Both the position numbers and the translations under genes were made by a program. 50,844 nt of DNA from Lachnospiraceae bacterium (GTDB taxonomy: Bacteria; Bacillota; Clostridia; Lachnospirales; Lachnospiraceae): the NCBI GenBank assembly GCA_017479285.1, contig JAFVCL010000100.1, forward strand, positions 1-50,844. The letters run 5' to 3'. Each line of letters starts with the position of its first letter. Within the stretch, counting starts at the first letter, position 1. Positions 1 to 50,844 of this stretch are shown one piece after another. The notes beneath the pieces were generated by a model. The model was not told the DNA's origin, did no database searches, and saw only the letters and a list, made by a program, of their open reading frames with translations.

Positions 1-33
1 GAAACTTTATTATTCACCCCCAGAGGTAAAATG

Positions 34-75
34 AAACCTGTCGTTATGAACTGAACGTTTGTGGCGGCAGGTTTT
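34..75 (+). terminator. Terminator-like hairpin near the window edge
   Basis: A 10-bp stem pairs 34-43 with 65-74, including one G-U pair, and the right arm runs into TTTT. It may end a gene lying before the window. The T tract is short, so termination is uncertain. Confidence 0.35.
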
Positions 76-240
76 GTGGTATGGGGGGATTTGTGGTTAA
101 GGGAATTATGGAGCAGGTGTGATAAATACTGTGAATACCTTGCTTTTCAGGAGGAAGTTCAGCAAAAAACGGGCTTTAAGCAATTAGAATGGGAAGAAAA
201 AGCTTGGATGGTGATGGCACAGAGACATTCTATGGAATAA
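76..240 (+). pseudogene. Short ORF or gene remnant (54 codons)
   Basis: An open frame from a GTG at 76 to a TAA at 238-240 encodes a Trp- and Glu-rich peptide ending in AQRHSME. No domain is recognisable, and the only ribosome-site candidate is a weak CAGG before the GTG. It lies directly after a terminator-like hairpin and could equally be the tail of a decayed gene. The next 180 bases (241-421) hold a weak promoter candidate and a small AGGCA/TGCCT hairpin at about 382-396. Confidence 0.2.
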
Positions 241-292
241 TCAGCTGGGGAGGCTGTACACCTATGCTAACAAATGTCAATTTTGCACAGAT

Positions 293-322
293 TTGTCATT
301 GGATTTTTGGTTAAAATATAAA
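293..322 (+). promoter_or_regulatory. Candidate promoter for the 422 gene
   Basis: TTGTCA (293-298) and TATAAA (317-322) are separated by 18 bases, about 100 bases before the start codon at 422. Both hexamers are imperfect, so this is a weak call. Confidence 0.3.
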
Positions 323-421
323 TGAATGTTTGGGTGACATTCAACAGTATTGATGTGATACGCTCATAATGCAACTGATAGAGGCAGATGATGCCTAGCA
401 ACTGAAAGGAGCGTTTTTAGT

Positions 422-619
422 ATGAGAGTATATGTTGAGGCAAAGCAGTTTCCCATTAATGATCTGGTTGCACTGAATGCATTAGATGGAATTAGAAGAG
501 AGGTGTATTATGTTGATGGTAATAGCTTGAGTGAGAAAGCAGAAATGGTAGTTGATGGTTTCTTAGAAGTTTTTCCAGAAGCAAACTCATGGGATATTAC
601 ATTGGCGGTTTTGAAATAA
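422..619 (+). CDS. Hypothetical 65-aa protein
   Basis: This is a small acidic cytoplasmic protein with no signal peptide or membrane segment. An AAAGGAG ribosome site lies about 10 bases before the ATG, and the frame shows no disruption, so it is probably a real gene. I do not recognise the family. It lies among other small accessory genes, with about 60 bases separating it from the DUF2971-like fragment, and may share its transcript. Its role is unknown. Confidence 0.55.
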   Translation: MRVYVEAKQFPINDLVALNALDGIRREVYYVDGNSLSEKAEMVVDGFLEVFPEANSWDITLAVLK

Positions 620-683
620 TACATGCATTCCTTTTATTATGATATGCAGTAGAAGGGACATGGACAGATTAAGAGGTTGGTGA

Positions 684-1223
684 TTGGAGTGTATTACGGT
701 AAATGAGTCTTTCGGAAGAAGAAAAAAAGAATTCTTAATTGAGTTTTCTGAAATAGCAGTTTGCGAAGAACTACATAATAATCCAAGTATTAAAATGCTG
801 AAGGGATTTGTGAACGCTCATAAAAAGCATTTTGATTGTGTCCCTCGAAAACTATATAAGTATAGAAGATTTGACAAAAGTGGGTATACATACAAATCTA
901 TTATTGATGACAGATACTATTTGTCTAATGCAGGGGGCCTTGATGATGTCTTTGAAGCGTCACTAAAAAGTGGATTTAAAGAATATCATTCGGATAATTC
1001 TTTCTTTGATCGTATTTTTCTATATTGTATGCACAAGATTACTCAACACTATAAAAAAGATGATATTCCTATAGATCAATTCTATTTCGAATCGAAAAAG
1101 CACCTAGATGGTGGACCGACACTATTTCTAGGCAAGGTGATAGAATACTTGAAAGATGATATGGAAAGTAATTCGCAGGTTCTAGATGTGATTGTTAATT
1201 GTGTATTATGTCTAAAGAGCTAA
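684..1223 (+). CDS. DUF2971-like protein, probably C-terminally truncated
   Basis: The start chosen is TTG at 684, preceded by AAGAGG about 7 bases upstream. Residues 50-95 contain the pattern LYKYRRFD followed by YYLSNAGGLDDVFE. This resembles the N-terminal signature of DUF2971 proteins (a LYKYRSF motif, then a SNPxxFNDPFD motif). Family members are usually about 250-300 residues, whereas this one stops at 179, so the C-terminal half seems lost. DUF2971 genes occur in variable genomic islands and have no established reaction. The stop lies 20 bases before the next gene, so the two could be co-transcribed. The family match is by eye and moderate. Confidence 0.5.
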   Translation: MECITVNESFGRRKKEFLIEFSEIAVCEELHNNPSIKMLKGFVNAHKKHFDCVPRKLYKYRRFDKSGYTYKSIIDDRYYLSNAGGLDDVFEASLKSGFKEYHSDNSFFDRIFLYCMHKITQHYKKDDIPIDQFYFESKKHLDGGPTLFLGKVIEYLKDDMESNSQVLDVIVNCVLCLKS

Positions 1224-1243
1224 AGCACGGTATATAGGCTATT

Positions 1244-2020
1244 ATGAGCAGAAAAACACTTTTTTTTAAACTTAAACTAATATTTCTGGTGCTGTATTTT
1301 ATAATTCTTTTTGTAGAACGGTTATTAGCTGTGATCCTCAGCGTTAAGAGTGGTGGAGAGTATGCTCTGGTTTCAGGCAACATCTTCAATTACTTTGCGT
1401 ATGGAGTTACTGCGGTAAGCCTTTTGGCCGGTACTGCGCTGATGATTAGGGTTATCCCGGGGATGCTTATTTCAATCTTATCATCTAGGGAGTATGCTTT
1501 TTCTGAGAATTATAGGAGAATTGTGATCGCTGCAATGGCCATTCTCTTTGGTGGTATGATGCATACGGGGTTTACCTTTGCTCCTATGCAGTTTGTGGCG
1601 TATGGCTTTTTGATAGCATCTATGGTCGTGAGGACTATAGAGTGCTGCAGGAATAGAAGATCTTCTGCATTGCGTTTTGCTTCAATCGTATCTATTATAT
1701 ATCTTACGCTTTTAGCAATGGCGGTTCCGGTAAGCTATATTTCACATCAGTCAATGCCGATTATGGCAGTGTTTTATGTGGTTGAATTCTGCGCGGTAAT
1801 TGTCCTGGTTCCGGTTTTTGGAAAGCTTCTTTTGGTATTCTATGATAAAGGGGTGACATCCTTTTCGTTTATCTATCCTGTTATTCTTATATTATTGTCA
1901 GGTTTTACAGTTGCTCTTAAGTGGACTGAGGAGATTAATTGGTTTGTTTTGATATTTCTGGTGTTGACGGAAGTTTTTTACTTGAGCTTTGGGCTGGTTG
2001 CACGTAGAAAGTCACGGTAG
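1244..2020 (+). CDS. Hypothetical polytopic membrane protein, about seven helices
   Basis: The 258-residue product is almost entirely hydrophobic, with roughly seven membrane-spanning stretches separated by short charged loops. The first lies at about residues 9-28. It ends in the basic tail ARRKSR, which suggests a cytoplasmic C-terminus. No catalytic motif is apparent and the family is not recognised; a sensor or transport-associated protein is possible but unsupported. The upstream ribosome site is weak, and the start lies 20 bases after the DUF2971-like fragment. Confidence 0.6.
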   Translation: MSRKTLFFKLKLIFLVLYFIILFVERLLAVILSVKSGGEYALVSGNIFNYFAYGVTAVSLLAGTALMIRVIPGMLISILSSREYAFSENYRRIVIAAMAILFGGMMHTGFTFAPMQFVAYGFLIASMVVRTIECCRNRRSSALRFASIVSIIYLTLLAMAVPVSYISHQSMPIMAVFYVVEFCAVIVLVPVFGKLLLVFYDKGVTSFSFIYPVILILLSGFTVALKWTEEINWFVLIFLVLTEVFYLSFGLVARRKSR

Positions 2021-2040
2021 TAAGTCGCATTTATCATGGA

Positions 2041-2069
2041 TTGTTAGAAAACTGCAATTAATGTATAAT
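2041..2069 (+). promoter_or_regulatory. Promoter TTGTTA-17-TATAAT for the 2107 gene
   Basis: TTGTTA (2041-2046) and a perfect TATAAT (2064-2069) are 17 bases apart, 37 bases before the ATG at 2107. The 32 bases 2038-2069 recur with one mismatch at 2589-2620 in front of the next gene. Confidence 0.6.
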
Positions 2070-2106
2070 AAATATCCTGGCTGCAAATATGAGGAGGAAC
2101 ATTTAA

Positions 2107-2571
2107 ATGGAACATCATAATTTAGATCCGTATCCTATCCCAAGAGATAAGAATCCGTTATTTATTAATGAGCCTTGGCTGATTGATAAGTATATGTTTG
2201 ACTATGCTGAAAGAGTTAAAGAGCCTGAGGACAAGGAAGATAATGTAAGGGTATATATTCCGCTTGATATTAATCGGGATGCTATTATGCGTAGGTTGCG
2301 TTTATTGATCGGTCATTACGAAGAGGCTAATGAGGACAACGAGCTGGATTTTTCAAGTGATGTGAGCATGCTCATATCTCAGATAGAAGTTTATGATCAG
2401 ATCTGGTTTGTCAGACATATGCCCAAAGAAGGGAAACACAGTATAGAAGCAATTAATCTGGTCAAGGAGTTTGTAGCAGAGTTGGAGAGTATTCCGGATG
2501 GGTGTGCAGAGAGATTCCCTTTTGAGCAGATTGATGAACTTAGGGAGGAGTATTTGGAAAATGAAGGCTAG
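2107..2571 (+). CDS. Hypothetical acidic 154-aa protein beside the DUF3791/DUF3990 locus
   Basis: A GAGGAGG ribosome site stands 6-7 bases before the ATG. The protein is soluble and strongly acidic, with no signal peptide. The centre (residues 48-75) has the pattern RVYIPLDINRDAIMRRLR, followed by predicted helices up to about residue 150. I do not know a function. It has its own promoter and is followed directly by the DUF3791 gene, so it may be an accessory or immunity-type component of that cassette. That link is inferred from position only. Confidence 0.6.
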   Translation: MEHHNLDPYPIPRDKNPLFINEPWLIDKYMFDYAERVKEPEDKEDNVRVYIPLDINRDAIMRRLRLLIGHYEEANEDNELDFSSDVSMLISQIEVYDQIWFVRHMPKEGKHSIEAINLVKEFVAELESIPDGCAERFPFEQIDELREEYLENEG

Positions 2572-2591
2572 GTGCGAGGTGCCTTCCGGGA

Positions 2592-2620
2592 TTGTTAGAA
2601 AACCGCAATTAATGTATAAT
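2592..2620 (+). promoter_or_regulatory. Promoter TTGTTA-17-TATAAT for the DUF3791/DUF3990 cassette
   Basis: TTGTTA (2592-2597) and TATAAT (2615-2620) with 17-base spacing. It is a near-perfect copy of the promoter at 2041. The -10 box lies in the loop of the hairpin 2603-2651, so the start site (about 2627) falls after the left arm. Confidence 0.6.
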
Positions 2621-2659
2621 GTTTTTGATTAGCCATATGCATTGATTGCGGATTTTTTT
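2603..2659 (+). terminator. Terminator hairpin enclosing a promoter -10 box
   Basis: A 12-base arm at 2603-2614 pairs with 2640-2651 (11 of 12 Watson-Crick, one G-U-type position), followed by seven T residues at 2653-2659. The loop is 25 bases and contains TATAAT. Only transcripts coming from upstream carry both arms, so it can end the 2107 gene without blocking the promoter it overlaps. Confidence 0.6.
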
Positions 2660-2676
2660 ATATTATAGGTGATGGT

Positions 2677-2916
2677 ATGAATAATACTGGTAGAATAGAT
2701 GATATATTTATGCTGCAGGTTAGACTATTTCGGTTGGCGCAGCTGAAATGGAATCTTACTCCCGAGGAATGTGACAGGATTTTTAAGAAATATAGTATAA
2801 ATTCCTACATTGAAACCTGTTATGAAGAATATCATGTTCAGGGTGATGAGGCAAATCTTCAAGATATAGAATCCTATATTGAAAACAGGAAGGTTATAAA
2901 TGACACTACAAAATGA
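2677..2916 (+). CDS. DUF3791 family small protein (putative antitoxin or partner)
   Basis: The 79-residue product matches the DUF3791 pattern. A helical start is followed by LTPEECDRIFKKYSINSYI, then a tyrosine-rich YEEYHVQG segment, then the acidic helix DIESYIEN. DUF3791 proteins are short helical proteins of unknown activity that are commonly encoded beside DUF3990 genes, as here. A GGTGAT ribosome site precedes the ATG. The last 17 bases overlap the DUF3990 gene, a translational coupling typical of toxin-antitoxin pairs. Antitoxin function is inferred from context. Confidence 0.7.
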   Translation: MNNTGRIDDIFMLQVRLFRLAQLKWNLTPEECDRIFKKYSINSYIETCYEEYHVQGDEANLQDIESYIENRKVINDTTK

Positions 2917-3463
2917 TTTAAAACTATACCACGGTAGTTACATAGAGGTGTCAAAGCCGGATTTAGACAAGTGCGCGGACGGTAAAGATTTTGGAAAAGG
3001 CTTTTATCTGACAACAGACATTAAACAGGCCCAAAGATTTGTTAGGTCTTCAGTGGGGAAGGCTATAAAGAATGGTATCCGGGTAGAGGATTCTAAAAAA
3101 GGTTTTGTGTCAGAGTTTGTGCTTTCATTCGGAAAAGATCTGAGGATTCATGAATTTGCCGATGCGGATGTAGAATGGCTTCATTGTGTGGCAGCACACA
3201 GAAGGAAAGCACTGTTCCCACAAGAAATCAGCAAGTGGGGAGATTATGATATAATTACAGGGAAAATTGCAAACGACAACACAAATCAGGTTATTACAGC
3301 ATATATAAATGGACTATACGGACCGGTTGGAACAGAACGTGCGGATTCTACTGCGATAAGTCTTCTTATGCCTGAAAAATTAACAGACCAAATATGCTTT
3401 AGAACAGTTAAGGCACTAAACGCTATCAGATTTGTAAAAGCGGATGTGTACAGAATCGTGTAG
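2900..3463 (+). CDS. DUF3990 protein, ADP-ribosyltransferase-like fold (putative toxin)
   Basis: The N-terminus reads LYHGS (residues 9-13), then KDFGKGFYLTTDIKQAQRF (about 29-47). This is the signature of DUF3990: a YHG element followed by G-x-GFYLT, reminiscent of the nicotinamide-binding and strand-2 motifs of ADP-ribosyltransferase-fold toxins. Near the C-terminus, the DQICFRTVKAL segment matches the usual end of the family. The 187-residue length is normal and the frame is intact. It is soluble. The gene overlaps the DUF3791 gene upstream and is followed 12 bases later by a second small gene, so the three form one cassette. Whether it modifies protein or nucleic acid is unknown; toxin activity is inferred. 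Confidence 0.7.
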   Translation: MTLQNDLKLYHGSYIEVSKPDLDKCADGKDFGKGFYLTTDIKQAQRFVRSSVGKAIKNGIRVEDSKKGFVSEFVLSFGKDLRIHEFADADVEWLHCVAAHRRKALFPQEISKWGDYDIITGKIANDNTNQVITAYINGLYGPVGTERADSTAISLLMPEKLTDQICFRTVKALNAIRFVKADVYRIV

Positions 3464-3475
3464 AGGTATGTGTTT

Positions 3476-3706
3476 ATGAGTAAATACGAGTATACGATGG
3501 AATTGCTTGCAGCTATGGCATCAATCAATATTGCAAGAGAGAAGAAAATATCCAGAACAAAAGCTTTTTCAAGATTTATCAGATCAGAAACAGGTAAGAT
3601 GCTTTTTGATGAATCGACGGATATGTGGATGAATGGACCTGATTATATAGCCGATGAATACAGACGAGAAATGAAGGCTAAGAAAAGAAAGCATAATAAG
3701 ATATGA
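3476..3706 (+). CDS. Small basic protein, third gene of the DUF3990 cassette
   Basis: ATG 3476 is preferred over the GTG at 3470 because the GAGG site at 3463-3466 then stands about 9 bases away. The 76-residue product has an N-terminal helix MSKYEYTMELLAAM, then KTGxxLFDESTxxWxxGPxYIAxEY-like spacing, and a lysine-rich tail. Proteins with the DEST-W-GP-Y pattern are often seen next to DUF3990 genes, but I know no function. It could be a regulator or a second antitoxin; this is inferred from position only. Confidence 0.6.
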   Translation: MSKYEYTMELLAAMASINIAREKKISRTKAFSRFIRSETGKMLFDESTDMWMNGPDYIADEYRREMKAKKRKHNKI

Positions 3707-3726
3707 TATCTATATAAGGTGATGAC

Positions 3727-4182
3727 ATGCACAGATTGTATGAGAACAATGATATAGTAATCTTTTGGAATTCGGTGAAGTGCTATCATGCCAAGAGGTG
3801 TGTCACCGGGAGCCCCAGGACCTTTGATATCAATAGGAAGCCTTGGATCGATATGAGCCTGGCTGATAACCCGGAGATATGGCAGACGGTTTCCACCTGT
3901 CCGTCAGGAGCATTGACCTGCGTGTATAAGCATGATGTGGATGTTAGGTTTGATGAGACCGGGCATAGAAGTGTGGCCTACGCCGGAGATAAGCAGATCG
4001 GTGAATGCGTATTTACTGTGGATGGCGATGGGTGGACGATAGTTCACACCGCTGTTAAGCAGGAGTTCGAAGGCAAGGGCATCGCCAAGAGACTTGTTTA
4101 CAAGGTGATCGAATCTGCTGAACGGGCGAAGGTTAAGATAGGTGCCACCTGCTCATATGCCCTGAAGGTATTAAGTGAGTAG
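3727..4182 (+). CDS. Ferredoxin-like (Fer4_19) domain fused to a YjdJ-type GNAT domain
   Basis: Residues 1-70 form an iron-sulphur mono-cluster domain of the YjdI/Fer4_19 type. Visible cysteines are Cys19 (KCYHAKRC), Cys26, Cys57 (STCPSGALTC) and Cys64. Residues 75-150 resemble short YjdJ-type N-acetyltransferases: an IGECVFTVDGD strand, an HTAVKQEFEGKGIAKRLV acetyl-CoA loop and a C-terminal CSYA motif. The two modules are usually encoded as neighbouring genes and are fused here in a normal-length 151-residue frame. A substrate is not known. GGTGATG precedes the start. The gene is followed by a glycosyltransferase remnant. Confidence 0.75.
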   Translation: MHRLYENNDIVIFWNSVKCYHAKRCVTGSPRTFDINRKPWIDMSLADNPEIWQTVSTCPSGALTCVYKHDVDVRFDETGHRSVAYAGDKQIGECVFTVDGDGWTIVHTAVKQEFEGKGIAKRLVYKVIESAERAKVKIGATCSYALKVLSE

Positions 4183-4203
4183 CTGAATAGGAAAAAGGAT
4201 AAT

Positions 4204-4305
4204 ATGCTAAGTGTTATCATCCCGTTATATAATGGTGAAAAGTATATAAAAGAAACTATTGAGTCAATACTATTCAGCGAGTATGGTGATATTGAAATTC
4301 TATAA
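4204..4305 (+). pseudogene. GT2 glycosyltransferase N-terminal stub
   Basis: An ATG with an AAAGGA site encodes 33 residues beginning MLSVIIPLYNGEKYI, the classic first strand and helix of a family 2 glycosyltransferase. The frame stops after DIEIL, exactly where intact members continue into the nucleotide-binding VDDGSTD strand. The rest of the gene is absent, so this is a deletion remnant. Confidence 0.65.
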
Positions 4306-4315
4306 AACGAGGAAT

Positions 4316-4618
4316 ATGCAGAAACGTATTAAAAATCTTACCAATAATGATAAAGAAAAATATCTTCAAGCAGTTAAACGCGAATTAGAAAAGAACGATG
4401 TGCCCTGGGATTTCTATGAAAAGATAATTCGGGAGGAAATTGATAACACTTTTAATGATGCTGCTTTCGGAAAGATGAATCCGGAATTCGCAATAGATGC
4501 TACATGTGCGTGGGAATACTTCCGATGGAAGGAAAGACAAGAAAAGCCGGAACTGGTTGATTATATTCTCTGGATGGGATACTTTGTTATTAAATCAGAA
4601 TACGTGGAGATTCCGTAA
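4316..4618 (+). CDS. Hypothetical 100-aa protein
   Basis: ATG 4316 with GAGGA directly upstream is preferred to a TTG at 4259 that would overlap the glycosyltransferase stub. The product is soluble, charged and helical, with a tryptophan- and aromatic-rich second half (WEYFRWKERQ, then YILWMGYFVI). No family is recognised. It may itself be the surviving end of a larger gene, because it begins right after a deletion scar. The next 75 bases lead into a strong promoter. Confidence 0.5.
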   Translation: MQKRIKNLTNNDKEKYLQAVKRELEKNDVPWDFYEKIIREEIDNTFNDAAFGKMNPEFAIDATCAWEYFRWKERQEKPELVDYILWMGYFVIKSEYVEIP

Positions 4619-4693
4619 CCGATAAATACGAATTGCAGGCGGCATGTAGGAAATACGAAAGATGTTTTGTTAGGCTCTTTAAGTTTTTTTAAT

Positions 4694-4722
4694 TTGACAA
4701 GGGCTCATTTATGCACTATATT
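4694..4722 (+). promoter_or_regulatory. Strong promoter TTGACA-17-TATATT for the small RNA and abi gene
   Basis: A perfect -35 TTGACA (4694-4699), a 17-base spacer and TATATT (4717-4722). Transcription would begin near 4729, just before the hairpins of the small RNA. Confidence 0.7.
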
Positions 4723-4728
4723 GTAATT

Positions 4729-4795
4729 ACTTAGCAAATGACTGGCGTTCCGGTCACATTAAGAGCCTCGGAGTTGTTACTTCGAGCTCTTTTTG
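4729..4795 (+). ncRNA. Structured small RNA or attenuator upstream of the Abi_2 gene
   Basis: From the predicted start site the RNA folds into two compact hairpins. The first pairs 4739-4745 with 4750-4756 around a four-base loop. The second pairs 4762-4765 plus 4767-4774 with 4779-4790, with one bulged C, and is followed by five T residues like an intrinsic terminator. Structured RNAs have been reported upstream of abiF-type abortive-infection genes in comparative genomics surveys, and this fits in position and size; a formal match to that RNA family was not tested. Alternatively it is a simple attenuator. Confidence 0.5.
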
Positions 4796-4815
4796 TTTAT
4801 ATGAGGGGGACACAT

Positions 4816-5163
4816 ATGAGTGTAAATTCTATTTCTTATTCAACTATAGAAGATCAGATTAATAAGATGCGGTTTCAAGGGCTTATTATAAATGATGTTT
4901 CCTTGGCTGAATTTGTATTAAAAACTTATGGTTATTCTTCAGTGGTAAAATCTTATCGCGACGCGTATGTTTATATTGATGCCGATGGGAAGAAACGATA
5001 TCGTGACGGAGTAACTTTTGAACAGATATACTCTTTATTTACTTTTGACAGTGCATTGAGATCTGCGATTTTTACATGCATGTTAGATATAGAGGCATAT
5101 ATTAAAAATCTTTCGAGTGAGATAGTAGCTAAAGATTTTGGAACGGATAGAGTAAAACATTAA
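4816..5163 (+). pseudogene. Abi_2 (AbiD/AbiF-like) N-terminal fragment
   Basis: ATG 4816, with GAGGGGG at 4803-4809, is preferred over the ATG at 4738 inside the small RNA. The 115 residues carry typical Abi_2 features: TIEDQINKMRFQGLII at the start, then a VTFEQIYSLFTFDSALRSAI motif and DIEAYIKNLSSEIVAKDFG. Intact Abi_2 proteins run to about 300 residues and contain a HEPN-like RNase motif in the missing part. The frame ends just after FGTD, and no continuation is evident in other frames to 5310. The protein therefore looks truncated and probably inactive, unless the short form acts alone. Confidence 0.6.
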
Positions 5164-5218
5164 AACAGATTGTGATATTGTTCGTACTTTCGATTCGAGT
5201 TTCAATGAGGAGGCTTAG

Positions 5219-5311
5219 ATGCCATGTTTTTTATTATGCACTAAACAACAATCAGAATTAACAGAACCCAACACGCCTCTCAACGATGCGGACCACATTG
5301 GGTCTTTTTGA
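5219..5311 (+). CDS. Possible 30-aa ORF with a strong ribosome site
   Basis: ATG 5219 is preceded by GAGGAGG at 5206-5212. The 30-codon frame (start MPCFLLCTKQQ) ends at TGA 5309-5311 inside the terminator's T tract. No family is recognised. It may be a leader peptide or just the remains of the abi gene region. Confidence 0.25.
   Translation: MPCFLLCTKQQSELTEPNTPLNDADHIGSF
5265..5310 (+). terminator. Terminator after the abi fragment
   Basis: ACCCAA (5266-5271) pairs with TTGGGT (5298-5303), followed by CTTTTTG. The loop is long (26 bases) and may hold further pairing. It separates the abi unit from the AAA ATPase gene. The rest of the 328-base gap 5164-5491 holds the 30-codon ORF and the promoter at 5400. 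Confidence 0.5.
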
Positions 5312-5399
5312 TTTATGGGCTTTTATTTGAGCATCAGAATAATATATGCATATTAGTTAATATCAAGGATTGCAATTAAATATATTTTATGTAAAAATA

Positions 5400-5427
5400 T
5401 TGCATAAAAAATATATCGTGATATAAT
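5400..5427 (+). promoter_or_regulatory. Promoter for the AAA ATPase/TOPRIM pair
   Basis: TTGCAT (5400-5405), a 16-base spacer and a perfect TATAAT (5422-5427), 64 bases before the GTG start at 5492. Confidence 0.5.
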
Positions 5428-5491
5428 AACAATTATAGTAGGGATATAGTAATAGCATTCCATTATTATATGGTATACGGAGGAAGCACTC

Positions 5492-6769
5492 GTGATAATT
5501 GAAGTGAGAGCAAAAAACTGTTTTGCATTTGATGAAGCTGTTGCTTTTTCAATGAAGGCAGACATGAGAAATAAGAAATTTGGTTCAAATGTACATAGAG
5601 ATAATGGTTTTAATGTGCTGAAGACCGCCGGAATATATGGCCCTAATAATGCGGGAAAAACATGCCTTATAAGATGCATAAAAGCAATTAAGGGAGTTTT
5701 GCTAAATAAGAAAAGTGGTCTTATGTCCAATATTTTTACCGGCAGTAATATATGTGAACTCGGAATCACCTTTTTGTATGATGGCAGAGAGTTTGTATAT
5801 GATTTTAATTATGACTCAAATAAGGAAGAGTATATATACGAAGAGTTTGCAGAAGTTATTAAAGATCAATACAATAATGAAAAGACAGTTTGCTGGCTCA
5901 AAAGGGATACCCTGAAGGAAGATTTTAGTTGCATCGATACGGATCTTTTATTGATGATGCCTGTAGTAGCAAAGAATAATGTTATATTCCATCTGGTGGA
6001 TTCCAGTAAATTCTGCGCTCTTAATGATATGAAGCAGATACTCGTGGGATTTGCTGAAAAGATAGACATTATCAACATGAACAATATTCCTATGGAACAT
6101 ACCATTAATCTTATGAAAAATAAGAATCAGCTTCAGGAAAAGGTAGTTGATTTTATAAAGAACGCTGACCTTTACATGGATAATTTCGAATATGTTGATA
6201 TGGGGAATATAAAGCTACGAGACAATACTGAAAATGAAAAACCGGAAGAAAAGGTGTTAGATATACCTGACAAAATCATGGATCAAATCAGGTTGGTATC
6301 TACATACAGGGGGGTTCAGGTTCCCAGTATGCTCTTTGATTCTACGGGGACGAAAAAAATAGCTGCTTTGGCAAGTTATGTCATAGAAGCCCTTGAACAG
6401 GGTAGAATACTGGTCGTTGACGAATTGGATAGTAGTATACATTTCAAACTCACAAGAGCCACCGTGGCAATGTTTAATAATGAACTCAATACCGATGCGC
6501 AAATGATTTTTACTGTGCACGATATAAACCTTATGGACTGTAAGAGATTATTCAGAAAAGAGCAGATATGGTTTGTTGATAAAGATGAGAAAGGGGTATA
6601 TGTATATTCCTTAGCTGATTTTACGGCCGAAGACGGTGTTAGGGATACATCAGACATTATAGAAAAATATCGAAAAGGAGCCTTTGCGGCATTGCCGGAT
6701 CCTGAACTTATCAATTCTCTGCTGAGCATTAAAGGAGGTGCTAAGGAGGAAAATTCAGATGGCAAATAG
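5492..6769 (+). CDS. AAA family ATPase (AAA_15/AAA_21, OLD-like two-gene system)
   Basis: A GGAGGA site precedes the GTG start. The 425-residue protein begins with the strand MIIEVRAKNCFAF, then a Walker A GPNNAGKT at about residues 51-58. Near the C-terminus come a signature-like region (DSTGTKKIAALASYV), a Walker B ILVVDELDSSIHF at about 308-320 and an H-loop TVHDINLMD. This is the layout of SMC/ABC-like ATPases that pair with a TOPRIM or RloB-type nuclease encoded next door. Such pairs resemble OLD and Gabija-type defence systems. The downstream gene overlaps its end by 11 bases and begins like a TOPRIM protein. The ATPase looks intact, but its partner does not. Confidence 0.8.
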   Translation: MIIEVRAKNCFAFDEAVAFSMKADMRNKKFGSNVHRDNGFNVLKTAGIYGPNNAGKTCLIRCIKAIKGVLLNKKSGLMSNIFTGSNICELGITFLYDGREFVYDFNYDSNKEEYIYEEFAEVIKDQYNNEKTVCWLKRDTLKEDFSCIDTDLLLMMPVVAKNNVIFHLVDSSKFCALNDMKQILVGFAEKIDIINMNNIPMEHTINLMKNKNQLQEKVVDFIKNADLYMDNFEYVDMGNIKLRDNTENEKPEEKVLDIPDKIMDQIRLVSTYRGVQVPSMLFDSTGTKKIAALASYVIEALEQGRILVVDELDSSIHFKLTRATVAMFNNELNTDAQMIFTVHDINLMDCKRLFRKEQIWFVDKDEKGVYVYSLADFTAEDGVRDTSDIIEKYRKGAFAALPDPELINSLLSIKGGAKEENSDGK

Positions 6770-7466
6770 ACTTCCTGAAATATCAGATAAGCATAAGATA
6801 TGTATTATCTGCGAGGGTAATGAAGAGTACAAATACCTGGAACGCTTGAAGAGTATTCGCGTCTGGAACGATATTTATGATATTTCGCTGGTAAACGCTG
6901 AAGGCAACGGGAATATTCCCGCCAGATATCAGGATAGATATCAAAATGGTTCTTATGGGGTACTTTGTCAAAATAGTGTATATGATAATATGTATAGAGA
7001 TCCACGGGCGAAACGATCTTCTTCAAATGATATTTTCATACAGAATTATATAGGGTGTACCTATAGTGGATTTGATTCATGGGGAGATAAGTTTACAATA
7101 TTTGTTGAAAGCGTAAAAAACGGTATAATGTCATGGAAATGGATTAATGATATAGATGTTGACGATAGAAAAATAAGTATATCAATAGACATGAAGACAT
7201 ACTTAGATTCGGATCTTTGTAGCCATTATGAGATAGATCACAGGGAATATATATATGAGGATCCCAAAGCGTACTTGAGATATTCATATTCTGGAGTAAT
7301 TCAATTGGTGGAAAATAAAGTGTTAGTTACTTATAATTCTGGTCAAATGTATAGTTATTTGTATGGAGGTAGTGGCGCTGACGGATACTTTGGTACAGGA
7401 GCCTGGAGAATGGGGGCAAATTTACTAACTGAACTACAAGAGTGTAATACTATTTTGAGAAAATGA
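6759..7466 (+). CDS. Chimeric protein: TOPRIM/RloB-like N-terminus joined to an unrelated C-terminal domain
   Basis: ATG 6759 follows AAGGAGGA by 8 bases, so it is preferred to the GTG at 6738. Residues 12-63 look like the start of a TOPRIM/RloB-type partner protein, with ICIICEGNEEYKYLERL carrying the conserved Glu and then NIPARYQDRYQNGSY. The expected continuation with the DxD acidic pair is missing. From about residue 66 the sequence changes to a beta-rich, aromatic region (YSGFDSWGDKFTIFVE, then a GQMYSYLYGGSG segment) that resembles the C-terminal part of secreted lipoproteins rather than a nuclease. A deletion joining two genes is the simplest reading. Nuclease activity is unlikely. 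Confidence 0.5.
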   Translation: MANRLPEISDKHKICIICEGNEEYKYLERLKSIRVWNDIYDISLVNAEGNGNIPARYQDRYQNGSYGVLCQNSVYDNMYRDPRAKRSSSNDIFIQNYIGCTYSGFDSWGDKFTIFVESVKNGIMSWKWINDIDVDDRKISISIDMKTYLDSDLCSHYEIDHREYIYEDPKAYLRYSYSGVIQLVENKVLVTYNSGQMYSYLYGGSGADGYFGTGAWRMGANLLTELQECNTILRK

Positions 7467-7516
7467 AAATTGAAGCTCATCGTTATAATAAATTGTTTCG
7501 TTAAGTGTTTTTTACA

Positions 7517-7549
7517 GTATGTACATTGAAATGCTGACATACATTTTTT
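7517..7549 (+). terminator. Weak terminator candidate after the chimeric gene
   Basis: GTATGT (7517-7522) pairs with ACATAC (7537-7542), followed by ATTTTTTC. The stem is only 6 bp, so confidence is low. The rest of the gene-free stretch 7467-7834 holds a weak promoter and a second, stronger hairpin. Confidence 0.3.
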
Positions 7550-7646
7550 CGCTTGCCGATGATTTCGCACTGGAGAAAAAACATGCACAGATCATATGAA
7601 AACCTGCTCTTACGCACTGTCGGTGTTGGGCTGTTATACCAAAACC

Positions 7647-7675
7647 TTGAAAAATAAACTGAATCTTGTTACTAT
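7647..7675 (+). promoter_or_regulatory. Weak promoter candidate upstream of the BspA-like gene
   Basis: TTGAAA (7647-7652), 17 bases, TACTAT (7670-7675). The -10 box is poor. The start site would fall in the left arm of the hairpin at 7677. Confidence 0.25.
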
Positions 7676-7676
7676 T

Positions 7677-7708
7677 AAGGGGTATCGTTGATCGATGCTC
7701 CTTTTTAT
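7677..7708 (+). terminator. Intrinsic terminator or leader hairpin
   Basis: An 11-bp stem (7677-7687 with 7693-7703, two G-U pairs), a five-base loop and a TTTTT tail ending in ATTA. It separates the accessory region from the surface-protein region, or acts as an attenuator in the BspA-like leader. Confidence 0.6.
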
Positions 7709-7834
7709 TACATCAATCGGATAACCTGACCGGGAGCGGGGGTGAACCGAACGTGTTTAAGACCGGACGTGCTAAAGCCGGACACGGTTTGGGATCAAAC
7801 TTATATTTTGTGTAGCAGAAAGGCGGAGAAGAAA

Positions 7835-10114
7835 ATGAGAGAAAAACAAAGTTGTAAGATCGGGCAGTCTAAATCCGCGGCGCTCAGGATAATGGGAGCA
7901 CTGGCAGCGGTTTTGTTAGGCATCTTTATGTTTAATGCGCGGAATGTTAAGGCGTACGCTGAGGAGGAGCCTATATGGGAAGGTTTTAAATATATTCTGG
8001 ATACGGATGAGCATATTATTATGCTCTGGGATTACATAGGTGAGGATACTACGATAAACGTCCCTTCTACAGCCACAATAGAAGGGGTGGAGTATAGAGT
8101 CTGCCTGTGTAATGATTTCTTTATCTGGAATCCGGAAGTGAGGGAGAGGATCGAATCCTTCTCCGTAGGCGAAGGGGTTATCGTTGACAGAGGAGAATCT
8201 TTATTTGACGGATTTAAAAAACTTAAAAAGGTCGATCTTTCAAAAGCCGTAACCGGTGAGTACTTCAACGATATGTCCTGGCTGTTCAATGGCTGTGAGG
8301 AACTTGAGAAAGCAGATATCAGCGGATTAAACACGGAAAACGTTACCTCCATGCATATGGCTTTCCAGGGGTGTCATAAGCTTACGGATCTTAAGTTGGG
8401 TAACAATTTTAAGACAGGTAACGTTACCGACATGATGTGCATGTTTAATGAGTGCTATGCCCTTAAAAGCATTGACGTGAGCGGCTTTGATACAAGAAAT
8501 GTCGAATATATGGATAAGATGTTTGCCGATTGCAGGAGCCTTGAAAAGCTTGACCTCAGTAGTTTTAATACAGCAAAGGTGATATCCGCAGGCTGCATGT
8601 TTTACAGATGTACTAATCTGAAAACGATCATCATGGGTGAGAACTTTAAGATGTCAGCCATATCTTCGACAGGTGGCGTACAGTTTATGTTCTCTGAGTG
8701 TGAAAATCTGGAGGCACTGGATCTTTCAAAATGGGAGCTGACGGAAATAGCAGAAGATACGGAGTCCGAAGAAACAGTTATCTCTATGTTTGGAGGTAAC
8801 GATAAGCTTGAGGAATTTATCCTTCCAAACAGCTGGGGAAATGTAGATAAAATTGACCTTGCGAAGTATATGTTCATGAAGACCGGTGACACCATTGGAA
8901 ATGAGGAATATGGTGAAGCGACAAAGCTTATGGCCGGAAAGACCATGGTTGCTTTCCCGACTAAGGAAAGAGTAAAGATCGAAACCGTAAACAAGACTGC
9001 AGTCTATGACGGATTAATGATCGATATATCGGATATGTTCAAGCTCCCCGAGGGACTGGAGGTGAAGTCCTACAGTGCAGATGATGATGTTTCTCTGAAT
9101 CTTGTAGGCTGCATGGCAGAAGTCTTCAAAGCAGGAAAATATACAGTAAGCGTAATTACAAGGGAGACGGAGCGGTATGAGGAGGGATCGGCTTCGGCGA
9201 TCCTTACTGTAAAAAGAGCAAAGGGAACGGGAAATATCACTGTATCGGATGTGAATGAAGGCACAAATGTTTCTCCTTCGGCAAGCAGCAGTACGAACCC
9301 CGGAGACCCCACTTTCTTTTACAAGAAGAAGGGAACCGATGACAAGTATTATTCCGCAAAGGTGCCGACAGAGGCAGGAGAATACACCGTTATGGCACTG
9401 TTCCCGGATGCCGATCTTTATGAGTGCAGCGTTACCGCGGATTTCAAGATAATCGCAGAGAAGGGTGAGTCCGAAAACAAGAATGACAATCCCTACGCCG
9501 AGTACGGGCTTGATGACAAGTATGTACCCGATGGTTATGTGGACAATTCCGGCAGCGAGATGATAAAGAAGGATCAGGAAGATTGCTCATGGAATCCCGT
9601 TAACGGAAAGTCCTACTGGTATGAGAGCGGTATCAAGCAGGGAACCTATTACGATCCGAACGGTGTTCTGGGAGAGGATCCCGAGACTCATGTGGCTACG
9701 ATCCGCGGACGTGAGATATATGACTCAAAGAGTGACGGATGGTACTGGCTGGATTCCTGCTACGACGGAGCAAAGGCTATCGGCAAGGAAGTATGGATCC
9801 CTTATATCTACCAGGATGAAGCAGGATGGGATGATGCAAAAATGCGCGAGGTTGCCAATGAAGCCGATGAAGGCATGAGAGACCTCGTATATCAGTTCAT
9901 GAAGGAAAAGAAGGGCAAATGGGTACGCTACGACAAGAATGGTTCCATGCTTAAGGGCTGGGTTACCATAGAGGGCGATCTTGCAGACCTTTATCCCGAC
10001 CAGGCCGGAAAGGTCTACTATTACGACCACAAGACCGGCCTCATGGCAAAGGGCGAGATAACCATAGACGGAGTTACCTACCACTTTGACGAAAGAACCG
10101 GCGAACGCCTGTAA
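7835..10114 (+). CDS. BspA-like surface protein with DUF285 repeats and a C-terminal wall-binding module
   Basis: ATG 7835 is chosen because GGCGGAG lies 7 bases upstream and the frame then opens with a Sec signal peptide: basic residues, the hydrophobic stretch AALRIMGALAAVLLGIFMF, and cleavage probably near AYA-EEE. Residues 142-300 carry the 24-26-residue repeats of the BspA/DUF285 family (L-x-x-L-D-L-S-x-F-x-T-x-x-V-x-x-M-x-x-M-F pattern). Residues 465-545 look like an Ig/MBG-type beta domain. Residues 585-759 form a Trp/Tyr-rich module ending in cell-wall or glucan-binding repeats (GKWVRYDKNGSMLKGW, then VYYYDHKTGLMAKG). Nearly the same module ends the protein at 15036. The protein is probably secreted and wall-bound, with a ligand-binding repeat domain. 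Confidence 0.85.
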   Translation: MREKQSCKIGQSKSAALRIMGALAAVLLGIFMFNARNVKAYAEEEPIWEGFKYILDTDEHIIMLWDYIGEDTTINVPSTATIEGVEYRVCLCNDFFIWNPEVRERIESFSVGEGVIVDRGESLFDGFKKLKKVDLSKAVTGEYFNDMSWLFNGCEELEKADISGLNTENVTSMHMAFQGCHKLTDLKLGNNFKTGNVTDMMCMFNECYALKSIDVSGFDTRNVEYMDKMFADCRSLEKLDLSSFNTAKVISAGCMFYRCTNLKTIIMGENFKMSAISSTGGVQFMFSECENLEALDLSKWELTEIAEDTESEETVISMFGGNDKLEEFILPNSWGNVDKIDLAKYMFMKTGDTIGNEEYGEATKLMAGKTMVAFPTKERVKIETVNKTAVYDGLMIDISDMFKLPEGLEVKSYSADDDVSLNLVGCMAEVFKAGKYTVSVITRETERYEEGSASAILTVKRAKGTGNITVSDVNEGTNVSPSASSSTNPGDPTFFYKKKGTDDKYYSAKVPTEAGEYTVMALFPDADLYECSVTADFKIIAEKGESENKNDNPYAEYGLDDKYVPDGYVDNSGSEMIKKDQEDCSWNPVNGKSYWYESGIKQGTYYDPNGVLGEDPETHVATIRGREIYDSKSDGWYWLDSCYDGAKAIGKEVWIPYIYQDEAGWDDAKMREVANEADEGMRDLVYQFMKEKKGKWVRYDKNGSMLKGWVTIEGDLADLYPDQAGKVYYYDHKTGLMAKGEITIDGVTYHFDERTGERL

Positions 10115-10136
10115 GCGACCTGCGGGGTGGCCCCCT

Positions 10137-11141
10137 GTGACGGAGTCAGAAAACAAATATATTATGAATGAGCTCTTTATCAGCGATCAACCGGCTGTGG
10201 TTTCTTCTGAAAGAATTTTATATACGCCCTCGGCATTTGCAAGGTCGGCCCTTCTCCATCTGCAGGAGATAGGGTCGCTTTCTGCCCTGAGTCCTCATAC
10301 TTCACAGAGGTCAGGTCTTAGCTCGTACCTCTTTTTTACTGTGGTGTCCGGCTCCGGAAAACTGGAATATAATGGACGTAAATACGATCTGCACCCCGGC
10401 TCATGCGTGTTTATTGACTGTGAATTGCCATATTCTCATACCACGAATCCGGACGATCTCTGGTCCCTGCGGTGGGTTCATTTTAACGGTCCGTCCATGG
10501 CATCGGTGTATGGAAAGTACATCGAGCGAGGGGGACAGCCGGTATTTTTTATGAAGAAGGTTGGAGAGGAACCGCAGATATCGGTAAATGAGGAAGCTCA
10601 AAGTGAGGGACAAAACGGCGAAGATTCTACATTCGGGGTGGAAAAAGGTACTCCCGGAGATTCAAGCGAATTTGACAGGATAACGTCGCTTTGGACCTCT
10701 CTCATGTTTGCTGCCGGTTCTTCGGATTATATGCGGGATATGAAGATCAACGAGCTTTTATCCGGTTTGATCCTGTGCATTATGGAAAAGTCCTGGCACC
10801 CCGAGGAGAGGAGAAAGGCTCCGAAGCGGGCGTCGGTCAGAGTGGTTAAGGAATATCTTGATACCAACTACCGTGAGCGTATTATTCTGGACGATCTTAG
10901 CCGGATATACTTCATAGATAAATATTATCTGGCAAAGTCTTTCCGTGCAGAATATGGTCAGACTATAACGGCATATATTAATAACCTGCGTATTACAAAG
11001 GCAAAGCAGCTTCTTCGTTTTACAAACAAAACTGTGGAGGAGATCGGCGCAGAGGTTGGGATTGGAAATCCGGCGTATTTTAGCCGTATTTTTAAAGAAA
11101 TAGAGGGCGTAGGACCGAGAAAATACAGGGAGCAGTGGTAA
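10137..11141 (+). CDS. AraC family transcriptional regulator
   Basis: GTG 10137 with GGGGTGG about 7 bases upstream is the best start; ATG 10164 lacks a site. The N-terminal half is an AraC-type cupin sensor (SGSGKLEYNGRKYDLHPGS and a WSLRWVHFNG strand). It is followed by an acidic Gly/Glu-rich insert at about residues 145-180. The last 100 residues are a double helix-turn-helix (HTH_18): IILDDLSRIYFIDKYYLAKSF and the second helix pair TVEEIGAEVGIGNPAYFSRIFK, ending GVGPRKYREQW. This class usually binds a sugar and activates carbohydrate genes. It lies 22 bases after the BspA-like gene and may control local surface or sugar genes; the target is unknown. Confidence 0.85.
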   Translation: MTESENKYIMNELFISDQPAVVSSERILYTPSAFARSALLHLQEIGSLSALSPHTSQRSGLSSYLFFTVVSGSGKLEYNGRKYDLHPGSCVFIDCELPYSHTTNPDDLWSLRWVHFNGPSMASVYGKYIERGGQPVFFMKKVGEEPQISVNEEAQSEGQNGEDSTFGVEKGTPGDSSEFDRITSLWTSLMFAAGSSDYMRDMKINELLSGLILCIMEKSWHPEERRKAPKRASVRVVKEYLDTNYRERIILDDLSRIYFIDKYYLAKSFRAEYGQTITAYINNLRITKAKQLLRFTNKTVEEIGAEVGIGNPAYFSRIFKEIEGVGPRKYREQW

Positions 11142-11171
11142 TGCTGAAAAGTTACCTCCGCTCCCTTTTTA
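11128..11171 (+). terminator. Terminator overlapping the end of the AraC gene
   Basis: A 14-base arm (11128-11141) includes the last codons and stop of the AraC gene. It pairs with 11152-11165 at 12 of 14 positions, followed by TTTTTATTT. It isolates the regulator from the convergent fcl gene. Confidence 0.75.
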
Positions 11172-11199
11172 TTTCGGCAAAGTGATGCCGGGTGAGTTC

Positions 11200-12234
11200 T
11201 TATCTCTCTGCCCGCATAGGGTTGTGGAGGAAGTCCTCATACGAAAGTCTTACACCATCCTCCAACTCAGTCTTGTATGTCCAGCCAAGCTTTGTTGCCT
11301 TGCTTACGTCAAGAAGTTTTCTGGGTGTTCCGTTTGGCTTTGTGGGATCCCATTCTATTTTTCCGGTGTAGCCTATTATTCGGGCCACCAGTTCTGTGAG
11401 CTCTTTGATAGTGAGTTCTTTGCCGGTTCCGGCGTTTACGGTCTCATCCCCGCTGTAATTGTTCATAAGAAATACGCAAAGATTTGCCAGGTCATCCACA
11501 TAGAGGAATTCTCTTAAAGGACTGCCATCTCCCCAGCAGGTTACGGAAGGGAGATTTGCCTCTTTTGCCTCGTGGAAGCGGCGTATCAGCGCCGGGAGTA
11601 CGTGTGAATGCTCGGGATGGTAATTGTCATTCGGTCCATAGAGATTAGTGGGCATTACGGAGATATAATCCGTGCCATACTGACCGTTTAGATATTCGCA
11701 GTATTTAAGTCCGCTGATCTTTGCAAGGGCATACGCTTCATTCGTCTGCTCGAGGGATGAAGTAAGGAGGCAGGACTCGGGCATGGGCTGGGGAGCCATG
11801 CGGGGGTAGATACAGCTGCTTCCAAGAAATTCCAGTTTTTTGCATCCGTTTTTCCATGCGCTGTGTATTACATTCATCTCAAGGATCATGTTTTCGTACA
11901 TGAAATCGGCTTTTGCAGTGGCGTTTCCCATGATACCGCCAACCTTTGCGGCTGCAAGAAATACATACTCGGGACGTTCAGTCTCAAAGAATTTTTCAAC
12001 CTGCTCCTGTCTCGTAAGGTCAAGTTCCTTGTGGGTTCTAAGGACGAGATTATGGTAGCCCTGTCGCTCAAGTTCGCGGACAATTGCGCTGCCAACCATT
12101 CCTCTGTGACCTGCGACATAGATTTTTGCGTCCCTGGGCATGGGGGAATTCTTTTTGGATTTCTCCTTTGTTTCATTTGTTGCGTTTTCATTTATTTCGG
12201 AGCTTTCACTTTTCGCATTTTCAACAGTACTCAT
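11200..12234 (-). CDS. fcl: GDP-L-fucose synthase
   Basis: This enzyme performs the 3,5-epimerisation and 4-reduction of GDP-4-keto-6-deoxymannose to GDP-L-fucose in the cytoplasm. The NADP-binding Rossmann motif is GHRGMVG (residues 42-48). A Ser at about 139-140 and Tyr168-x3-Lys172 (YALAK) form the SDR catalytic set. The protein has 344 residues, longer than the usual 310-320, owing to a charged, low-complexity N-terminal extension of about 33 residues rich in Glu, Asn and Lys. Its ATG overlaps the gmd stop by one base (TAATG), so the two are coupled in translation. Together with Gmd it supplies GDP-fucose for the polymer cluster. Confidence 0.93.
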   Translation of the reverse strand: MSTVENAKSESSEINENATNETKEKSKKNSPMPRDAKIYVAGHRGMVGSAIVRELERQGYHNLVLRTHKELDLTRQEQVEKFFETERPEYVFLAAAKVGGIMGNATAKADFMYENMILEMNVIHSAWKNGCKKLEFLGSSCIYPRMAPQPMPESCLLTSSLEQTNEAYALAKISGLKYCEYLNGQYGTDYISVMPTNLYGPNDNYHPEHSHVLPALIRRFHEAKEANLPSVTCWGDGSPLREFLYVDDLANLCVFLMNNYSGDETVNAGTGKELTIKELTELVARIIGYTGKIEWDPTKPNGTPRKLLDVSKATKLGWTYKTELEDGVRLSYEDFLHNPMRAER

Positions 12235-13322
12235 TACTTTATCACACCTTTCTCAAGGTATTCCGCAAGGTTTGTCTTTATATGCTCTTCGGCACGCTCT
12301 ACAGCAACCTTCTTCATATCGTGTTCTACCATAAGCTTTACCAGTTCTTCAAACGAAGTCTTTGTGGGATTCCAGCCAAGCTCTTTTTTGGCCTTGGTCG
12401 GGTCTCCCCAGAGGTTTACTACATCTGTCGGGCGGTAGAAATCGGGGCTGACTTCAACCAGCACCTTTCCGGTTGACTTGTCAATACCCTTCTCATCCAT
12501 TTCTGTCCCTTTCCACTCGAGCTCGATCCCTGCGTGATGGAAGGCAAGGGTTGCAAACTCACGGACTGAGTGCTGGATACCGGTAGCGATGACAAAGTCC
12601 TCGGGCTTGTCATTCTGGAGGATGAGCCACATACATTCAACATAATCCTTTGCGTATCCCCAGTCGCGGAGGCTGCTGAGGTTTCCGAGGTAGAGCTTAT
12701 CCTGCTTTCCCTGTGCGATTCGTGCGGCAGCAAGAGTGATCTTTCTTGTAACAAAGGTTTCTCCTCTGCGCTCAGACTCATGGTTGAAAAGAATTCCGGA
12801 GCAGCAGAACATATTGTAGGCTTCGCGGTATTCTTTGGTTATCCAGAAGCCGTACTGTTTTGCGACGGCGTAGGGGGAGTATGGGTGGAAGGGGGTGTTC
12901 TCATTTTGGGGAACTTCCTCAACCTTACCATAGAGCTCGGAAGTGGAAGCCTGGTAGATACGGCAGGTTCCCGCAAGTCCGGTGATGCGGACTGCTTCAA
13001 GAACTCTAAGTACGCCGGTTGCGTCGATGTCTGCGGTAAACTCCGGAGAGTCGAAGCTTACCTGTACATGGCTCTGAGCCGCGAGATTGTAGATCTCGTC
13101 GGGACGGACCTGGCCTATGACCTTTACAAGGGAACTGGTGTCACTTAAGTCGCCGTAGTGAAGGTGAAATCCGGGATTTCCCTCTAAGTGCGCGATTCGC
13201 TCGCGGTAGTCTACCGAGGATCTGCGGATGATACCGTGGACATCATATCCTTTTTCAATGAGAAATTCGGACAGATAGGATCCGTCCTGACCGGTTACGC
13301 CGGTGATAAGTGCTTTTTTCAT
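12234..13322 (-). CDS. gmd: GDP-mannose 4,6-dehydratase
   Basis: This enzyme converts GDP-D-mannose to GDP-4-dehydro-6-deoxy-D-mannose, the first committed step to GDP-fucose. Visible features are the Rossmann motif GVTGQDGSY (residues 8-16), the TSE catalytic region (Thr127, Glu129) and Tyr151-x3-Lys155 (YAVAK). Further motifs are the [16 protein letters not shown] block and an [11 protein letters not shown] segment near the C-terminus, all typical of GMD. The 362-residue length is normal. CAGGAG stands a few bases before the ATG. It is divergent from manC, whose product makes its substrate, so the 347-base gap between them probably holds both promoters. Confidence 0.95.
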
Positions 13323-13552
13323 GTTTTTCTCCTGTTTTACACATTGTTATTTGCTTCTATATCAATCGGTTATGTACATTTTTGTTTTGAGGAAGATACT
13401 GCATATATCGGTTTTATTTATGATTTCAGTTAATTGTATCAGTTATTATTTAAATGGTTAATTCACTATATTGGCATATTATTGCACTATCTTGGCTTTT
13501 TGGCTGATGCGTGAAACTGCCGGTATTATAACCTTAAGAAAACTTAATTAAG

Positions 13553-13581
13553 TTGTGTCCAAACTGCGATTATTGTATAAT
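13553..13581 (+). promoter_or_regulatory. Promoter candidate for manC in the gmd/manC divergent gap
   Basis: TTGTGT (13553-13558), a 17-base spacer and a perfect TATAAT (13576-13581). The spacer and -10 region (AACTGCGATTATTGTATAAT) resembles the promoters at 2041 and 2592. The rest of the AT-rich gap 13323-13669 shows no other strong element; no convincing gmd promoter was found on the minus strand. Confidence 0.45.
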
Positions 13582-13669
13582 TATCTAATTGAGTAGTTTT
13601 GGGAAGGTTGCGGTTTATCTGGGTTTTGTTCTATAAAAAACAGATCATAATTAATTAAAGGAGCTTGGT

Positions 13670-15001
13670 ATGAATATAATATTATTGTCAGGTGGATCTG
13701 GAAAGCGTCTTTGGCCGCTTTCGAATGATATAAGGAGTAAGCAGTTTATAAAGATATTCAGGGATTCGGATGGCGACGGAGAGTACGAATCGATGCTTCA
13801 GAGGATGTATATGGGAATCCGGAAGGAGGATCCGGAGGCAACCATAACAGTAGCCACCTCAAGAAGCCAGATATCGACGATATATAACCAGATCGGTCGG
13901 GATGTAAGCATTTCCGTCGAGCCTTGCAGACGGGATACTTTTCCCGCTATAGCCCTTGCGTCGGTTTATCTGCATGATGTATGCAGGGTGGGGCTTGATG
14001 AGCCTGTGGTTGTGTGCCCTGTGGATCCCTTTGTGGACAGTCAGTATTTCAAAGCTCTGGCAAAACTTTCAGAACTTGCAGCAGCCGGAAAGTCAAATCT
14101 TACGCTCCTCGGAATGGAGCCGACCTACCCGAGCGAAAAGTATGGATATATAATACCGGATTCCAAGGATGAGGTAAGCGGAGTCAGGGAGTTTAAGGAA
14201 AAGCCCGACGAAGCGACCGCAAGGGATTATATATCGAAGGGAGCACTCTGGAACGGAGGTATTTTTGCCTACAAGCTCGGATATGTTATCGACAGGGCGC
14301 ATGAGCTGATCGATTTTAAGCGCTATGATGATTTCTTTGCAAATTATGAGAAAGTTACCAAGATAAGCTTTGATTATGCGGTTGTTGAGAAGGAAAAGAG
14401 CATAAGCGTCCTTCGCTTTTCCGGAATTTGGAAGGATCTCGGGACCTGGAACACTCTTACCGAGGCAATGGATGAAAACATTGTCGGAAACGGAGTTCTT
14501 GCGGATACCTGTGAGAATGTCCATATAATCAACAGTCTCGATGTCCCTGTGCTTGCGCTTGGCTTAAAGAATGCTGTGATATCTGCTTCGCCGGACGGAA
14601 TCCTTGTTTCTGACAAGAATGAATCAAGTTATATAAAGCCCTATGTAGATAAATTTGATCAGCCCATAATGTTCGCGGAAAAGAGCTGGGGCAGTTATCA
14701 GGTGATCGATGTGGAGAATGAGAGTATGACGATCAAGGTCACCCTGAATCCCGGAAAAAGGATGAACTATCATTCACACGAGCACCGTGCGGAGAGCTGG
14801 AACATCATCGAGGGAACCGGTGTGGTGGTTATTGATGGGAAGTTTCGGGATGTTGGTCCGGGAGATGCTATCATGATCCGCCCCGGAGAAAAGCACAGCA
14901 TAATAGCATCGACAAGGCTTCAGGTTATCGAGGTGCAGCTTGGCAAGGATATCGATGTACACGATAAGATAAAATATGATTTTCCGGAGAGAAACAGGTA
15001 G
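13670..15001 (+). CDS. manC: Mannose-1-phosphate guanylyltransferase / mannose-6-phosphate isomerase
   Basis: The N-terminal nucleotidyltransferase domain has the GTP-binding signature SGGSGKRLWPLS (residues 7-18), a VCPVDPFVD metal-site region and the FKEKPD motif. From about residue 330 a type II phosphomannose isomerase cupin follows, with PGKRMNYHSHEHRAESW carrying the metal-binding histidines and RPGEKHSI near the end. It makes GDP-mannose for Gmd. AAAGGAG lies 8 bases before the ATG. The protein has 443 residues, close to the typical 450-480. It is co-oriented with the following surface-protein genes and divergent from gmd-fcl. Confidence 0.92.
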   Translation: MNIILLSGGSGKRLWPLSNDIRSKQFIKIFRDSDGDGEYESMLQRMYMGIRKEDPEATITVATSRSQISTIYNQIGRDVSISVEPCRRDTFPAIALASVYLHDVCRVGLDEPVVVCPVDPFVDSQYFKALAKLSELAAAGKSNLTLLGMEPTYPSEKYGYIIPDSKDEVSGVREFKEKPDEATARDYISKGALWNGGIFAYKLGYVIDRAHELIDFKRYDDFFANYEKVTKISFDYAVVEKEKSISVLRFSGIWKDLGTWNTLTEAMDENIVGNGVLADTCENVHIINSLDVPVLALGLKNAVISASPDGILVSDKNESSYIKPYVDKFDQPIMFAEKSWGSYQVIDVENESMTIKVTLNPGKRMNYHSHEHRAESWNIIEGTGVVVIDGKFRDVGPGDAIMIRPGEKHSIIASTRLQVIEVQLGKDIDVHDKIKYDFPERNR

Positions 15002-15035
15002 CTTTTGATCATTTGGATGCTGAGCGGAGGCATTT

Positions 15036-16535
15036 ATGGAGAAAAGAATCAGTTTTTTTCAAAAAATGTTATGTGTTGTAGCGGCTTTTATTCTGCTTTT
15101 TGAGGTATCGGGAGCCGATATCAGTGCCGCTTCGTCTGTTGTTGCCGGGGGTAAATGGGGAAATCTTAACTGGAAGGTCTCGGATACCGGCAGGCTTACG
15201 ATTTACGGAAGCGGTGCGATGAAGGATGGGAAGAGCGCAGAATACGGATATCCGTGGCTTGATAAGACGCTCGGAGTTTCAGCTGTTTATATAGAAAACG
15301 GAGTAACAAGTATTGCAGTCCGCGCCTTCAGTGGAATTGACACCTTAAGGTATGTATCAATGCCGGATTCTTTAAGAGAGATCGGCGACGGAGCCTTTTA
15401 CGGAACGGGACTTGAGTCGGTTACGATATCAAAGGGTGTAACAACCATTGGCTATGGTCCATTCAGTGCCTGCAATAAACTGTCGGATATCCTCGTGGAG
15501 AGCGGGAGCAAAAACTTCAGATCGATAGGCGGAATATTGTATTCAGCTGATGGCACGACACTTATACAGTTTCCAGCGAAAAAAGGCGGAACCTACAGCG
15601 TTGATGAAAACACGGCAATAATAAGCAAATATGCTTTTGAGGGCAGCGGTATAAAGAATCTTACTCTGCCTGAAAAGCTCAGGGCAATAGAGTACGGAGC
15701 TTTTTCGGATTGCAAAAATCTTACTGAGGTTGTGATTCCGGAGGGCGTTTCGATTATTTCGGAGTACAGTTTCAACAATTGCAGCAATCTCACAGGGATT
15801 ACATTGCCGGTCACTATAAGGACTATCGGAGCTTATGCGTTTAACGGAGACGGACCAACCCTCGCGGTTTCGTACAGGGGAACGGAGAATGAGTGGAACA
15901 GTATCTACATAGGTCCGTACAACGGAAGGCTTTACACCGCAAATAAAGCTTACTTTAATCCGAATGACCCGGAAAACATTTTGAATGATATGAATTTAAA
16001 ATGGCTTACCTGGGGAGACAAAAGCTATTGGTATGAAGATGGGATAAGACAGGGTACTTTTTACGATCCTAAGGGCGTAAAGAGTGAAAATGGCGATGTA
16101 AGAGGAAGGGAAATCTATGATCCCGCGAGCGACGCGTGGTATTGGCTTGATTCGATCTACACCGGGGCAAAGGCTTGCAACAGGGAAGTCTGGATGCCTT
16201 ATGTATATCAGGATGAGGAAAACTGGTCTTCCGAAAAACGCGAAGAGATAGCTTCAATGAGCGGGGGAATGAAGGATCAGGTTCTTGCAGCAATGAATAA
16301 GCATAACAGTACAAACGGTGGTGGCAAATGGGTTCGCTATGACAGCGATGGCAGGATGATAAAAGGCTGGTACAGAGTTGTAGATGAGGAAGTCAGCGTA
16401 TATCCTTCCCAGGAGGGAAATATATACTACTATGATCCGATAACCGGAATGATGGCAAAGGGCTGGATCCGGATAGGGGATGCGCTCTATCATTTCAGCG
16501 AAGTTACCGGATGCCTTGACGGCTCGGGAGTTTAG
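15036..16535 (+). CDS. Secreted leucine-rich-repeat (LRR_5) protein with a C-terminal wall-binding module
   Basis: A Sec signal peptide (KRISFFQKMLCVVAAFILLF, cleavage probably near SAA-SS) opens the 499-residue protein. Residues 80-270 carry LRR_5/BspA-type repeats such as SIAVRAFSGIDTLRYVSMPD and TIGYGPFSACNKLSDI. Residues 325-499 are a Trp/Tyr-rich module (SYWYEDGIRQGTFYDP, then RGREIYD and WYWLDS) ending in wall-binding repeats (GKWVRYDSDGRMIKGW). This module is closely similar to that of the 7835 gene although the heads belong to different LRR types. It follows manC by 34 bases and probably shares its transcript. No sortase motif is present; attachment by the module is inferred. Confidence 0.85.
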   Translation: MEKRISFFQKMLCVVAAFILLFEVSGADISAASSVVAGGKWGNLNWKVSDTGRLTIYGSGAMKDGKSAEYGYPWLDKTLGVSAVYIENGVTSIAVRAFSGIDTLRYVSMPDSLREIGDGAFYGTGLESVTISKGVTTIGYGPFSACNKLSDILVESGSKNFRSIGGILYSADGTTLIQFPAKKGGTYSVDENTAIISKYAFEGSGIKNLTLPEKLRAIEYGAFSDCKNLTEVVIPEGVSIISEYSFNNCSNLTGITLPVTIRTIGAYAFNGDGPTLAVSYRGTENEWNSIYIGPYNGRLYTANKAYFNPNDPENILNDMNLKWLTWGDKSYWYEDGIRQGTFYDPKGVKSENGDVRGREIYDPASDAWYWLDSIYTGAKACNREVWMPYVYQDEENWSSEKREEIASMSGGMKDQVLAAMNKHNSTNGGGKWVRYDSDGRMIKGWYRVVDEEVSVYPSQEGNIYYYDPITGMMAKGWIRIGDALYHFSEVTGCLDGSGV

Positions 16536-16586
16536 TTTTTAGTTCCGATCGGCAATCTGCGGCGTTAAAATCCGGGAGCTTGAAAG

Positions 16587-16615
16587 TTGTTAGGGATGTG
16601 TTTGTGTGCTATAAT
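16587..16615 (+). promoter_or_regulatory. Promoter TTGTTA-17-TATAAT for the GH25 gene and rfb genes
   Basis: TTGTTA (16587-16592) and TATAAT (16610-16615) with 17-base spacing, 35 bases before the ATG at 16651. No terminator lies between this gene and rfbB, so it may drive both. Confidence 0.6.
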
Positions 16616-16650
16616 AAATTGTTTAAAATATAAGATTTGGAAAGAGATTT

Positions 16651-19362
16651 ATGAGTCGAAGGGAATTCCATAAGGAAGATTTTGACGACAACAGCATAGA
16701 TATAGAGGAACTCGACGATTACGACGACGAGTATGACGAGGCAGAGGAGGTAGCCGGTGCTGAGGATGAGTACGAAGAAGACGACGAGTATGACGAGGCA
16801 GAGGAGGTAGCCGGCGCCGAGGATGAGTACGAAGAAGACGACGAGTACGACGAGGCAGAGGAGGCAGCCGGCGCCGAGGATGAGTACGAAGAAGACGAAG
16901 AGTACGATGATTCAGAAGAAATAGAGTATGACGACTCGGAGGAATTAGAGTATTATGACTCCGAAGAGGTCGAGTACGCTGACCCGGAAGAAGATTACGG
17001 CGAGTGGATGGATGAGCCCTCGAATGACAGGGCGGGCGTTCCGGCGAAGAACTCAGACAACGAAGCCTCAAAGAAACCGACCGGAGACGCCGGATATTTG
17101 GCAGAGGAATACGAGGATGAGGAATGCTCCGGAGCCTTCGGGAAGATTGTCGGCGGTCTTGGAATTGCGATTGCGATCCTCCTTGTTATTACGGCAGGAG
17201 CGTTCTTTGTACTGAAAAAGAATCCTTTTAAGGATGCCACTTCGAAGGATGTGGTATTCAACGCACAGCTTGAAGATGTCGGAATAGAACTTGAAAATAT
17301 AGAGACTATCGGCGGCGAAGGATTAGAGAGAGCGTATGAAAAAAAGCTTACTGAATACGCCGTGCCGGTAGAGATAGACGAACCTACAGAGGATATAACC
17401 GAAAAAGATAAAACTGAAGAAGATATAACCGTTGGATATGAAGAAAACGACTACGAAAAAGACATAGAAGTCAGTCTTGAAGCGGTGTCGGTTCTTAAAG
17501 ATCTCAAGGTTAAATTCGTAAATGCCGGAACGGGCAAGCTTATCGCCAACATACCCTTTGAGATCGAAGTTAAGTATCCGGACGGAAACAAGAAAATCTG
17601 GAGCGATTCCGACAAGGATGGGATAATATATTATTCGGATCTTGCGGCAGGCTCCTACTCGGTACACGCGATCGCAATTTCCGATGAGAGATATTCCGGA
17701 TATAAAATGCCGGGCGACAAGACTGCGGAGGTAAAGGGTGAGATCGCGTACAATGCGGTGAATGTAGCCGATGAGATTCTTGATTCCTCACAGGTAGATG
17801 AGGGTACCGAGGATACCGCAAGAGACGGTGCGGATTCGGGAGGTGCGAGCGAAACCATAACGGCTCCGGTTGTTACCGATACAGTCACTTTTGTGGAAAG
17901 TTCTAAGACCGATACGTACGAAGAAGTTGATAAATCACAGATCGTATATATTGCAAGCTTTATGGAACTCGATGTTAAGAAGCTTGCAACCGGCGCGGAA
18001 ACCGTAAGCCCGGAAGGCACCGCAACCGGCGCGGAAACCGTAAGCCCGGAAGGCACCGCAACCGGCGCGGAAACCGCAGGTACAGAAGGAACTGCGAGCG
18101 AAACGGAAAACGAAAACCCTGAAGGCTCCGAAGACTCGGGAAACCTCCAGCCGGAAATGCAGCCGTCTATCAGCATTGACAGCAGCTCGGTTTCTCTTGG
18201 CTTGGGGAGTGTTACGGAGGTTCAGGTTACTTTAACCGGAGTTCAGTTTAGCGAGGTTTCAGCCTCCAGCTCAAACAGTAACGTTGCCACCGCAATGATC
18301 AGAGGGGACGGAAAAATGACAATAACCGGCTTATCCGCGGGAAGCGCGACGATAAGCGTTGCGATGCTGGACAGGACGGATGTAGTTGCCTCGGTCGAAG
18401 TTACGGTGACCGGCGGGGATAATAACGAAAACTCCCAGGACGGCGGTTCCGAAGGAGAGGGCGAAGGAAACGGCTCTGAAGGAAATACGGGGGACAGTGC
18501 CGACGAGTTAAAGTTTAACGATGGGACCGCGGTTTATGTCCTTGACGGCAGTTCATATCGAAAGGCTAAAAAGGCTGACTACGAAACTGCGGCAAAGTTT
18601 TACAGACTTAAAACTGTTTATACCGGATGGCAGACGATAAACGGATCGACATATTATTATACATCTGATGGCAGAGTTGTTACCGGAACCCAGACAATAC
18701 AGGGCAAAAGTTATACTTTCGATAACAACGGAGTGCTTACTTCCGGTGGAAGTGCGAATGCGAACACCGGGGACGGAACCCTTGGAATAGATGTTTCGAA
18801 GTGGAACGGAAAGATAGACTGGAATAAGGTCAAGGCAGCAGGCATCGGTTTTGTCATAATCCGTGTCGGATACAGAGGCTCCTCAAAAGGAAGTCTTGTC
18901 GATGATTCGATGTTCAAGACAAATATATCCGGAGCTGTCGCGGCGGGACTTAAAGTCGGAGTTTATTTTGTAACCCAGGCGACCAATGAGGTTGAGGCTG
19001 TCGAGGAAGCTTCCATGGTAATAGACAGAATAAGCGGCTACGGTCTCTCATACCCGGTATTCTTAGATGTGGAGGCGAGCGGCGGCAGGGGCGATAAGAT
19101 CGACAAAGCCACCCGGACAACCGTCTGCAGTACTTTCTGCCAGACCATCGCAAATGCCGGTTACAGCGCGGGAATCTATGCGAATAAAAACTGGCTCACG
19201 GAAAAGATAGATGCAAGTCAGCTCGGAGGCTACAGGATATGGGTTGCACATTACGCGGCTGAGTGTGGATATACCGGAAGCTATCAGATGTGGCAGTACA
19301 CGGAGAAAGGCTCGGTTGACGGAATTAGCGGAAATGTTGATTTAAACAGATCATATTTTTAA
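16651..19362 (+). CDS. Membrane-anchored GH25 muramidase with acidic repeats, Ig-like and wall-binding domains
   Basis: The 903-residue protein opens with about 115 very acidic residues, including three 19-residue repeats. A single membrane segment follows at about 161-188 (FGKIVGGLGIAIAILLVI), giving a cytoplasmic acidic tail. Outside lie a prealbumin/CNA-B-like beta domain (about 280-365, DSDKDGIIYYSDLAAGSYSV), a Thr/Glu/Gly linker with tandem repeats (447-482), a BIG_2-like domain (504-590) and wall-binding repeats (about 645-700). A GH25 lysozyme domain completes the protein (710-903): LGIDVSKWNGKIDW, the catalytic FLDVEAS and the closing MWQYTEKGSVDGISGNVDLN. It should cleave the glycan strands of peptidoglycan at the membrane-wall interface. 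A shorter paralogue lies at 21534. Confidence 0.88.
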   Translation: MSRREFHKEDFDDNSIDIEELDDYDDEYDEAEEVAGAEDEYEEDDEYDEAEEVAGAEDEYEEDDEYDEAEEAAGAEDEYEEDEEYDDSEEIEYDDSEELEYYDSEEVEYADPEEDYGEWMDEPSNDRAGVPAKNSDNEASKKPTGDAGYLAEEYEDEECSGAFGKIVGGLGIAIAILLVITAGAFFVLKKNPFKDATSKDVVFNAQLEDVGIELENIETIGGEGLERAYEKKLTEYAVPVEIDEPTEDITEKDKTEEDITVGYEENDYEKDIEVSLEAVSVLKDLKVKFVNAGTGKLIANIPFEIEVKYPDGNKKIWSDSDKDGIIYYSDLAAGSYSVHAIAISDERYSGYKMPGDKTAEVKGEIAYNAVNVADEILDSSQVDEGTEDTARDGADSGGASETITAPVVTDTVTFVESSKTDTYEEVDKSQIVYIASFMELDVKKLATGAETVSPEGTATGAETVSPEGTATGAETAGTEGTASETENENPEGSEDSGNLQPEMQPSISIDSSSVSLGLGSVTEVQVTLTGVQFSEVSASSSNSNVATAMIRGDGKMTITGLSAGSATISVAMLDRTDVVASVEVTVTGGDNNENSQDGGSEGEGEGNGSEGNTGDSADELKFNDGTAVYVLDGSSYRKAKKADYETAAKFYRLKTVYTGWQTINGSTYYYTSDGRVVTGTQTIQGKSYTFDNNGVLTSGGSANANTGDGTLGIDVSKWNGKIDWNKVKAAGIGFVIIRVGYRGSSKGSLVDDSMFKTNISGAVAAGLKVGVYFVTQATNEVEAVEEASMVIDRISGYGLSYPVFLDVEASGGRGDKIDKATRTTVCSTFCQTIANAGYSAGIYANKNWLTEKIDASQLGGYRIWVAHYAAECGYTGSYQMWQYTEKGSVDGISGNVDLNRSYF
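16732..16902 (+). repeat. Three tandem 57-bp repeats coding for acidic 19-residue units
   Basis: Copies at 16732-16788, 16789-16845 and 16846-16902 encode units rich in Asp, Glu and Tyr with one VAGAE or AAGAE core. They differ only by a few substitutions, which implies recent expansion by slippage or unequal crossing-over. They lie in the cytoplasmic tail of the muramidase. Confidence 0.9.
17989..18096 (+). repeat. Three tandem 36-bp repeats in the muramidase linker
   Basis: Copies at 17989-18024 and 18025-18060 are identical; a third at 18061-18096 has diverged. Each encodes TGAETVSPEGTA. They extend the extracellular linker between the beta domain and the Ig-like domain. Confidence 0.9.
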
Positions 19363-19406
19363 ATTATTTATGTAATAATCAAAACAGAATTCAAAAGGAG
19401 AACAAA

Positions 19407-20501
19407 ATGCGTACTTATTTGGTAACAGGAGGAGCCGGTTTTATCGGTTCAAATTACATTCATTACATGTTTAAGAAGTATGGTGATGAGATCCGCATTA
19501 TAAATGTCGATGCTCTTACCTATGCGGGAAATCTTGAGAACTTAAAAGATATCGAGAACCGCGCAAACTACTCCTTCGTAAAGGCAAACATCTGCGACAA
19601 GGAAGCTATCAGCAAAATCTTCGCAGAAAACGACATCGACAGGGTTGTGCATTTTGCGGCAGAGAGCCATGTGGACAGAAGCATTAAGAATCCCGAGGTC
19701 TTTGTCCAGACAAATGTACTCGGAACCGCTGTAATGCTTAATTGCGCGAAGGCGGCATGGGAGAACCCGGACGGAAGCTTCAAGGAGGGAAAGAAGTTCC
19801 TTCATGTATCAACCGATGAGGTTTACGGTTCCCTTCCCGACGACGAGAATGCATTCTTCTATGAGACTACGCCCTACGATCCCCACAGCCCTTACTCCGC
19901 AAGTAAGGCAAGCTCCGATATGTTGGTAAAGGCTTACATGGATACCTACAGGTTCCCTGCCAACATAACCAACTGTTCCAATAACTACGGACCTTACCAG
20001 TTCCCCGAGAAGCTCATTCCCCTTATCATAAACAACGCGCTTCAGGGCAAGAAGCTTCCCGTATACGGCGACGGTAAGAATGTCCGCGACTGGCTCTATG
20101 TGGAGGATCATGCGAAGGCTATCGACATGGTGCAGGAAAAGGGCAGGCTCTTTGAGACTTACAATATCGGAGGACACAACGAGAAACAGAATATCGAGAT
20201 AATAAACATAATCCTTGAAACCTTACAGGAGATGCTACCCGAAGGCGATCCGAGAAAGGCTTATATAAATAAAGACCTCATCACATATGTTGAGGACAGA
20301 AAGGGGCACGACCGCCGTTACGCAATCGCACCCGACAAGATAAAGTCCGAGATCGGCTGGGAGCCTGAGACATATTTCAAGGAAGGCATTAAGAAGACCA
20401 TCGCCTGGTTCTTTGAGCATGAGGACTGGATGAAGAATGTAACCAGCGGCGATTATCAGAAGTACTATGAGGATATGTATGATACTAAGGGAGCAAAATA
20501 A
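19407..20501 (+). CDS. rfbB: dTDP-glucose 4,6-dehydratase
   Basis: It converts dTDP-glucose to dTDP-4-keto-6-deoxyglucose. The NAD-binding motif is GGAGFIG (residues 8-14). The catalytic STDEVYG block includes Thr136, Asp137 and Glu138, with Tyr163-x3-Lys167 (YSASK). The NCSNNYGPYQFPEKLIP and GDGKNVRDWLYVEDH blocks are typical of RfbB/RmlB. AAAGGAG lies 7 bases before the ATG. It has 364 residues, slightly above the usual 330-355. Only 44 bases separate it from the GH25 gene, with no terminator. Order rfbB, rfbA, (GH25), rfbC is unusual in carrying a muramidase gene inside it. Confidence 0.95.
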   Translation: MRTYLVTGGAGFIGSNYIHYMFKKYGDEIRIINVDALTYAGNLENLKDIENRANYSFVKANICDKEAISKIFAENDIDRVVHFAAESHVDRSIKNPEVFVQTNVLGTAVMLNCAKAAWENPDGSFKEGKKFLHVSTDEVYGSLPDDENAFFYETTPYDPHSPYSASKASSDMLVKAYMDTYRFPANITNCSNNYGPYQFPEKLIPLIINNALQGKKLPVYGDGKNVRDWLYVEDHAKAIDMVQEKGRLFETYNIGGHNEKQNIEIINIILETLQEMLPEGDPRKAYINKDLITYVEDRKGHDRRYAIAPDKIKSEIGWEPETYFKEGIKKTIAWFFEHEDWMKNVTSGDYQKYYEDMYDTKGAK

Positions 20502-20540
20502 AAAAATGAATCTGCTTGCAGAATGAATTTTTTTATTTTT
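20502..20540 (+). terminator. Possible imperfect terminator between rfbB and rfbA
   Basis: TCTGC-TT-GCAGA is flanked by a run of A residues on the left and ATGAATTTTTTTATTTTT on the right. The outer stem has mismatches, so it may be a partial terminator or an attenuator. The gap 20502-20665 also holds two GGATTGC copies that could each pair with GCAATCC at 20631-20637. Confidence 0.35.
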
Positions 20541-20665
20541 AGCGACCTGAACAAACATAAGCAAGTAGCGATTTTTGAAAAAAATCTGCGGATTGCGCAT
20601 GTTTGAAGGATTGCGAGAGTTGAAAACGGAGCAATCCGTGTATCATTTACTTACAAGGAGGAAAC

Positions 20666-21544
20666 ATGAAAGGTATCATATTAGCGGGCGGAAGCGGCAC
20701 ACGCCTCTACCCCTTAACAAAAGCAATATCAAAGCAGATCATGCCGGTTTACGATAAGCCCATGATCTATTATCCCTTATCAACCCTTATGCTCGCGGGT
20801 ATAAGAGAGGTTCTTATTATCTCAACGCCCCGCGACCTTCCGGTTTTTGAGGATCTGTTCGGAGACGGAAGCCAGCTTGGAATGAAGTTTTCATACGCTG
20901 TGCAGGAACAGCCCAGAGGACTTGCGGATGCCTTTATTGTAGGAAAGGATTTCATCGGAAGTGACGCTGTGGCACTTGTTCTCGGAGACAATATCTTCTA
21001 CGGCCAGAGCTTCTCAAAGGTATTAAGGGAGGCCGCTCACCGCGTGGAGAATGAGGGCGGAGCAACGATCTTCGGATATTATGTAAGAGACCCCAGAGAG
21101 TACGGTGTTGTAGAGTTTGATGAAAACGGAAAGGCTCTTTCAATCGAGGAAAAGCCTGCAAACCCGAAATCAAATTATGCCGTGCCCGGGCTTTATTTCT
21201 ACGATAACAAGGTTGTGGATATTGCGGCAAATGTTAAGCCCAGCGCCCGGGGTGAGATTGAGATAACTACTGTAAACAGTACATATCTTGAGGCGGGAAC
21301 GCTAAGCGTAGAGACTCTCGGAAGGGGCTTTGCGTGGCTCGATACCGGAAACCACGACATGCTCCTTGCGGCTGCGGATTTTGTTTCATCCATCCAGAAG
21401 CGCCAGGGACTTTATGTATCCTGTATCGAAGAGATCGCGTACAAGAGGGGCTTTATCGACAAGGATCAGCTTCTTAAGCTTGCCGAGCCTCTTATGAAGA
21501 CAGAGTACGGCAAATATCTTGTAGAGGTAGCTAATGGACTCTAA
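20666..21544 (+). CDS. rfbA: Glucose-1-phosphate thymidylyltransferase
   Basis: It couples dTTP and glucose-1-phosphate to dTDP-glucose, the substrate of RfbB. The nucleotide-binding signature [11 protein letters not shown] (residues 8-18) and [17 protein letters not shown] are diagnostic. Further matches are [25 protein letters not shown] and the [10 protein letters not shown] block. The 292 residues are a normal length. AAGGAGG stands 6 bases before the ATG. Its last 11 bases overlap the start of the shorter GH25 gene. Confidence 0.95.
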
Positions 21545-22832
21545 GCTGAAAAGACTGATGATATTGGGAAGTGCTGCAGTCATAGTCCTGCTTCTTGTTA
21601 TTGTTGTATATTCAAACGGTGGGATCAAAAGCGTCCTCGGAATCGGGAGCTCCGGGAGTAAAACTGCCGGAGGAAGCGATGGGGGGGCAACCGAAAACGC
21701 AGAGACTGAGGCTGCGATTCCAAGGCTTTCCGGTCAGATCGGGAACGACTTAAACGCATTTCTTGAAGACAGCAGCTTTTTTGATAAAGAGAATAAAGAT
21801 TTTATCGAAGGTCTTATGGATATAACAAAACGGCTCTCGATCCTTACGACTTCGGTTGAAAAGGATCTCCGCGTACAGGTTATAGATAACAGGGGGGATC
21901 TTGTAACCGGTGAGACCTTCAATATCCGTATGACGGACGAGAAGGGGGAGAGCAGCGAATATAAGGATCTCGACAAGGATGGGATCATCTATGTCGGTGC
22001 GCTAAGTCCCGGAAACTATGAGGTACGCCTTATGCCCCTCGGGGATTACAAGGTTCCGGTCAATTCAACCACCGTCCGTGTCAAGGAGAGGGTGGAGTAT
22101 ATCGTTATAAGCGATATTTCAAGGCTCATTAAGACTGAAGACGAGATAGATGCCGAGGCGGAGGATACCGCCGAGGCTTCCGCGGAGGAGACTGCGGACA
22201 GGACCGAGATGGTCAGCCTGCAGTTTGGCGGAACGAGACAGAAGGCCGGTATCGATGTGTCGGCGTATCAAAGAGATATTGACTGGGAGAAGGTAAAGGC
22301 TGCCGGAGTAGAGTTCGTTATAATCCGCGCGGGATATCGCGGGTCGGTTACGGGCGCGCTCGTACAGGATTCATATTTTGAGAAGAATATAAAGGGAGCT
22401 ACAGCCGTGGGACTTGAGGTGGGTGTATACTTCTTTACCCAGGCAATAAACGAGGCGGAGGCAGTCGAGGAGGCTTCGGCTGTTGTATCGATGGTTTCGG
22501 ACTATGAGCTTAAGCTTCCGATCTATATTGATACGGAGGGAGCCGGCGGAAACGGACGCGCGGACAGACTCGATGTTGCAACAAGAACACTGGTCTGCGA
22601 AGCTTTTTGCCGGACCGCAAAAAACGCCGGATACAATGCCGGGATTTACGCGAGCCGCAACTGGCTCTACAATAATCTTGATACATCGCGTCTTGAACAG
22701 TTTGAGATCTGGGATGCGGAATATGTCAGCGTCCCCCAGTACAAGGGCTACTACACGATGTGGCAGCATTCCTCGAAGGGCAAGGTAGATGGTATCGAGG
22801 GGAATGTGGATTTGGACATATATTATTATTAG
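21534..22832 (+). CDS. Membrane-anchored GH25 muramidase (shorter paralogue)
   Basis: An N-terminal anchor ([20 protein letters not shown], about residues 7-27) is followed by a Gly/Ser/Thr linker. A beta domain at about 109-197 ([20 protein letters not shown]) is also found in the 16651 protein. A short Glu/Ala-rich spacer leads to a GH25 domain at about 238-432. Key stretches are [20 protein letters not shown], the catalytic PIYIDTEG and [20 protein letters not shown]. Compared with the larger paralogue it lacks the acidic cytoplasmic tail, the BIG_2 domain and the wall-binding repeats. The start overlaps rfbA by 11 bases, so the two are coupled, placing wall cleavage in the same unit as polymer synthesis. 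Confidence 0.88.
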
Positions 22833-22920
22833 TTTTGAAACCGTTATGACCGAAATCGGGCGTGTGTCCGCGGCGAGGTTTTCATGACAGGTTTCGGTTA
22901 CAGATTTACAAGGAGTGATC

Positions 22921-23469
22921 ATGGGTAAAATTACAGTTACAGACACTAGAATAGAGGGTCTCAAGGTCATCGTGCCGGAGGTACACGGAGACAAGCGCGG
23001 ATATTTCGTTGAGACCTACAATGCAAGGGATATGAAGGAAGCAGGCATCGACCGCGTCTTTGTACAGGACAATCAGTCAGCTTCATCCAGAGGCGTGCTC
23101 AGGGGACTTCACTTCCAGATAGAGCATCCTCAGGCAAAGTTGGTGCGCGTCATTAAGGGCGAAGTATTTGATGTGGCAGTGGACCTTCGCAAGGGTTCTA
23201 AAACCTACGGACAGTGGCACGGGGAGCTCCTCTCGGAGACCAACTTCAAGCAGTTCTACATTCCGGAAGGTTTTGCACACGGATTTCTGGTAATAAGTGA
23301 TTACGCGGAGTTCTGCTATAAGTGTACGGACTTTTATCATCCCGGAGACGAGGGCGGACTTATATACAATGATCCTGAGATCGGAATCGATTGGCCCATC
23401 GCACCGGATATGGTTTTAAACCTGTCCGAAAGAGATACTAAATGGGGCGGAATAAAGGATCTTGGCTGA
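22921..23469 (+). CDS. rfbC: dTDP-4-dehydrorhamnose 3,5-epimerase
   Basis: ATG 22921 is preferred to the in-frame GTG at 22915, which forms part of the AAGGAG ribosome site. The 182-residue cupin enzyme shows DKRGYFVETYN, the RGLHFQ block with catalytic His64, a KGEVFDVAVDLRKGSKTYGQ strand and IPEGFAHGFLV. It turns dTDP-4-keto-6-deoxyglucose into the L-lyxo epimer on the way to dTDP-L-rhamnose. The final reductase gene rfbD is not in the window. Its TGA overlaps the next ATG by one base (TGATG). Confidence 0.93.
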   Translation: MGKITVTDTRIEGLKVIVPEVHGDKRGYFVETYNARDMKEAGIDRVFVQDNQSASSRGVLRGLHFQIEHPQAKLVRVIKGEVFDVAVDLRKGSKTYGQWHGELLSETNFKQFYIPEGFAHGFLVISDYAEFCYKCTDFYHPGDEGGLIYNDPEIGIDWPIAPDMVLNLSERDTKWGGIKDLG

Positions 23470-24290
23470 TGTCTAACAATAAAAACCAAAAGCTCAATAT
23501 CTTCGCAGAGGGCTTCCGCAACAGGAAGCTCATCTGGAAGCTCGCAAAAAATGATTTTAAAAAGCGCTACGCCGGTTCATACCTTGGAGTTGTCTGGGGT
23601 ATGGTACAACCACTTACTACCGTGGTGCTTTATTTTCTTGTATTCGGACTTATCTTTCCGAGCCAGCGTTCCAGCGGTTCGGACATTCCTTTTGTACTCT
23701 TTTTGACAGCAGGTTTAGTGCCATGGTTTTTCTTTAACGAAGGTCTTACCACGGGAACAAACGGCCTCATAGAGTACAATTATCTGGTTAAAAAGGTTGT
23801 GTTCAATATCAGCATACTCCCAATAATCAGGGCGGTTGCTGCGGTATTTACGCATCTTTTCTTTATCGTGGTCGTGCTGGTCATGGCGTCGATCTACGGT
23901 TATTACCCATCTTTTTATACTATTCAGGTGTTGTATTACAGCCTGTGCATTTTCGTTCTGATATTGGCCATAAGCTATGCCACCAGTGCGGTCTGCGTGT
24001 TCTTCAGAGACCTGACACAGCTGGTGACCATACTGCTGCAGATACTCATGTGGGGCACTCCCATCATGTGGGATCTGTCATCCCTCGGAAACGAGACCGT
24101 GAAAAAAGTGCTGATGATCAACCCTCTTGTCTATATAATCAACGGTTACAGAGAGTCTATCTACGGGAAGACCTGGTTCTTTGAACACGGCTGGTACACC
24201 CTTTATTTCTGGGCGGTTGCGGCGCTTTTGATGTTGGCCGGAACAGCCATATTTAAGAAACTCAGAGTGCATTTCTCGGATGTGCTGTAA
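23469..24290 (+). CDS. wzm: Polysaccharide ABC transporter permease (Wzm/TagG-type)
   Basis: ATG 23469 overlaps the rfbC stop and has AAAGGAT about 10 bases upstream; the ATG at 23442 would extend back inside rfbC. The 273-residue ABC-2 membrane protein has an N-terminal amphipathic segment (RKLIWKLAKNDFKKRYAGS) and the conserved LGVVWGMVQPLTTVVLYFLV first helix. About five more spans follow, with the VFFRDLTQLVTILLQI and INPLVYIINGYRE elements typical of polysaccharide and teichoic-acid exporters. It pairs with the ATPase encoded 88 bases downstream to flip an undecaprenyl-linked polymer across the membrane. Confidence 0.9.
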   Translation: MSNNKNQKLNIFAEGFRNRKLIWKLAKNDFKKRYAGSYLGVVWGMVQPLTTVVLYFLVFGLIFPSQRSSGSDIPFVLFLTAGLVPWFFFNEGLTTGTNGLIEYNYLVKKVVFNISILPIIRAVAAVFTHLFFIVVVLVMASIYGYYPSFYTIQVLYYSLCIFVLILAISYATSAVCVFFRDLTQLVTILLQILMWGTPIMWDLSSLGNETVKKVLMINPLVYIINGYRESIYGKTWFFEHGWYTLYFWAVAALLMLAGTAIFKKLRVHFSDVL

Positions 24291-24378
24291 TTCCGATTAT
24301 ACTGTGAATTTTTGCTGATTCGTTTTTTTAAAAAGATTTAAAGATCTAATTAAGAGTATTCAAAAGATCGGATGATTT

Positions 24379-25683
24379 ATGGAAAATAATGATTTTGCGA
24401 TCCGTTTAACGGATGTGAAAAAAGTATATAAGCTCTATAACAAGCCGAAGGACAGGCTCTTTGATGCCTTCGGACTTCTCCGGGGAAAGAGAAAGCCCGC
24501 GCTTAATTATGCGCTTAAGGGTGTGGACCTGGAGATCAAAAAGGGAGAGACTGTCGGTATCATAGGAACCAATGGTTCGGGTAAATCAACTATCCTGAAG
24601 ATCATCACCGGTGTCCTCTTTGAGACCTCGGGAGAGGTGGAGATAAACGGCAGGATATCCGCGCTTCTGGAGCTGGGAGCGGGCTTCAACATGGAATACA
24701 CCGGCGTTGAAAATGTGTATTTAAACGCCACCATGATGGGCTTTTCCGATGAGGAGATTGAAAAAAAACTTCCGGAGATCTTAGAGTTTGCGGACATCGG
24801 AGATTATGTATATCAGCCGGTAAAGACCTACTCCAGCGGTATGTTTGTCCGCCTTGCATTTGCGGTTGCCATAAATATCGATCCCGAGATATTGATCGTG
24901 GATGAGGCATTATCCGTTGGTGATGTTTTCTTCCAGGCAAAGTGCTATGCAAAGTTTGAGGAATTCAAGCGAAAAGGAAAGACCATTGTCTTTGTTAGCC
25001 ATGATCTCTCCAGCATCGCGAAATACTGTGACAGGGTATACCTGTTGAATAAAGGAAATATGCTGGGAGAGGGCTCTCCCAAGGAAATGATAGACCTGTA
25101 TAAGAGAGTGCTGGTGGGTCTCTATGATGAGGACGGTTCAGATGCAGGTGAAGGCTCCGGAAGCGGCTCTAATGGATCCGGTAATGATTCCGGCAACGGA
25201 GCCGGTGATTCCACTATGCATTCCATGCTGAATCCCGACACCCTGGAGTACGGAACCCGCCAGGCGCTTATAAAGGATGCCTATATCACGGACGAGGGCG
25301 GCCGCAGGACATCCACTATCATCAAGGGCTCAAGATTCACGGTTCACATGACGGTTTTATTTGAAGATCATGTGCCGGGACCTATCTTTGCGGTGACCTT
25401 TAAGGATGTTCGCGGTACCGAGATCACGGGAACCAATTCCATGTATGAAAAGGCCTACACCGGCTGCGGTGAAAAGGGCGACACCATGGAGGTATCCTTT
25501 ACTCAGATCATGTCACTCCAGGGCGGAAACTATCTGCTCTCCCTTGGATGCACGGGATTTTCCGGAGCGGATTTCGAGGTCTATCACAGGCTCTATGATT
25601 GTCTTGATATAACCGTTGTCTCCGATAAAGACACCGTTGGTTACTACGATATGTTCTCCGAAGTGGAAGTAAAGAAAGTATAA
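24379..25683 (+). CDS. wzt: Polysaccharide ABC transporter ATPase with a Wzt_C-like carbohydrate-binding domain
   Basis: The N-terminal ATPase has a Walker A GTNGSGKST (residues 63-71), the short signature KTYSSGMFVRLAFA, a Walker B ILIVDEALSVGD (about 172-183) and the switch histidine in FVSHD. This is the subfamily of Wzt, TagH and RgpD. After a Gly/Ser/Asn linker (about 253-280) comes a beta-sandwich (about 285-434), matching the layout of Wzt_C: YGTRQALIKDAYITDEGG, then VTFKDVRGTEITGTNS and a closing DMFSEVEV. In O9a-type systems Wzt_C binds the capped end of the glycan and licenses export. The next gene, 9 bases on, resembles the capping enzyme, which supports the same logic here. Confidence 0.9.
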   Translation: MENNDFAIRLTDVKKVYKLYNKPKDRLFDAFGLLRGKRKPALNYALKGVDLEIKKGETVGIIGTNGSGKSTILKIITGVLFETSGEVEINGRISALLELGAGFNMEYTGVENVYLNATMMGFSDEEIEKKLPEILEFADIGDYVYQPVKTYSSGMFVRLAFAVAINIDPEILIVDEALSVGDVFFQAKCYAKFEEFKRKGKTIVFVSHDLSSIAKYCDRVYLLNKGNMLGEGSPKEMIDLYKRVLVGLYDEDGSDAGEGSGSGSNGSGNDSGNGAGDSTMHSMLNPDTLEYGTRQALIKDAYITDEGGRRTSTIIKGSRFTVHMTVLFEDHVPGPIFAVTFKDVRGTEITGTNSMYEKAYTGCGEKGDTMEVSFTQIMSLQGGNYLLSLGCTGFSGADFEVYHRLYDCLDITVVSDKDTVGYYDMFSEVEVKKV

Positions 25684-25692
25684 ACAGGATTT

Positions 25693-27918
25693 ATGGAAAA
25701 CGAAACGATCGGGAAAGTAAAATTAGATTATAAGCATTATGCCGGCAAGGACCTTTACTGTGACGGAGATGTGGAAGCACAGATCCTGGAGGCGGTGAAG
25801 CAGGCAGGAAACAGGGCAAATTCCGCCACGGCAGGGGGCACCACAGCAAAGGACACCACTCCGGGGGGCGCCGCTGCAGATAAGCAAACGGACCTCACTG
25901 CCGCAGAATATGCAGACATTATAGAAAAGCACCCCAATTGGCCTTTTTTGTACCATCTGTCCCCCATCAGGGAAAACATTGTAAGCTGGCTTCCCATGGA
26001 TAAGTCCGACAAGGTGCTGGAGGTGGGCAGCGGATGCGGCGCCATCACAGGTGCTCTCTCGAAAATGGCAGGAATCGTGGACTGTGTCGATCTGTCAAGG
26101 CAGCGCAGCCTCATCAATGCGCACCGCCATGAAAACTGCGATAATGTGACCATTCATGTTGGCAATTTCCAGGATATCGAACCCGATCTTCCGAATGATT
26201 ATTCCTACATTTGCCTCATCGGGGTGTTTGAGTACGGGCAGGCCTACATCGGCGGGGACAAGCCCTACGAGACATTTCTGAGCATTCTAAAAAAGCATTT
26301 GGCCACTCACGGAAGGATCGTGATCGCCATTGAAAATAAGTTTGGACTTAAGTATTTCGCGGGATGCAAGGAAGATCATGTGGGTAAATTCTTCGAAGGT
26401 ATCGAAGACTATCCCGGAAAAAGCCCTGCCAGAACCTTTACCGAAAACGGACTTTTAAAGATTGCGGAAAAGGTGGGCTTTGCAAAGGGTGAGTGCCATA
26501 TGTACTATCCTTATCCCGACTATAAGTTCATGAACACTCTTTTCTCGAAAAAGCGTATGCCCGGAGAGGGCGAGTTAAAGGATAATCTTAGGAATTTCGA
26601 CCGTGACAGGTACCTTCTTTTTAACGAGAAATTAGCCTTTGACAATATCATTCGTGAAGGGGAATTCTCTCTCTTTTCGAATTCATATATGCTGGTGCTG
26701 GGCAGGGATATCGACACCATTTACACCAGATATTCAAACGACAGGGACCCTGAAAAGTGCATTTCCACGGAAATCAAGGAAGTCCGCATGGGAATAACCG
26801 GTGGTTCTGCTGTCAGGACAGTGGTAAAGAAAGCTCTGACTGAAGATGCGAAAAAGCATATCGTGAAAATCGCTGATAATTATAAACTTTTATCCCGCCG
26901 CTATGAGGGCAGCAAGCTCATGATATGTCCCTGCACTTTATCCGAGAATGGAAAAGAGATTTCTTTTCCTTATCTGGAGGGAAAGCGATTGGAAGAGATT
27001 CTGGATGAAAAGCTTGCAAAGAAAGATCACGAGGGCTTCAAGGCGCTGGTAAAGGAATTCTATGAGAGGATCTCCTATGGAGAGACGAACGGAGCGGAAG
27101 AGACGGGAGCCGTTAAACCCGGTGTTCAACCTGTGACTGACATGGACCTCATATTCTCCAACGTGATCGTGGATGGGGATAAATGGACGGTCATCGACTA
27201 TGAGTGGGTGACGGAGGAAAACAAGCCTTCAAAAGAAGTGGCCTACAGAGCAACTTACTGCTATGAGCTGGAGGATGAAGCAAGGCGCGTATCCGAGGAA
27301 CTGGGGATCCTTCAGATGCTTGGCCTGTCCGCAAATGATGCGGAGAGGATCAGGAGAGAAGAGGCTGAGTTCCAAAAGAAGGTTTCCGGTGGTCATAAGT
27401 CCCTTGGAGAGATCCGTGAAGACATTGGAAATGAAGTGGTGGATCTGACGGGTAGCGGTGCAGGAAGCACCGGCGGTGCCATAGCCCAAGCCGGAAAGCT
27501 TCAGGTCTATTATGATTTCGGAAACGGCTTTTCCGAGGAGAATTCATATTTTGCGGACAGGGATGGTGCAGGCTTTACCATCGAACTTAAAGATAAACTT
27601 CGCTCCATTAGATTGGACCCCTGTGATTATTCCTGCGTGGTGAATATAAAGGAGCTGTCTGTTGAAGGCACACCCCTTGAAATCTCCGGCAGCAAGGTGA
27701 TCTCTAACGGAAGTCGTATCGGAAGCAGCGTATTTGTCTTTGGTACTGCCGATCCCAACATAACCATTGGTTTGAAGGGCGTTAAGTGCGGAGAAGGCAA
27801 AAAGATGAGAGCGGTATTTGATATAAATGCCTTGCCTAAGAGTATCGCCGCTGCTTTGCCTGAGGGTGAAGAAAAGGGCCTTACTACAAAAATAAAGAGA
27901 AAACTCGGTGGGTTCTAA
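25693..27918 (+). CDS. WbdD-like SAM methyltransferase with kinase-like domain (putative chain terminator)
   Basis: Residues 100-290 are a class I methyltransferase with motif I LEVGSGCG (109-116), an acidic CVDLS strand and ICLIGVFEYG as the post-II region. Residues 365-560 look like a protein-kinase fold: YLEGKRLEEIL at a hinge-like position, then DLIFSNVIVDGDKWTVIDYEW, matching the D-x4-N catalytic loop and a DxE metal site of small-molecule kinases. Residues 590-741 are a beta-rich tail of unknown role. This methyltransferase-then-kinase order is that of WbdD, which caps O9a chains with methyl-phosphate. A Gly/Thr/Ala-rich insert (42-65) separates the N-terminus from the enzyme. Capping function is inferred; a plain SAM methyltransferase is the fallback. 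Confidence 0.7.
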   Translation: MENETIGKVKLDYKHYAGKDLYCDGDVEAQILEAVKQAGNRANSATAGGTTAKDTTPGGAAADKQTDLTAAEYADIIEKHPNWPFLYHLSPIRENIVSWLPMDKSDKVLEVGSGCGAITGALSKMAGIVDCVDLSRQRSLINAHRHENCDNVTIHVGNFQDIEPDLPNDYSYICLIGVFEYGQAYIGGDKPYETFLSILKKHLATHGRIVIAIENKFGLKYFAGCKEDHVGKFFEGIEDYPGKSPARTFTENGLLKIAEKVGFAKGECHMYYPYPDYKFMNTLFSKKRMPGEGELKDNLRNFDRDRYLLFNEKLAFDNIIREGEFSLFSNSYMLVLGRDIDTIYTRYSNDRDPEKCISTEIKEVRMGITGGSAVRTVVKKALTEDAKKHIVKIADNYKLLSRRYEGSKLMICPCTLSENGKEISFPYLEGKRLEEILDEKLAKKDHEGFKALVKEFYERISYGETNGAEETGAVKPGVQPVTDMDLIFSNVIVDGDKWTVIDYEWVTEENKPSKEVAYRATYCYELEDEARRVSEELGILQMLGLSANDAERIRREEAEFQKKVSGGHKSLGEIREDIGNEVVDLTGSGAGSTGGAIAQAGKLQVYYDFGNGFSEENSYFADRDGAGFTIELKDKLRSIRLDPCDYSCVVNIKELSVEGTPLEISGSKVISNGSRIGSSVFVFGTADPNITIGLKGVKCGEGKKMRAVFDINALPKSIAAALPEGEEKGLTTKIKRKLGGF

Positions 27919-27949
27919 GGCACGCTGAAAAGCTTTTGAAAGGCGGACT

Positions 27950-30070
27950 TTGAATTTGGGTATCAAAAAGATCATTAAAGACAGCCGTGAAAAAGCGGCA
28001 AGAATATATATAAAGCTTTTTCGAAGGGACCTCTCATCTAAGGGTGAGAAGGTTTCTTCGAATTCTTTTTTTGCGGATTGTGTGGAAAAGTATGACAGGG
28101 AGCTGGAGGACTGGATAAAGCCCTACGGCTACTGGCTCAGGAATGACCCCTGGGAGGTGAGAGCAGGAAGTTTACGGGATGAAGAGGGCAAGATAACCGT
28201 TGGTGATCATGAATATGTGCTTCTCATAACGGAAAACACACGGCCCGCCCGCGGTTGGAAGACCGCAGTGAGGGAGAGTCTGGAGGAAGTGATCGATTCA
28301 ACTTTTCCTGTCATTATTTACGGTGATGAGGATGTGCTCTCAAGCGGTGGAAATCTTTCTTCCGTTGAAGCTTCTTCACAGGAAGTATGCGAGCGGTCAG
28401 ACCCCTTCTTCAAGCCCGATTTCTCTCCGGAACTTTTGGAACAGTTTAATTACTTCGGTGAGATGGTGCTCATCAGAAAAGATGTTTTAAGCTCCGTTTG
28501 TCCCGATTTTTCGGAATGTGATCCGGTGTCACCCGAGAAGCTTTATGAGATCATAAGGAATGCCATCAAAGGGCTTGAGTGCAAGGATGACCATGAAACC
28601 GAGCAGGCTTCAAGATTTCCACAGGCTTTAAAATCTCCACAGGCTTCAGAACAGAAGCGCATGCCTGCTTTCGATCCGAACCTTATCACAAGACATTACT
28701 ATAAATCAGTCCTTCACATTCCCCATATTTTAAGCCATCGTATCAATGGGTCTGCAGCGGAGGATTGCGAGAGGGCTATCGAGAGGCTGAACTCTACATC
28801 AAAAGCCACATCAGACCCTGCCGTCTCCGTCATCATCCCCACAAAGGATCATCCGGAGGTGCTTCGTACCTGCATTTCCTCTTTGACTCAAAAGACGGAT
28901 TATGACAGGTCAAAGATCGAGATCATCGTGGTGGACAATGGCAGCAGTCCTGCTCACAAGGCCGAGTACGAGGCTCTTTCGGCTGAATTTGATTTCAAAT
29001 ATATCTACGATCCCCAGCCCTTTAACTATTCCCATATGAACAATCTGGGTGCGGAAAAGACTGCGGGCGAACTGCTGCTTCTTTTAAATGACGACACGGA
29101 GATCATTGAATCCACCTGGCTTCGCCGCATGGTGCACTATGCTATGGATCCCGAGGTGGGCGCTGTGGGAGCAAAGCTTCTCTATGCAAACACGGAGAAG
29201 ATCCAGCACGCCGGCGTCACCAATATGGCAGTGGGTCCCTCCCACAAAATACTTGCCTTAGAGGATTCGATAAATCACTATTTCGGGCGAAACAAACTTG
29301 ATTACGATATGCTGGCCGTGACAGGAGCCTGCCTCATGGTTTCAAAGGATAAATTCCATGAAGTCGGCGGACTGAATGAGGACCTGAAGGTAGCATATAA
29401 TGATATCGATTTTTGCATGAAGCTTTTTGAACACGGATACAGAAGCGTTCAGTGTAACGGCGCGGTGCTCTATCACTATGAGTCCCTGACCCGCGGAATG
29501 GATGAAGGAAACGAGGAAAAGTACCACAGGCTTCTGGCAGAAAAGGAAAAGCTCTATGCCGCTCACACCTGGGCGAAGGGCTTCGATCCTTTCTACAATC
29601 CGAATCTGATAGATAATTCCTCGGATTATCTGCCTGCCACAAAGGACTGCACTCAGAATACCGACAGCTTTTCAAAGCTTCTGGCAAAGGGTGAGCCTGT
29701 TTTAAAGGACACCTTTATGGTGAGAGCAAGGCTGGATCGCGTACAGCTTCAGCTCCGAAATACGGAGGATGCGGAGGATTTCATCTGGCTGGACGGATGG
29801 GGTTATGTGAGAGGCTGTGATAACCGTCGGTTCGAAAAGAGTCTGCTTCTTGTGAGCGACGTGACCCGCAGGTACGAACTCTTCTCCACATACAGAAAAG
29901 ATATCCTGGGTGCTTTCCCCGGCGAGGATCACATCGAACTTTCCGGTTTCTATTTCAGGCTTCCTGTCAAGGAACTGGAAGGGAAAACCTGGCAGGCAGT
30001 TCTGGTTGAAACGGACATCATCACGGGAAAGCAATTATATAAAAATCTGAATCGGGATATTACGGTGTAA
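27950..30070 (+). CDS. GT2 glycosyltransferase with a degenerate N-terminal GT2-like domain
   Basis: The start is TTG at 27950 or 27956; AGGCGG at 27941-27946 fits the latter better. The intact GT2 domain spans about residues 283-555: VSVIIPTKDHPEVLRTCISS, VVDNGSS, the metal-binding LLNDDTE, and VTGACLMVSKDKFHEVGG. The N-terminal 270 residues keep only traces of the second half of such a domain: VIIYGDEDVL, then KPDFSPELLEQFNYFGEM. These align by eye with the TDEDK and KPDFSIDLFRSHNYI parts of the 36368 protein. The last 150 residues are not assigned. The gene sits 31 bases after the WbdD-like gene and 6 bases before a GT-C-like gene. Confidence 0.85.
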   Translation: MNLGIKKIIKDSREKAARIYIKLFRRDLSSKGEKVSSNSFFADCVEKYDRELEDWIKPYGYWLRNDPWEVRAGSLRDEEGKITVGDHEYVLLITENTRPARGWKTAVRESLEEVIDSTFPVIIYGDEDVLSSGGNLSSVEASSQEVCERSDPFFKPDFSPELLEQFNYFGEMVLIRKDVLSSVCPDFSECDPVSPEKLYEIIRNAIKGLECKDDHETEQASRFPQALKSPQASEQKRMPAFDPNLITRHYYKSVLHIPHILSHRINGSAAEDCERAIERLNSTSKATSDPAVSVIIPTKDHPEVLRTCISSLTQKTDYDRSKIEIIVVDNGSSPAHKAEYEALSAEFDFKYIYDPQPFNYSHMNNLGAEKTAGELLLLLNDDTEIIESTWLRRMVHYAMDPEVGAVGAKLLYANTEKIQHAGVTNMAVGPSHKILALEDSINHYFGRNKLDYDMLAVTGACLMVSKDKFHEVGGLNEDLKVAYNDIDFCMKLFEHGYRSVQCNGAVLYHYESLTRGMDEGNEEKYHRLLAEKEKLYAAHTWAKGFDPFYNPNLIDNSSDYLPATKDCTQNTDSFSKLLAKGEPVLKDTFMVRARLDRVQLQLRNTEDAEDFIWLDGWGYVRGCDNRRFEKSLLLVSDVTRRYELFSTYRKDILGAFPGEDHIELSGFYFRLPVKELEGKTWQAVLVETDIITGKQLYKNLNRDITV

Positions 30071-30076
30071 AGCAGC

Positions 30077-31912
30077 ATGAAAAAAGTAAGCCCGGCAAAC
30101 AAAATACAATTTAAGATCCTGTTCTCGGTGCTTGTCTCCGCAGCTTTTATTCTGCTGATCTACTTTACCTGCGGCATCTGGTTTGAGACCAATGATGATG
30201 TATTTATCACAGAGATGCTGTCCGGTAAGCTGACGGGCGTTCCGGAATATCATTGCCCCTATGTGAGCAGCATCATAACGATCCCCATAAGCCTGCTTTA
30301 CAGGGCTTTTGCGGGAGTACCCTGGTGGGGTATCTTTCTTTTTACGCTTTTACTTTTAAGCATATTTATCAATGTTTTTTGCCTTGCTTTAAAAGGGAAA
30401 AACCTGATACAGATCCTGATCTTCACGGCTATTCAATTCGGTATTTTTATTGAGGGGATCCATGTTTTCGGTCAGGCTCAGTACACTTGCGTGGCAATGC
30501 TCCTTGCTTTTTCAGGATATGCGGTTTTGATAAGCTCCGGTGAGGGATCTAAGAACTCCGGCGATACTGCCGGTCTTTCAAAAAGAAAAGTCTTTCCGCT
30601 TATCATTTTCGTGATCTGTGAACTTATAGCCTGCGCCCTCAGGGATTCCTCAATGCTGCTGGTTCAGCCGGTTTGCTTTGGCGCGCTGCTCGGTATGGAA
30701 ATTCACAGAAATGAGAATGCAAAGAGCATCTTTAAAAAATTGATATTTCCACTGGTCACTGTGGTCCTTTCCATAGCGGTGGTAAAGCTGGTGCATATAG
30801 CTGCCTTTGCTTCACCCGAATGGAAAAACTATCTTAAATTCAACGAGATGAGAACCTATGCCATGGATTATCAGGAAAAGATCCCGGCGGAGCGCTTTGC
30901 GGATATCCTGGATGAATACGGTGTTTCCGAAGATGATCTCGAGATGATGACGGATCATAAGATCTGGTTTGCGGATGGAAATCTATCGGATGAATGCCTG
31001 GACAAACTTATCACAAGATATAAAGAATTAAGGAACTCCACACCGGACTTTGGAAGGATTTTTGAAGCTGTAAAGCAGCTTCTGTTCACTTCTTCTGAAT
31101 TCTGGAATATGCACAGGATAACGGCCTTTTTATTCATCGTTGTATTTGTGTTTATTATCATAAGCAAAAGGCCGAAGGACCTGATTTCTCTTGGCCTTAT
31201 CTTTGCGGGATATTTATTCGGCATAATCTTTTTAGCCTACCGCGACAGATTTGTGCTCCGGGTCATGATGCCCTATTATATGGGGAGCATGCTGATGCTG
31301 AGCACATTCTTGACAACGATGATAAGCCATATGCTCACCGGAATTGAGAGTTTCAGGGAAAGTTTCACGCAAGATGAAGCCCAAACAGATAGTGAATCTC
31401 ACATGAAAAAAAAGGCCCAGAGCAGTAGGACACCTATGATCGTGACCGGCATTTTAGGCCTGGCACTTTTCATCCCGGTCTTCATATCCGGGCGCGCGCA
31501 GTTCGCGTATGTAAGAGCACAGAATCATAATGTGAACCGTTCATACCTCCGGACCATGGAGGAGATCTCGGATTATTGTAATGCTCACCCGGAGAACAGC
31601 TATGTCCTGGACATGGGCTATGCCAGGTTTATCAGCACGGACGTTTTTGAGTCCGATTATTACAAAAGGGCAAATTATATTTATTCCGGTTCCTGGTATT
31701 CAAACGCTCCGACTCTTATGAAATACAGTGCTGAATATGTGGGCAAGGATCTGTGCTACTTAGTCTATGAGGCTCAGGAATTCATCGGCACGGAAGGAAC
31801 GGAATACTACGCTCGAAAGCTGAATACCCTGCCCGCAGAGGAGGACAGCTTTAAACTGATAAACGGCGCCACCATGCATGTTTACAGGATCAATCAGGCC
31901 ACTGAGAAATAA
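30077..31912 (+). CDS. Polytopic membrane protein, probable GT-C glycosyltransferase
   Basis: The 611-residue protein has about ten membrane helices. Just after the first (ILFSVLVSAAFILLIYFTC) an extracytoplasmic loop carries ETNDDVFITEM, around residues 38-48. An acidic pair in this position is a hallmark of lipid-dependent GT-C enzymes. The C-terminal 150 residues form an external soluble domain with DMGYARFISTDVF and several aromatic residues. No specific family is certain. It lies within the GT cluster, 6 bases after a GT2 gene, so a side-chain transferase acting outside the membrane is likely. A modification enzyme of another type is possible. Confidence 0.6.
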   Translation: MKKVSPANKIQFKILFSVLVSAAFILLIYFTCGIWFETNDDVFITEMLSGKLTGVPEYHCPYVSSIITIPISLLYRAFAGVPWWGIFLFTLLLLSIFINVFCLALKGKNLIQILIFTAIQFGIFIEGIHVFGQAQYTCVAMLLAFSGYAVLISSGEGSKNSGDTAGLSKRKVFPLIIFVICELIACALRDSSMLLVQPVCFGALLGMEIHRNENAKSIFKKLIFPLVTVVLSIAVVKLVHIAAFASPEWKNYLKFNEMRTYAMDYQEKIPAERFADILDEYGVSEDDLEMMTDHKIWFADGNLSDECLDKLITRYKELRNSTPDFGRIFEAVKQLLFTSSEFWNMHRITAFLFIVVFVFIIISKRPKDLISLGLIFAGYLFGIIFLAYRDRFVLRVMMPYYMGSMLMLSTFLTTMISHMLTGIESFRESFTQDEAQTDSESHMKKKAQSSRTPMIVTGILGLALFIPVFISGRAQFAYVRAQNHNVNRSYLRTMEEISDYCNAHPENSYVLDMGYARFISTDVFESDYYKRANYIYSGSWYSNAPTLMKYSAEYVGKDLCYLVYEAQEFIGTEGTEYYARKLNTLPAEEDSFKLINGATMHVYRINQATEK

Positions 31913-31968
31913 GCGCAGGGATTAGATTAGCGATCCCCCTGATAAAAAAGAAAAGGAGAGAGATTCTT

Positions 31969-34392
31969 ATGGAGGGATTACAGGGCGTTCATTATGACGC
32001 GTTTATAAGTTACAGACATAGCGAGCTGGACAGCTTTATTGCAGAGAATCTCCACAAGAAGCTGGAGGCCTTCAAACTGCCGAAGTCTGCCAGAAGCAAG
32101 GCAAAGAGCGGAAAGACACGCATCAGCCGGATATTTCGCGATGTGGATGAGCTGCCCCTTTCGGACAATCTTTCAGATCCCATAAATAATGCTCTTGCAA
32201 ATTCTGACTTCCTCATCACTGTCTGCACCCCCAGATACCCCCAGTCCAGATGGTGCTTAAAGGAGATAGAGACCTTCCTGCAGCTCCATGACAGGGAGCA
32301 TATCCTGGTGGTTCTGGCGGAGGATGAGCCGGTGAATTCCTTCCCGGAGATCCTGAACTTTGAACAGGTGGAGGTAAAGGATGAAAACGGTAATATTACA
32401 TTTGTAAAAAAAGAGATAGAGCCCCTGGCCGCCGATACCAGAGGAGAGAATAAAAAAGAGATCCTGAAGGCTATGGATACTGCGGTGATAAAGCTTTGCG
32501 CCGCCATCTTTGGCATGAATTATGATGATCTTCGCCAGCGCCACAGAGAGCAGAAGATCAGGAAGATGGCCACCGTATTCGGAAGCATCGGCGCAGCGGT
32601 TTTACTTTTTGCTATTTTTGCAACCGTGATGCTGATAAGGATAAGCCGCCAGAACGCCCTGATCTCGCAGCAGTATACGGAACTGAACGATAAATATGCC
32701 GGCGCTATGGCGGGAGTTGCGGACAGTCTTTTGGGCTGCGGAAGGAGAAAGGATGCGGCATATGTTGTCAGAAATGTGCTGCCGGACAAAGAGGAGGGCT
32801 ACAATGCCAATGCTTTGAGGCGACTTTATACTTCCATGGGTGTCTACAATGTCGGAGAAGCATACTATCCCACTTGCACCTATGATGTTCCGGAGCTTCC
32901 CTGGGAATACAGCATTTCCTATGATGAAAATTTTGTTCTCATAAACGAAGGACCCGAAAGCTATATTTTTGACCGTGACGGAAATCTGGTAAAAAGACTT
33001 CCCGATGAATCTGAAGTGGATAATTCGATCCGAAGTGCGGGCTTTTGCGGAAGCAAGGGCGTGGTAATGAGCTGCGACGGAGTGAATACGTACTATTCTA
33101 TATTAACAGATGAGAGCAGTACTCTTGATATTCCGGGGGATATAACCTGGTTCGCACCCTCCGAGGATGGGCTTGTCACACTTCTTTTCAGTGATGATAT
33201 TTTATACGGTGTAGATGAGTCAGGGCAGATCCTGTACAGCATCGATGTGAGCGAGATCTTTGATGAGTCCTATCTGGTAATGTCATCTGCGGACTACGAC
33301 AACGGAAGATTTATTGCGGTATTTATAGATTATAACTGCAATTTTTATATCCTGATGGCGGAGGAACAGACCGGAAAGCTCATAGTCTCCTTTACCAAGG
33401 ATACGCCAATGGATATATGTGCAGTTCTTGAGGGAGACAATATCATTTTCGTCACACCGGGAACGGGAGCAGTCAATGATTCCTCAAAGATCTATTCCAT
33501 AGATACGGTCACGGGGCAGACCTGGTGGACCAGGGAAGTACCCTCCTTTGTGGCAGTGGATATCTGCGTTACCGAAAAGTATGTTTATATCTACGACAGG
33601 TACATAATGCTTGTGCTGGATAAAGAAAAGGGCGGGGTGATAAACTACTTTAATTCGGACAAGGCGATAATTGAATTCTGGCCCGATTATGAGGGGGATA
33701 GGGTTTATTACGTAACTCAGGAGGGAATAGTCTATGTCTGCGACGAATTCGGTATAAGCGAGTGGAGTAATAATTTCTTTTCTGTGATCCCTACGGAATT
33801 TTTATATGATGCCAGGTATCATAACGGGAATCTGTATTTATGGTTTGATCAGGCAAATTATCTAACCAGGTATTCTCTTGAGGAGTCCTTCGCACAGAGA
33901 ATAGAGAATGACGGAAGCTATGATGTACCGATCTTCTATGAAAAGGATGCAAGCGCAGAACTGGCTGCGGCGGATAATCTTGCCCCAAGCGTTCGTAATG
34001 CGGATGATGCCTTTTATTCCGATGATGATCTGTATATCGTAGCAAAGTATTCAAACAAGACCACTAAGATCATCGATGCGAATACCTTTGAGGTAAAGAG
34101 AAGTCTGCAGATTTCTGATTCATTAATGTCGAGTCTTTCCTACTATGAGGGGCTGGGGAAATATGTGCTGACTTCTTCGGTGTACTCATATATTCTGGAC
34201 GAGGATTTCAATTGTATATGCCGCACCTATTCCATCGTGGGTGAGGAAGACGGCAATCTGATCATTTATTCGCCGTGCGAAGTCTACAAGGTGCCCATTG
34301 TGAACTACGATGAGCTTATCGCCATGGCGGATGAATATCTGGGGGACTATGTTCCTGCGGATGATGTAAAGGATAAGTACGAGATCAGGTGA
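31969..34392 (+). CDS. Membrane TIR-domain protein with a C-terminal beta-propeller
   Basis: Residues 7-185 form a TIR domain: YDAFISYRHSELDSFIAENL as box 1, the DVDELPLSDNL loop, and RWCLKEIE, whose Glu99 fits the catalytic position of NAD-cleaving TIRs. The basic stretch RQRHREQKIRK (189-199) precedes a single membrane helix (203-225). This predicts a cytoplasmic TIR and an outer C-terminus. After a short helical stalk, residues 290-790 show repeating beta-strand blocks with VxVxD-type ends, as in WD40/PQQ-like propellers. AAGGAGAGAG precedes the ATG. The gene is 56 bases after the GT-C-like gene and probably belongs to the same operon. NADase activity and the ligand are not established. 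Confidence 0.8.
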   Translation: MEGLQGVHYDAFISYRHSELDSFIAENLHKKLEAFKLPKSARSKAKSGKTRISRIFRDVDELPLSDNLSDPINNALANSDFLITVCTPRYPQSRWCLKEIETFLQLHDREHILVVLAEDEPVNSFPEILNFEQVEVKDENGNITFVKKEIEPLAADTRGENKKEILKAMDTAVIKLCAAIFGMNYDDLRQRHREQKIRKMATVFGSIGAAVLLFAIFATVMLIRISRQNALISQQYTELNDKYAGAMAGVADSLLGCGRRKDAAYVVRNVLPDKEEGYNANALRRLYTSMGVYNVGEAYYPTCTYDVPELPWEYSISYDENFVLINEGPESYIFDRDGNLVKRLPDESEVDNSIRSAGFCGSKGVVMSCDGVNTYYSILTDESSTLDIPGDITWFAPSEDGLVTLLFSDDILYGVDESGQILYSIDVSEIFDESYLVMSSADYDNGRFIAVFIDYNCNFYILMAEEQTGKLIVSFTKDTPMDICAVLEGDNIIFVTPGTGAVNDSSKIYSIDTVTGQTWWTREVPSFVAVDICVTEKYVYIYDRYIMLVLDKEKGGVINYFNSDKAIIEFWPDYEGDRVYYVTQEGIVYVCDEFGISEWSNNFFSVIPTEFLYDARYHNGNLYLWFDQANYLTRYSLEESFAQRIENDGSYDVPIFYEKDASAELAAADNLAPSVRNADDAFYSDDDLYIVAKYSNKTTKIIDANTFEVKRSLQISDSLMSSLSYYEGLGKYVLTSSVYSYILDEDFNCICRTYSIVGEEDGNLIIYSPCEVYKVPIVNYDELIAMADEYLGDYVPADDVKDKYEIR

Positions 34393-34407
34393 GTTTTGTT
34401 TTAGTAC

Positions 34408-34436
34408 TTTAATCAAAAGTGAATTTGTGGTAGAAT
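34408..34436 (+). promoter_or_regulatory. Promoter candidate for the phosphohexomutase gene
   Basis: TTTAAT (34408-34413), 17 bases, then TAGAAT (34431-34436) preceded by TGTGG. The -35 is poor. The gene has its own terminator downstream, consistent with a separate transcript. Confidence 0.35.
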
Positions 34437-34510
34437 ATTTTATGTGCCGTGTTTGAAGCGGATGCTTTTTTCACAACAGCATGATAAGGAAAATAACAGG
34501 AGGAAATACC

Positions 34511-36232
34511 ATGGGTTATAAGGAAGAATACAATTATTGGATAAGTGATGATTATTTTGATCAGACAACCAAGGATGAGCTACTTGCCATAAAGGACAAT
34601 GAGACCGAGATAGAGGAGAGATTCTACAAAGAGCTTGAATTCGGAACCGGCGGACTCCGCGGAGTAATCGGTGCCGGAACGAACCGTATGAACATCTATA
34701 CTGTCAGAAAGGCAACCCAGGGTCTTGCAAATTATATTTTAAAGCACGGCGACCCCAAGAAGGGTGTTGCGATCTCCTGCGACAACCGCCGTATGAGCCC
34801 CGAGTTTTCGAGGGAGACGGCTCTCTGCCTTGCCGCAAACGGAATAAAGGCTTACATCTTTGATTCACTTCGTCCTACCCCCGAGCTTTCCTTCGCGCTC
34901 CGTGAGCTGGGATGTACCGCGGGCGTTATGGTCACCGCAAGCCACAATCCCCCGGAGTACAACGGATATAAGGTATACTGGGAGGACGGCGCGCAGATAA
35001 CCGCTCCCATCGATAAAGATATTATTACAGAAGTTAAGGCTATTACCGATTATCATACCGTTAAGACCATGGACAGGGATGCCGCAGTGGCAGCAGGTCT
35101 CTACGAGGTTATCGGAAAAGAGATCGATGACAAATATATGGCTGAGCTCAAGAAGCAGATCATCCATCCCGAGGTTATCGATGCTGTTTCCAAGGACCTC
35201 AAGATCGTTTACACACCTCTTTGCGGAACCGGAAATCTTCCCGTACAGCGTATCCTTAAGGAACTCGGATTTACCAATGTATATGTTGTTGAGGAGCAAA
35301 AGGGTCCCGATCCGGAGTTTACGACTCTCGAGTATCCCAATCCCGAGGATCCCAAGGCATTTACCTATGCGCTCCGTCTCGCAAAGGAGAAGGATGCGGA
35401 TATCGTTCTTGCCACAGACCCCGATGCTGACCGTCTCGGCGTTTATGCGAAGGATACAAAGACCGGCGAATATGTTCCCTTTACCGGAAATATGTCCGGT
35501 ATGCTTATTGCCGAGTATATTTTAAGAGAGCGCACAGCTACGGGAACAATGCCCGCAAACCCCGCTCTTGTAACCACCATTGTAACCACCAATATGACAA
35601 AGCCCATAACCGCTGCCTACAATGTCAAGCTTATCGAGGTTCTGACCGGATTTAAGTTTATCGGCGAGCAGATCAAGTGGTTTGAGCAGAAGGGTACTTA
35701 CAATTATGTGTTCGGACTTGAGGAGTCTTACGGATGTCTCGTCGGAACTCATGCAAGAGACAAGGATGCCATCGTTGCGGTTATGGCGCTTTGCGAGGTT
35801 GCCTCATTCTGCAAGAAGCAGGGCAAGACTCTCTGGGATATGATGATCGATGTCTATGAGAAGTACGGCTACTACAAGGAGACCCAGTATACCATAACCA
35901 TGAAGGGTATCGACGGCTCCCGCCAGATTGCCGAGACCATGGAAAAGCTTCGCAAGAATCCTCCCAAGGCATTCGGAGATTTAAAGGTTTTGAAGTTCAG
36001 GGATTACGAGAATGATGTTATTCTTGACATGGAGACCGGAGAGAAGACATCCACCGGACTTCCGAAGTCAAATGTCCTTTACTTTGAGCTTCCCGATGAC
36101 AACTGGTGCTGCGCAAGACCTTCGGGAACCGAGCCCAAGATCAAGTTCTATATGGGCGTTAAGGGTACCAGCTTAGAGGACGCTAAGACCAGAGTTGAGA
36201 AACTCACCGAGGATGTAAAGGCAGTGCTCTAA
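34511..36232 (+). CDS. pgcA: Phosphoglucomutase/phosphomannomutase (alpha-D-phosphohexomutase)
   Basis: ATG 34511 follows CAGGAGG by 8 bases; the ATG at 34481 lacks a site. The 573-residue protein has the substrate-entry GTGGLRGVIGAGTNRMN, the catalytic serine in VMVTASHNPPEYNGYKVYW, the metal-binding ATDPDADRLG and the FGLEESYG sugar loop. The phosphate-binding RPSGTEPKIKFY closes it. Its length and motifs fit the bacterial PgcA/PGM2-like group. It interconverts hexose-6- and hexose-1-phosphates and could feed both RfbA (glucose-1-P) and ManC (mannose-1-P). It interrupts the glycosyltransferase run but has its own terminator. Confidence 0.93.
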   Translation: MGYKEEYNYWISDDYFDQTTKDELLAIKDNETEIEERFYKELEFGTGGLRGVIGAGTNRMNIYTVRKATQGLANYILKHGDPKKGVAISCDNRRMSPEFSRETALCLAANGIKAYIFDSLRPTPELSFALRELGCTAGVMVTASHNPPEYNGYKVYWEDGAQITAPIDKDIITEVKAITDYHTVKTMDRDAAVAAGLYEVIGKEIDDKYMAELKKQIIHPEVIDAVSKDLKIVYTPLCGTGNLPVQRILKELGFTNVYVVEEQKGPDPEFTTLEYPNPEDPKAFTYALRLAKEKDADIVLATDPDADRLGVYAKDTKTGEYVPFTGNMSGMLIAEYILRERTATGTMPANPALVTTIVTTNMTKPITAAYNVKLIEVLTGFKFIGEQIKWFEQKGTYNYVFGLEESYGCLVGTHARDKDAIVAVMALCEVASFCKKQGKTLWDMMIDVYEKYGYYKETQYTITMKGIDGSRQIAETMEKLRKNPPKAFGDLKVLKFRDYENDVILDMETGEKTSTGLPKSNVLYFELPDDNWCCARPSGTEPKIKFYMGVKGTSLEDAKTRVEKLTEDVKAVL

Positions 36233-36307
36233 GTCGGGGAGTGATCCGTAAGTGTTGTGAGCCGCATGCTGTAAGGCATTTTGCGGCATATAAATATTGT
36301 TAATGAT

Positions 36308-36351
36308 AAAAGCATAAGTATTTGAGCTTTTGCTCAATTCTTATGCTTTTT
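36308..36351 (+). terminator. Terminator after the phosphohexomutase gene
   Basis: AAAAGCATAAG (36308-36318) pairs with CTTATGCTTTT (36340-36350). An inner TTGAGC/GCTCAA stem extends the fold, and TTTTATC follows. This is a strong intrinsic terminator. Confidence 0.85.
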
Positions 36352-36367
36352 ATCGCAGATATAAAAC

Positions 36368-38257
36368 ATGGAAAAAACAGGCTTCAAGAAAGAAAACAAA
36401 ATACAGAAGGCTCTGAGGATCCTGCGTGAGAAAGGACCCGGCGAGGTGGCAAAGAAGGTCAAAAATAAGATCGAGGCACCCCGCAAATATCACCGATGGT
36501 TCCTTGCACAGAGAGTGACCGCCGAGCAGCTGGAGGCTCAGAGACAGACCCATTTTACGTACGAACCAAAGGTTAGTATTTTGGTGCCCACCTATCGCAC
36601 GCCCCTTCCTCTTCTTAAAGAGATGATCGAGTCCGTAAGGGCGCAGTCCTACGAAAACTTGGAGCTCTGTATTGCGGACGGAAGCGTGGGAGCAAAGATC
36701 GACGCTGATGGAAACGTGGTAGGAGCAGCTTCTCCCAAATCCCCCCTCGAGGATGTACTCAGGGAGTATCACGAGCAGGACCCCAGGATCATCTACAAAA
36801 CCCTGGACCGAAACGGCGGCATTTCCTACAACACAAATTGTGCTCTGGAAATGGCCACCGGCGAAGTCATTGCACTTCTTGACCATGATGATGTTTACGA
36901 GCCCGATGCTCTATTTGAGATTGTGAAGGCATATCAGAATCCCAAGACTCGGATCGTGTACACTGACGAAGACAAGGCTACTAACAATCTGGGCAAGTTT
37001 ATGGACCCGAATTTCAAGCCTGATTTTTCCATCGATCTGTTCAGGAGCCATAATTATATAACTCATATTTACTCCGTAAAGACTGATATTCTGCGCGCTG
37101 TTGGGGGCTTTAACAGCGAGTACGACGGGGCCCAGGATTATGAGATGATGTTCAGGTGCATAGAGTATGCTCTTGGAGCTGCTTCATCCGGCACATCAAA
37201 CATCGATTTCGGCTTGGATTCAGTCCGGGAGATCATCGCCCATGTGCCAAAGGTGCTCTATCACTGGCGCCTGGCAAAGGGCTCCACTGCGGAGAACCCC
37301 GAGAGCAAAATGTATGCCTACGAGGCAGGCAGGAAGGCGGTTCAGGAGCATCTAAAGAGAATGGGGATCCACGCAAAGGTTGAAATGACCGATATGTGGG
37401 GAATGTATCACACTACCTATGAGGTGCAGGGCGAGCCCCTTGTCTCCGTCATCATCCCCAACAAGGATCACACAGATGACCTTGAAAACTGCCTCCGCTC
37501 AATCAATGATAAGAGCGATTACAAAAATATCGAATTCATCATCGCGGAGAATAATTCCGAGGATAAGGAGACCTTTGCAGCCTATGAAAGGCTTGAAAAG
37601 GAATTCGAAAATCTGAAGGTAGTCAAGTGGGAAAAGGAATTCAACTATTCTGCCATCAATAATTTTGCCGCAAAACATGCTTCCGGAGAGTATTTCCTAT
37701 TCTTAAACAACGACACTGAGCTTATTTCGCCCTCGGGCATTTCAGAAATGCTGGGAATAGAGCAGCGAAGTGATGTGGGCGCTGTGGGTACAAAGCTGAT
37801 TTACCCCGATGAGACTGTGCAGCATGCGGGAATATTACTGGGATTTCGCGGATATGCCCAGCATCCCTTTGTGGGAATCGGCAGAAACGAATTTGGATTT
37901 ATGGTACGTGCCAGAATCAATTGTAATTACAATGCTGTGACAGGAGCCTGCCTTATGGTTTCAGGGGAGGATTTCAAACGCGTCGGCGGCTTTACGGAGG
38001 AGCTTCCCGTTGCGGGGAATGATGTTGATTTCTGTCTCAAGGTAAGAGGGCTTGAAAAGCTTGTCGTTTATAACGCATTCTCGGAGTGGTATCATTTTGA
38101 ATCAAAGTCGAGAGGATACGAGGATACTCCGGAGAAAAGGGACAGGTTCCGCGCAGAGGTCGGGAAGTTCAGAGAGCGCTGGGGAGAGCGGGTTGACGCA
38201 GGGGATGAATACTATAATCCTAATTTTGATATGGAAAATGCCCCCTATGAACTGTAG
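36368..38257 (+). CDS. Tandem GT2 glycosyltransferase (two intact domains)
   Basis: Two GT2 domains lie in 629 residues. Domain A (about 65-330) has VSILVPTYRTPLPLLKEMI, IALLDHDDVYEPDALFE as the metal motif and IVYTDEDKAT. Domain B (about 358-610) has VSVIIPNKDHTDDLENCL, LFLNNDTELISPSGI and VTGACLMVSGEDFKRVGGF. Bifunctional enzymes of this kind often add two alternating sugars of a repeat. The ATG stands 17 bases after a terminator and no clear ribosome site precedes it. A start further inside is unlikely because the N-terminal helix region is shared with the next gene. Confidence 0.88.
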   Translation: MEKTGFKKENKIQKALRILREKGPGEVAKKVKNKIEAPRKYHRWFLAQRVTAEQLEAQRQTHFTYEPKVSILVPTYRTPLPLLKEMIESVRAQSYENLELCIADGSVGAKIDADGNVVGAASPKSPLEDVLREYHEQDPRIIYKTLDRNGGISYNTNCALEMATGEVIALLDHDDVYEPDALFEIVKAYQNPKTRIVYTDEDKATNNLGKFMDPNFKPDFSIDLFRSHNYITHIYSVKTDILRAVGGFNSEYDGAQDYEMMFRCIEYALGAASSGTSNIDFGLDSVREIIAHVPKVLYHWRLAKGSTAENPESKMYAYEAGRKAVQEHLKRMGIHAKVEMTDMWGMYHTTYEVQGEPLVSVIIPNKDHTDDLENCLRSINDKSDYKNIEFIIAENNSEDKETFAAYERLEKEFENLKVVKWEKEFNYSAINNFAAKHASGEYFLFLNNDTELISPSGISEMLGIEQRSDVGAVGTKLIYPDETVQHAGILLGFRGYAQHPFVGIGRNEFGFMVRARINCNYNAVTGACLMVSGEDFKRVGGFTEELPVAGNDVDFCLKVRGLEKLVVYNAFSEWYHFESKSRGYEDTPEKRDRFRAEVGKFRERWGERVDAGDEYYNPNFDMENAPYEL

Positions 38258-38377
38258 CACATATCTGAAATGGCGGATTTTTGGATTTGCGAACAGTTTG
38301 AAAAAAAGCGGTATTTATGAGGTAAGCCGGAAATTATTAAAAAAGGCGGCATCAGGTGACGGAAAGAGAAAAAGACA

Positions 38378-39880
38378 ATGGGAAAGCTTTCTTTGGTCAA
38401 TTTAAAAAAAGCATATAATTTCCTAAGGGAGAATGGGCTTTCCGCCACGGCTTACGAGGTCAGGACAAGGCTTGCGCAAAGAAACGACGATTATAAGCTG
38501 CGCCGTCCGGATAAATCCGAGCTTGAAAAGCAGCGTGCCGCATCGGGTGGATTTTCATATCGTCCGATTATCAGCGCGGTAATTCCGCTCTATAACTCCG
38601 ACGAAAATATGCTCGGGCAGCTGTTTGAATGTCTGAAGAACCAGAGTTACGACAACTGGGAGGTTATCTTTGCGGACGGTTCAGACTCGGTGAAGCTTGG
38701 GCATTTCCTTAAGGAACTCTGCGAGAGGGAGGATATAGAGCAGCCGGTAAGGTATTTCCATATCGGTGAAAACAGAGGCATTTCGGAAAATACCAATTAC
38801 GGACTGGAGCGTGCATACGGGGATTACATCGCGCTTATCGATCATGACGATCTTATAGAGCCTGACGCTTTTTTTGAGGTGGTCAGTGCGTTAAATAAAT
38901 ATGCCGACGGAGAAAGACCGGGAATAATATATACGGACGAAGACAAGACGGATGAGAGTGGAGAGAATTATTTCGATCCTGTTTTCAAGCCGGATTTTGA
39001 TATGTTTTATCTTCTTTGTAACAATTATATCTGCCACATGAGCGTTTTCGAGGCAGGATTGATAAAGTCGCTTAAGCTTCGCAAAAAATTTGACGGTGCG
39101 CAGGATCACGACCTGTTGCTCCGCGCGGCCGTAAAGACCGGGAACAAGCACCATATTCCAAAGATATTGTATCATTGGCGTGTTTTCGGAAATTCAACCT
39201 CCGGAAATACGAGGGGGAAGTTTTATGCTTATGAAGCCGGACGGCGCGCGGTAAGCGAGGCGGCTGTAAAGCACGGAATAAATGCGGAGGTATACCATAC
39301 AAGACATGTCGGCGTGTTCGGCTTTGATTTTGCCGAAGATCCCTTGATAAAAGCCGGAGACAGGGAGGATGCATCCGGTACAAAAGCGCTTTTTGAAAGA
39401 GTTGGCGCCATCGGCGGTGTTGTAATCCGCAGAAACAAGAACGGAAAGATAATCGGAGGGCCGCTTCTTTACTCGGGATATGCGGAAGATGTAACGGAGG
39501 GAAGCGCAGATGAAAAAGGAGCCCGTAAAAGGCACGGTCTGTATTCGCTGACGGGGCTTCCCTCACCTGCCGGGGGAAGATATAACCGCAGGTTCGTTAT
39601 GCAGGAGGCGCTCTATCTTGATATAAGGTGTATTAAGATAGCACCGGATCTGATCCCGCTTTTTGAGGAAACCATTGGTTATCCGTATAACGAGAAAAGG
39701 GCGGAACTCAGGACGGAGCTTGCTGCGGGAAGATCTCCGTCAGCTCCCGATACGATATTTGACTGGAGAGTGCTCCCGCAGGATACTGACTATGAGAAGA
39801 TCGGATTAAGACTGTGCAGTGCGATAGCAGAAAAAGGATATAAGCTTGTATTCGTACCTGACCTTGCTGAAATCCCGTAA
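38378..39880 (+). CDS. GT2 glycosyltransferase with a degenerate second domain
   Basis: Domain A is intact (about residues 60-310): ISAVIPLYNSDENMLGQLFE, IALIDHDDLIEPDAFFE and IIYTDEDKTDESGENYF. The C-terminal half keeps only the last part of a GT2 domain: RVGAIGGVVIRRNKNGKI aligns with VGAVGTKLIYPDETVQHAG of the neighbour, and the following block with its acceptor region. The nucleotide-binding first half and the NDD metal motif are missing. The N-terminal helix (LSLVNLKKAYNFLRENGLSA) resembles that of the 36368 protein, suggesting origin by duplication and loss. The 120-base gap before it holds only a weak GGAAAGAG ribosome site. Confidence 0.83.
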   Translation: MGKLSLVNLKKAYNFLRENGLSATAYEVRTRLAQRNDDYKLRRPDKSELEKQRAASGGFSYRPIISAVIPLYNSDENMLGQLFECLKNQSYDNWEVIFADGSDSVKLGHFLKELCEREDIEQPVRYFHIGENRGISENTNYGLERAYGDYIALIDHDDLIEPDAFFEVVSALNKYADGERPGIIYTDEDKTDESGENYFDPVFKPDFDMFYLLCNNYICHMSVFEAGLIKSLKLRKKFDGAQDHDLLLRAAVKTGNKHHIPKILYHWRVFGNSTSGNTRGKFYAYEAGRRAVSEAAVKHGINAEVYHTRHVGVFGFDFAEDPLIKAGDREDASGTKALFERVGAIGGVVIRRNKNGKIIGGPLLYSGYAEDVTEGSADEKGARKRHGLYSLTGLPSPAGGRYNRRFVMQEALYLDIRCIKIAPDLIPLFEETIGYPYNEKRAELRTELAAGRSPSAPDTIFDWRVLPQDTDYEKIGLRLCSAIAEKGYKLVFVPDLAEIP

Positions 39881-39921
39881 ATCCCTTGTTTCTTAAGAAA
39901 ATTTAAGTTGAAGCCCTGTAA

Positions 39922-41379
39922 ATGCCGCTTTATAATCAAAAACAACAAGCGTGGTATTTTAGGGTTAGGGATATGATAAAAGAAAACCAGTCAGTGCTTA
40001 ATCGGCTGCTGATATTTATTGATGCGGTAATAATCGGCGGCTCTTTTGTTTTGGCTTATCTAATTAAATTCTATATATTCAGACCCGCACCGGGGGTAGG
40101 CGTGCTGCCACTCATCAGCTATGTACATCTTATGCCGTTTGTGGTTGGCGGATATATACTGGTCTACCTGCTGTCCAATGTCTATACCCCGAAGCGGACA
40201 TCCACTCTGTTTATGGAGATAATGGTTCTGCTGAGAACGGATGTTATTTGTATCGCGCTCCTTGTTATCGTGATTTATGTTATCATGCATGCGGTGTATT
40301 ATGCGCGTTCTGTTATCGGTATTTTCTTCATACTCAGTTTCTGCGTGGAAGCATTTTTCAGGATAATAATAAGAACAATAATAAGGCGGTTCAGGCTTAA
40401 CGGATACAATGCCAAGCATGTGCTGCTTGTTGGTTATTCCCGCGCCGCGGAGAGTTATATTTCAAAGGTCGTAAGCAATCCCGAGTGGGGATACATTGTA
40501 TTCGGTATTCTGGATAACTGGGTTCCGGTCGGCACAAAATATTATGAAAACTCCGTTATCGGCAGGCTTGATGAACTTGAAAACCTTATAAAGAATAATG
40601 ATTTTGATGAGGTTGTGATAACGCTTTCCCTCAGGGATTACGATTATTTCGAGCAGGTGGTGAATATCTGTGAGAAAAACGGTGTACATACGAAGTTTAT
40701 TCCCGATTACAACAGTGTTGTCCCGACGAATCCTTATACAGAGGATCTCGACGGACTCTCGGTCATAAACATCCGCAGGGTTCCCCTCAGCAATGCCGGG
40801 AATCAGCTTATAAAGAGGGCAGTGGATATCGCGGGATCGCTGTTTGCGATAATCATTACATCGCCCGTGATGCTGGTTACCGCCTTCCTTGTCAAGGTAT
40901 CAAGCAAGGGCCCCATACTGTTTAAGCAGGAGAGGGTCGGCTATCAGGGAAAGACCTTTAAAATGCTGAAGTTCAGGTCGATGGTAGTGCAGTCCGAGGC
41001 GGAGGAAAAGAGGGGCTGGACGGTAAAAGGCGATCCGAGAGTTACACCTGTCGGAAGGATAATGAGAAAGACGAGTATTGACGAGCTCCCGCAGTTTTTC
41101 AATATTCTTAAGGGGGATATGAGTCTGGTGGGACCAAGACCCGAAAGACCGCAGTATGTCGAAAAATTCCGCGAGGAGATTCCCCGGTATATGGTAAAGC
41201 ACCAGGTACGGCCGGGACTTACGGGATGGGCTCAGGTCAATGGACTCCGGGGCGATACCTCGATAAAAAAGCGGATTGATCATGATATTTATTATATAGA
41301 GAATTGGACATTTTTCTTTGATCTTAAAATATTGTTTATGACACTGTTCGTAGGATTTATGAACAAAAATGCTTATTAA
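39922..41379 (+). CDS. Polyprenyl-phosphate hexose-1-phosphate transferase (WcaJ/CpsE-type)
   Basis: Four to five N-terminal membrane helices (about residues 27-130) are followed by a CoA-binding_3-like domain (about 150-265). The C-terminal bac_transf domain starts near 290 with LIKRAVDIAGSLFAIIITSP. Catalytic-region motifs are FKQERVGYQGKTFKMLKFRS, TSIDELPQFFNILKGDMSLV, GPRPERP and RPGLTGWAQVNG. It places the first sugar-phosphate on undecaprenyl phosphate, which starts polymer synthesis. ATG 39922 has no clear ribosome site; ATG 39973 is an alternative after a TTAGGG. It is followed 12 bases later by the LCP gene. Confidence 0.92.
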   Translation: MPLYNQKQQAWYFRVRDMIKENQSVLNRLLIFIDAVIIGGSFVLAYLIKFYIFRPAPGVGVLPLISYVHLMPFVVGGYILVYLLSNVYTPKRTSTLFMEIMVLLRTDVICIALLVIVIYVIMHAVYYARSVIGIFFILSFCVEAFFRIIIRTIIRRFRLNGYNAKHVLLVGYSRAAESYISKVVSNPEWGYIVFGILDNWVPVGTKYYENSVIGRLDELENLIKNNDFDEVVITLSLRDYDYFEQVVNICEKNGVHTKFIPDYNSVVPTNPYTEDLDGLSVINIRRVPLSNAGNQLIKRAVDIAGSLFAIIITSPVMLVTAFLVKVSSKGPILFKQERVGYQGKTFKMLKFRSMVVQSEAEEKRGWTVKGDPRVTPVGRIMRKTSIDELPQFFNILKGDMSLVGPRPERPQYVEKFREEIPRYMVKHQVRPGLTGWAQVNGLRGDTSIKKRIDHDIYYIENWTFFFDLKILFMTLFVGFMNKNAY

Positions 41380-41391
41380 AGGAGATTTGAA

Positions 41392-42495
41392 ATGGCTGGA
41401 AGAAAGAAATCAGGACTCAGCGGAGGAAAGATTATTATTTTTGTCATAGAGTTTATCGTGATCGCGGTACTGCTCTTTGTACTTATAAAATTCGTTATCC
41501 CTGCTACAAAAAAGACTGATGGCGGTGGACTGAATGTCGTAAAGATGGATGATGTGAAGCCGGAGGAGATCGGTATTTCTGAGGAAGTTCAGAAGATGGT
41601 CGAGGAAGGCGGAACCATGAGCGGTTATCTGAATATCGCTCTTTTCGGAATAGACTCCACATCCACCAGTGTTAAGGCTCTCGAGAAGGGATACAGAAGT
41701 GACTGTATCATGATCGCAAGCATCAATCAGGATACCGGAGAAGTCAGACTTGTCAGCGTTTACAGAGATACTTATCTGAACACGGGTAAGGATACTTTCC
41801 AGAAGTGTAACGCGGCATATTCGATCGGTGGTGGCAATGCGGCGGTCAGCATGCTGAACGCGAACCTCGATCTTGATATAACAAGCTGGATGGCGGTCAG
41901 CTACAGAGCTCTCGCAGACGCGATAGATTCGCTGGGTGGGGTATATATCGAAATTGATGATGCGGAGATCGGTCAGACCAATGCGTATCAGGGAGCAGTC
42001 GCAGAGATACTCGGAGAAAATTATGTGCCTCTTGCAGAGACCGGATATCAGAAGGTCAACGGACTTCAGGCAGCGGGTTACTGTCGTGTTAGATACACCG
42101 CGGGAGATGATTTTAAGCGTGCCGAGCGTCAGAGAGAGGTTCTTCAGGCACTTGTGGAGGTTGCAAAGACTGCAAGCAGCGACAAGCTTGTAGAGACTTT
42201 CAATAAGGTTTCGGGAAATGTGCTTACATCCATCGACAGCGACACACTTCTTTCACTTGTAAAGAATATTTCAAAGTACACCATCGTTGATGAGGGCGGA
42301 TTCCCCGATGAGAGCATGAGAACCACCGGAACCATCGGTGCAAAGGGAAGCTGCGTAATACCTACCAGTCTTTCAAGCAATGTAATATGGCTTCACAAGT
42401 TCTTGTTTAATGATGACGAGTATACTCCTTCGGGCACGGTTGAAGAGTACTCCGCAAGAGTTTATTCAGATACAAGTCCTTATGTAGGATACTAA
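41392..42495 (+). CDS. LytR-CpsA-Psr (LCP) family ligase
   Basis: AAAGGAG stands 8 bases before the ATG. A basic N-terminus and one helix (about 13-37) anchor the 367-residue protein with the catalytic domain outside. The LCP domain starts at about residue 80: LNIALFGIDST, the YRSDCIMIASIN and VSVYRDTYL elements with conserved Arg and Asp, then DSLGGVYIEI and the AGYCRVRYTAGDDFKRAERQ motif. LCP enzymes transfer undecaprenyl-linked polymers to peptidoglycan. Its place beside the initiating transferase suggests that the polymer of this cluster is wall-attached. Confidence 0.92.
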   Translation: MAGRKKSGLSGGKIIIFVIEFIVIAVLLFVLIKFVIPATKKTDGGGLNVVKMDDVKPEEIGISEEVQKMVEEGGTMSGYLNIALFGIDSTSTSVKALEKGYRSDCIMIASINQDTGEVRLVSVYRDTYLNTGKDTFQKCNAAYSIGGGNAAVSMLNANLDLDITSWMAVSYRALADAIDSLGGVYIEIDDAEIGQTNAYQGAVAEILGENYVPLAETGYQKVNGLQAAGYCRVRYTAGDDFKRAERQREVLQALVEVAKTASSDKLVETFNKVSGNVLTSIDSDTLLSLVKNISKYTIVDEGGFPDESMRTTGTIGAKGSCVIPTSLSSNVIWLHKFLFNDDEYTPSGTVEEYSARVYSDTSPYVGY

Positions 42496-42508
42496 GCATG
42501 GAATAAAT

Positions 42509-43474
42509 ATGGATATTGATGTTATCATACCTGTTTACAAACCTAAAAAACAGTTTTTGAGACTGCTTGACAGATTGAACGCCCAGACACTTGTGCCCGC
42601 CCGGATCATACTTATCAACACCGGGGAAGAGCATTTTGATGCTCTTGTTGCCGGGACGGACTTTTATGAGAAGTACCCGAATGCAGAGGTGCATCATATA
42701 AGGAAGGAGGAGTTTGATCACGGCGGAACAAGGCGGAAGGCGGTCAGATTGTCAAGTGCGCCAATATTTGTTATGATGACACAGGATGCGGTCCCCGCCG
42801 ATGACAAACTGCTTGAAAAATTGACGGGCGAGCTTGTAAAGGGGCTTGAGGCGGATGAGAGAGGCTCGGCTTCGGGAAAAAAGATCGCGGTTGCATACGC
42901 AAGACAGTTGGCGGATGACAGATGCGGAGTTCTCGAAACCGCATCGAGGGAGTTTAATTATCCCGGGGAGGCTGTTACAAAGACCGCCGAGGATCTTAAA
43001 AAGCTCGGGATCAAGACCTATTTTTGTTCGGATGTATGTGCGGCATACCGCAGGGATCTGTATGACAGGGTCGGGGGCTTTGTGAGAAAAGCAATCTTTA
43101 ACGAGGATATGATCTTTGCGGCGGGTGCGATCGCAAGGGGCTATGCGGTAAGGTACGAGGCGGATGCGAGGGTGATCCATTCCCATAATTATTCCAACGC
43201 CCAGCAGCTTCATCGCAATTTCGATCTCGGTGTATCCCAGAGTGAGCATCCCGAGGTGTTCGGAAATGTTTCCTCCGAGGGTGAGGGCGGAAAACTTGTA
43301 GGGTTTACGACAAAGAAGCTTATAAAAGAGGGCAAGGTCTATCTTTTGCCACATTTTTACAGCCAGTGCGCGAGCAAATACATCGGATATAAGCTCGGGA
43401 AAAATTACAAAAGACTTCCCGAAAAATGGCTTATGAAGCTTACAACAAATCCTCTGTATTTTGAGAAGCGTTAA
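42509..43474 (+). CDS. GT2 glycosyltransferase, rhamnosyltransferase-like
   Basis: The 321-residue single-domain GT2 starts DIDVIIPVYKPKKQFLRLL. The EEFDHGGTRRKAV motif (about 72-84) is typical of proteins annotated as rhamnosyltransferases (RfbF/WbbL-like). MMTQDAVPADDKLLEKL carries the acidic metal motif. Further on are FCSDVCAAYRRDLYDRVGGF and FNEDMIFAAG. This agrees with rfbB, rfbA and rfbC upstream and suggests that the polymer contains rhamnose or a related 6-deoxyhexose. It begins 13 bases after the LCP stop. Exact donor is not certain. Confidence 0.82.
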   Translation: MDIDVIIPVYKPKKQFLRLLDRLNAQTLVPARIILINTGEEHFDALVAGTDFYEKYPNAEVHHIRKEEFDHGGTRRKAVRLSSAPIFVMMTQDAVPADDKLLEKLTGELVKGLEADERGSASGKKIAVAYARQLADDRCGVLETASREFNYPGEAVTKTAEDLKKLGIKTYFCSDVCAAYRRDLYDRVGGFVRKAIFNEDMIFAAGAIARGYAVRYEADARVIHSHNYSNAQQLHRNFDLGVSQSEHPEVFGNVSSEGEGGKLVGFTTKKLIKEGKVYLLPHFYSQCASKYIGYKLGKNYKRLPEKWLMKLTTNPLYFEKR

Positions 43475-43514
43475 GGAACGGCTTTCAAGAATAAAATCGA
43501 AAGGTAAAGATACT

Positions 43515-45383
43515 ATGTGCGGAATAGTCGGATATGTAGGAAGAAAGCAGGCGGCACCCATTGTGCTCGACGGGCTTTCAAAGCTTGAATACAGGGGCTA
43601 TGACTCTGCGGGGATCGCCATAAGGGACGGAGAAAAGCCTGCGGTAGTCGTAAAGGAGGTCGGAAAGCTTGCCAATCTTTCAAATAAGACTGACGGCGGA
43701 AAGGCGGTAGAGGGAACCTGCGGTATCGGACATACCCGCTGGGCAACCCACGGAGCGCCCAGCAAGACAAATGCGCATCCCCATGTTTCCGGTAACTGCA
43801 CCGGTTCCGCATCGGGGGAGGTTGAGTCAGAGGTAGTGGGCGTACACAACGGCATAATCGAGAATTACGCCGAGCTCAAAGAGAAGCTCTCACGCCACGG
43901 ATATCAGTTCTACAGCCAGACAGATACAGAGGTTCTTATAAAGCTGGTTGATTATTATTACAAGAAATACAAGATGGGTCCCATCGATGCAATCGCAAAG
44001 ACACTTGTCCGTGTAAGGGGTTCCTACGCGCTTGAGGTAATGTTCACGGATTATCCGGGGGAGATTTATGTCGCGAGAAAAGACAGTCCGATGATAATCG
44101 GCACCGGGGAGGGCGAGACCTTTATCGCTTCCGATGTTCCAGCTATCTTAAAGCATACAAAAAATGTTTATTACATCGGCAATCTCGAGATGGCGAAGAT
44201 AACCGCGGGAAATGTGGTTTTCTATAATCTCGACGGCGACGAGATACAGAAGGAGCTTGTGGAGATAAAATTCTCCGCGGAGGCTGCTGAAAAAGGCGGC
44301 TTCGAGCACTTCATGATGAAGGAGATCCACGAGCAGCCCAAGGTGGTTCTTGATACCTTAAACAAATATATCAAGGACGGCAGGATAGACCTCTCGGAGA
44401 CCGGACTGTCCGATGAAGACTTAAAGAAGCTTTCAATGATCTATATTGTAGCCTGCGGTTCCGCATGGCATGTGGGAATGGAGGCACAGTATGTACTTGA
44501 GGACATCGCCGATATCCCGGTTCGCTGCGAGCTTGCTTCGGAGTTCAGATACCGCAGGATGAGCGTTGATCCCGATGCGCTTGTAATCGTTATCTCGCAG
44601 TCCGGCGAGACCGCGGATTCCCTCGCGGCTCTTCGTATGGCAAAGGAAAAGGGAATAAGGACTCTCGCAATCGTAAATGTTGTGGGAAGTTCCATAGCGA
44701 GAGAGGCCGACCATGTAATGTACACCCTTGCAGGTCCCGAGATATCGGTCGCTACGACAAAGGCATACAGCTGCCAGCTTGTCTGCGGTTTTATCCTTGC
44801 GATAAAGCTTGGTCTGTCAAAGGGGCTTATCGATGACGAAAAATGCGGTTATTATATAAATGAGCTCATGTCCATTCCGGGGAAGATTGAGAAGTGCCTT
44901 GAGGATAAGGAGAGGATCCAGTGGTTTGCCTCAAAGTTTGCAAATGCGAAGGATATCTTCTTTATAGGAAGATCCATCGATTACGCCATAAGCCTTGAAG
45001 GGTCTCTTAAGATGAAGGAGATCAGCTACATCCATTCAGAGGCTTATGCGGCAGGTGAGTTAAAGCATGGAACCATATCTCTTATCGAGGATGGAACGCT
45101 GGTAATCGGTTCGCTGACCCAGACAGATCTCTACGAAAAGACTGTATCGAATATGGTCGAGTGCAAGAGCAGGGGCGCTTATCTTATGGGTGTTACCGAG
45201 TACGGAAAGTACGATGTTGAGGATGTATGCGACTTTGTAGTATATATTCCGAAGGTTGATGACCATTTCATCGGAAGCGTTGCCATAATCCCGCTCCAGC
45301 TTCTCGGATATTACACCTCCGTAGCGAAGGGACTTGATGTTGACAAGCCCAGAAACCTTGCAAAATCGGTTACTGTAGAGTAG
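43515..45383 (+). CDS. glmS: Glutamine-fructose-6-phosphate aminotransferase (isomerizing)
   Basis: ATG 43515 is chosen because it puts the catalytic cysteine at position 2 (MCGIVGYVG), which must be N-terminal after Met removal; the upstream ATG at 43461 would bury it. AAAGGT precedes it. The glutaminase domain shows HTRWATHGAPS and HNGIIENY. Two SIS domains follow, with VACGSAWHVGMEAQYVLED, SQSGETADSLAALR and the C-terminal PRNLAKSVTVE. The 622-residue length is a little above the usual 600-610. It makes glucosamine-6-phosphate for peptidoglycan and polysaccharide. No glmS ribozyme-like leader is possible, since the gene follows within 41 bases of the GT2 stop. Confidence 0.95.
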   Translation: MCGIVGYVGRKQAAPIVLDGLSKLEYRGYDSAGIAIRDGEKPAVVVKEVGKLANLSNKTDGGKAVEGTCGIGHTRWATHGAPSKTNAHPHVSGNCTGSASGEVESEVVGVHNGIIENYAELKEKLSRHGYQFYSQTDTEVLIKLVDYYYKKYKMGPIDAIAKTLVRVRGSYALEVMFTDYPGEIYVARKDSPMIIGTGEGETFIASDVPAILKHTKNVYYIGNLEMAKITAGNVVFYNLDGDEIQKELVEIKFSAEAAEKGGFEHFMMKEIHEQPKVVLDTLNKYIKDGRIDLSETGLSDEDLKKLSMIYIVACGSAWHVGMEAQYVLEDIADIPVRCELASEFRYRRMSVDPDALVIVISQSGETADSLAALRMAKEKGIRTLAIVNVVGSSIAREADHVMYTLAGPEISVATTKAYSCQLVCGFILAIKLGLSKGLIDDEKCGYYINELMSIPGKIEKCLEDKERIQWFASKFANAKDIFFIGRSIDYAISLEGSLKMKEISYIHSEAYAAGELKHGTISLIEDGTLVIGSLTQTDLYEKTVSNMVECKSRGAYLMGVTEYGKYDVEDVCDFVVYIPKVDDHFIGSVAIIPLQLLGYYTSVAKGLDVDKPRNLAKSVTVE

Positions 45384-45426
45384 TTTAGAGATTATTTAGA
45401 AAATAAATTCTTTTTACAAGATTTCA

Positions 45427-45457
45427 TCACAATTTCTTCACAATTACGACCTATACT
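45427..45457 (+). promoter_or_regulatory. Direct-repeat operator plus -10 box upstream of the HtrA gene
   Basis: TCACAATT occurs at 45427-45434 and again at 45438-45445, an 11-base period, followed 6 bases later by TATACT (45452-45457). No good -35 is present. Direct repeats of one helical turn directly before a -10 box are typical of OmpR/PhoP-family response-regulator activation. The regulator is not in the window. Confidence 0.4.
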
Positions 45458-45483
45458 TTGTACTGTAAGGTCAGTGAAGGACA

Positions 45484-45518
45484 AAACCCGCGGTGACCGA
45501 AAGCCGTGGGTTTTATTA
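45484..45518 (+). terminator. Hairpin in the HtrA leader or glmS terminator
   Basis: AAACCCGCGG (45484-45493) pairs with CCGTGGGTTT (45504-45513), ten pairs with one G-U, followed by TATTACTTT. It lies between the TATACT box and the htrA start, so it can end glmS transcription or attenuate htrA. Confidence 0.6.
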
Positions 45519-45608
45519 CTTTAAAGGAAGGTTTCAGAGCTTTTCCTTAAAGGCGATGACGCTCAGTGTGGATGTAAATTTGTATAAAATATTTGGAGGC
45601 GATAGAGA

Positions 45609-47003
45609 ATGGACAACAATTATTATTACAATCAGGAGAACCGGCAGACATACGGTTCTCAAAATATGGGACAGCTCTCAGGCATGGGACAGAATCCCGG
45701 CGGCCAGTACGGTGAGCAGAAAAAAACGGAGAAGAAATCCGGTAAGGCATTTCCCAAGTTCATGATGAGTGCCTGCCTCGGACTTTTGTTCGGAGTGTTC
45801 GGAGGCCTCGGATTTTTTGCGGTTCAAAAGACAACGGGACTTGTCGGAAGCGGCTCGGAAACGGTAACGCAGAATGCTCCGGTAAATGGTCAGGATTCAT
45901 CCTCGGAGACAACGCTGGACACGGCAACTCCGCAGACACAGTCCGTATTTAACACCATAAGCAGCACTGCCACACACGGAACAGAGGCCAGTGTTTCGGA
46001 TGTTGCGGAGGCTCTTATGCCCGCCATGGTATCGATCGAGAAGGAATACAAATACGATTACGGCAATGATATTTACAGCTACTATTTCGGCGGCGGCGGC
46101 AGCTCCACGATAGCCACAGCCAGCGGATCGGGCTTTATAATTGCGGAGACTGATACGGAATATCTTATAGTATCAAACAACCATGTTGTAGAGGATCCTA
46201 TATCACTTACGGTTACCTTTGATGACGGCTCCACCGCATCGGCTTATCTCAAGGGACGGGATTCCTCGATGGATGTGGCGGTCATCGCGGTTCAAAAGAG
46301 TGATGTAAGCGAAGAGACCAAGCAGGTCATCAAGATCGCAGCCATAGGAGACAGCGGCAGTGTAAGGCTCGGTGAGCAGGTGGTTGCCATCGGTAATGCA
46401 CTCGGATACGGACAGTCTGTAACAACAGGTATTGTCAGTGCCATCGACAGAGAGATCACGATGGACGATGGAACCACAGGCATCTTTATCCAGACCGATG
46501 CGGCGATCAATCCCGGAAACTCCGGCGGTGCGCTCATCAATATGAATGGTGAGGTTATAGGTATCAACTCCAGTAAGATCGGCGGAACCGCGGTAGAGGG
46601 TATGGGATACGCGATCCCTATCAGCTCGGTTACCGATATCATTGCCGAGTTTATGGAGCACCAGACAAGGATACCCATTGACGAGAGCGAGATGGGCTAT
46701 ATCGGAATAAGCCTCCAGGAGGTTACAACCTCTCTTTCGGAGCGCTTCGGAATTCCCGTAGGAATATATGTTGTGGATGTTACTGAGGATGGAGGTGCAA
46801 AGGAAGCAGGACTTCAGACCGGCGATATAATAACGAAGTTTGACGGAGAAACCATAGAATCCTATGACGATCTCCAGAGCATTCTCAAGTATTATGCCGC
46901 AGGCACCACGGTTAAGATAACCTACGAACGTCAGGAGGGCGGCAGGTATGTATCACATACTGTGGATCTTACCCTTAAAACCAAGCCTTCGGAGTCTCAG
47001 TAA
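45609..47003 (+). CDS. htrA: HtrA/DegP-type membrane serine protease with PDZ domain
   Basis: TTGGAGG stands about 9 bases before the ATG. A 48-residue Gln/Asn/Gly/Tyr-rich cytoplasmic tail precedes one membrane helix (about 51-72). The trypsin-like domain shows the complete triad: His192 (SNNHVVED), Asp222 (SSMDVAV) and Ser305 (NPGNSGGAL). A PDZ domain follows at about 365-455 (VDVTEDGGAKEAGLQTGDII). HtrA enzymes degrade or refold misfolded exported proteins at the membrane surface and are usually under envelope-stress control, which fits the repeat element upstream. The cytoplasmic tail of low complexity is a common feature of Clostridia HtrA proteins. Confidence 0.93.
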   Translation: MDNNYYYNQENRQTYGSQNMGQLSGMGQNPGGQYGEQKKTEKKSGKAFPKFMMSACLGLLFGVFGGLGFFAVQKTTGLVGSGSETVTQNAPVNGQDSSSETTLDTATPQTQSVFNTISSTATHGTEASVSDVAEALMPAMVSIEKEYKYDYGNDIYSYYFGGGGSSTIATASGSGFIIAETDTEYLIVSNNHVVEDPISLTVTFDDGSTASAYLKGRDSSMDVAVIAVQKSDVSEETKQVIKIAAIGDSGSVRLGEQVVAIGNALGYGQSVTTGIVSAIDREITMDDGTTGIFIQTDAAINPGNSGGALINMNGEVIGINSSKIGGTAVEGMGYAIPISSVTDIIAEFMEHQTRIPIDESEMGYIGISLQEVTTSLSERFGIPVGIYVVDVTEDGGAKEAGLQTGDIITKFDGETIESYDDLQSILKYYAAGTTVKITYERQEGGRYVSHTVDLTLKTKPSESQ

Positions 47004-47050
47004 GGATATGCGGCATTAAGCAGAGAAACAGATTACAGTGATCAGATTGA

Positions 47051-47075
47051 GGGGCGGCGGAAGCTGCCCCTTTTG
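47051..47075 (+). terminator. Terminator after htrA
   Basis: GGGGCGGC (47051-47058), loop GGAA, GCTGCCCC (47063-47070) with one G-U pair, followed by TTTTG. Confidence 0.75.
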
Positions 47076-47079
47076 TTAT

Positions 47080-47108
47080 TTGACAAAACTGTTAAGATTT
47101 TGTATTAT
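47080..47108 (+). promoter_or_regulatory. Promoter TTGACA-17-TATTAT for the SleB-type hydrolase gene
   Basis: A perfect TTGACA (47080-47085), 17 bases and TATTAT (47103-47108), five bases after the htrA terminator tail. Confidence 0.65.
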
Positions 47109-47191
47109 TATTTGTAATAATTTTGTAACAAAGTAAGTTCGCTGCGGCGATACGGTTTCAAATGCATATTTGGTATGCGACAGGTATTGTT

Positions 47192-48292
47192 ATGAGAAAG
47201 TCTTACCGGTCGGTCTGCGGGAATGGCAAGAAGGCAATGTGTATGCTGCTTTCAATCCTTTTGTTTTCCGCAGTCGGTCAAAACAGCCTGGCAGGTAACA
47301 GAGAAACTCTGGACGGACTTTCGGGAGGGGTCTCGTCAATTCTCAACGCGCCTAACGGGTCGGCGGTGGAGGTAATTAATTCCACTGCAAAAGAATTAAA
47401 TATTGAGCTTGAAAAAACGGAGGAGATCAAAGAGGAGATCCCATCCAACCTTGTTATGGCGAATGTTCATCAGTTTATGAATGTTCGCGAGGAGCCGAGC
47501 GTGGATGCCGCGAGAGTCGGACTTATGTACAAGGACTGCGGCGGAACTATCGTGGACAGCACCGAGGGGTGGACTCTTGTTCAGTCCGGAAATGTGCTCG
47601 GGTGGTGCAACAACGATTATCTTCTGTTCGGGGACGAGGCCGCGAAGCTTGCGCACAGTGTGGGGCTTACCTTTGCGACGGTAAACACCGATACGGTAAG
47701 GCTCAGGGAGAGTGAGTCGGATGACGCGGAGGTTGTCTGTCTTGCACCGAGAGGCGAGATATATGAGGTTGTGGGCGATACGGACGGCGACTGGGTCTGT
47801 GTGGATTATGAAGGCGGAGACGCCTTTGTTCTTGCCGAGTATGTCGATATTTCTTTCCAGATAGATGTGGGGGAGACCAACGAGGAGATCAAGGAACGCG
47901 AAGCCGCGGAGCTTGAGGCAAAACGCCATGTTAACTACGGCGAGTACACGACCGATGCCGATACGACGCTCCTTCTTGCGGCGCTTATCCAGTGCGAGGC
48001 CGGAGGAGAGCCCTACGAGGGACAGGTGGCGGTTGGAGCGGTTGTTATGAACAGAGTCCGCTCACCGGCTTATCCCGACTCGATCCATGGTGTAATTTAT
48101 GCATCCGGACAGTTCACCCCCGCCCTCAATGGCAAGGTCAATGCGGTGTACGAATCCGGAAAGATAAAACAGAGCTGTATTGACGCGGCTAATGAAGCCC
48201 TCAGCGGCGTGTCGAATGTGGGAGATTTTACCCACTTCAGGCGCGATGACGGAAGGGCAGGTTTGGTTATCGGACATCATGTATTCTATTAA
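47192..48292 (+). CDS. Secreted cell-wall hydrolase, SleB/Hydrolase_2 type with SH3b domains
   Basis: ATG 47192 gives a clean signal peptide (MRKSYRSVCGNGKK, then MLLSILLFSAVG); ATG 47162 is a possible earlier start, and neither has a strong ribosome site. Two bacterial SH3-like domains follow: the first with VHQFMNVREEPSVDAARVG, the second with VRLRESESDDAEVVCLAPRG. The C-terminal 120 residues match the SleB/CwlJ family: LLAALIQCEAGGEPYEGQVA with the catalytic Glu, AVVMNRVRSPAYPDSI and the closing HFRRDD-VIGHHVFY. Such enzymes cut peptidoglycan as lytic transglycosylases. It may act in wall growth rather than germination, since it is next to envelope genes. Confidence 0.88.
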   Translation: MRKSYRSVCGNGKKAMCMLLSILLFSAVGQNSLAGNRETLDGLSGGVSSILNAPNGSAVEVINSTAKELNIELEKTEEIKEEIPSNLVMANVHQFMNVREEPSVDAARVGLMYKDCGGTIVDSTEGWTLVQSGNVLGWCNNDYLLFGDEAAKLAHSVGLTFATVNTDTVRLRESESDDAEVVCLAPRGEIYEVVGDTDGDWVCVDYEGGDAFVLAEYVDISFQIDVGETNEEIKEREAAELEAKRHVNYGEYTTDADTTLLLAALIQCEAGGEPYEGQVAVGAVVMNRVRSPAYPDSIHGVIYASGQFTPALNGKVNAVYESGKIKQSCIDAANEALSGVSNVGDFTHFRRDDGRAGLVIGHHVFY

Positions 48293-48317
48293 GCTTTTGA
48301 ATGCGATTAAAAAGAAT

Positions 48318-49364
48318 ATGAGCATTTTACGCATGTTTAAGATTTCAGCAGTCACTCTTGGGGTGGCTGCTGCTCTGTGTTTATCGGGGTGCGAGGGCGG
48401 TGAGGAACTTGAGAAAGCGGTCGGCAGTGAGGGAGTCGCAGCTGATGAGACACTTGCCGAAAATGCCGTAATCGCCGGGGAAGAAGATGAAAGCGCGGCC
48501 GGAGAAAGCGAAACCCGGGAAGTAGCTGCGCCCGCGGAAGCGGCCGGCAGTGAGGGAGTCGCAGCTGATGAGACACTTGCCGAAAATCCCATTATCGCCG
48601 GGGAAGCAGATGAGAGCGCGGCCGGCGAAAGCGCTGCGCTCACAGCTCCCGCCTTCGAGGCAGGCGACTATATCTTCTTTGGAAGCTATGAGCAGGACAA
48701 TGACCTCGAAAACGGCCCGGAGCCCATCGAATGGGAAGTCATGAAGATCGAGGACGGCAAAGCGTTTCTTCTAAGTAAATATGTCCTTGATTCAAGAAGG
48801 TATAACGAGACCGGAAAAGCAGTCACATGGGAGACCTGCACCATGAGAGGCTGGCTTAACGATGAATTCCTCAATGCGGCGTTTACTCCCGGGGAACAGG
48901 ATGCGATCATCGATACGGAGGTTGTAAATGACGATAATCCGTATTACGGAACCGAGGGCGGAAATGACACAGTAGACAAACTGTTTCTTCTTAGCTATGA
49001 CGAGATGAGGGAGTTCTATGAGTACAATCTCTGGTTTGAGGATTATCTCGACGGATACAGCCAGTGGGCGGTAGCGGAGCCGACCGAGTTTGCAAGACAT
49101 GGCAAGGGACGAAAGCTTTATACCCATACCTTTGACGCCACGGACAAGGCATGGCGGGAGGAGAGAAACTATACCGAGGAAGTCTTCGGAGTAACCGGAG
49201 CTTCGTACTGGCTTCGTTCCCCCGGATTTAGAAGTACCGCGGCGGGGGATGTCCTCCATGTGGGCTATATCGGAGGAAGATACACCGACTATGTCAACGG
49301 CGACGGCAGGGGAGTAAGACCTGCCATGTGGGTCTGTTCGGAAAAAATCGTGGAAAATCGGTAA
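48318..49364 (+). CDS. Lipoprotein with internal duplication and DUF6273 domain
   Basis: ATG 48318 gives a standard lipoprotein signal (MSILRMFKISAVTLGVAA and lipobox LSGC). ATG 48279, overlapping the previous gene, is the alternative. Residues 31-110 consist of an acidic Ala/Gly/Glu-rich stalk duplicated as a 41-residue unit. Residues 115-348 are a DUF6273 domain: FGSYEQDND, PIEWEVMKIEDGKAFLLSK, RGWLNDEFLNAAFTPGEQDA, and SYWLRSPG-type and GVRPAMWV motifs near the end. DUF6273 resembles sulfatase-modifying-factor-like folds and has no proven role. It is probably anchored in the membrane with the domain outside. Confidence 0.78.
   Translation: MSILRMFKISAVTLGVAAALCLSGCEGGEELEKAVGSEGVAADETLAENAVIAGEEDESAAGESETREVAAPAEAAGSEGVAADETLAENPIIAGEADESAAGESAALTAPAFEAGDYIFFGSYEQDNDLENGPEPIEWEVMKIEDGKAFLLSKYVLDSRRYNETGKAVTWETCTMRGWLNDEFLNAAFTPGEQDAIIDTEVVNDDNPYYGTEGGNDTVDKLFLLSYDEMREFYEYNLWFEDYLDGYSQWAVAEPTEFARHGKGRKLYTHTFDATDKAWREERNYTEEVFGVTGASYWLRSPGFRSTAAGDVLHVGYIGGRYTDYVNGDGRGVRPAMWVCSEKIVENR
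48417..48640 (+). repeat. 123-bp direct duplication in the lipoprotein stalk
   Basis: The segment from 48417 recurs from 48540, a period of 123 bp (41 codons), with only scattered substitutions. It doubles the acidic linker between lipid anchor and DUF6273 domain, and the similarity suggests a recent event. Confidence 0.88.
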
Positions 49365-49373
49365 TAAAAATTA

Positions 49374-49402
49374 TTGACAAGGCACTTGCGAGCGATTATA
49401 CT
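49374..49402 (+). promoter_or_regulatory. Promoter TTGACA-17-TATACT for rpsL-rpsG-fusA
   Basis: A perfect -35 (49374-49379), 17 bases and TATACT (49397-49402). It starts 10 bases after the lipoprotein stop. The -10 lies in the loop of the terminator 49379-49430, and the start site near 49409 excludes the terminator's left arm. Confidence 0.75.
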
Positions 49403-49430
49403 AATACGGTATGCGCGCAAGTGCCTTTTT
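49379..49430 (+). terminator. Terminator of the lipoprotein gene enclosing the rpsL promoter
   Basis: A perfect 12-bp stem (49379-49390 with 49416-49427), a 25-base loop and a TTTTT tail at 49426-49430. Read-through RNA from the lipoprotein gene forms the hairpin; RNA started at the enclosed promoter carries only the right arm. Confidence 0.75.
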
Positions 49431-49520
49431 ATTATGCAATAAAGGCGATTGCACAGAGGATGCGCAGCCTGCGCAGTCTTTTGTATAAGCGTAAATTTAT
49501 AGAAAGGAAAGGTAAACGAA

Positions 49521-49940
49521 ATGCCAACATTTAACCAGTTAGTAAGAAAGGGACGCCAGACCTCAGTTAAGAAGTCTACCGCACCTGCTCTTCAGAAGAG
49601 CTTCAACTCTCTTCACAAGAAGGCTGTAGACGCATCTTCACCCCAGAAGCGTGGCGTATGCACAGCAGTTAAGACTGCTACCCCTAAGAAGCCTAACTCA
49701 GCTCTTCGTAAGATTGCCAGAGTTCGTCTTTCAAACGGAATCGAAGTTACTTCCTATATTCCCGGCGAAGGTCACAATCTTCAGGAGCACAGTGTTGTAC
49801 TTATCCGCGGCGGCCGTGTTAAGGACCTTCCCGGTACCAGATACCACATTATCCGTGGTACCCTTGATACCGCAGGTGTTGCTAACCGTAAGCAGGCTCG
49901 TTCAAAGTACGGCGCAAAGAGACCTAAGGACAAGAAGTAA
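49521..49940 (+). CDS. rpsL: 30S ribosomal protein S12
   Basis: The 139-residue protein begins [13 protein letters not shown] and has the conserved [11 protein letters not shown] loop and the GGRVKDLPG loop. Both lysines that mutate in streptomycin resistance are wild type, so it appears streptomycin-sensitive by genotype. GGAAAGG precedes the ATG. It is the first gene of the classic rpsL-rpsG-fusA (str) operon, whose promoter lies about 120 bases upstream. The 165-base gap to rpsG (49941-50105) has no obvious terminator and may carry a regulatory leader for S7, as in other bacteria. Confidence 0.98.
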
Positions 49941-50105
49941 TTTCTTTGGAGCTTAGGAAGTAGTTTTCGGTAGTACTAAACGTAACTAAGAAAAGTGTTG
50001 GATTTTTGCGTTTTATCTTTTGATACAGCAAAGCCGCACGTACACTTGGGGAAACACATGTGAGTACCGATGAATTAACATTATTTTGTTAAGGAGGGAA
50101 GTACC

Positions 50106-50576
50106 GTGCCTAGAAAAGGACATATTGCAAAAAGAGATGTTTTGGCAGATCCTCTTTATAACGACAAGGTAGTTACCAAGCTTATCAACAACATCATGCT
50201 TGATGGTAAGAAGGGCGTAGCTCAGAAGATCGTTTACGGAGCATTTGCTAAGGTAGAAGAGAAGTCCGGTCGCCCCGCACTCGAGGTTTTCGGAGAGGCT
50301 ATGAACAATATCATGCCTTCTCTTGAGTGTAAGGCAAGAAGAATCGGCGGAGCTACCTATCAGGTTCCTCTCGAGGTTAAACCTGAAAGACGTCAGACTC
50401 TTGGCTTAAGATGGCTTACCATGTTCTCACGCAAGCGTGGAGAGAAGACCATGGTGGACAAGCTGGCTAACGAGATCCTTGATGCTGCAAGCAACACCGG
50501 TGGTGCTGTTAAGCGTAAGGAAGATATGCACAAGATGGCAGAGGCAAACAAGGCGTTTGCACACTATCGTTTCTGA
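50106..50576 (+). CDS. rpsG: 30S ribosomal protein S7
   Basis: The GTG start at 50106 follows AAGGAGGGA by about 6 bases. The 156-residue protein shows [40 protein letters not shown], then [20 protein letters not shown] and [20 protein letters not shown]. These are standard S7 features. S7 nucleates assembly of the 30S head by binding 16S rRNA. Codon use is strongly biased, as expected for a highly expressed gene. Confidence 0.98.
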
Positions 50577-50637
50577 TTGCTGCATAGCTCTGACATAATT
50601 TTTGATTTTCAGTTTATATAATAGTAAGGAGAAAACC

Positions 50638-50844
50638 ATGGCTGGAAGAGAATATCCTCTTGAGAGAACCAGAAATATCGGTATCATGGCGCACATCGAT
50701 GCGGGTAAGACCACCCTCACCGAGCGTATTCTTTATTATACCGGTATCAACTATAAGATCGGTGATACTCACGAAGGTACAGCTACCATGGACTGGATGG
50801 CTCAGGAGCAGGAGCGTGGTATAACCATTACCTCCGCTGCTACC
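50638..50844 (+). CDS. fusA: Elongation factor G (N-terminal part, cut by the window end)
   Basis: The ATG at 50638 follows TAAGGAG. The 69 visible residues read [20 protein letters not shown] with the P-loop AHIDAGKTT (18-26), then [18 protein letters not shown], the G2 switch I region. This is EF-G, the translocase GTPase. The gene continues past the end of the window, so its stop is not seen. It is the third gene of the str operon, 61 bases after rpsG. Confidence 0.97.

What the first reader, a model, noticed from the sequence alone, without database searches (positions are those of the whole stretch)
25693..27918. WbdD-like capping enzyme next to a Wzt with a carbohydrate-binding tail in a Gram-positive cluster
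The protein has a SAM methyltransferase followed by a kinase-like domain, the order of WbdD, the chain terminator of E. coli O9a. It lies 9 bases after an ABC ATPase whose C-terminal domain resembles Wzt_C, the reader of the capped end. A cap-and-recognise export mechanism is known in Gram-negative O-antigen systems; in a wall-linked polymer with an LCP ligase it would be little described.
Basis: partly seen in the sequence, partly recalled or inferred. Interest (0 to 1): 0.75.

Follow-up and report, generated by a model that had tools for sequence, protein, structure and literature searches.

The report
Sugar-chain capping enzyme with matching exporter
Gut and rumen bacteria related to the Lachnospiraceae carry, in a wall-sugar gene cluster, an enzyme that probably caps the growing sugar chain, next to an exporter with a domain that could read the cap, a mechanism known so far mainly from Gram-negative bacteria.

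Summary
ORF 25693-27918 encodes a SAM methyltransferase, a kinase-like domain with an intact catalytic set, and a third conserved domain. It starts 9 bases after a Wzt with a clear Wzt_C domain (PF14524, 2.2e-38), in a dTDP-rhamnose/WbaP/LCP cluster. The protein does not match WbdD beyond methyltransferase-fold level. It is homologous to another methyltransferase-kinase terminator type, that of Klebsiella pneumoniae O7 (ORF6-O7), which puts methyl phosphate on a terminal rhamnose: the family profile aligns through all three domains with a Pseudomonas asturiensis protein (1.9e-65) that has the six published ORF6-O7 SAM-pocket residues at the published numbers. Gene order Wzm-Wzt-terminator is shared. 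The pairing is conserved among relatives: Wzt directly upstream in 74 of 77 loci; 70 of 75 terminator-bearing genomes have Wzt_C. In 69 of 70 aligned relatives there is no room for the C-terminal coiled-coil ruler of described terminators. Gram-positive cap-and-export has been proposed for S-layer glycans, so this is a new variant in a wall-polymer setting.

The parts
25693..27918 (+). Putative chain terminator, 741 aa: methyltransferase - kinase - third conserved domain (called MK here)
25693..26712 (+). N-terminal motif (Y22 in DLYCDG) and SAM methyltransferase domain, residues ~1-340; Y22, Y87, G112, G114, D133, Y181 align with the residues of P. asturiensis that carry the ORF6-O7 SAM-pocket numbers
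26713..27477 (+). Kinase-like domain, residues 341-595; K379, D485, N490, D502, E504, W505 invariant in 70 of 70 A2 rows
27493..27828 (+). Third conserved domain, residues 601-712 (IYxDxGxGFSEE...RIDP...DPNI), presumed beta-rich from its sequence; in the place of the Ig-like CBM reported for ORF6-O7; also found before a GT2 domain in L185
24379..25683 (+). Wzt ATPase with C-terminal carbohydrate-binding domain
25237..25668 (+). Wzt_C domain (residues 287-430), proposed reader of the cap
   Evidence: PF14524 2.2e-38; 3.7e-39 in the genome search
23442..24290 (+). Wzm permease (ABC2_membrane)
22915..23469 (+). RmlC, dTDP-4-dehydrorhamnose 3,5-epimerase
20666..21544 (+). RmlA-like nucleotidyltransferase
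19407..20501 (+). RmlB-like dehydratase (a strong RmlD family match lies on another contig)
27950..30070 (+). GT2 glycosyltransferase, candidate polymerase part
36368..38257 (+). GT2 enzyme with more than one GT2 stretch, 37% identical over 566 aa to the GT part fused to the terminator of P. asturiensis
38378..39880 (+). GT2 glycosyltransferase
34481..36232 (+). Phosphoglucomutase/phosphomannomutase
39922..41379 (+). WbaP-type initiating sugar-phosphate transferase
   Evidence: PF02397 5.9e-73
41392..42495 (+). LytR-CpsA-Psr (LCP) wall ligase
   Evidence: PF03816 7e-31
42509..43474 (+). GT2 glycosyltransferase

Best explanation
The gene encodes a chain terminator of the K. pneumoniae O7 (ORF6-O7) kind, working on the lipid-linked rhamnose-containing wall polymer made by this cluster. 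The kinase domain phosphorylates the sugar at the non-reducing end (most likely rhamnose). The methyltransferase domain methylates that phosphate, so the chain stops growing. [quoted passage not shown] The LCP enzyme then joins the capped chain to peptidoglycan. Shown here: domain order, homology to the O7-type family, conserved catalytic residues, physical and phyletic pairing with Wzt_C, cluster content. Inferred: enzymatic activity, methyl phosphate as the cap, rhamnose as acceptor, cap recognition, wall linkage.
Against: No structure model could be made. Alone, the kinase profile matches P. asturiensis only at 6.3e-6 and Citrobacter at 0.94, and the third domain P. asturiensis at 0.023 and Citrobacter not at all. 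P. asturiensis has H at the K379 position, Citrobacter E at D502. The Wzt CBM is no closer in identity to the O7-type CBMs (21%, 23%) than to O9 (24%). The coiled-coil ruler that PMC11231755 calls characteristic of terminators is not seen here. In 17 places of the window's own genus a terminator relative has no strong Wzt_C on its contig (assemblies fragmented; one genome examined). Five genomes have a terminator match without Wzt_C, 18 the reverse.
Confidence: 0.65

Rival explanations
1. A true Gram-positive WbdD: same family as the E. coli O9a enzyme, capping a mannose-type end.
For: Same domain order. hhalign places the WbdD methyltransferase on A2 (prob 43.6, E 2.4e-4). The full-length Wzt profile matches O9 Wzt strongly (2.6e-73, 37% identity).
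Against: WbdD scores like shuffles in the methyltransferase test and is not found with the kinase profile. No room for its C-terminal coiled coil; a third domain that the WbdD passages seen do not describe. P. asturiensis matches far better (1.9e-65).
Confidence: 0.05
2. A cap with different chemistry: phosphate only, a 2,3-cyclic phosphate as on the C. difficile Ox247 S-layer glycan, or methylation of a sugar hydroxyl, still read by Wzt.
For: C. difficile Ox247 ends in 2,3-cyclophospho-rhamnose and its authors speculate on termination (PMC6254364 passages). E. coli O8 WbdD is methyltransferase only. G. stearothermophilus caps with 2-O-methyl-rhamnose. The Wzt CBM here is only 21-24% identical to the Citrobacter, P. 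asturiensis and O9 CBMs.
Against: Both catalytic domains look intact and are conserved together; the nearest type with described biochemistry makes methyl phosphate.
Confidence: 0.17
3. The enzyme decorates repeat units or a linker along the chain, and Wzt_C reads something else.
For: No acceptor is known. In part of the genus the gene is not seen beside Wzt.
Against: Genome-level pairing with Wzt_C (70 of 75) and homology to a described terminator type.
Confidence: 0.1

Closest known systems
K. pneumoniae O7 terminator ORF6-O7 (methyltransferase-kinase-CBM-coiled coil-GT2-GT2; PMC11231755, passages seen)
   Same: Domain order methyltransferase - kinase without Pfam family - third domain; SAM-pocket residue pattern through P. 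asturiensis; rhamnose genes, Wzm-Wzt; related GT2 modules in the cluster
   Different: Separate from the GTs; no C-terminal coiled-coil ruler; in a cluster with an LCP wall ligase instead of LPS
E. coli O9a WbdD (PMC3482155, passages seen)
   Same: Methyltransferase-kinase order next to a Wzt with reader domain; same proposed logic
   Different: No significant sequence relation beyond a methyltransferase fold; WbdD has a coiled coil and a eukaryotic-type (Src-like) kinase
G. stearothermophilus S-layer glycan system WsaE + Wzm/Wzt (PMC2943079, passages seen)
   Same: Gram-positive, rhamnan, capped end, Wzt predicted to read the cap
   Different: Cap is 2-O-methyl made by a domain of a GT; no kinase described in the passages; polymer goes to an S-layer protein
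C. difficile Ox247 S-layer glycan (PMC6254364, passages seen)
   Same: Gram-positive, rhamnose end carrying phosphate, ABC export, suggested termination
   Different: Cyclic phosphate without methyl; S-layer linkage; capping enzyme not assigned in the passages seen
A. aeolicus Wzm-Wzt with 3-O-methyl cap (PMC9445017, passages seen)
   Same: Best PDB matches of the Wzt are 8dku (2.1e-78) and 7k2t; 7k2t is named in the passages as their WzmWzt, the organism of 8dku is recalled
   Different: CBM similarity is faint by phmmer (7.1 bits); methyl cap; Gram-negative setting

Membership tests
ORF6-O7-type methyltransferase-kinase terminator | Methyltransferase domain with the ORF6-O7 SAM-pocket pattern | tested here: met
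   Profile match to P. asturiensis, which has 6 of 6 residues at the published numbers; aligned residues here Y22, Y87, G112, G114, D133, Y181, with D or E at the E112 position. Indirect: the O7 sequence was not held
ORF6-O7-type methyltransferase-kinase terminator | Following kinase domain with catalytic Asp | tested here: met
   D485/N490 in 70 of 70 A2 rows and in both Gram-negative relatives; kinase-profile hits in the PDB; match to P. asturiensis alone 6.3e-6. D485 is equated with D441 only through P. asturiensis, where it is residue 443
ORF6-O7-type methyltransferase-kinase terminator | Ig-like CBM after the kinase | tested here: inconclusive
   A third domain is there and aligns with P. 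asturiensis (0.023 alone, inside one 1.9e-65 alignment; 4.3e-8 with a profile that includes P. asturiensis itself). Not found in Citrobacter. No PDB match and no consistent Pfam match; fold not predicted
ORF6-O7-type methyltransferase-kinase terminator | Coiled-coil molecular ruler | tested here: not met
   Only 11-42 residues after the third domain in 69 of 70 A2 rows, 70 in one. The heptad score used is crude (P0001 1.20, P. asturiensis 1.43, WbdD 1.57, but also 1.42 for a window GT and 1.58 for one A2 row at residue ~500), so a short internal coil is not excluded; L026 and L027 (1.75, 1.53) look coiled near their ends. So I claim homology and a like mechanism, as a variant
ORF6-O7-type methyltransferase-kinase terminator | Transfers phosphate and methyl to the chain end | not testable with these tools
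   Needs biochemistry
WbdD (E. coli O9a) | Sequence relation of methyltransferase and kinase to WbdD | tested here: not met
   a methyltransferase-only hhalign match
WbdD (E. coli O9a) | C-terminal coiled coil | tested here: not met
   with the crude score
Wzt with C-terminal reader domain | ABC ATPase plus Wzt_C | tested here: met
Wzt with C-terminal reader domain | Binding of the capped chain end | not testable with these tools
   Needs a binding assay

The most novel reading that the evidence does not exclude
Cap-and-read export is the standard way Lachnospiraceae finish their LCP-attached rhamnose wall polymer: a methyl phosphate cap made without a coiled-coil ruler, so chain length is set by another principle (for example glycan binding by the third domain, or competition between polymerase and terminator), and the wall surface displays methyl-phosphorylated chain ends.
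Probability: 0.4. Interest if true: 0.75.

Novelty: new variant of a known kind. Interest (0 to 1): 0.6.

Why it matters
How Gram-positive bacteria set the length of ABC-exported rhamnose wall polymers is, to my knowledge, poorly settled. If a terminator and reader pair is a core part of this cluster in a family common in gut and rumen, chain-length control and export quality control become directly testable there, and the outer ends of these polymers would carry a defined chemical group facing the host and phages. It also suggests that the O7-type terminator family reaches beyond the alpha- and gammaproteobacteria and cyanobacteria named in the passages of PMC11231755, and that the coiled-coil ruler need not be a universal part of it.

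Tried and rejected
In the Pfam and NCBIfam scans no model covers the third domain or names this protein, and kinase models hit only 3 of 39 kinase regions. The O7 gene record was not in the collections. The R. gnavus glucorhamnan paper was not held, so I could not test whether that cluster is the same. The tally of 104 of 341 class genomes is inflated by generic methyltransferase and PrkC-type hits near 1e-5; counting table rows at 1e-12 or better leaves 23 of 341, one of them (G307) a third-domain-only match. An apparent Wzt-terminator fusion in one related locus was dropped: the stretch holds masked bases. A distance-correlation test of the Wzt CBM against the terminator domains in 65 loci plus the window (partial correlations 0.39 methyltransferase, 0.19 kinase, 0.16 third domain) is too confounded by shared ancestry to carry weight. 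A PADLOC mad2 match to the methyltransferase (5e-16) was considered as a defence reading and set aside because the genes around it are polysaccharide synthesis; other MADS genes were not searched for.

Full report
What is there. The window holds a polysaccharide cluster. RmlB, RmlA and RmlC (19407-23469) are followed by Wzm (23442-24290), Wzt (24379-25683), the 741-aa protein of the finding (25693-27918), several GT2 glycosyltransferases, a phosphoglucomutase-type enzyme, WbaP (39922-41379) and an LCP ligase (41392-42495). A strong RmlD family match lies on another contig, so the dTDP-rhamnose pathway looks complete. The Wzt C-terminal domain is a clear Wzt_C (2.2e-38), the only one found in this 87.5% complete genome. 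The full-length Wzt profile aligns with the O9 Wzt of E. coli HS over 415 columns, reader domain included (2.6e-73).

The 741-aa protein. Its methyltransferase is seen by Pfam only weakly, its kinase not at all. An alignment of 17 homologues (A1) and one of 70 (A2) show invariant blocks in both. A profile of the kinase region from 39 sequences finds solved protein kinases, GCN2 first at 5.5e-5; all 60 rows shown of 239 are kinases. With A1, the same stretch finds 19 ORFs of 630-677 aa in other Clostridia genomes; the 4 I checked are kinase+PASTA proteins. K379, D485, N490, D502, E504 and W505 are invariant in 70 of 70 rows of A2, so it looks like an active kinase.

Which family. WbdD of E. coli HS was the yardstick. 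BLASTP finds nothing of note. With HMMs built from A2, WbdD scores 0.62 in the methyltransferase against 0.51 for the best of 600 shuffled sequences, and is not listed with the kinase or whole-length profile at E<=1. hhalign gives a methyltransferase-only match and nothing in the kinase. By contrast, tblastn against 72,556 plasmid records found two relatives, both in Gram-negative bacteria and both directly after Wzm and Wzt: a 649-aa protein of Citrobacter braakii, with rmlBACD upstream beyond a transposase gene, and a 1457-aa protein of Pseudomonas asturiensis with two GT2 stretches at its end. The A2 profile matches the latter in one alignment over positions 21-659 at 1.9e-65. It matches Citrobacter at 1.9e-57, but the strong part there is the methyltransferase (22-344); the kinase profile alone gives 6.3e-6 and 0.94, and the third-domain profile 0.023 and no match. 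The tblastn piece in Citrobacter does run from 82 to 520, into the kinase.

The described enzyme of this type. A paper on K. pneumoniae O7 (PMC11231755; passages seen) describes a terminator with methyltransferase, unannotated kinase, Ig-like CBM, coiled coil and two rhamnosyltransferase modules. It adds methyl phosphate to a terminal rhamnose, and D441A abolishes kinase activity. The six SAM-pocket residues that it names are found at the same numbers in the P. asturiensis protein (6 of 6); the aligned catalytic Asp is there residue 443, two off; Citrobacter has none of the six at the same numbers, though it has them by alignment. I therefore place the window protein with this type by homology, as a variant. 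The O7 sequence itself was not available.

In 193 related genomes, 70 have both a terminator match (E<=1e-12) and Wzt_C, 5 the first only, 18 the second only, 100 neither; outside the genus the numbers are 41, 4, 18 and 99. The genomes are related, so the Fisher values overstate independence. Of 75 terminator places examined, 46 lie within 1.5 kb of a strong Wzt_C, 6 within 1.6-3.8 kb, and 23 have none on their contig, 17 of these in the window's own genus; the assemblies are fragmented. In the one such genome examined, the main cluster keeps Wzt and LCP while the terminator relative sits on another contig beside a GT. In the sample of the phylum the family is found in 13 of 398 genomes at 1e-12, own and same-family genomes included.

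The rest of the cluster in relatives. In the 80 loci, cut at 10 kb on each side, WbaP is seen in 42 and LCP in 5.

Module play. One relative of the same family (L176) has a free methyltransferase followed by a 989-aa kinase-third domain-GT2-GT2 protein, which is the O7 arrangement in two pieces. The GT at 36368-38257 is 37% identical over 566 aa to the GT part of the P. asturiensis protein. The third domain also occurs before a GT2 domain in L185, which fits a glycan-binding helper. The Wzt CBM is 21-24% identical to the Citrobacter, P. asturiensis and O9 CBMs alike (profile scores 50.9, 50.6 and 40.3 bits), so it does not by itself tell which cap is read.

What differs. The described terminators use a coiled coil as molecular ruler. 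In 69 of 70 A2 rows only 11-42 residues follow the third domain, in one row 70, so length control, if any, must work otherwise. The coiled-coil score used is crude: it gives 1.20 here against 1.57 for WbdD and 1.43 for P. asturiensis, but also 1.42 for a window GT. Two more distant relatives, L026 and L027, score 1.75 and 1.53 near their ends.

Precedents. The WbdD paper says that comparable assembly systems serve O-linked glycans of Gram-positive bacteria. The S-layer review predicts that Wzt of G. stearothermophilus reads a 2-O-methyl-rhamnose cap. The C. difficile Ox247 S-layer glycan ends in cyclophospho-rhamnose, with speculated terminator role. A review passage mentions a terminal sugar that ends lactococcal polyrhamnan synthesis before export (PMC7831098). 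In the ten answered searches of the held open-access library (one search returned no paper, several lists were capped) I saw no listing that describes a methyltransferase-kinase terminator in a Gram-positive wall-polymer cluster. Most subscription papers are not held, and of the papers used I saw listings, abstracts' openings and passages only.

Verdict. On checking, I set its confidence at 0.65 instead of 0.68, and the different-cap rival at 0.17 instead of 0.15, because the strong Citrobacter profile match turned out to be the methyltransferase only and the catalytic Asp of P. asturiensis is two residues off the published number. Cap chemistry and wall linkage remain inferred.

Noticed in passing
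window 31969-34392: TIR-domain protein (PF13676 7.3e-10) with a faint PQQ/beta-propeller-like match further on, inside the wall-polymer cluster; found in only 1 of 80 related loci (L033). Weak PADLOC matches (4.7e-5).
   Followed up: partly
window 30077-31912: 611-aa protein, membrane-like by its hydrophobic stretches, without any Pfam match at E 0.1; no relative at 1e-8 in any of the 80 related loci.
   Followed up: no
window 5492-7466: AbiLi/AriA-like ATPase (PADLOC 5.3e-66) overlapping a 242-aa ORF without Pfam match; looks like a two-gene phage-defence unit.
   Followed up: partly
window 25693-27918, residues 86-217: The methyltransferase matches the PADLOC mad2 model (56.6 bits, 5e-16) better than any Pfam methyltransferase model (best 22.5 bits).
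   Followed up: no
L174 and L175 (one genome of the window's genus): The terminator relative sits beside a GT on another contig, while the wall cluster keeps Wzt_C and LCP.
   Followed up: partly
L182: Two terminator-like genes in one cluster; the one at 8346-10133 has lost the SAM-binding glycines but keeps the kinase residues.
   Followed up: no
window 7742-10114, 15036-19362: BspA-type LRR and GH25 proteins with choline-binding-type repeats lie upstream of and beside the cluster.
   Followed up: no
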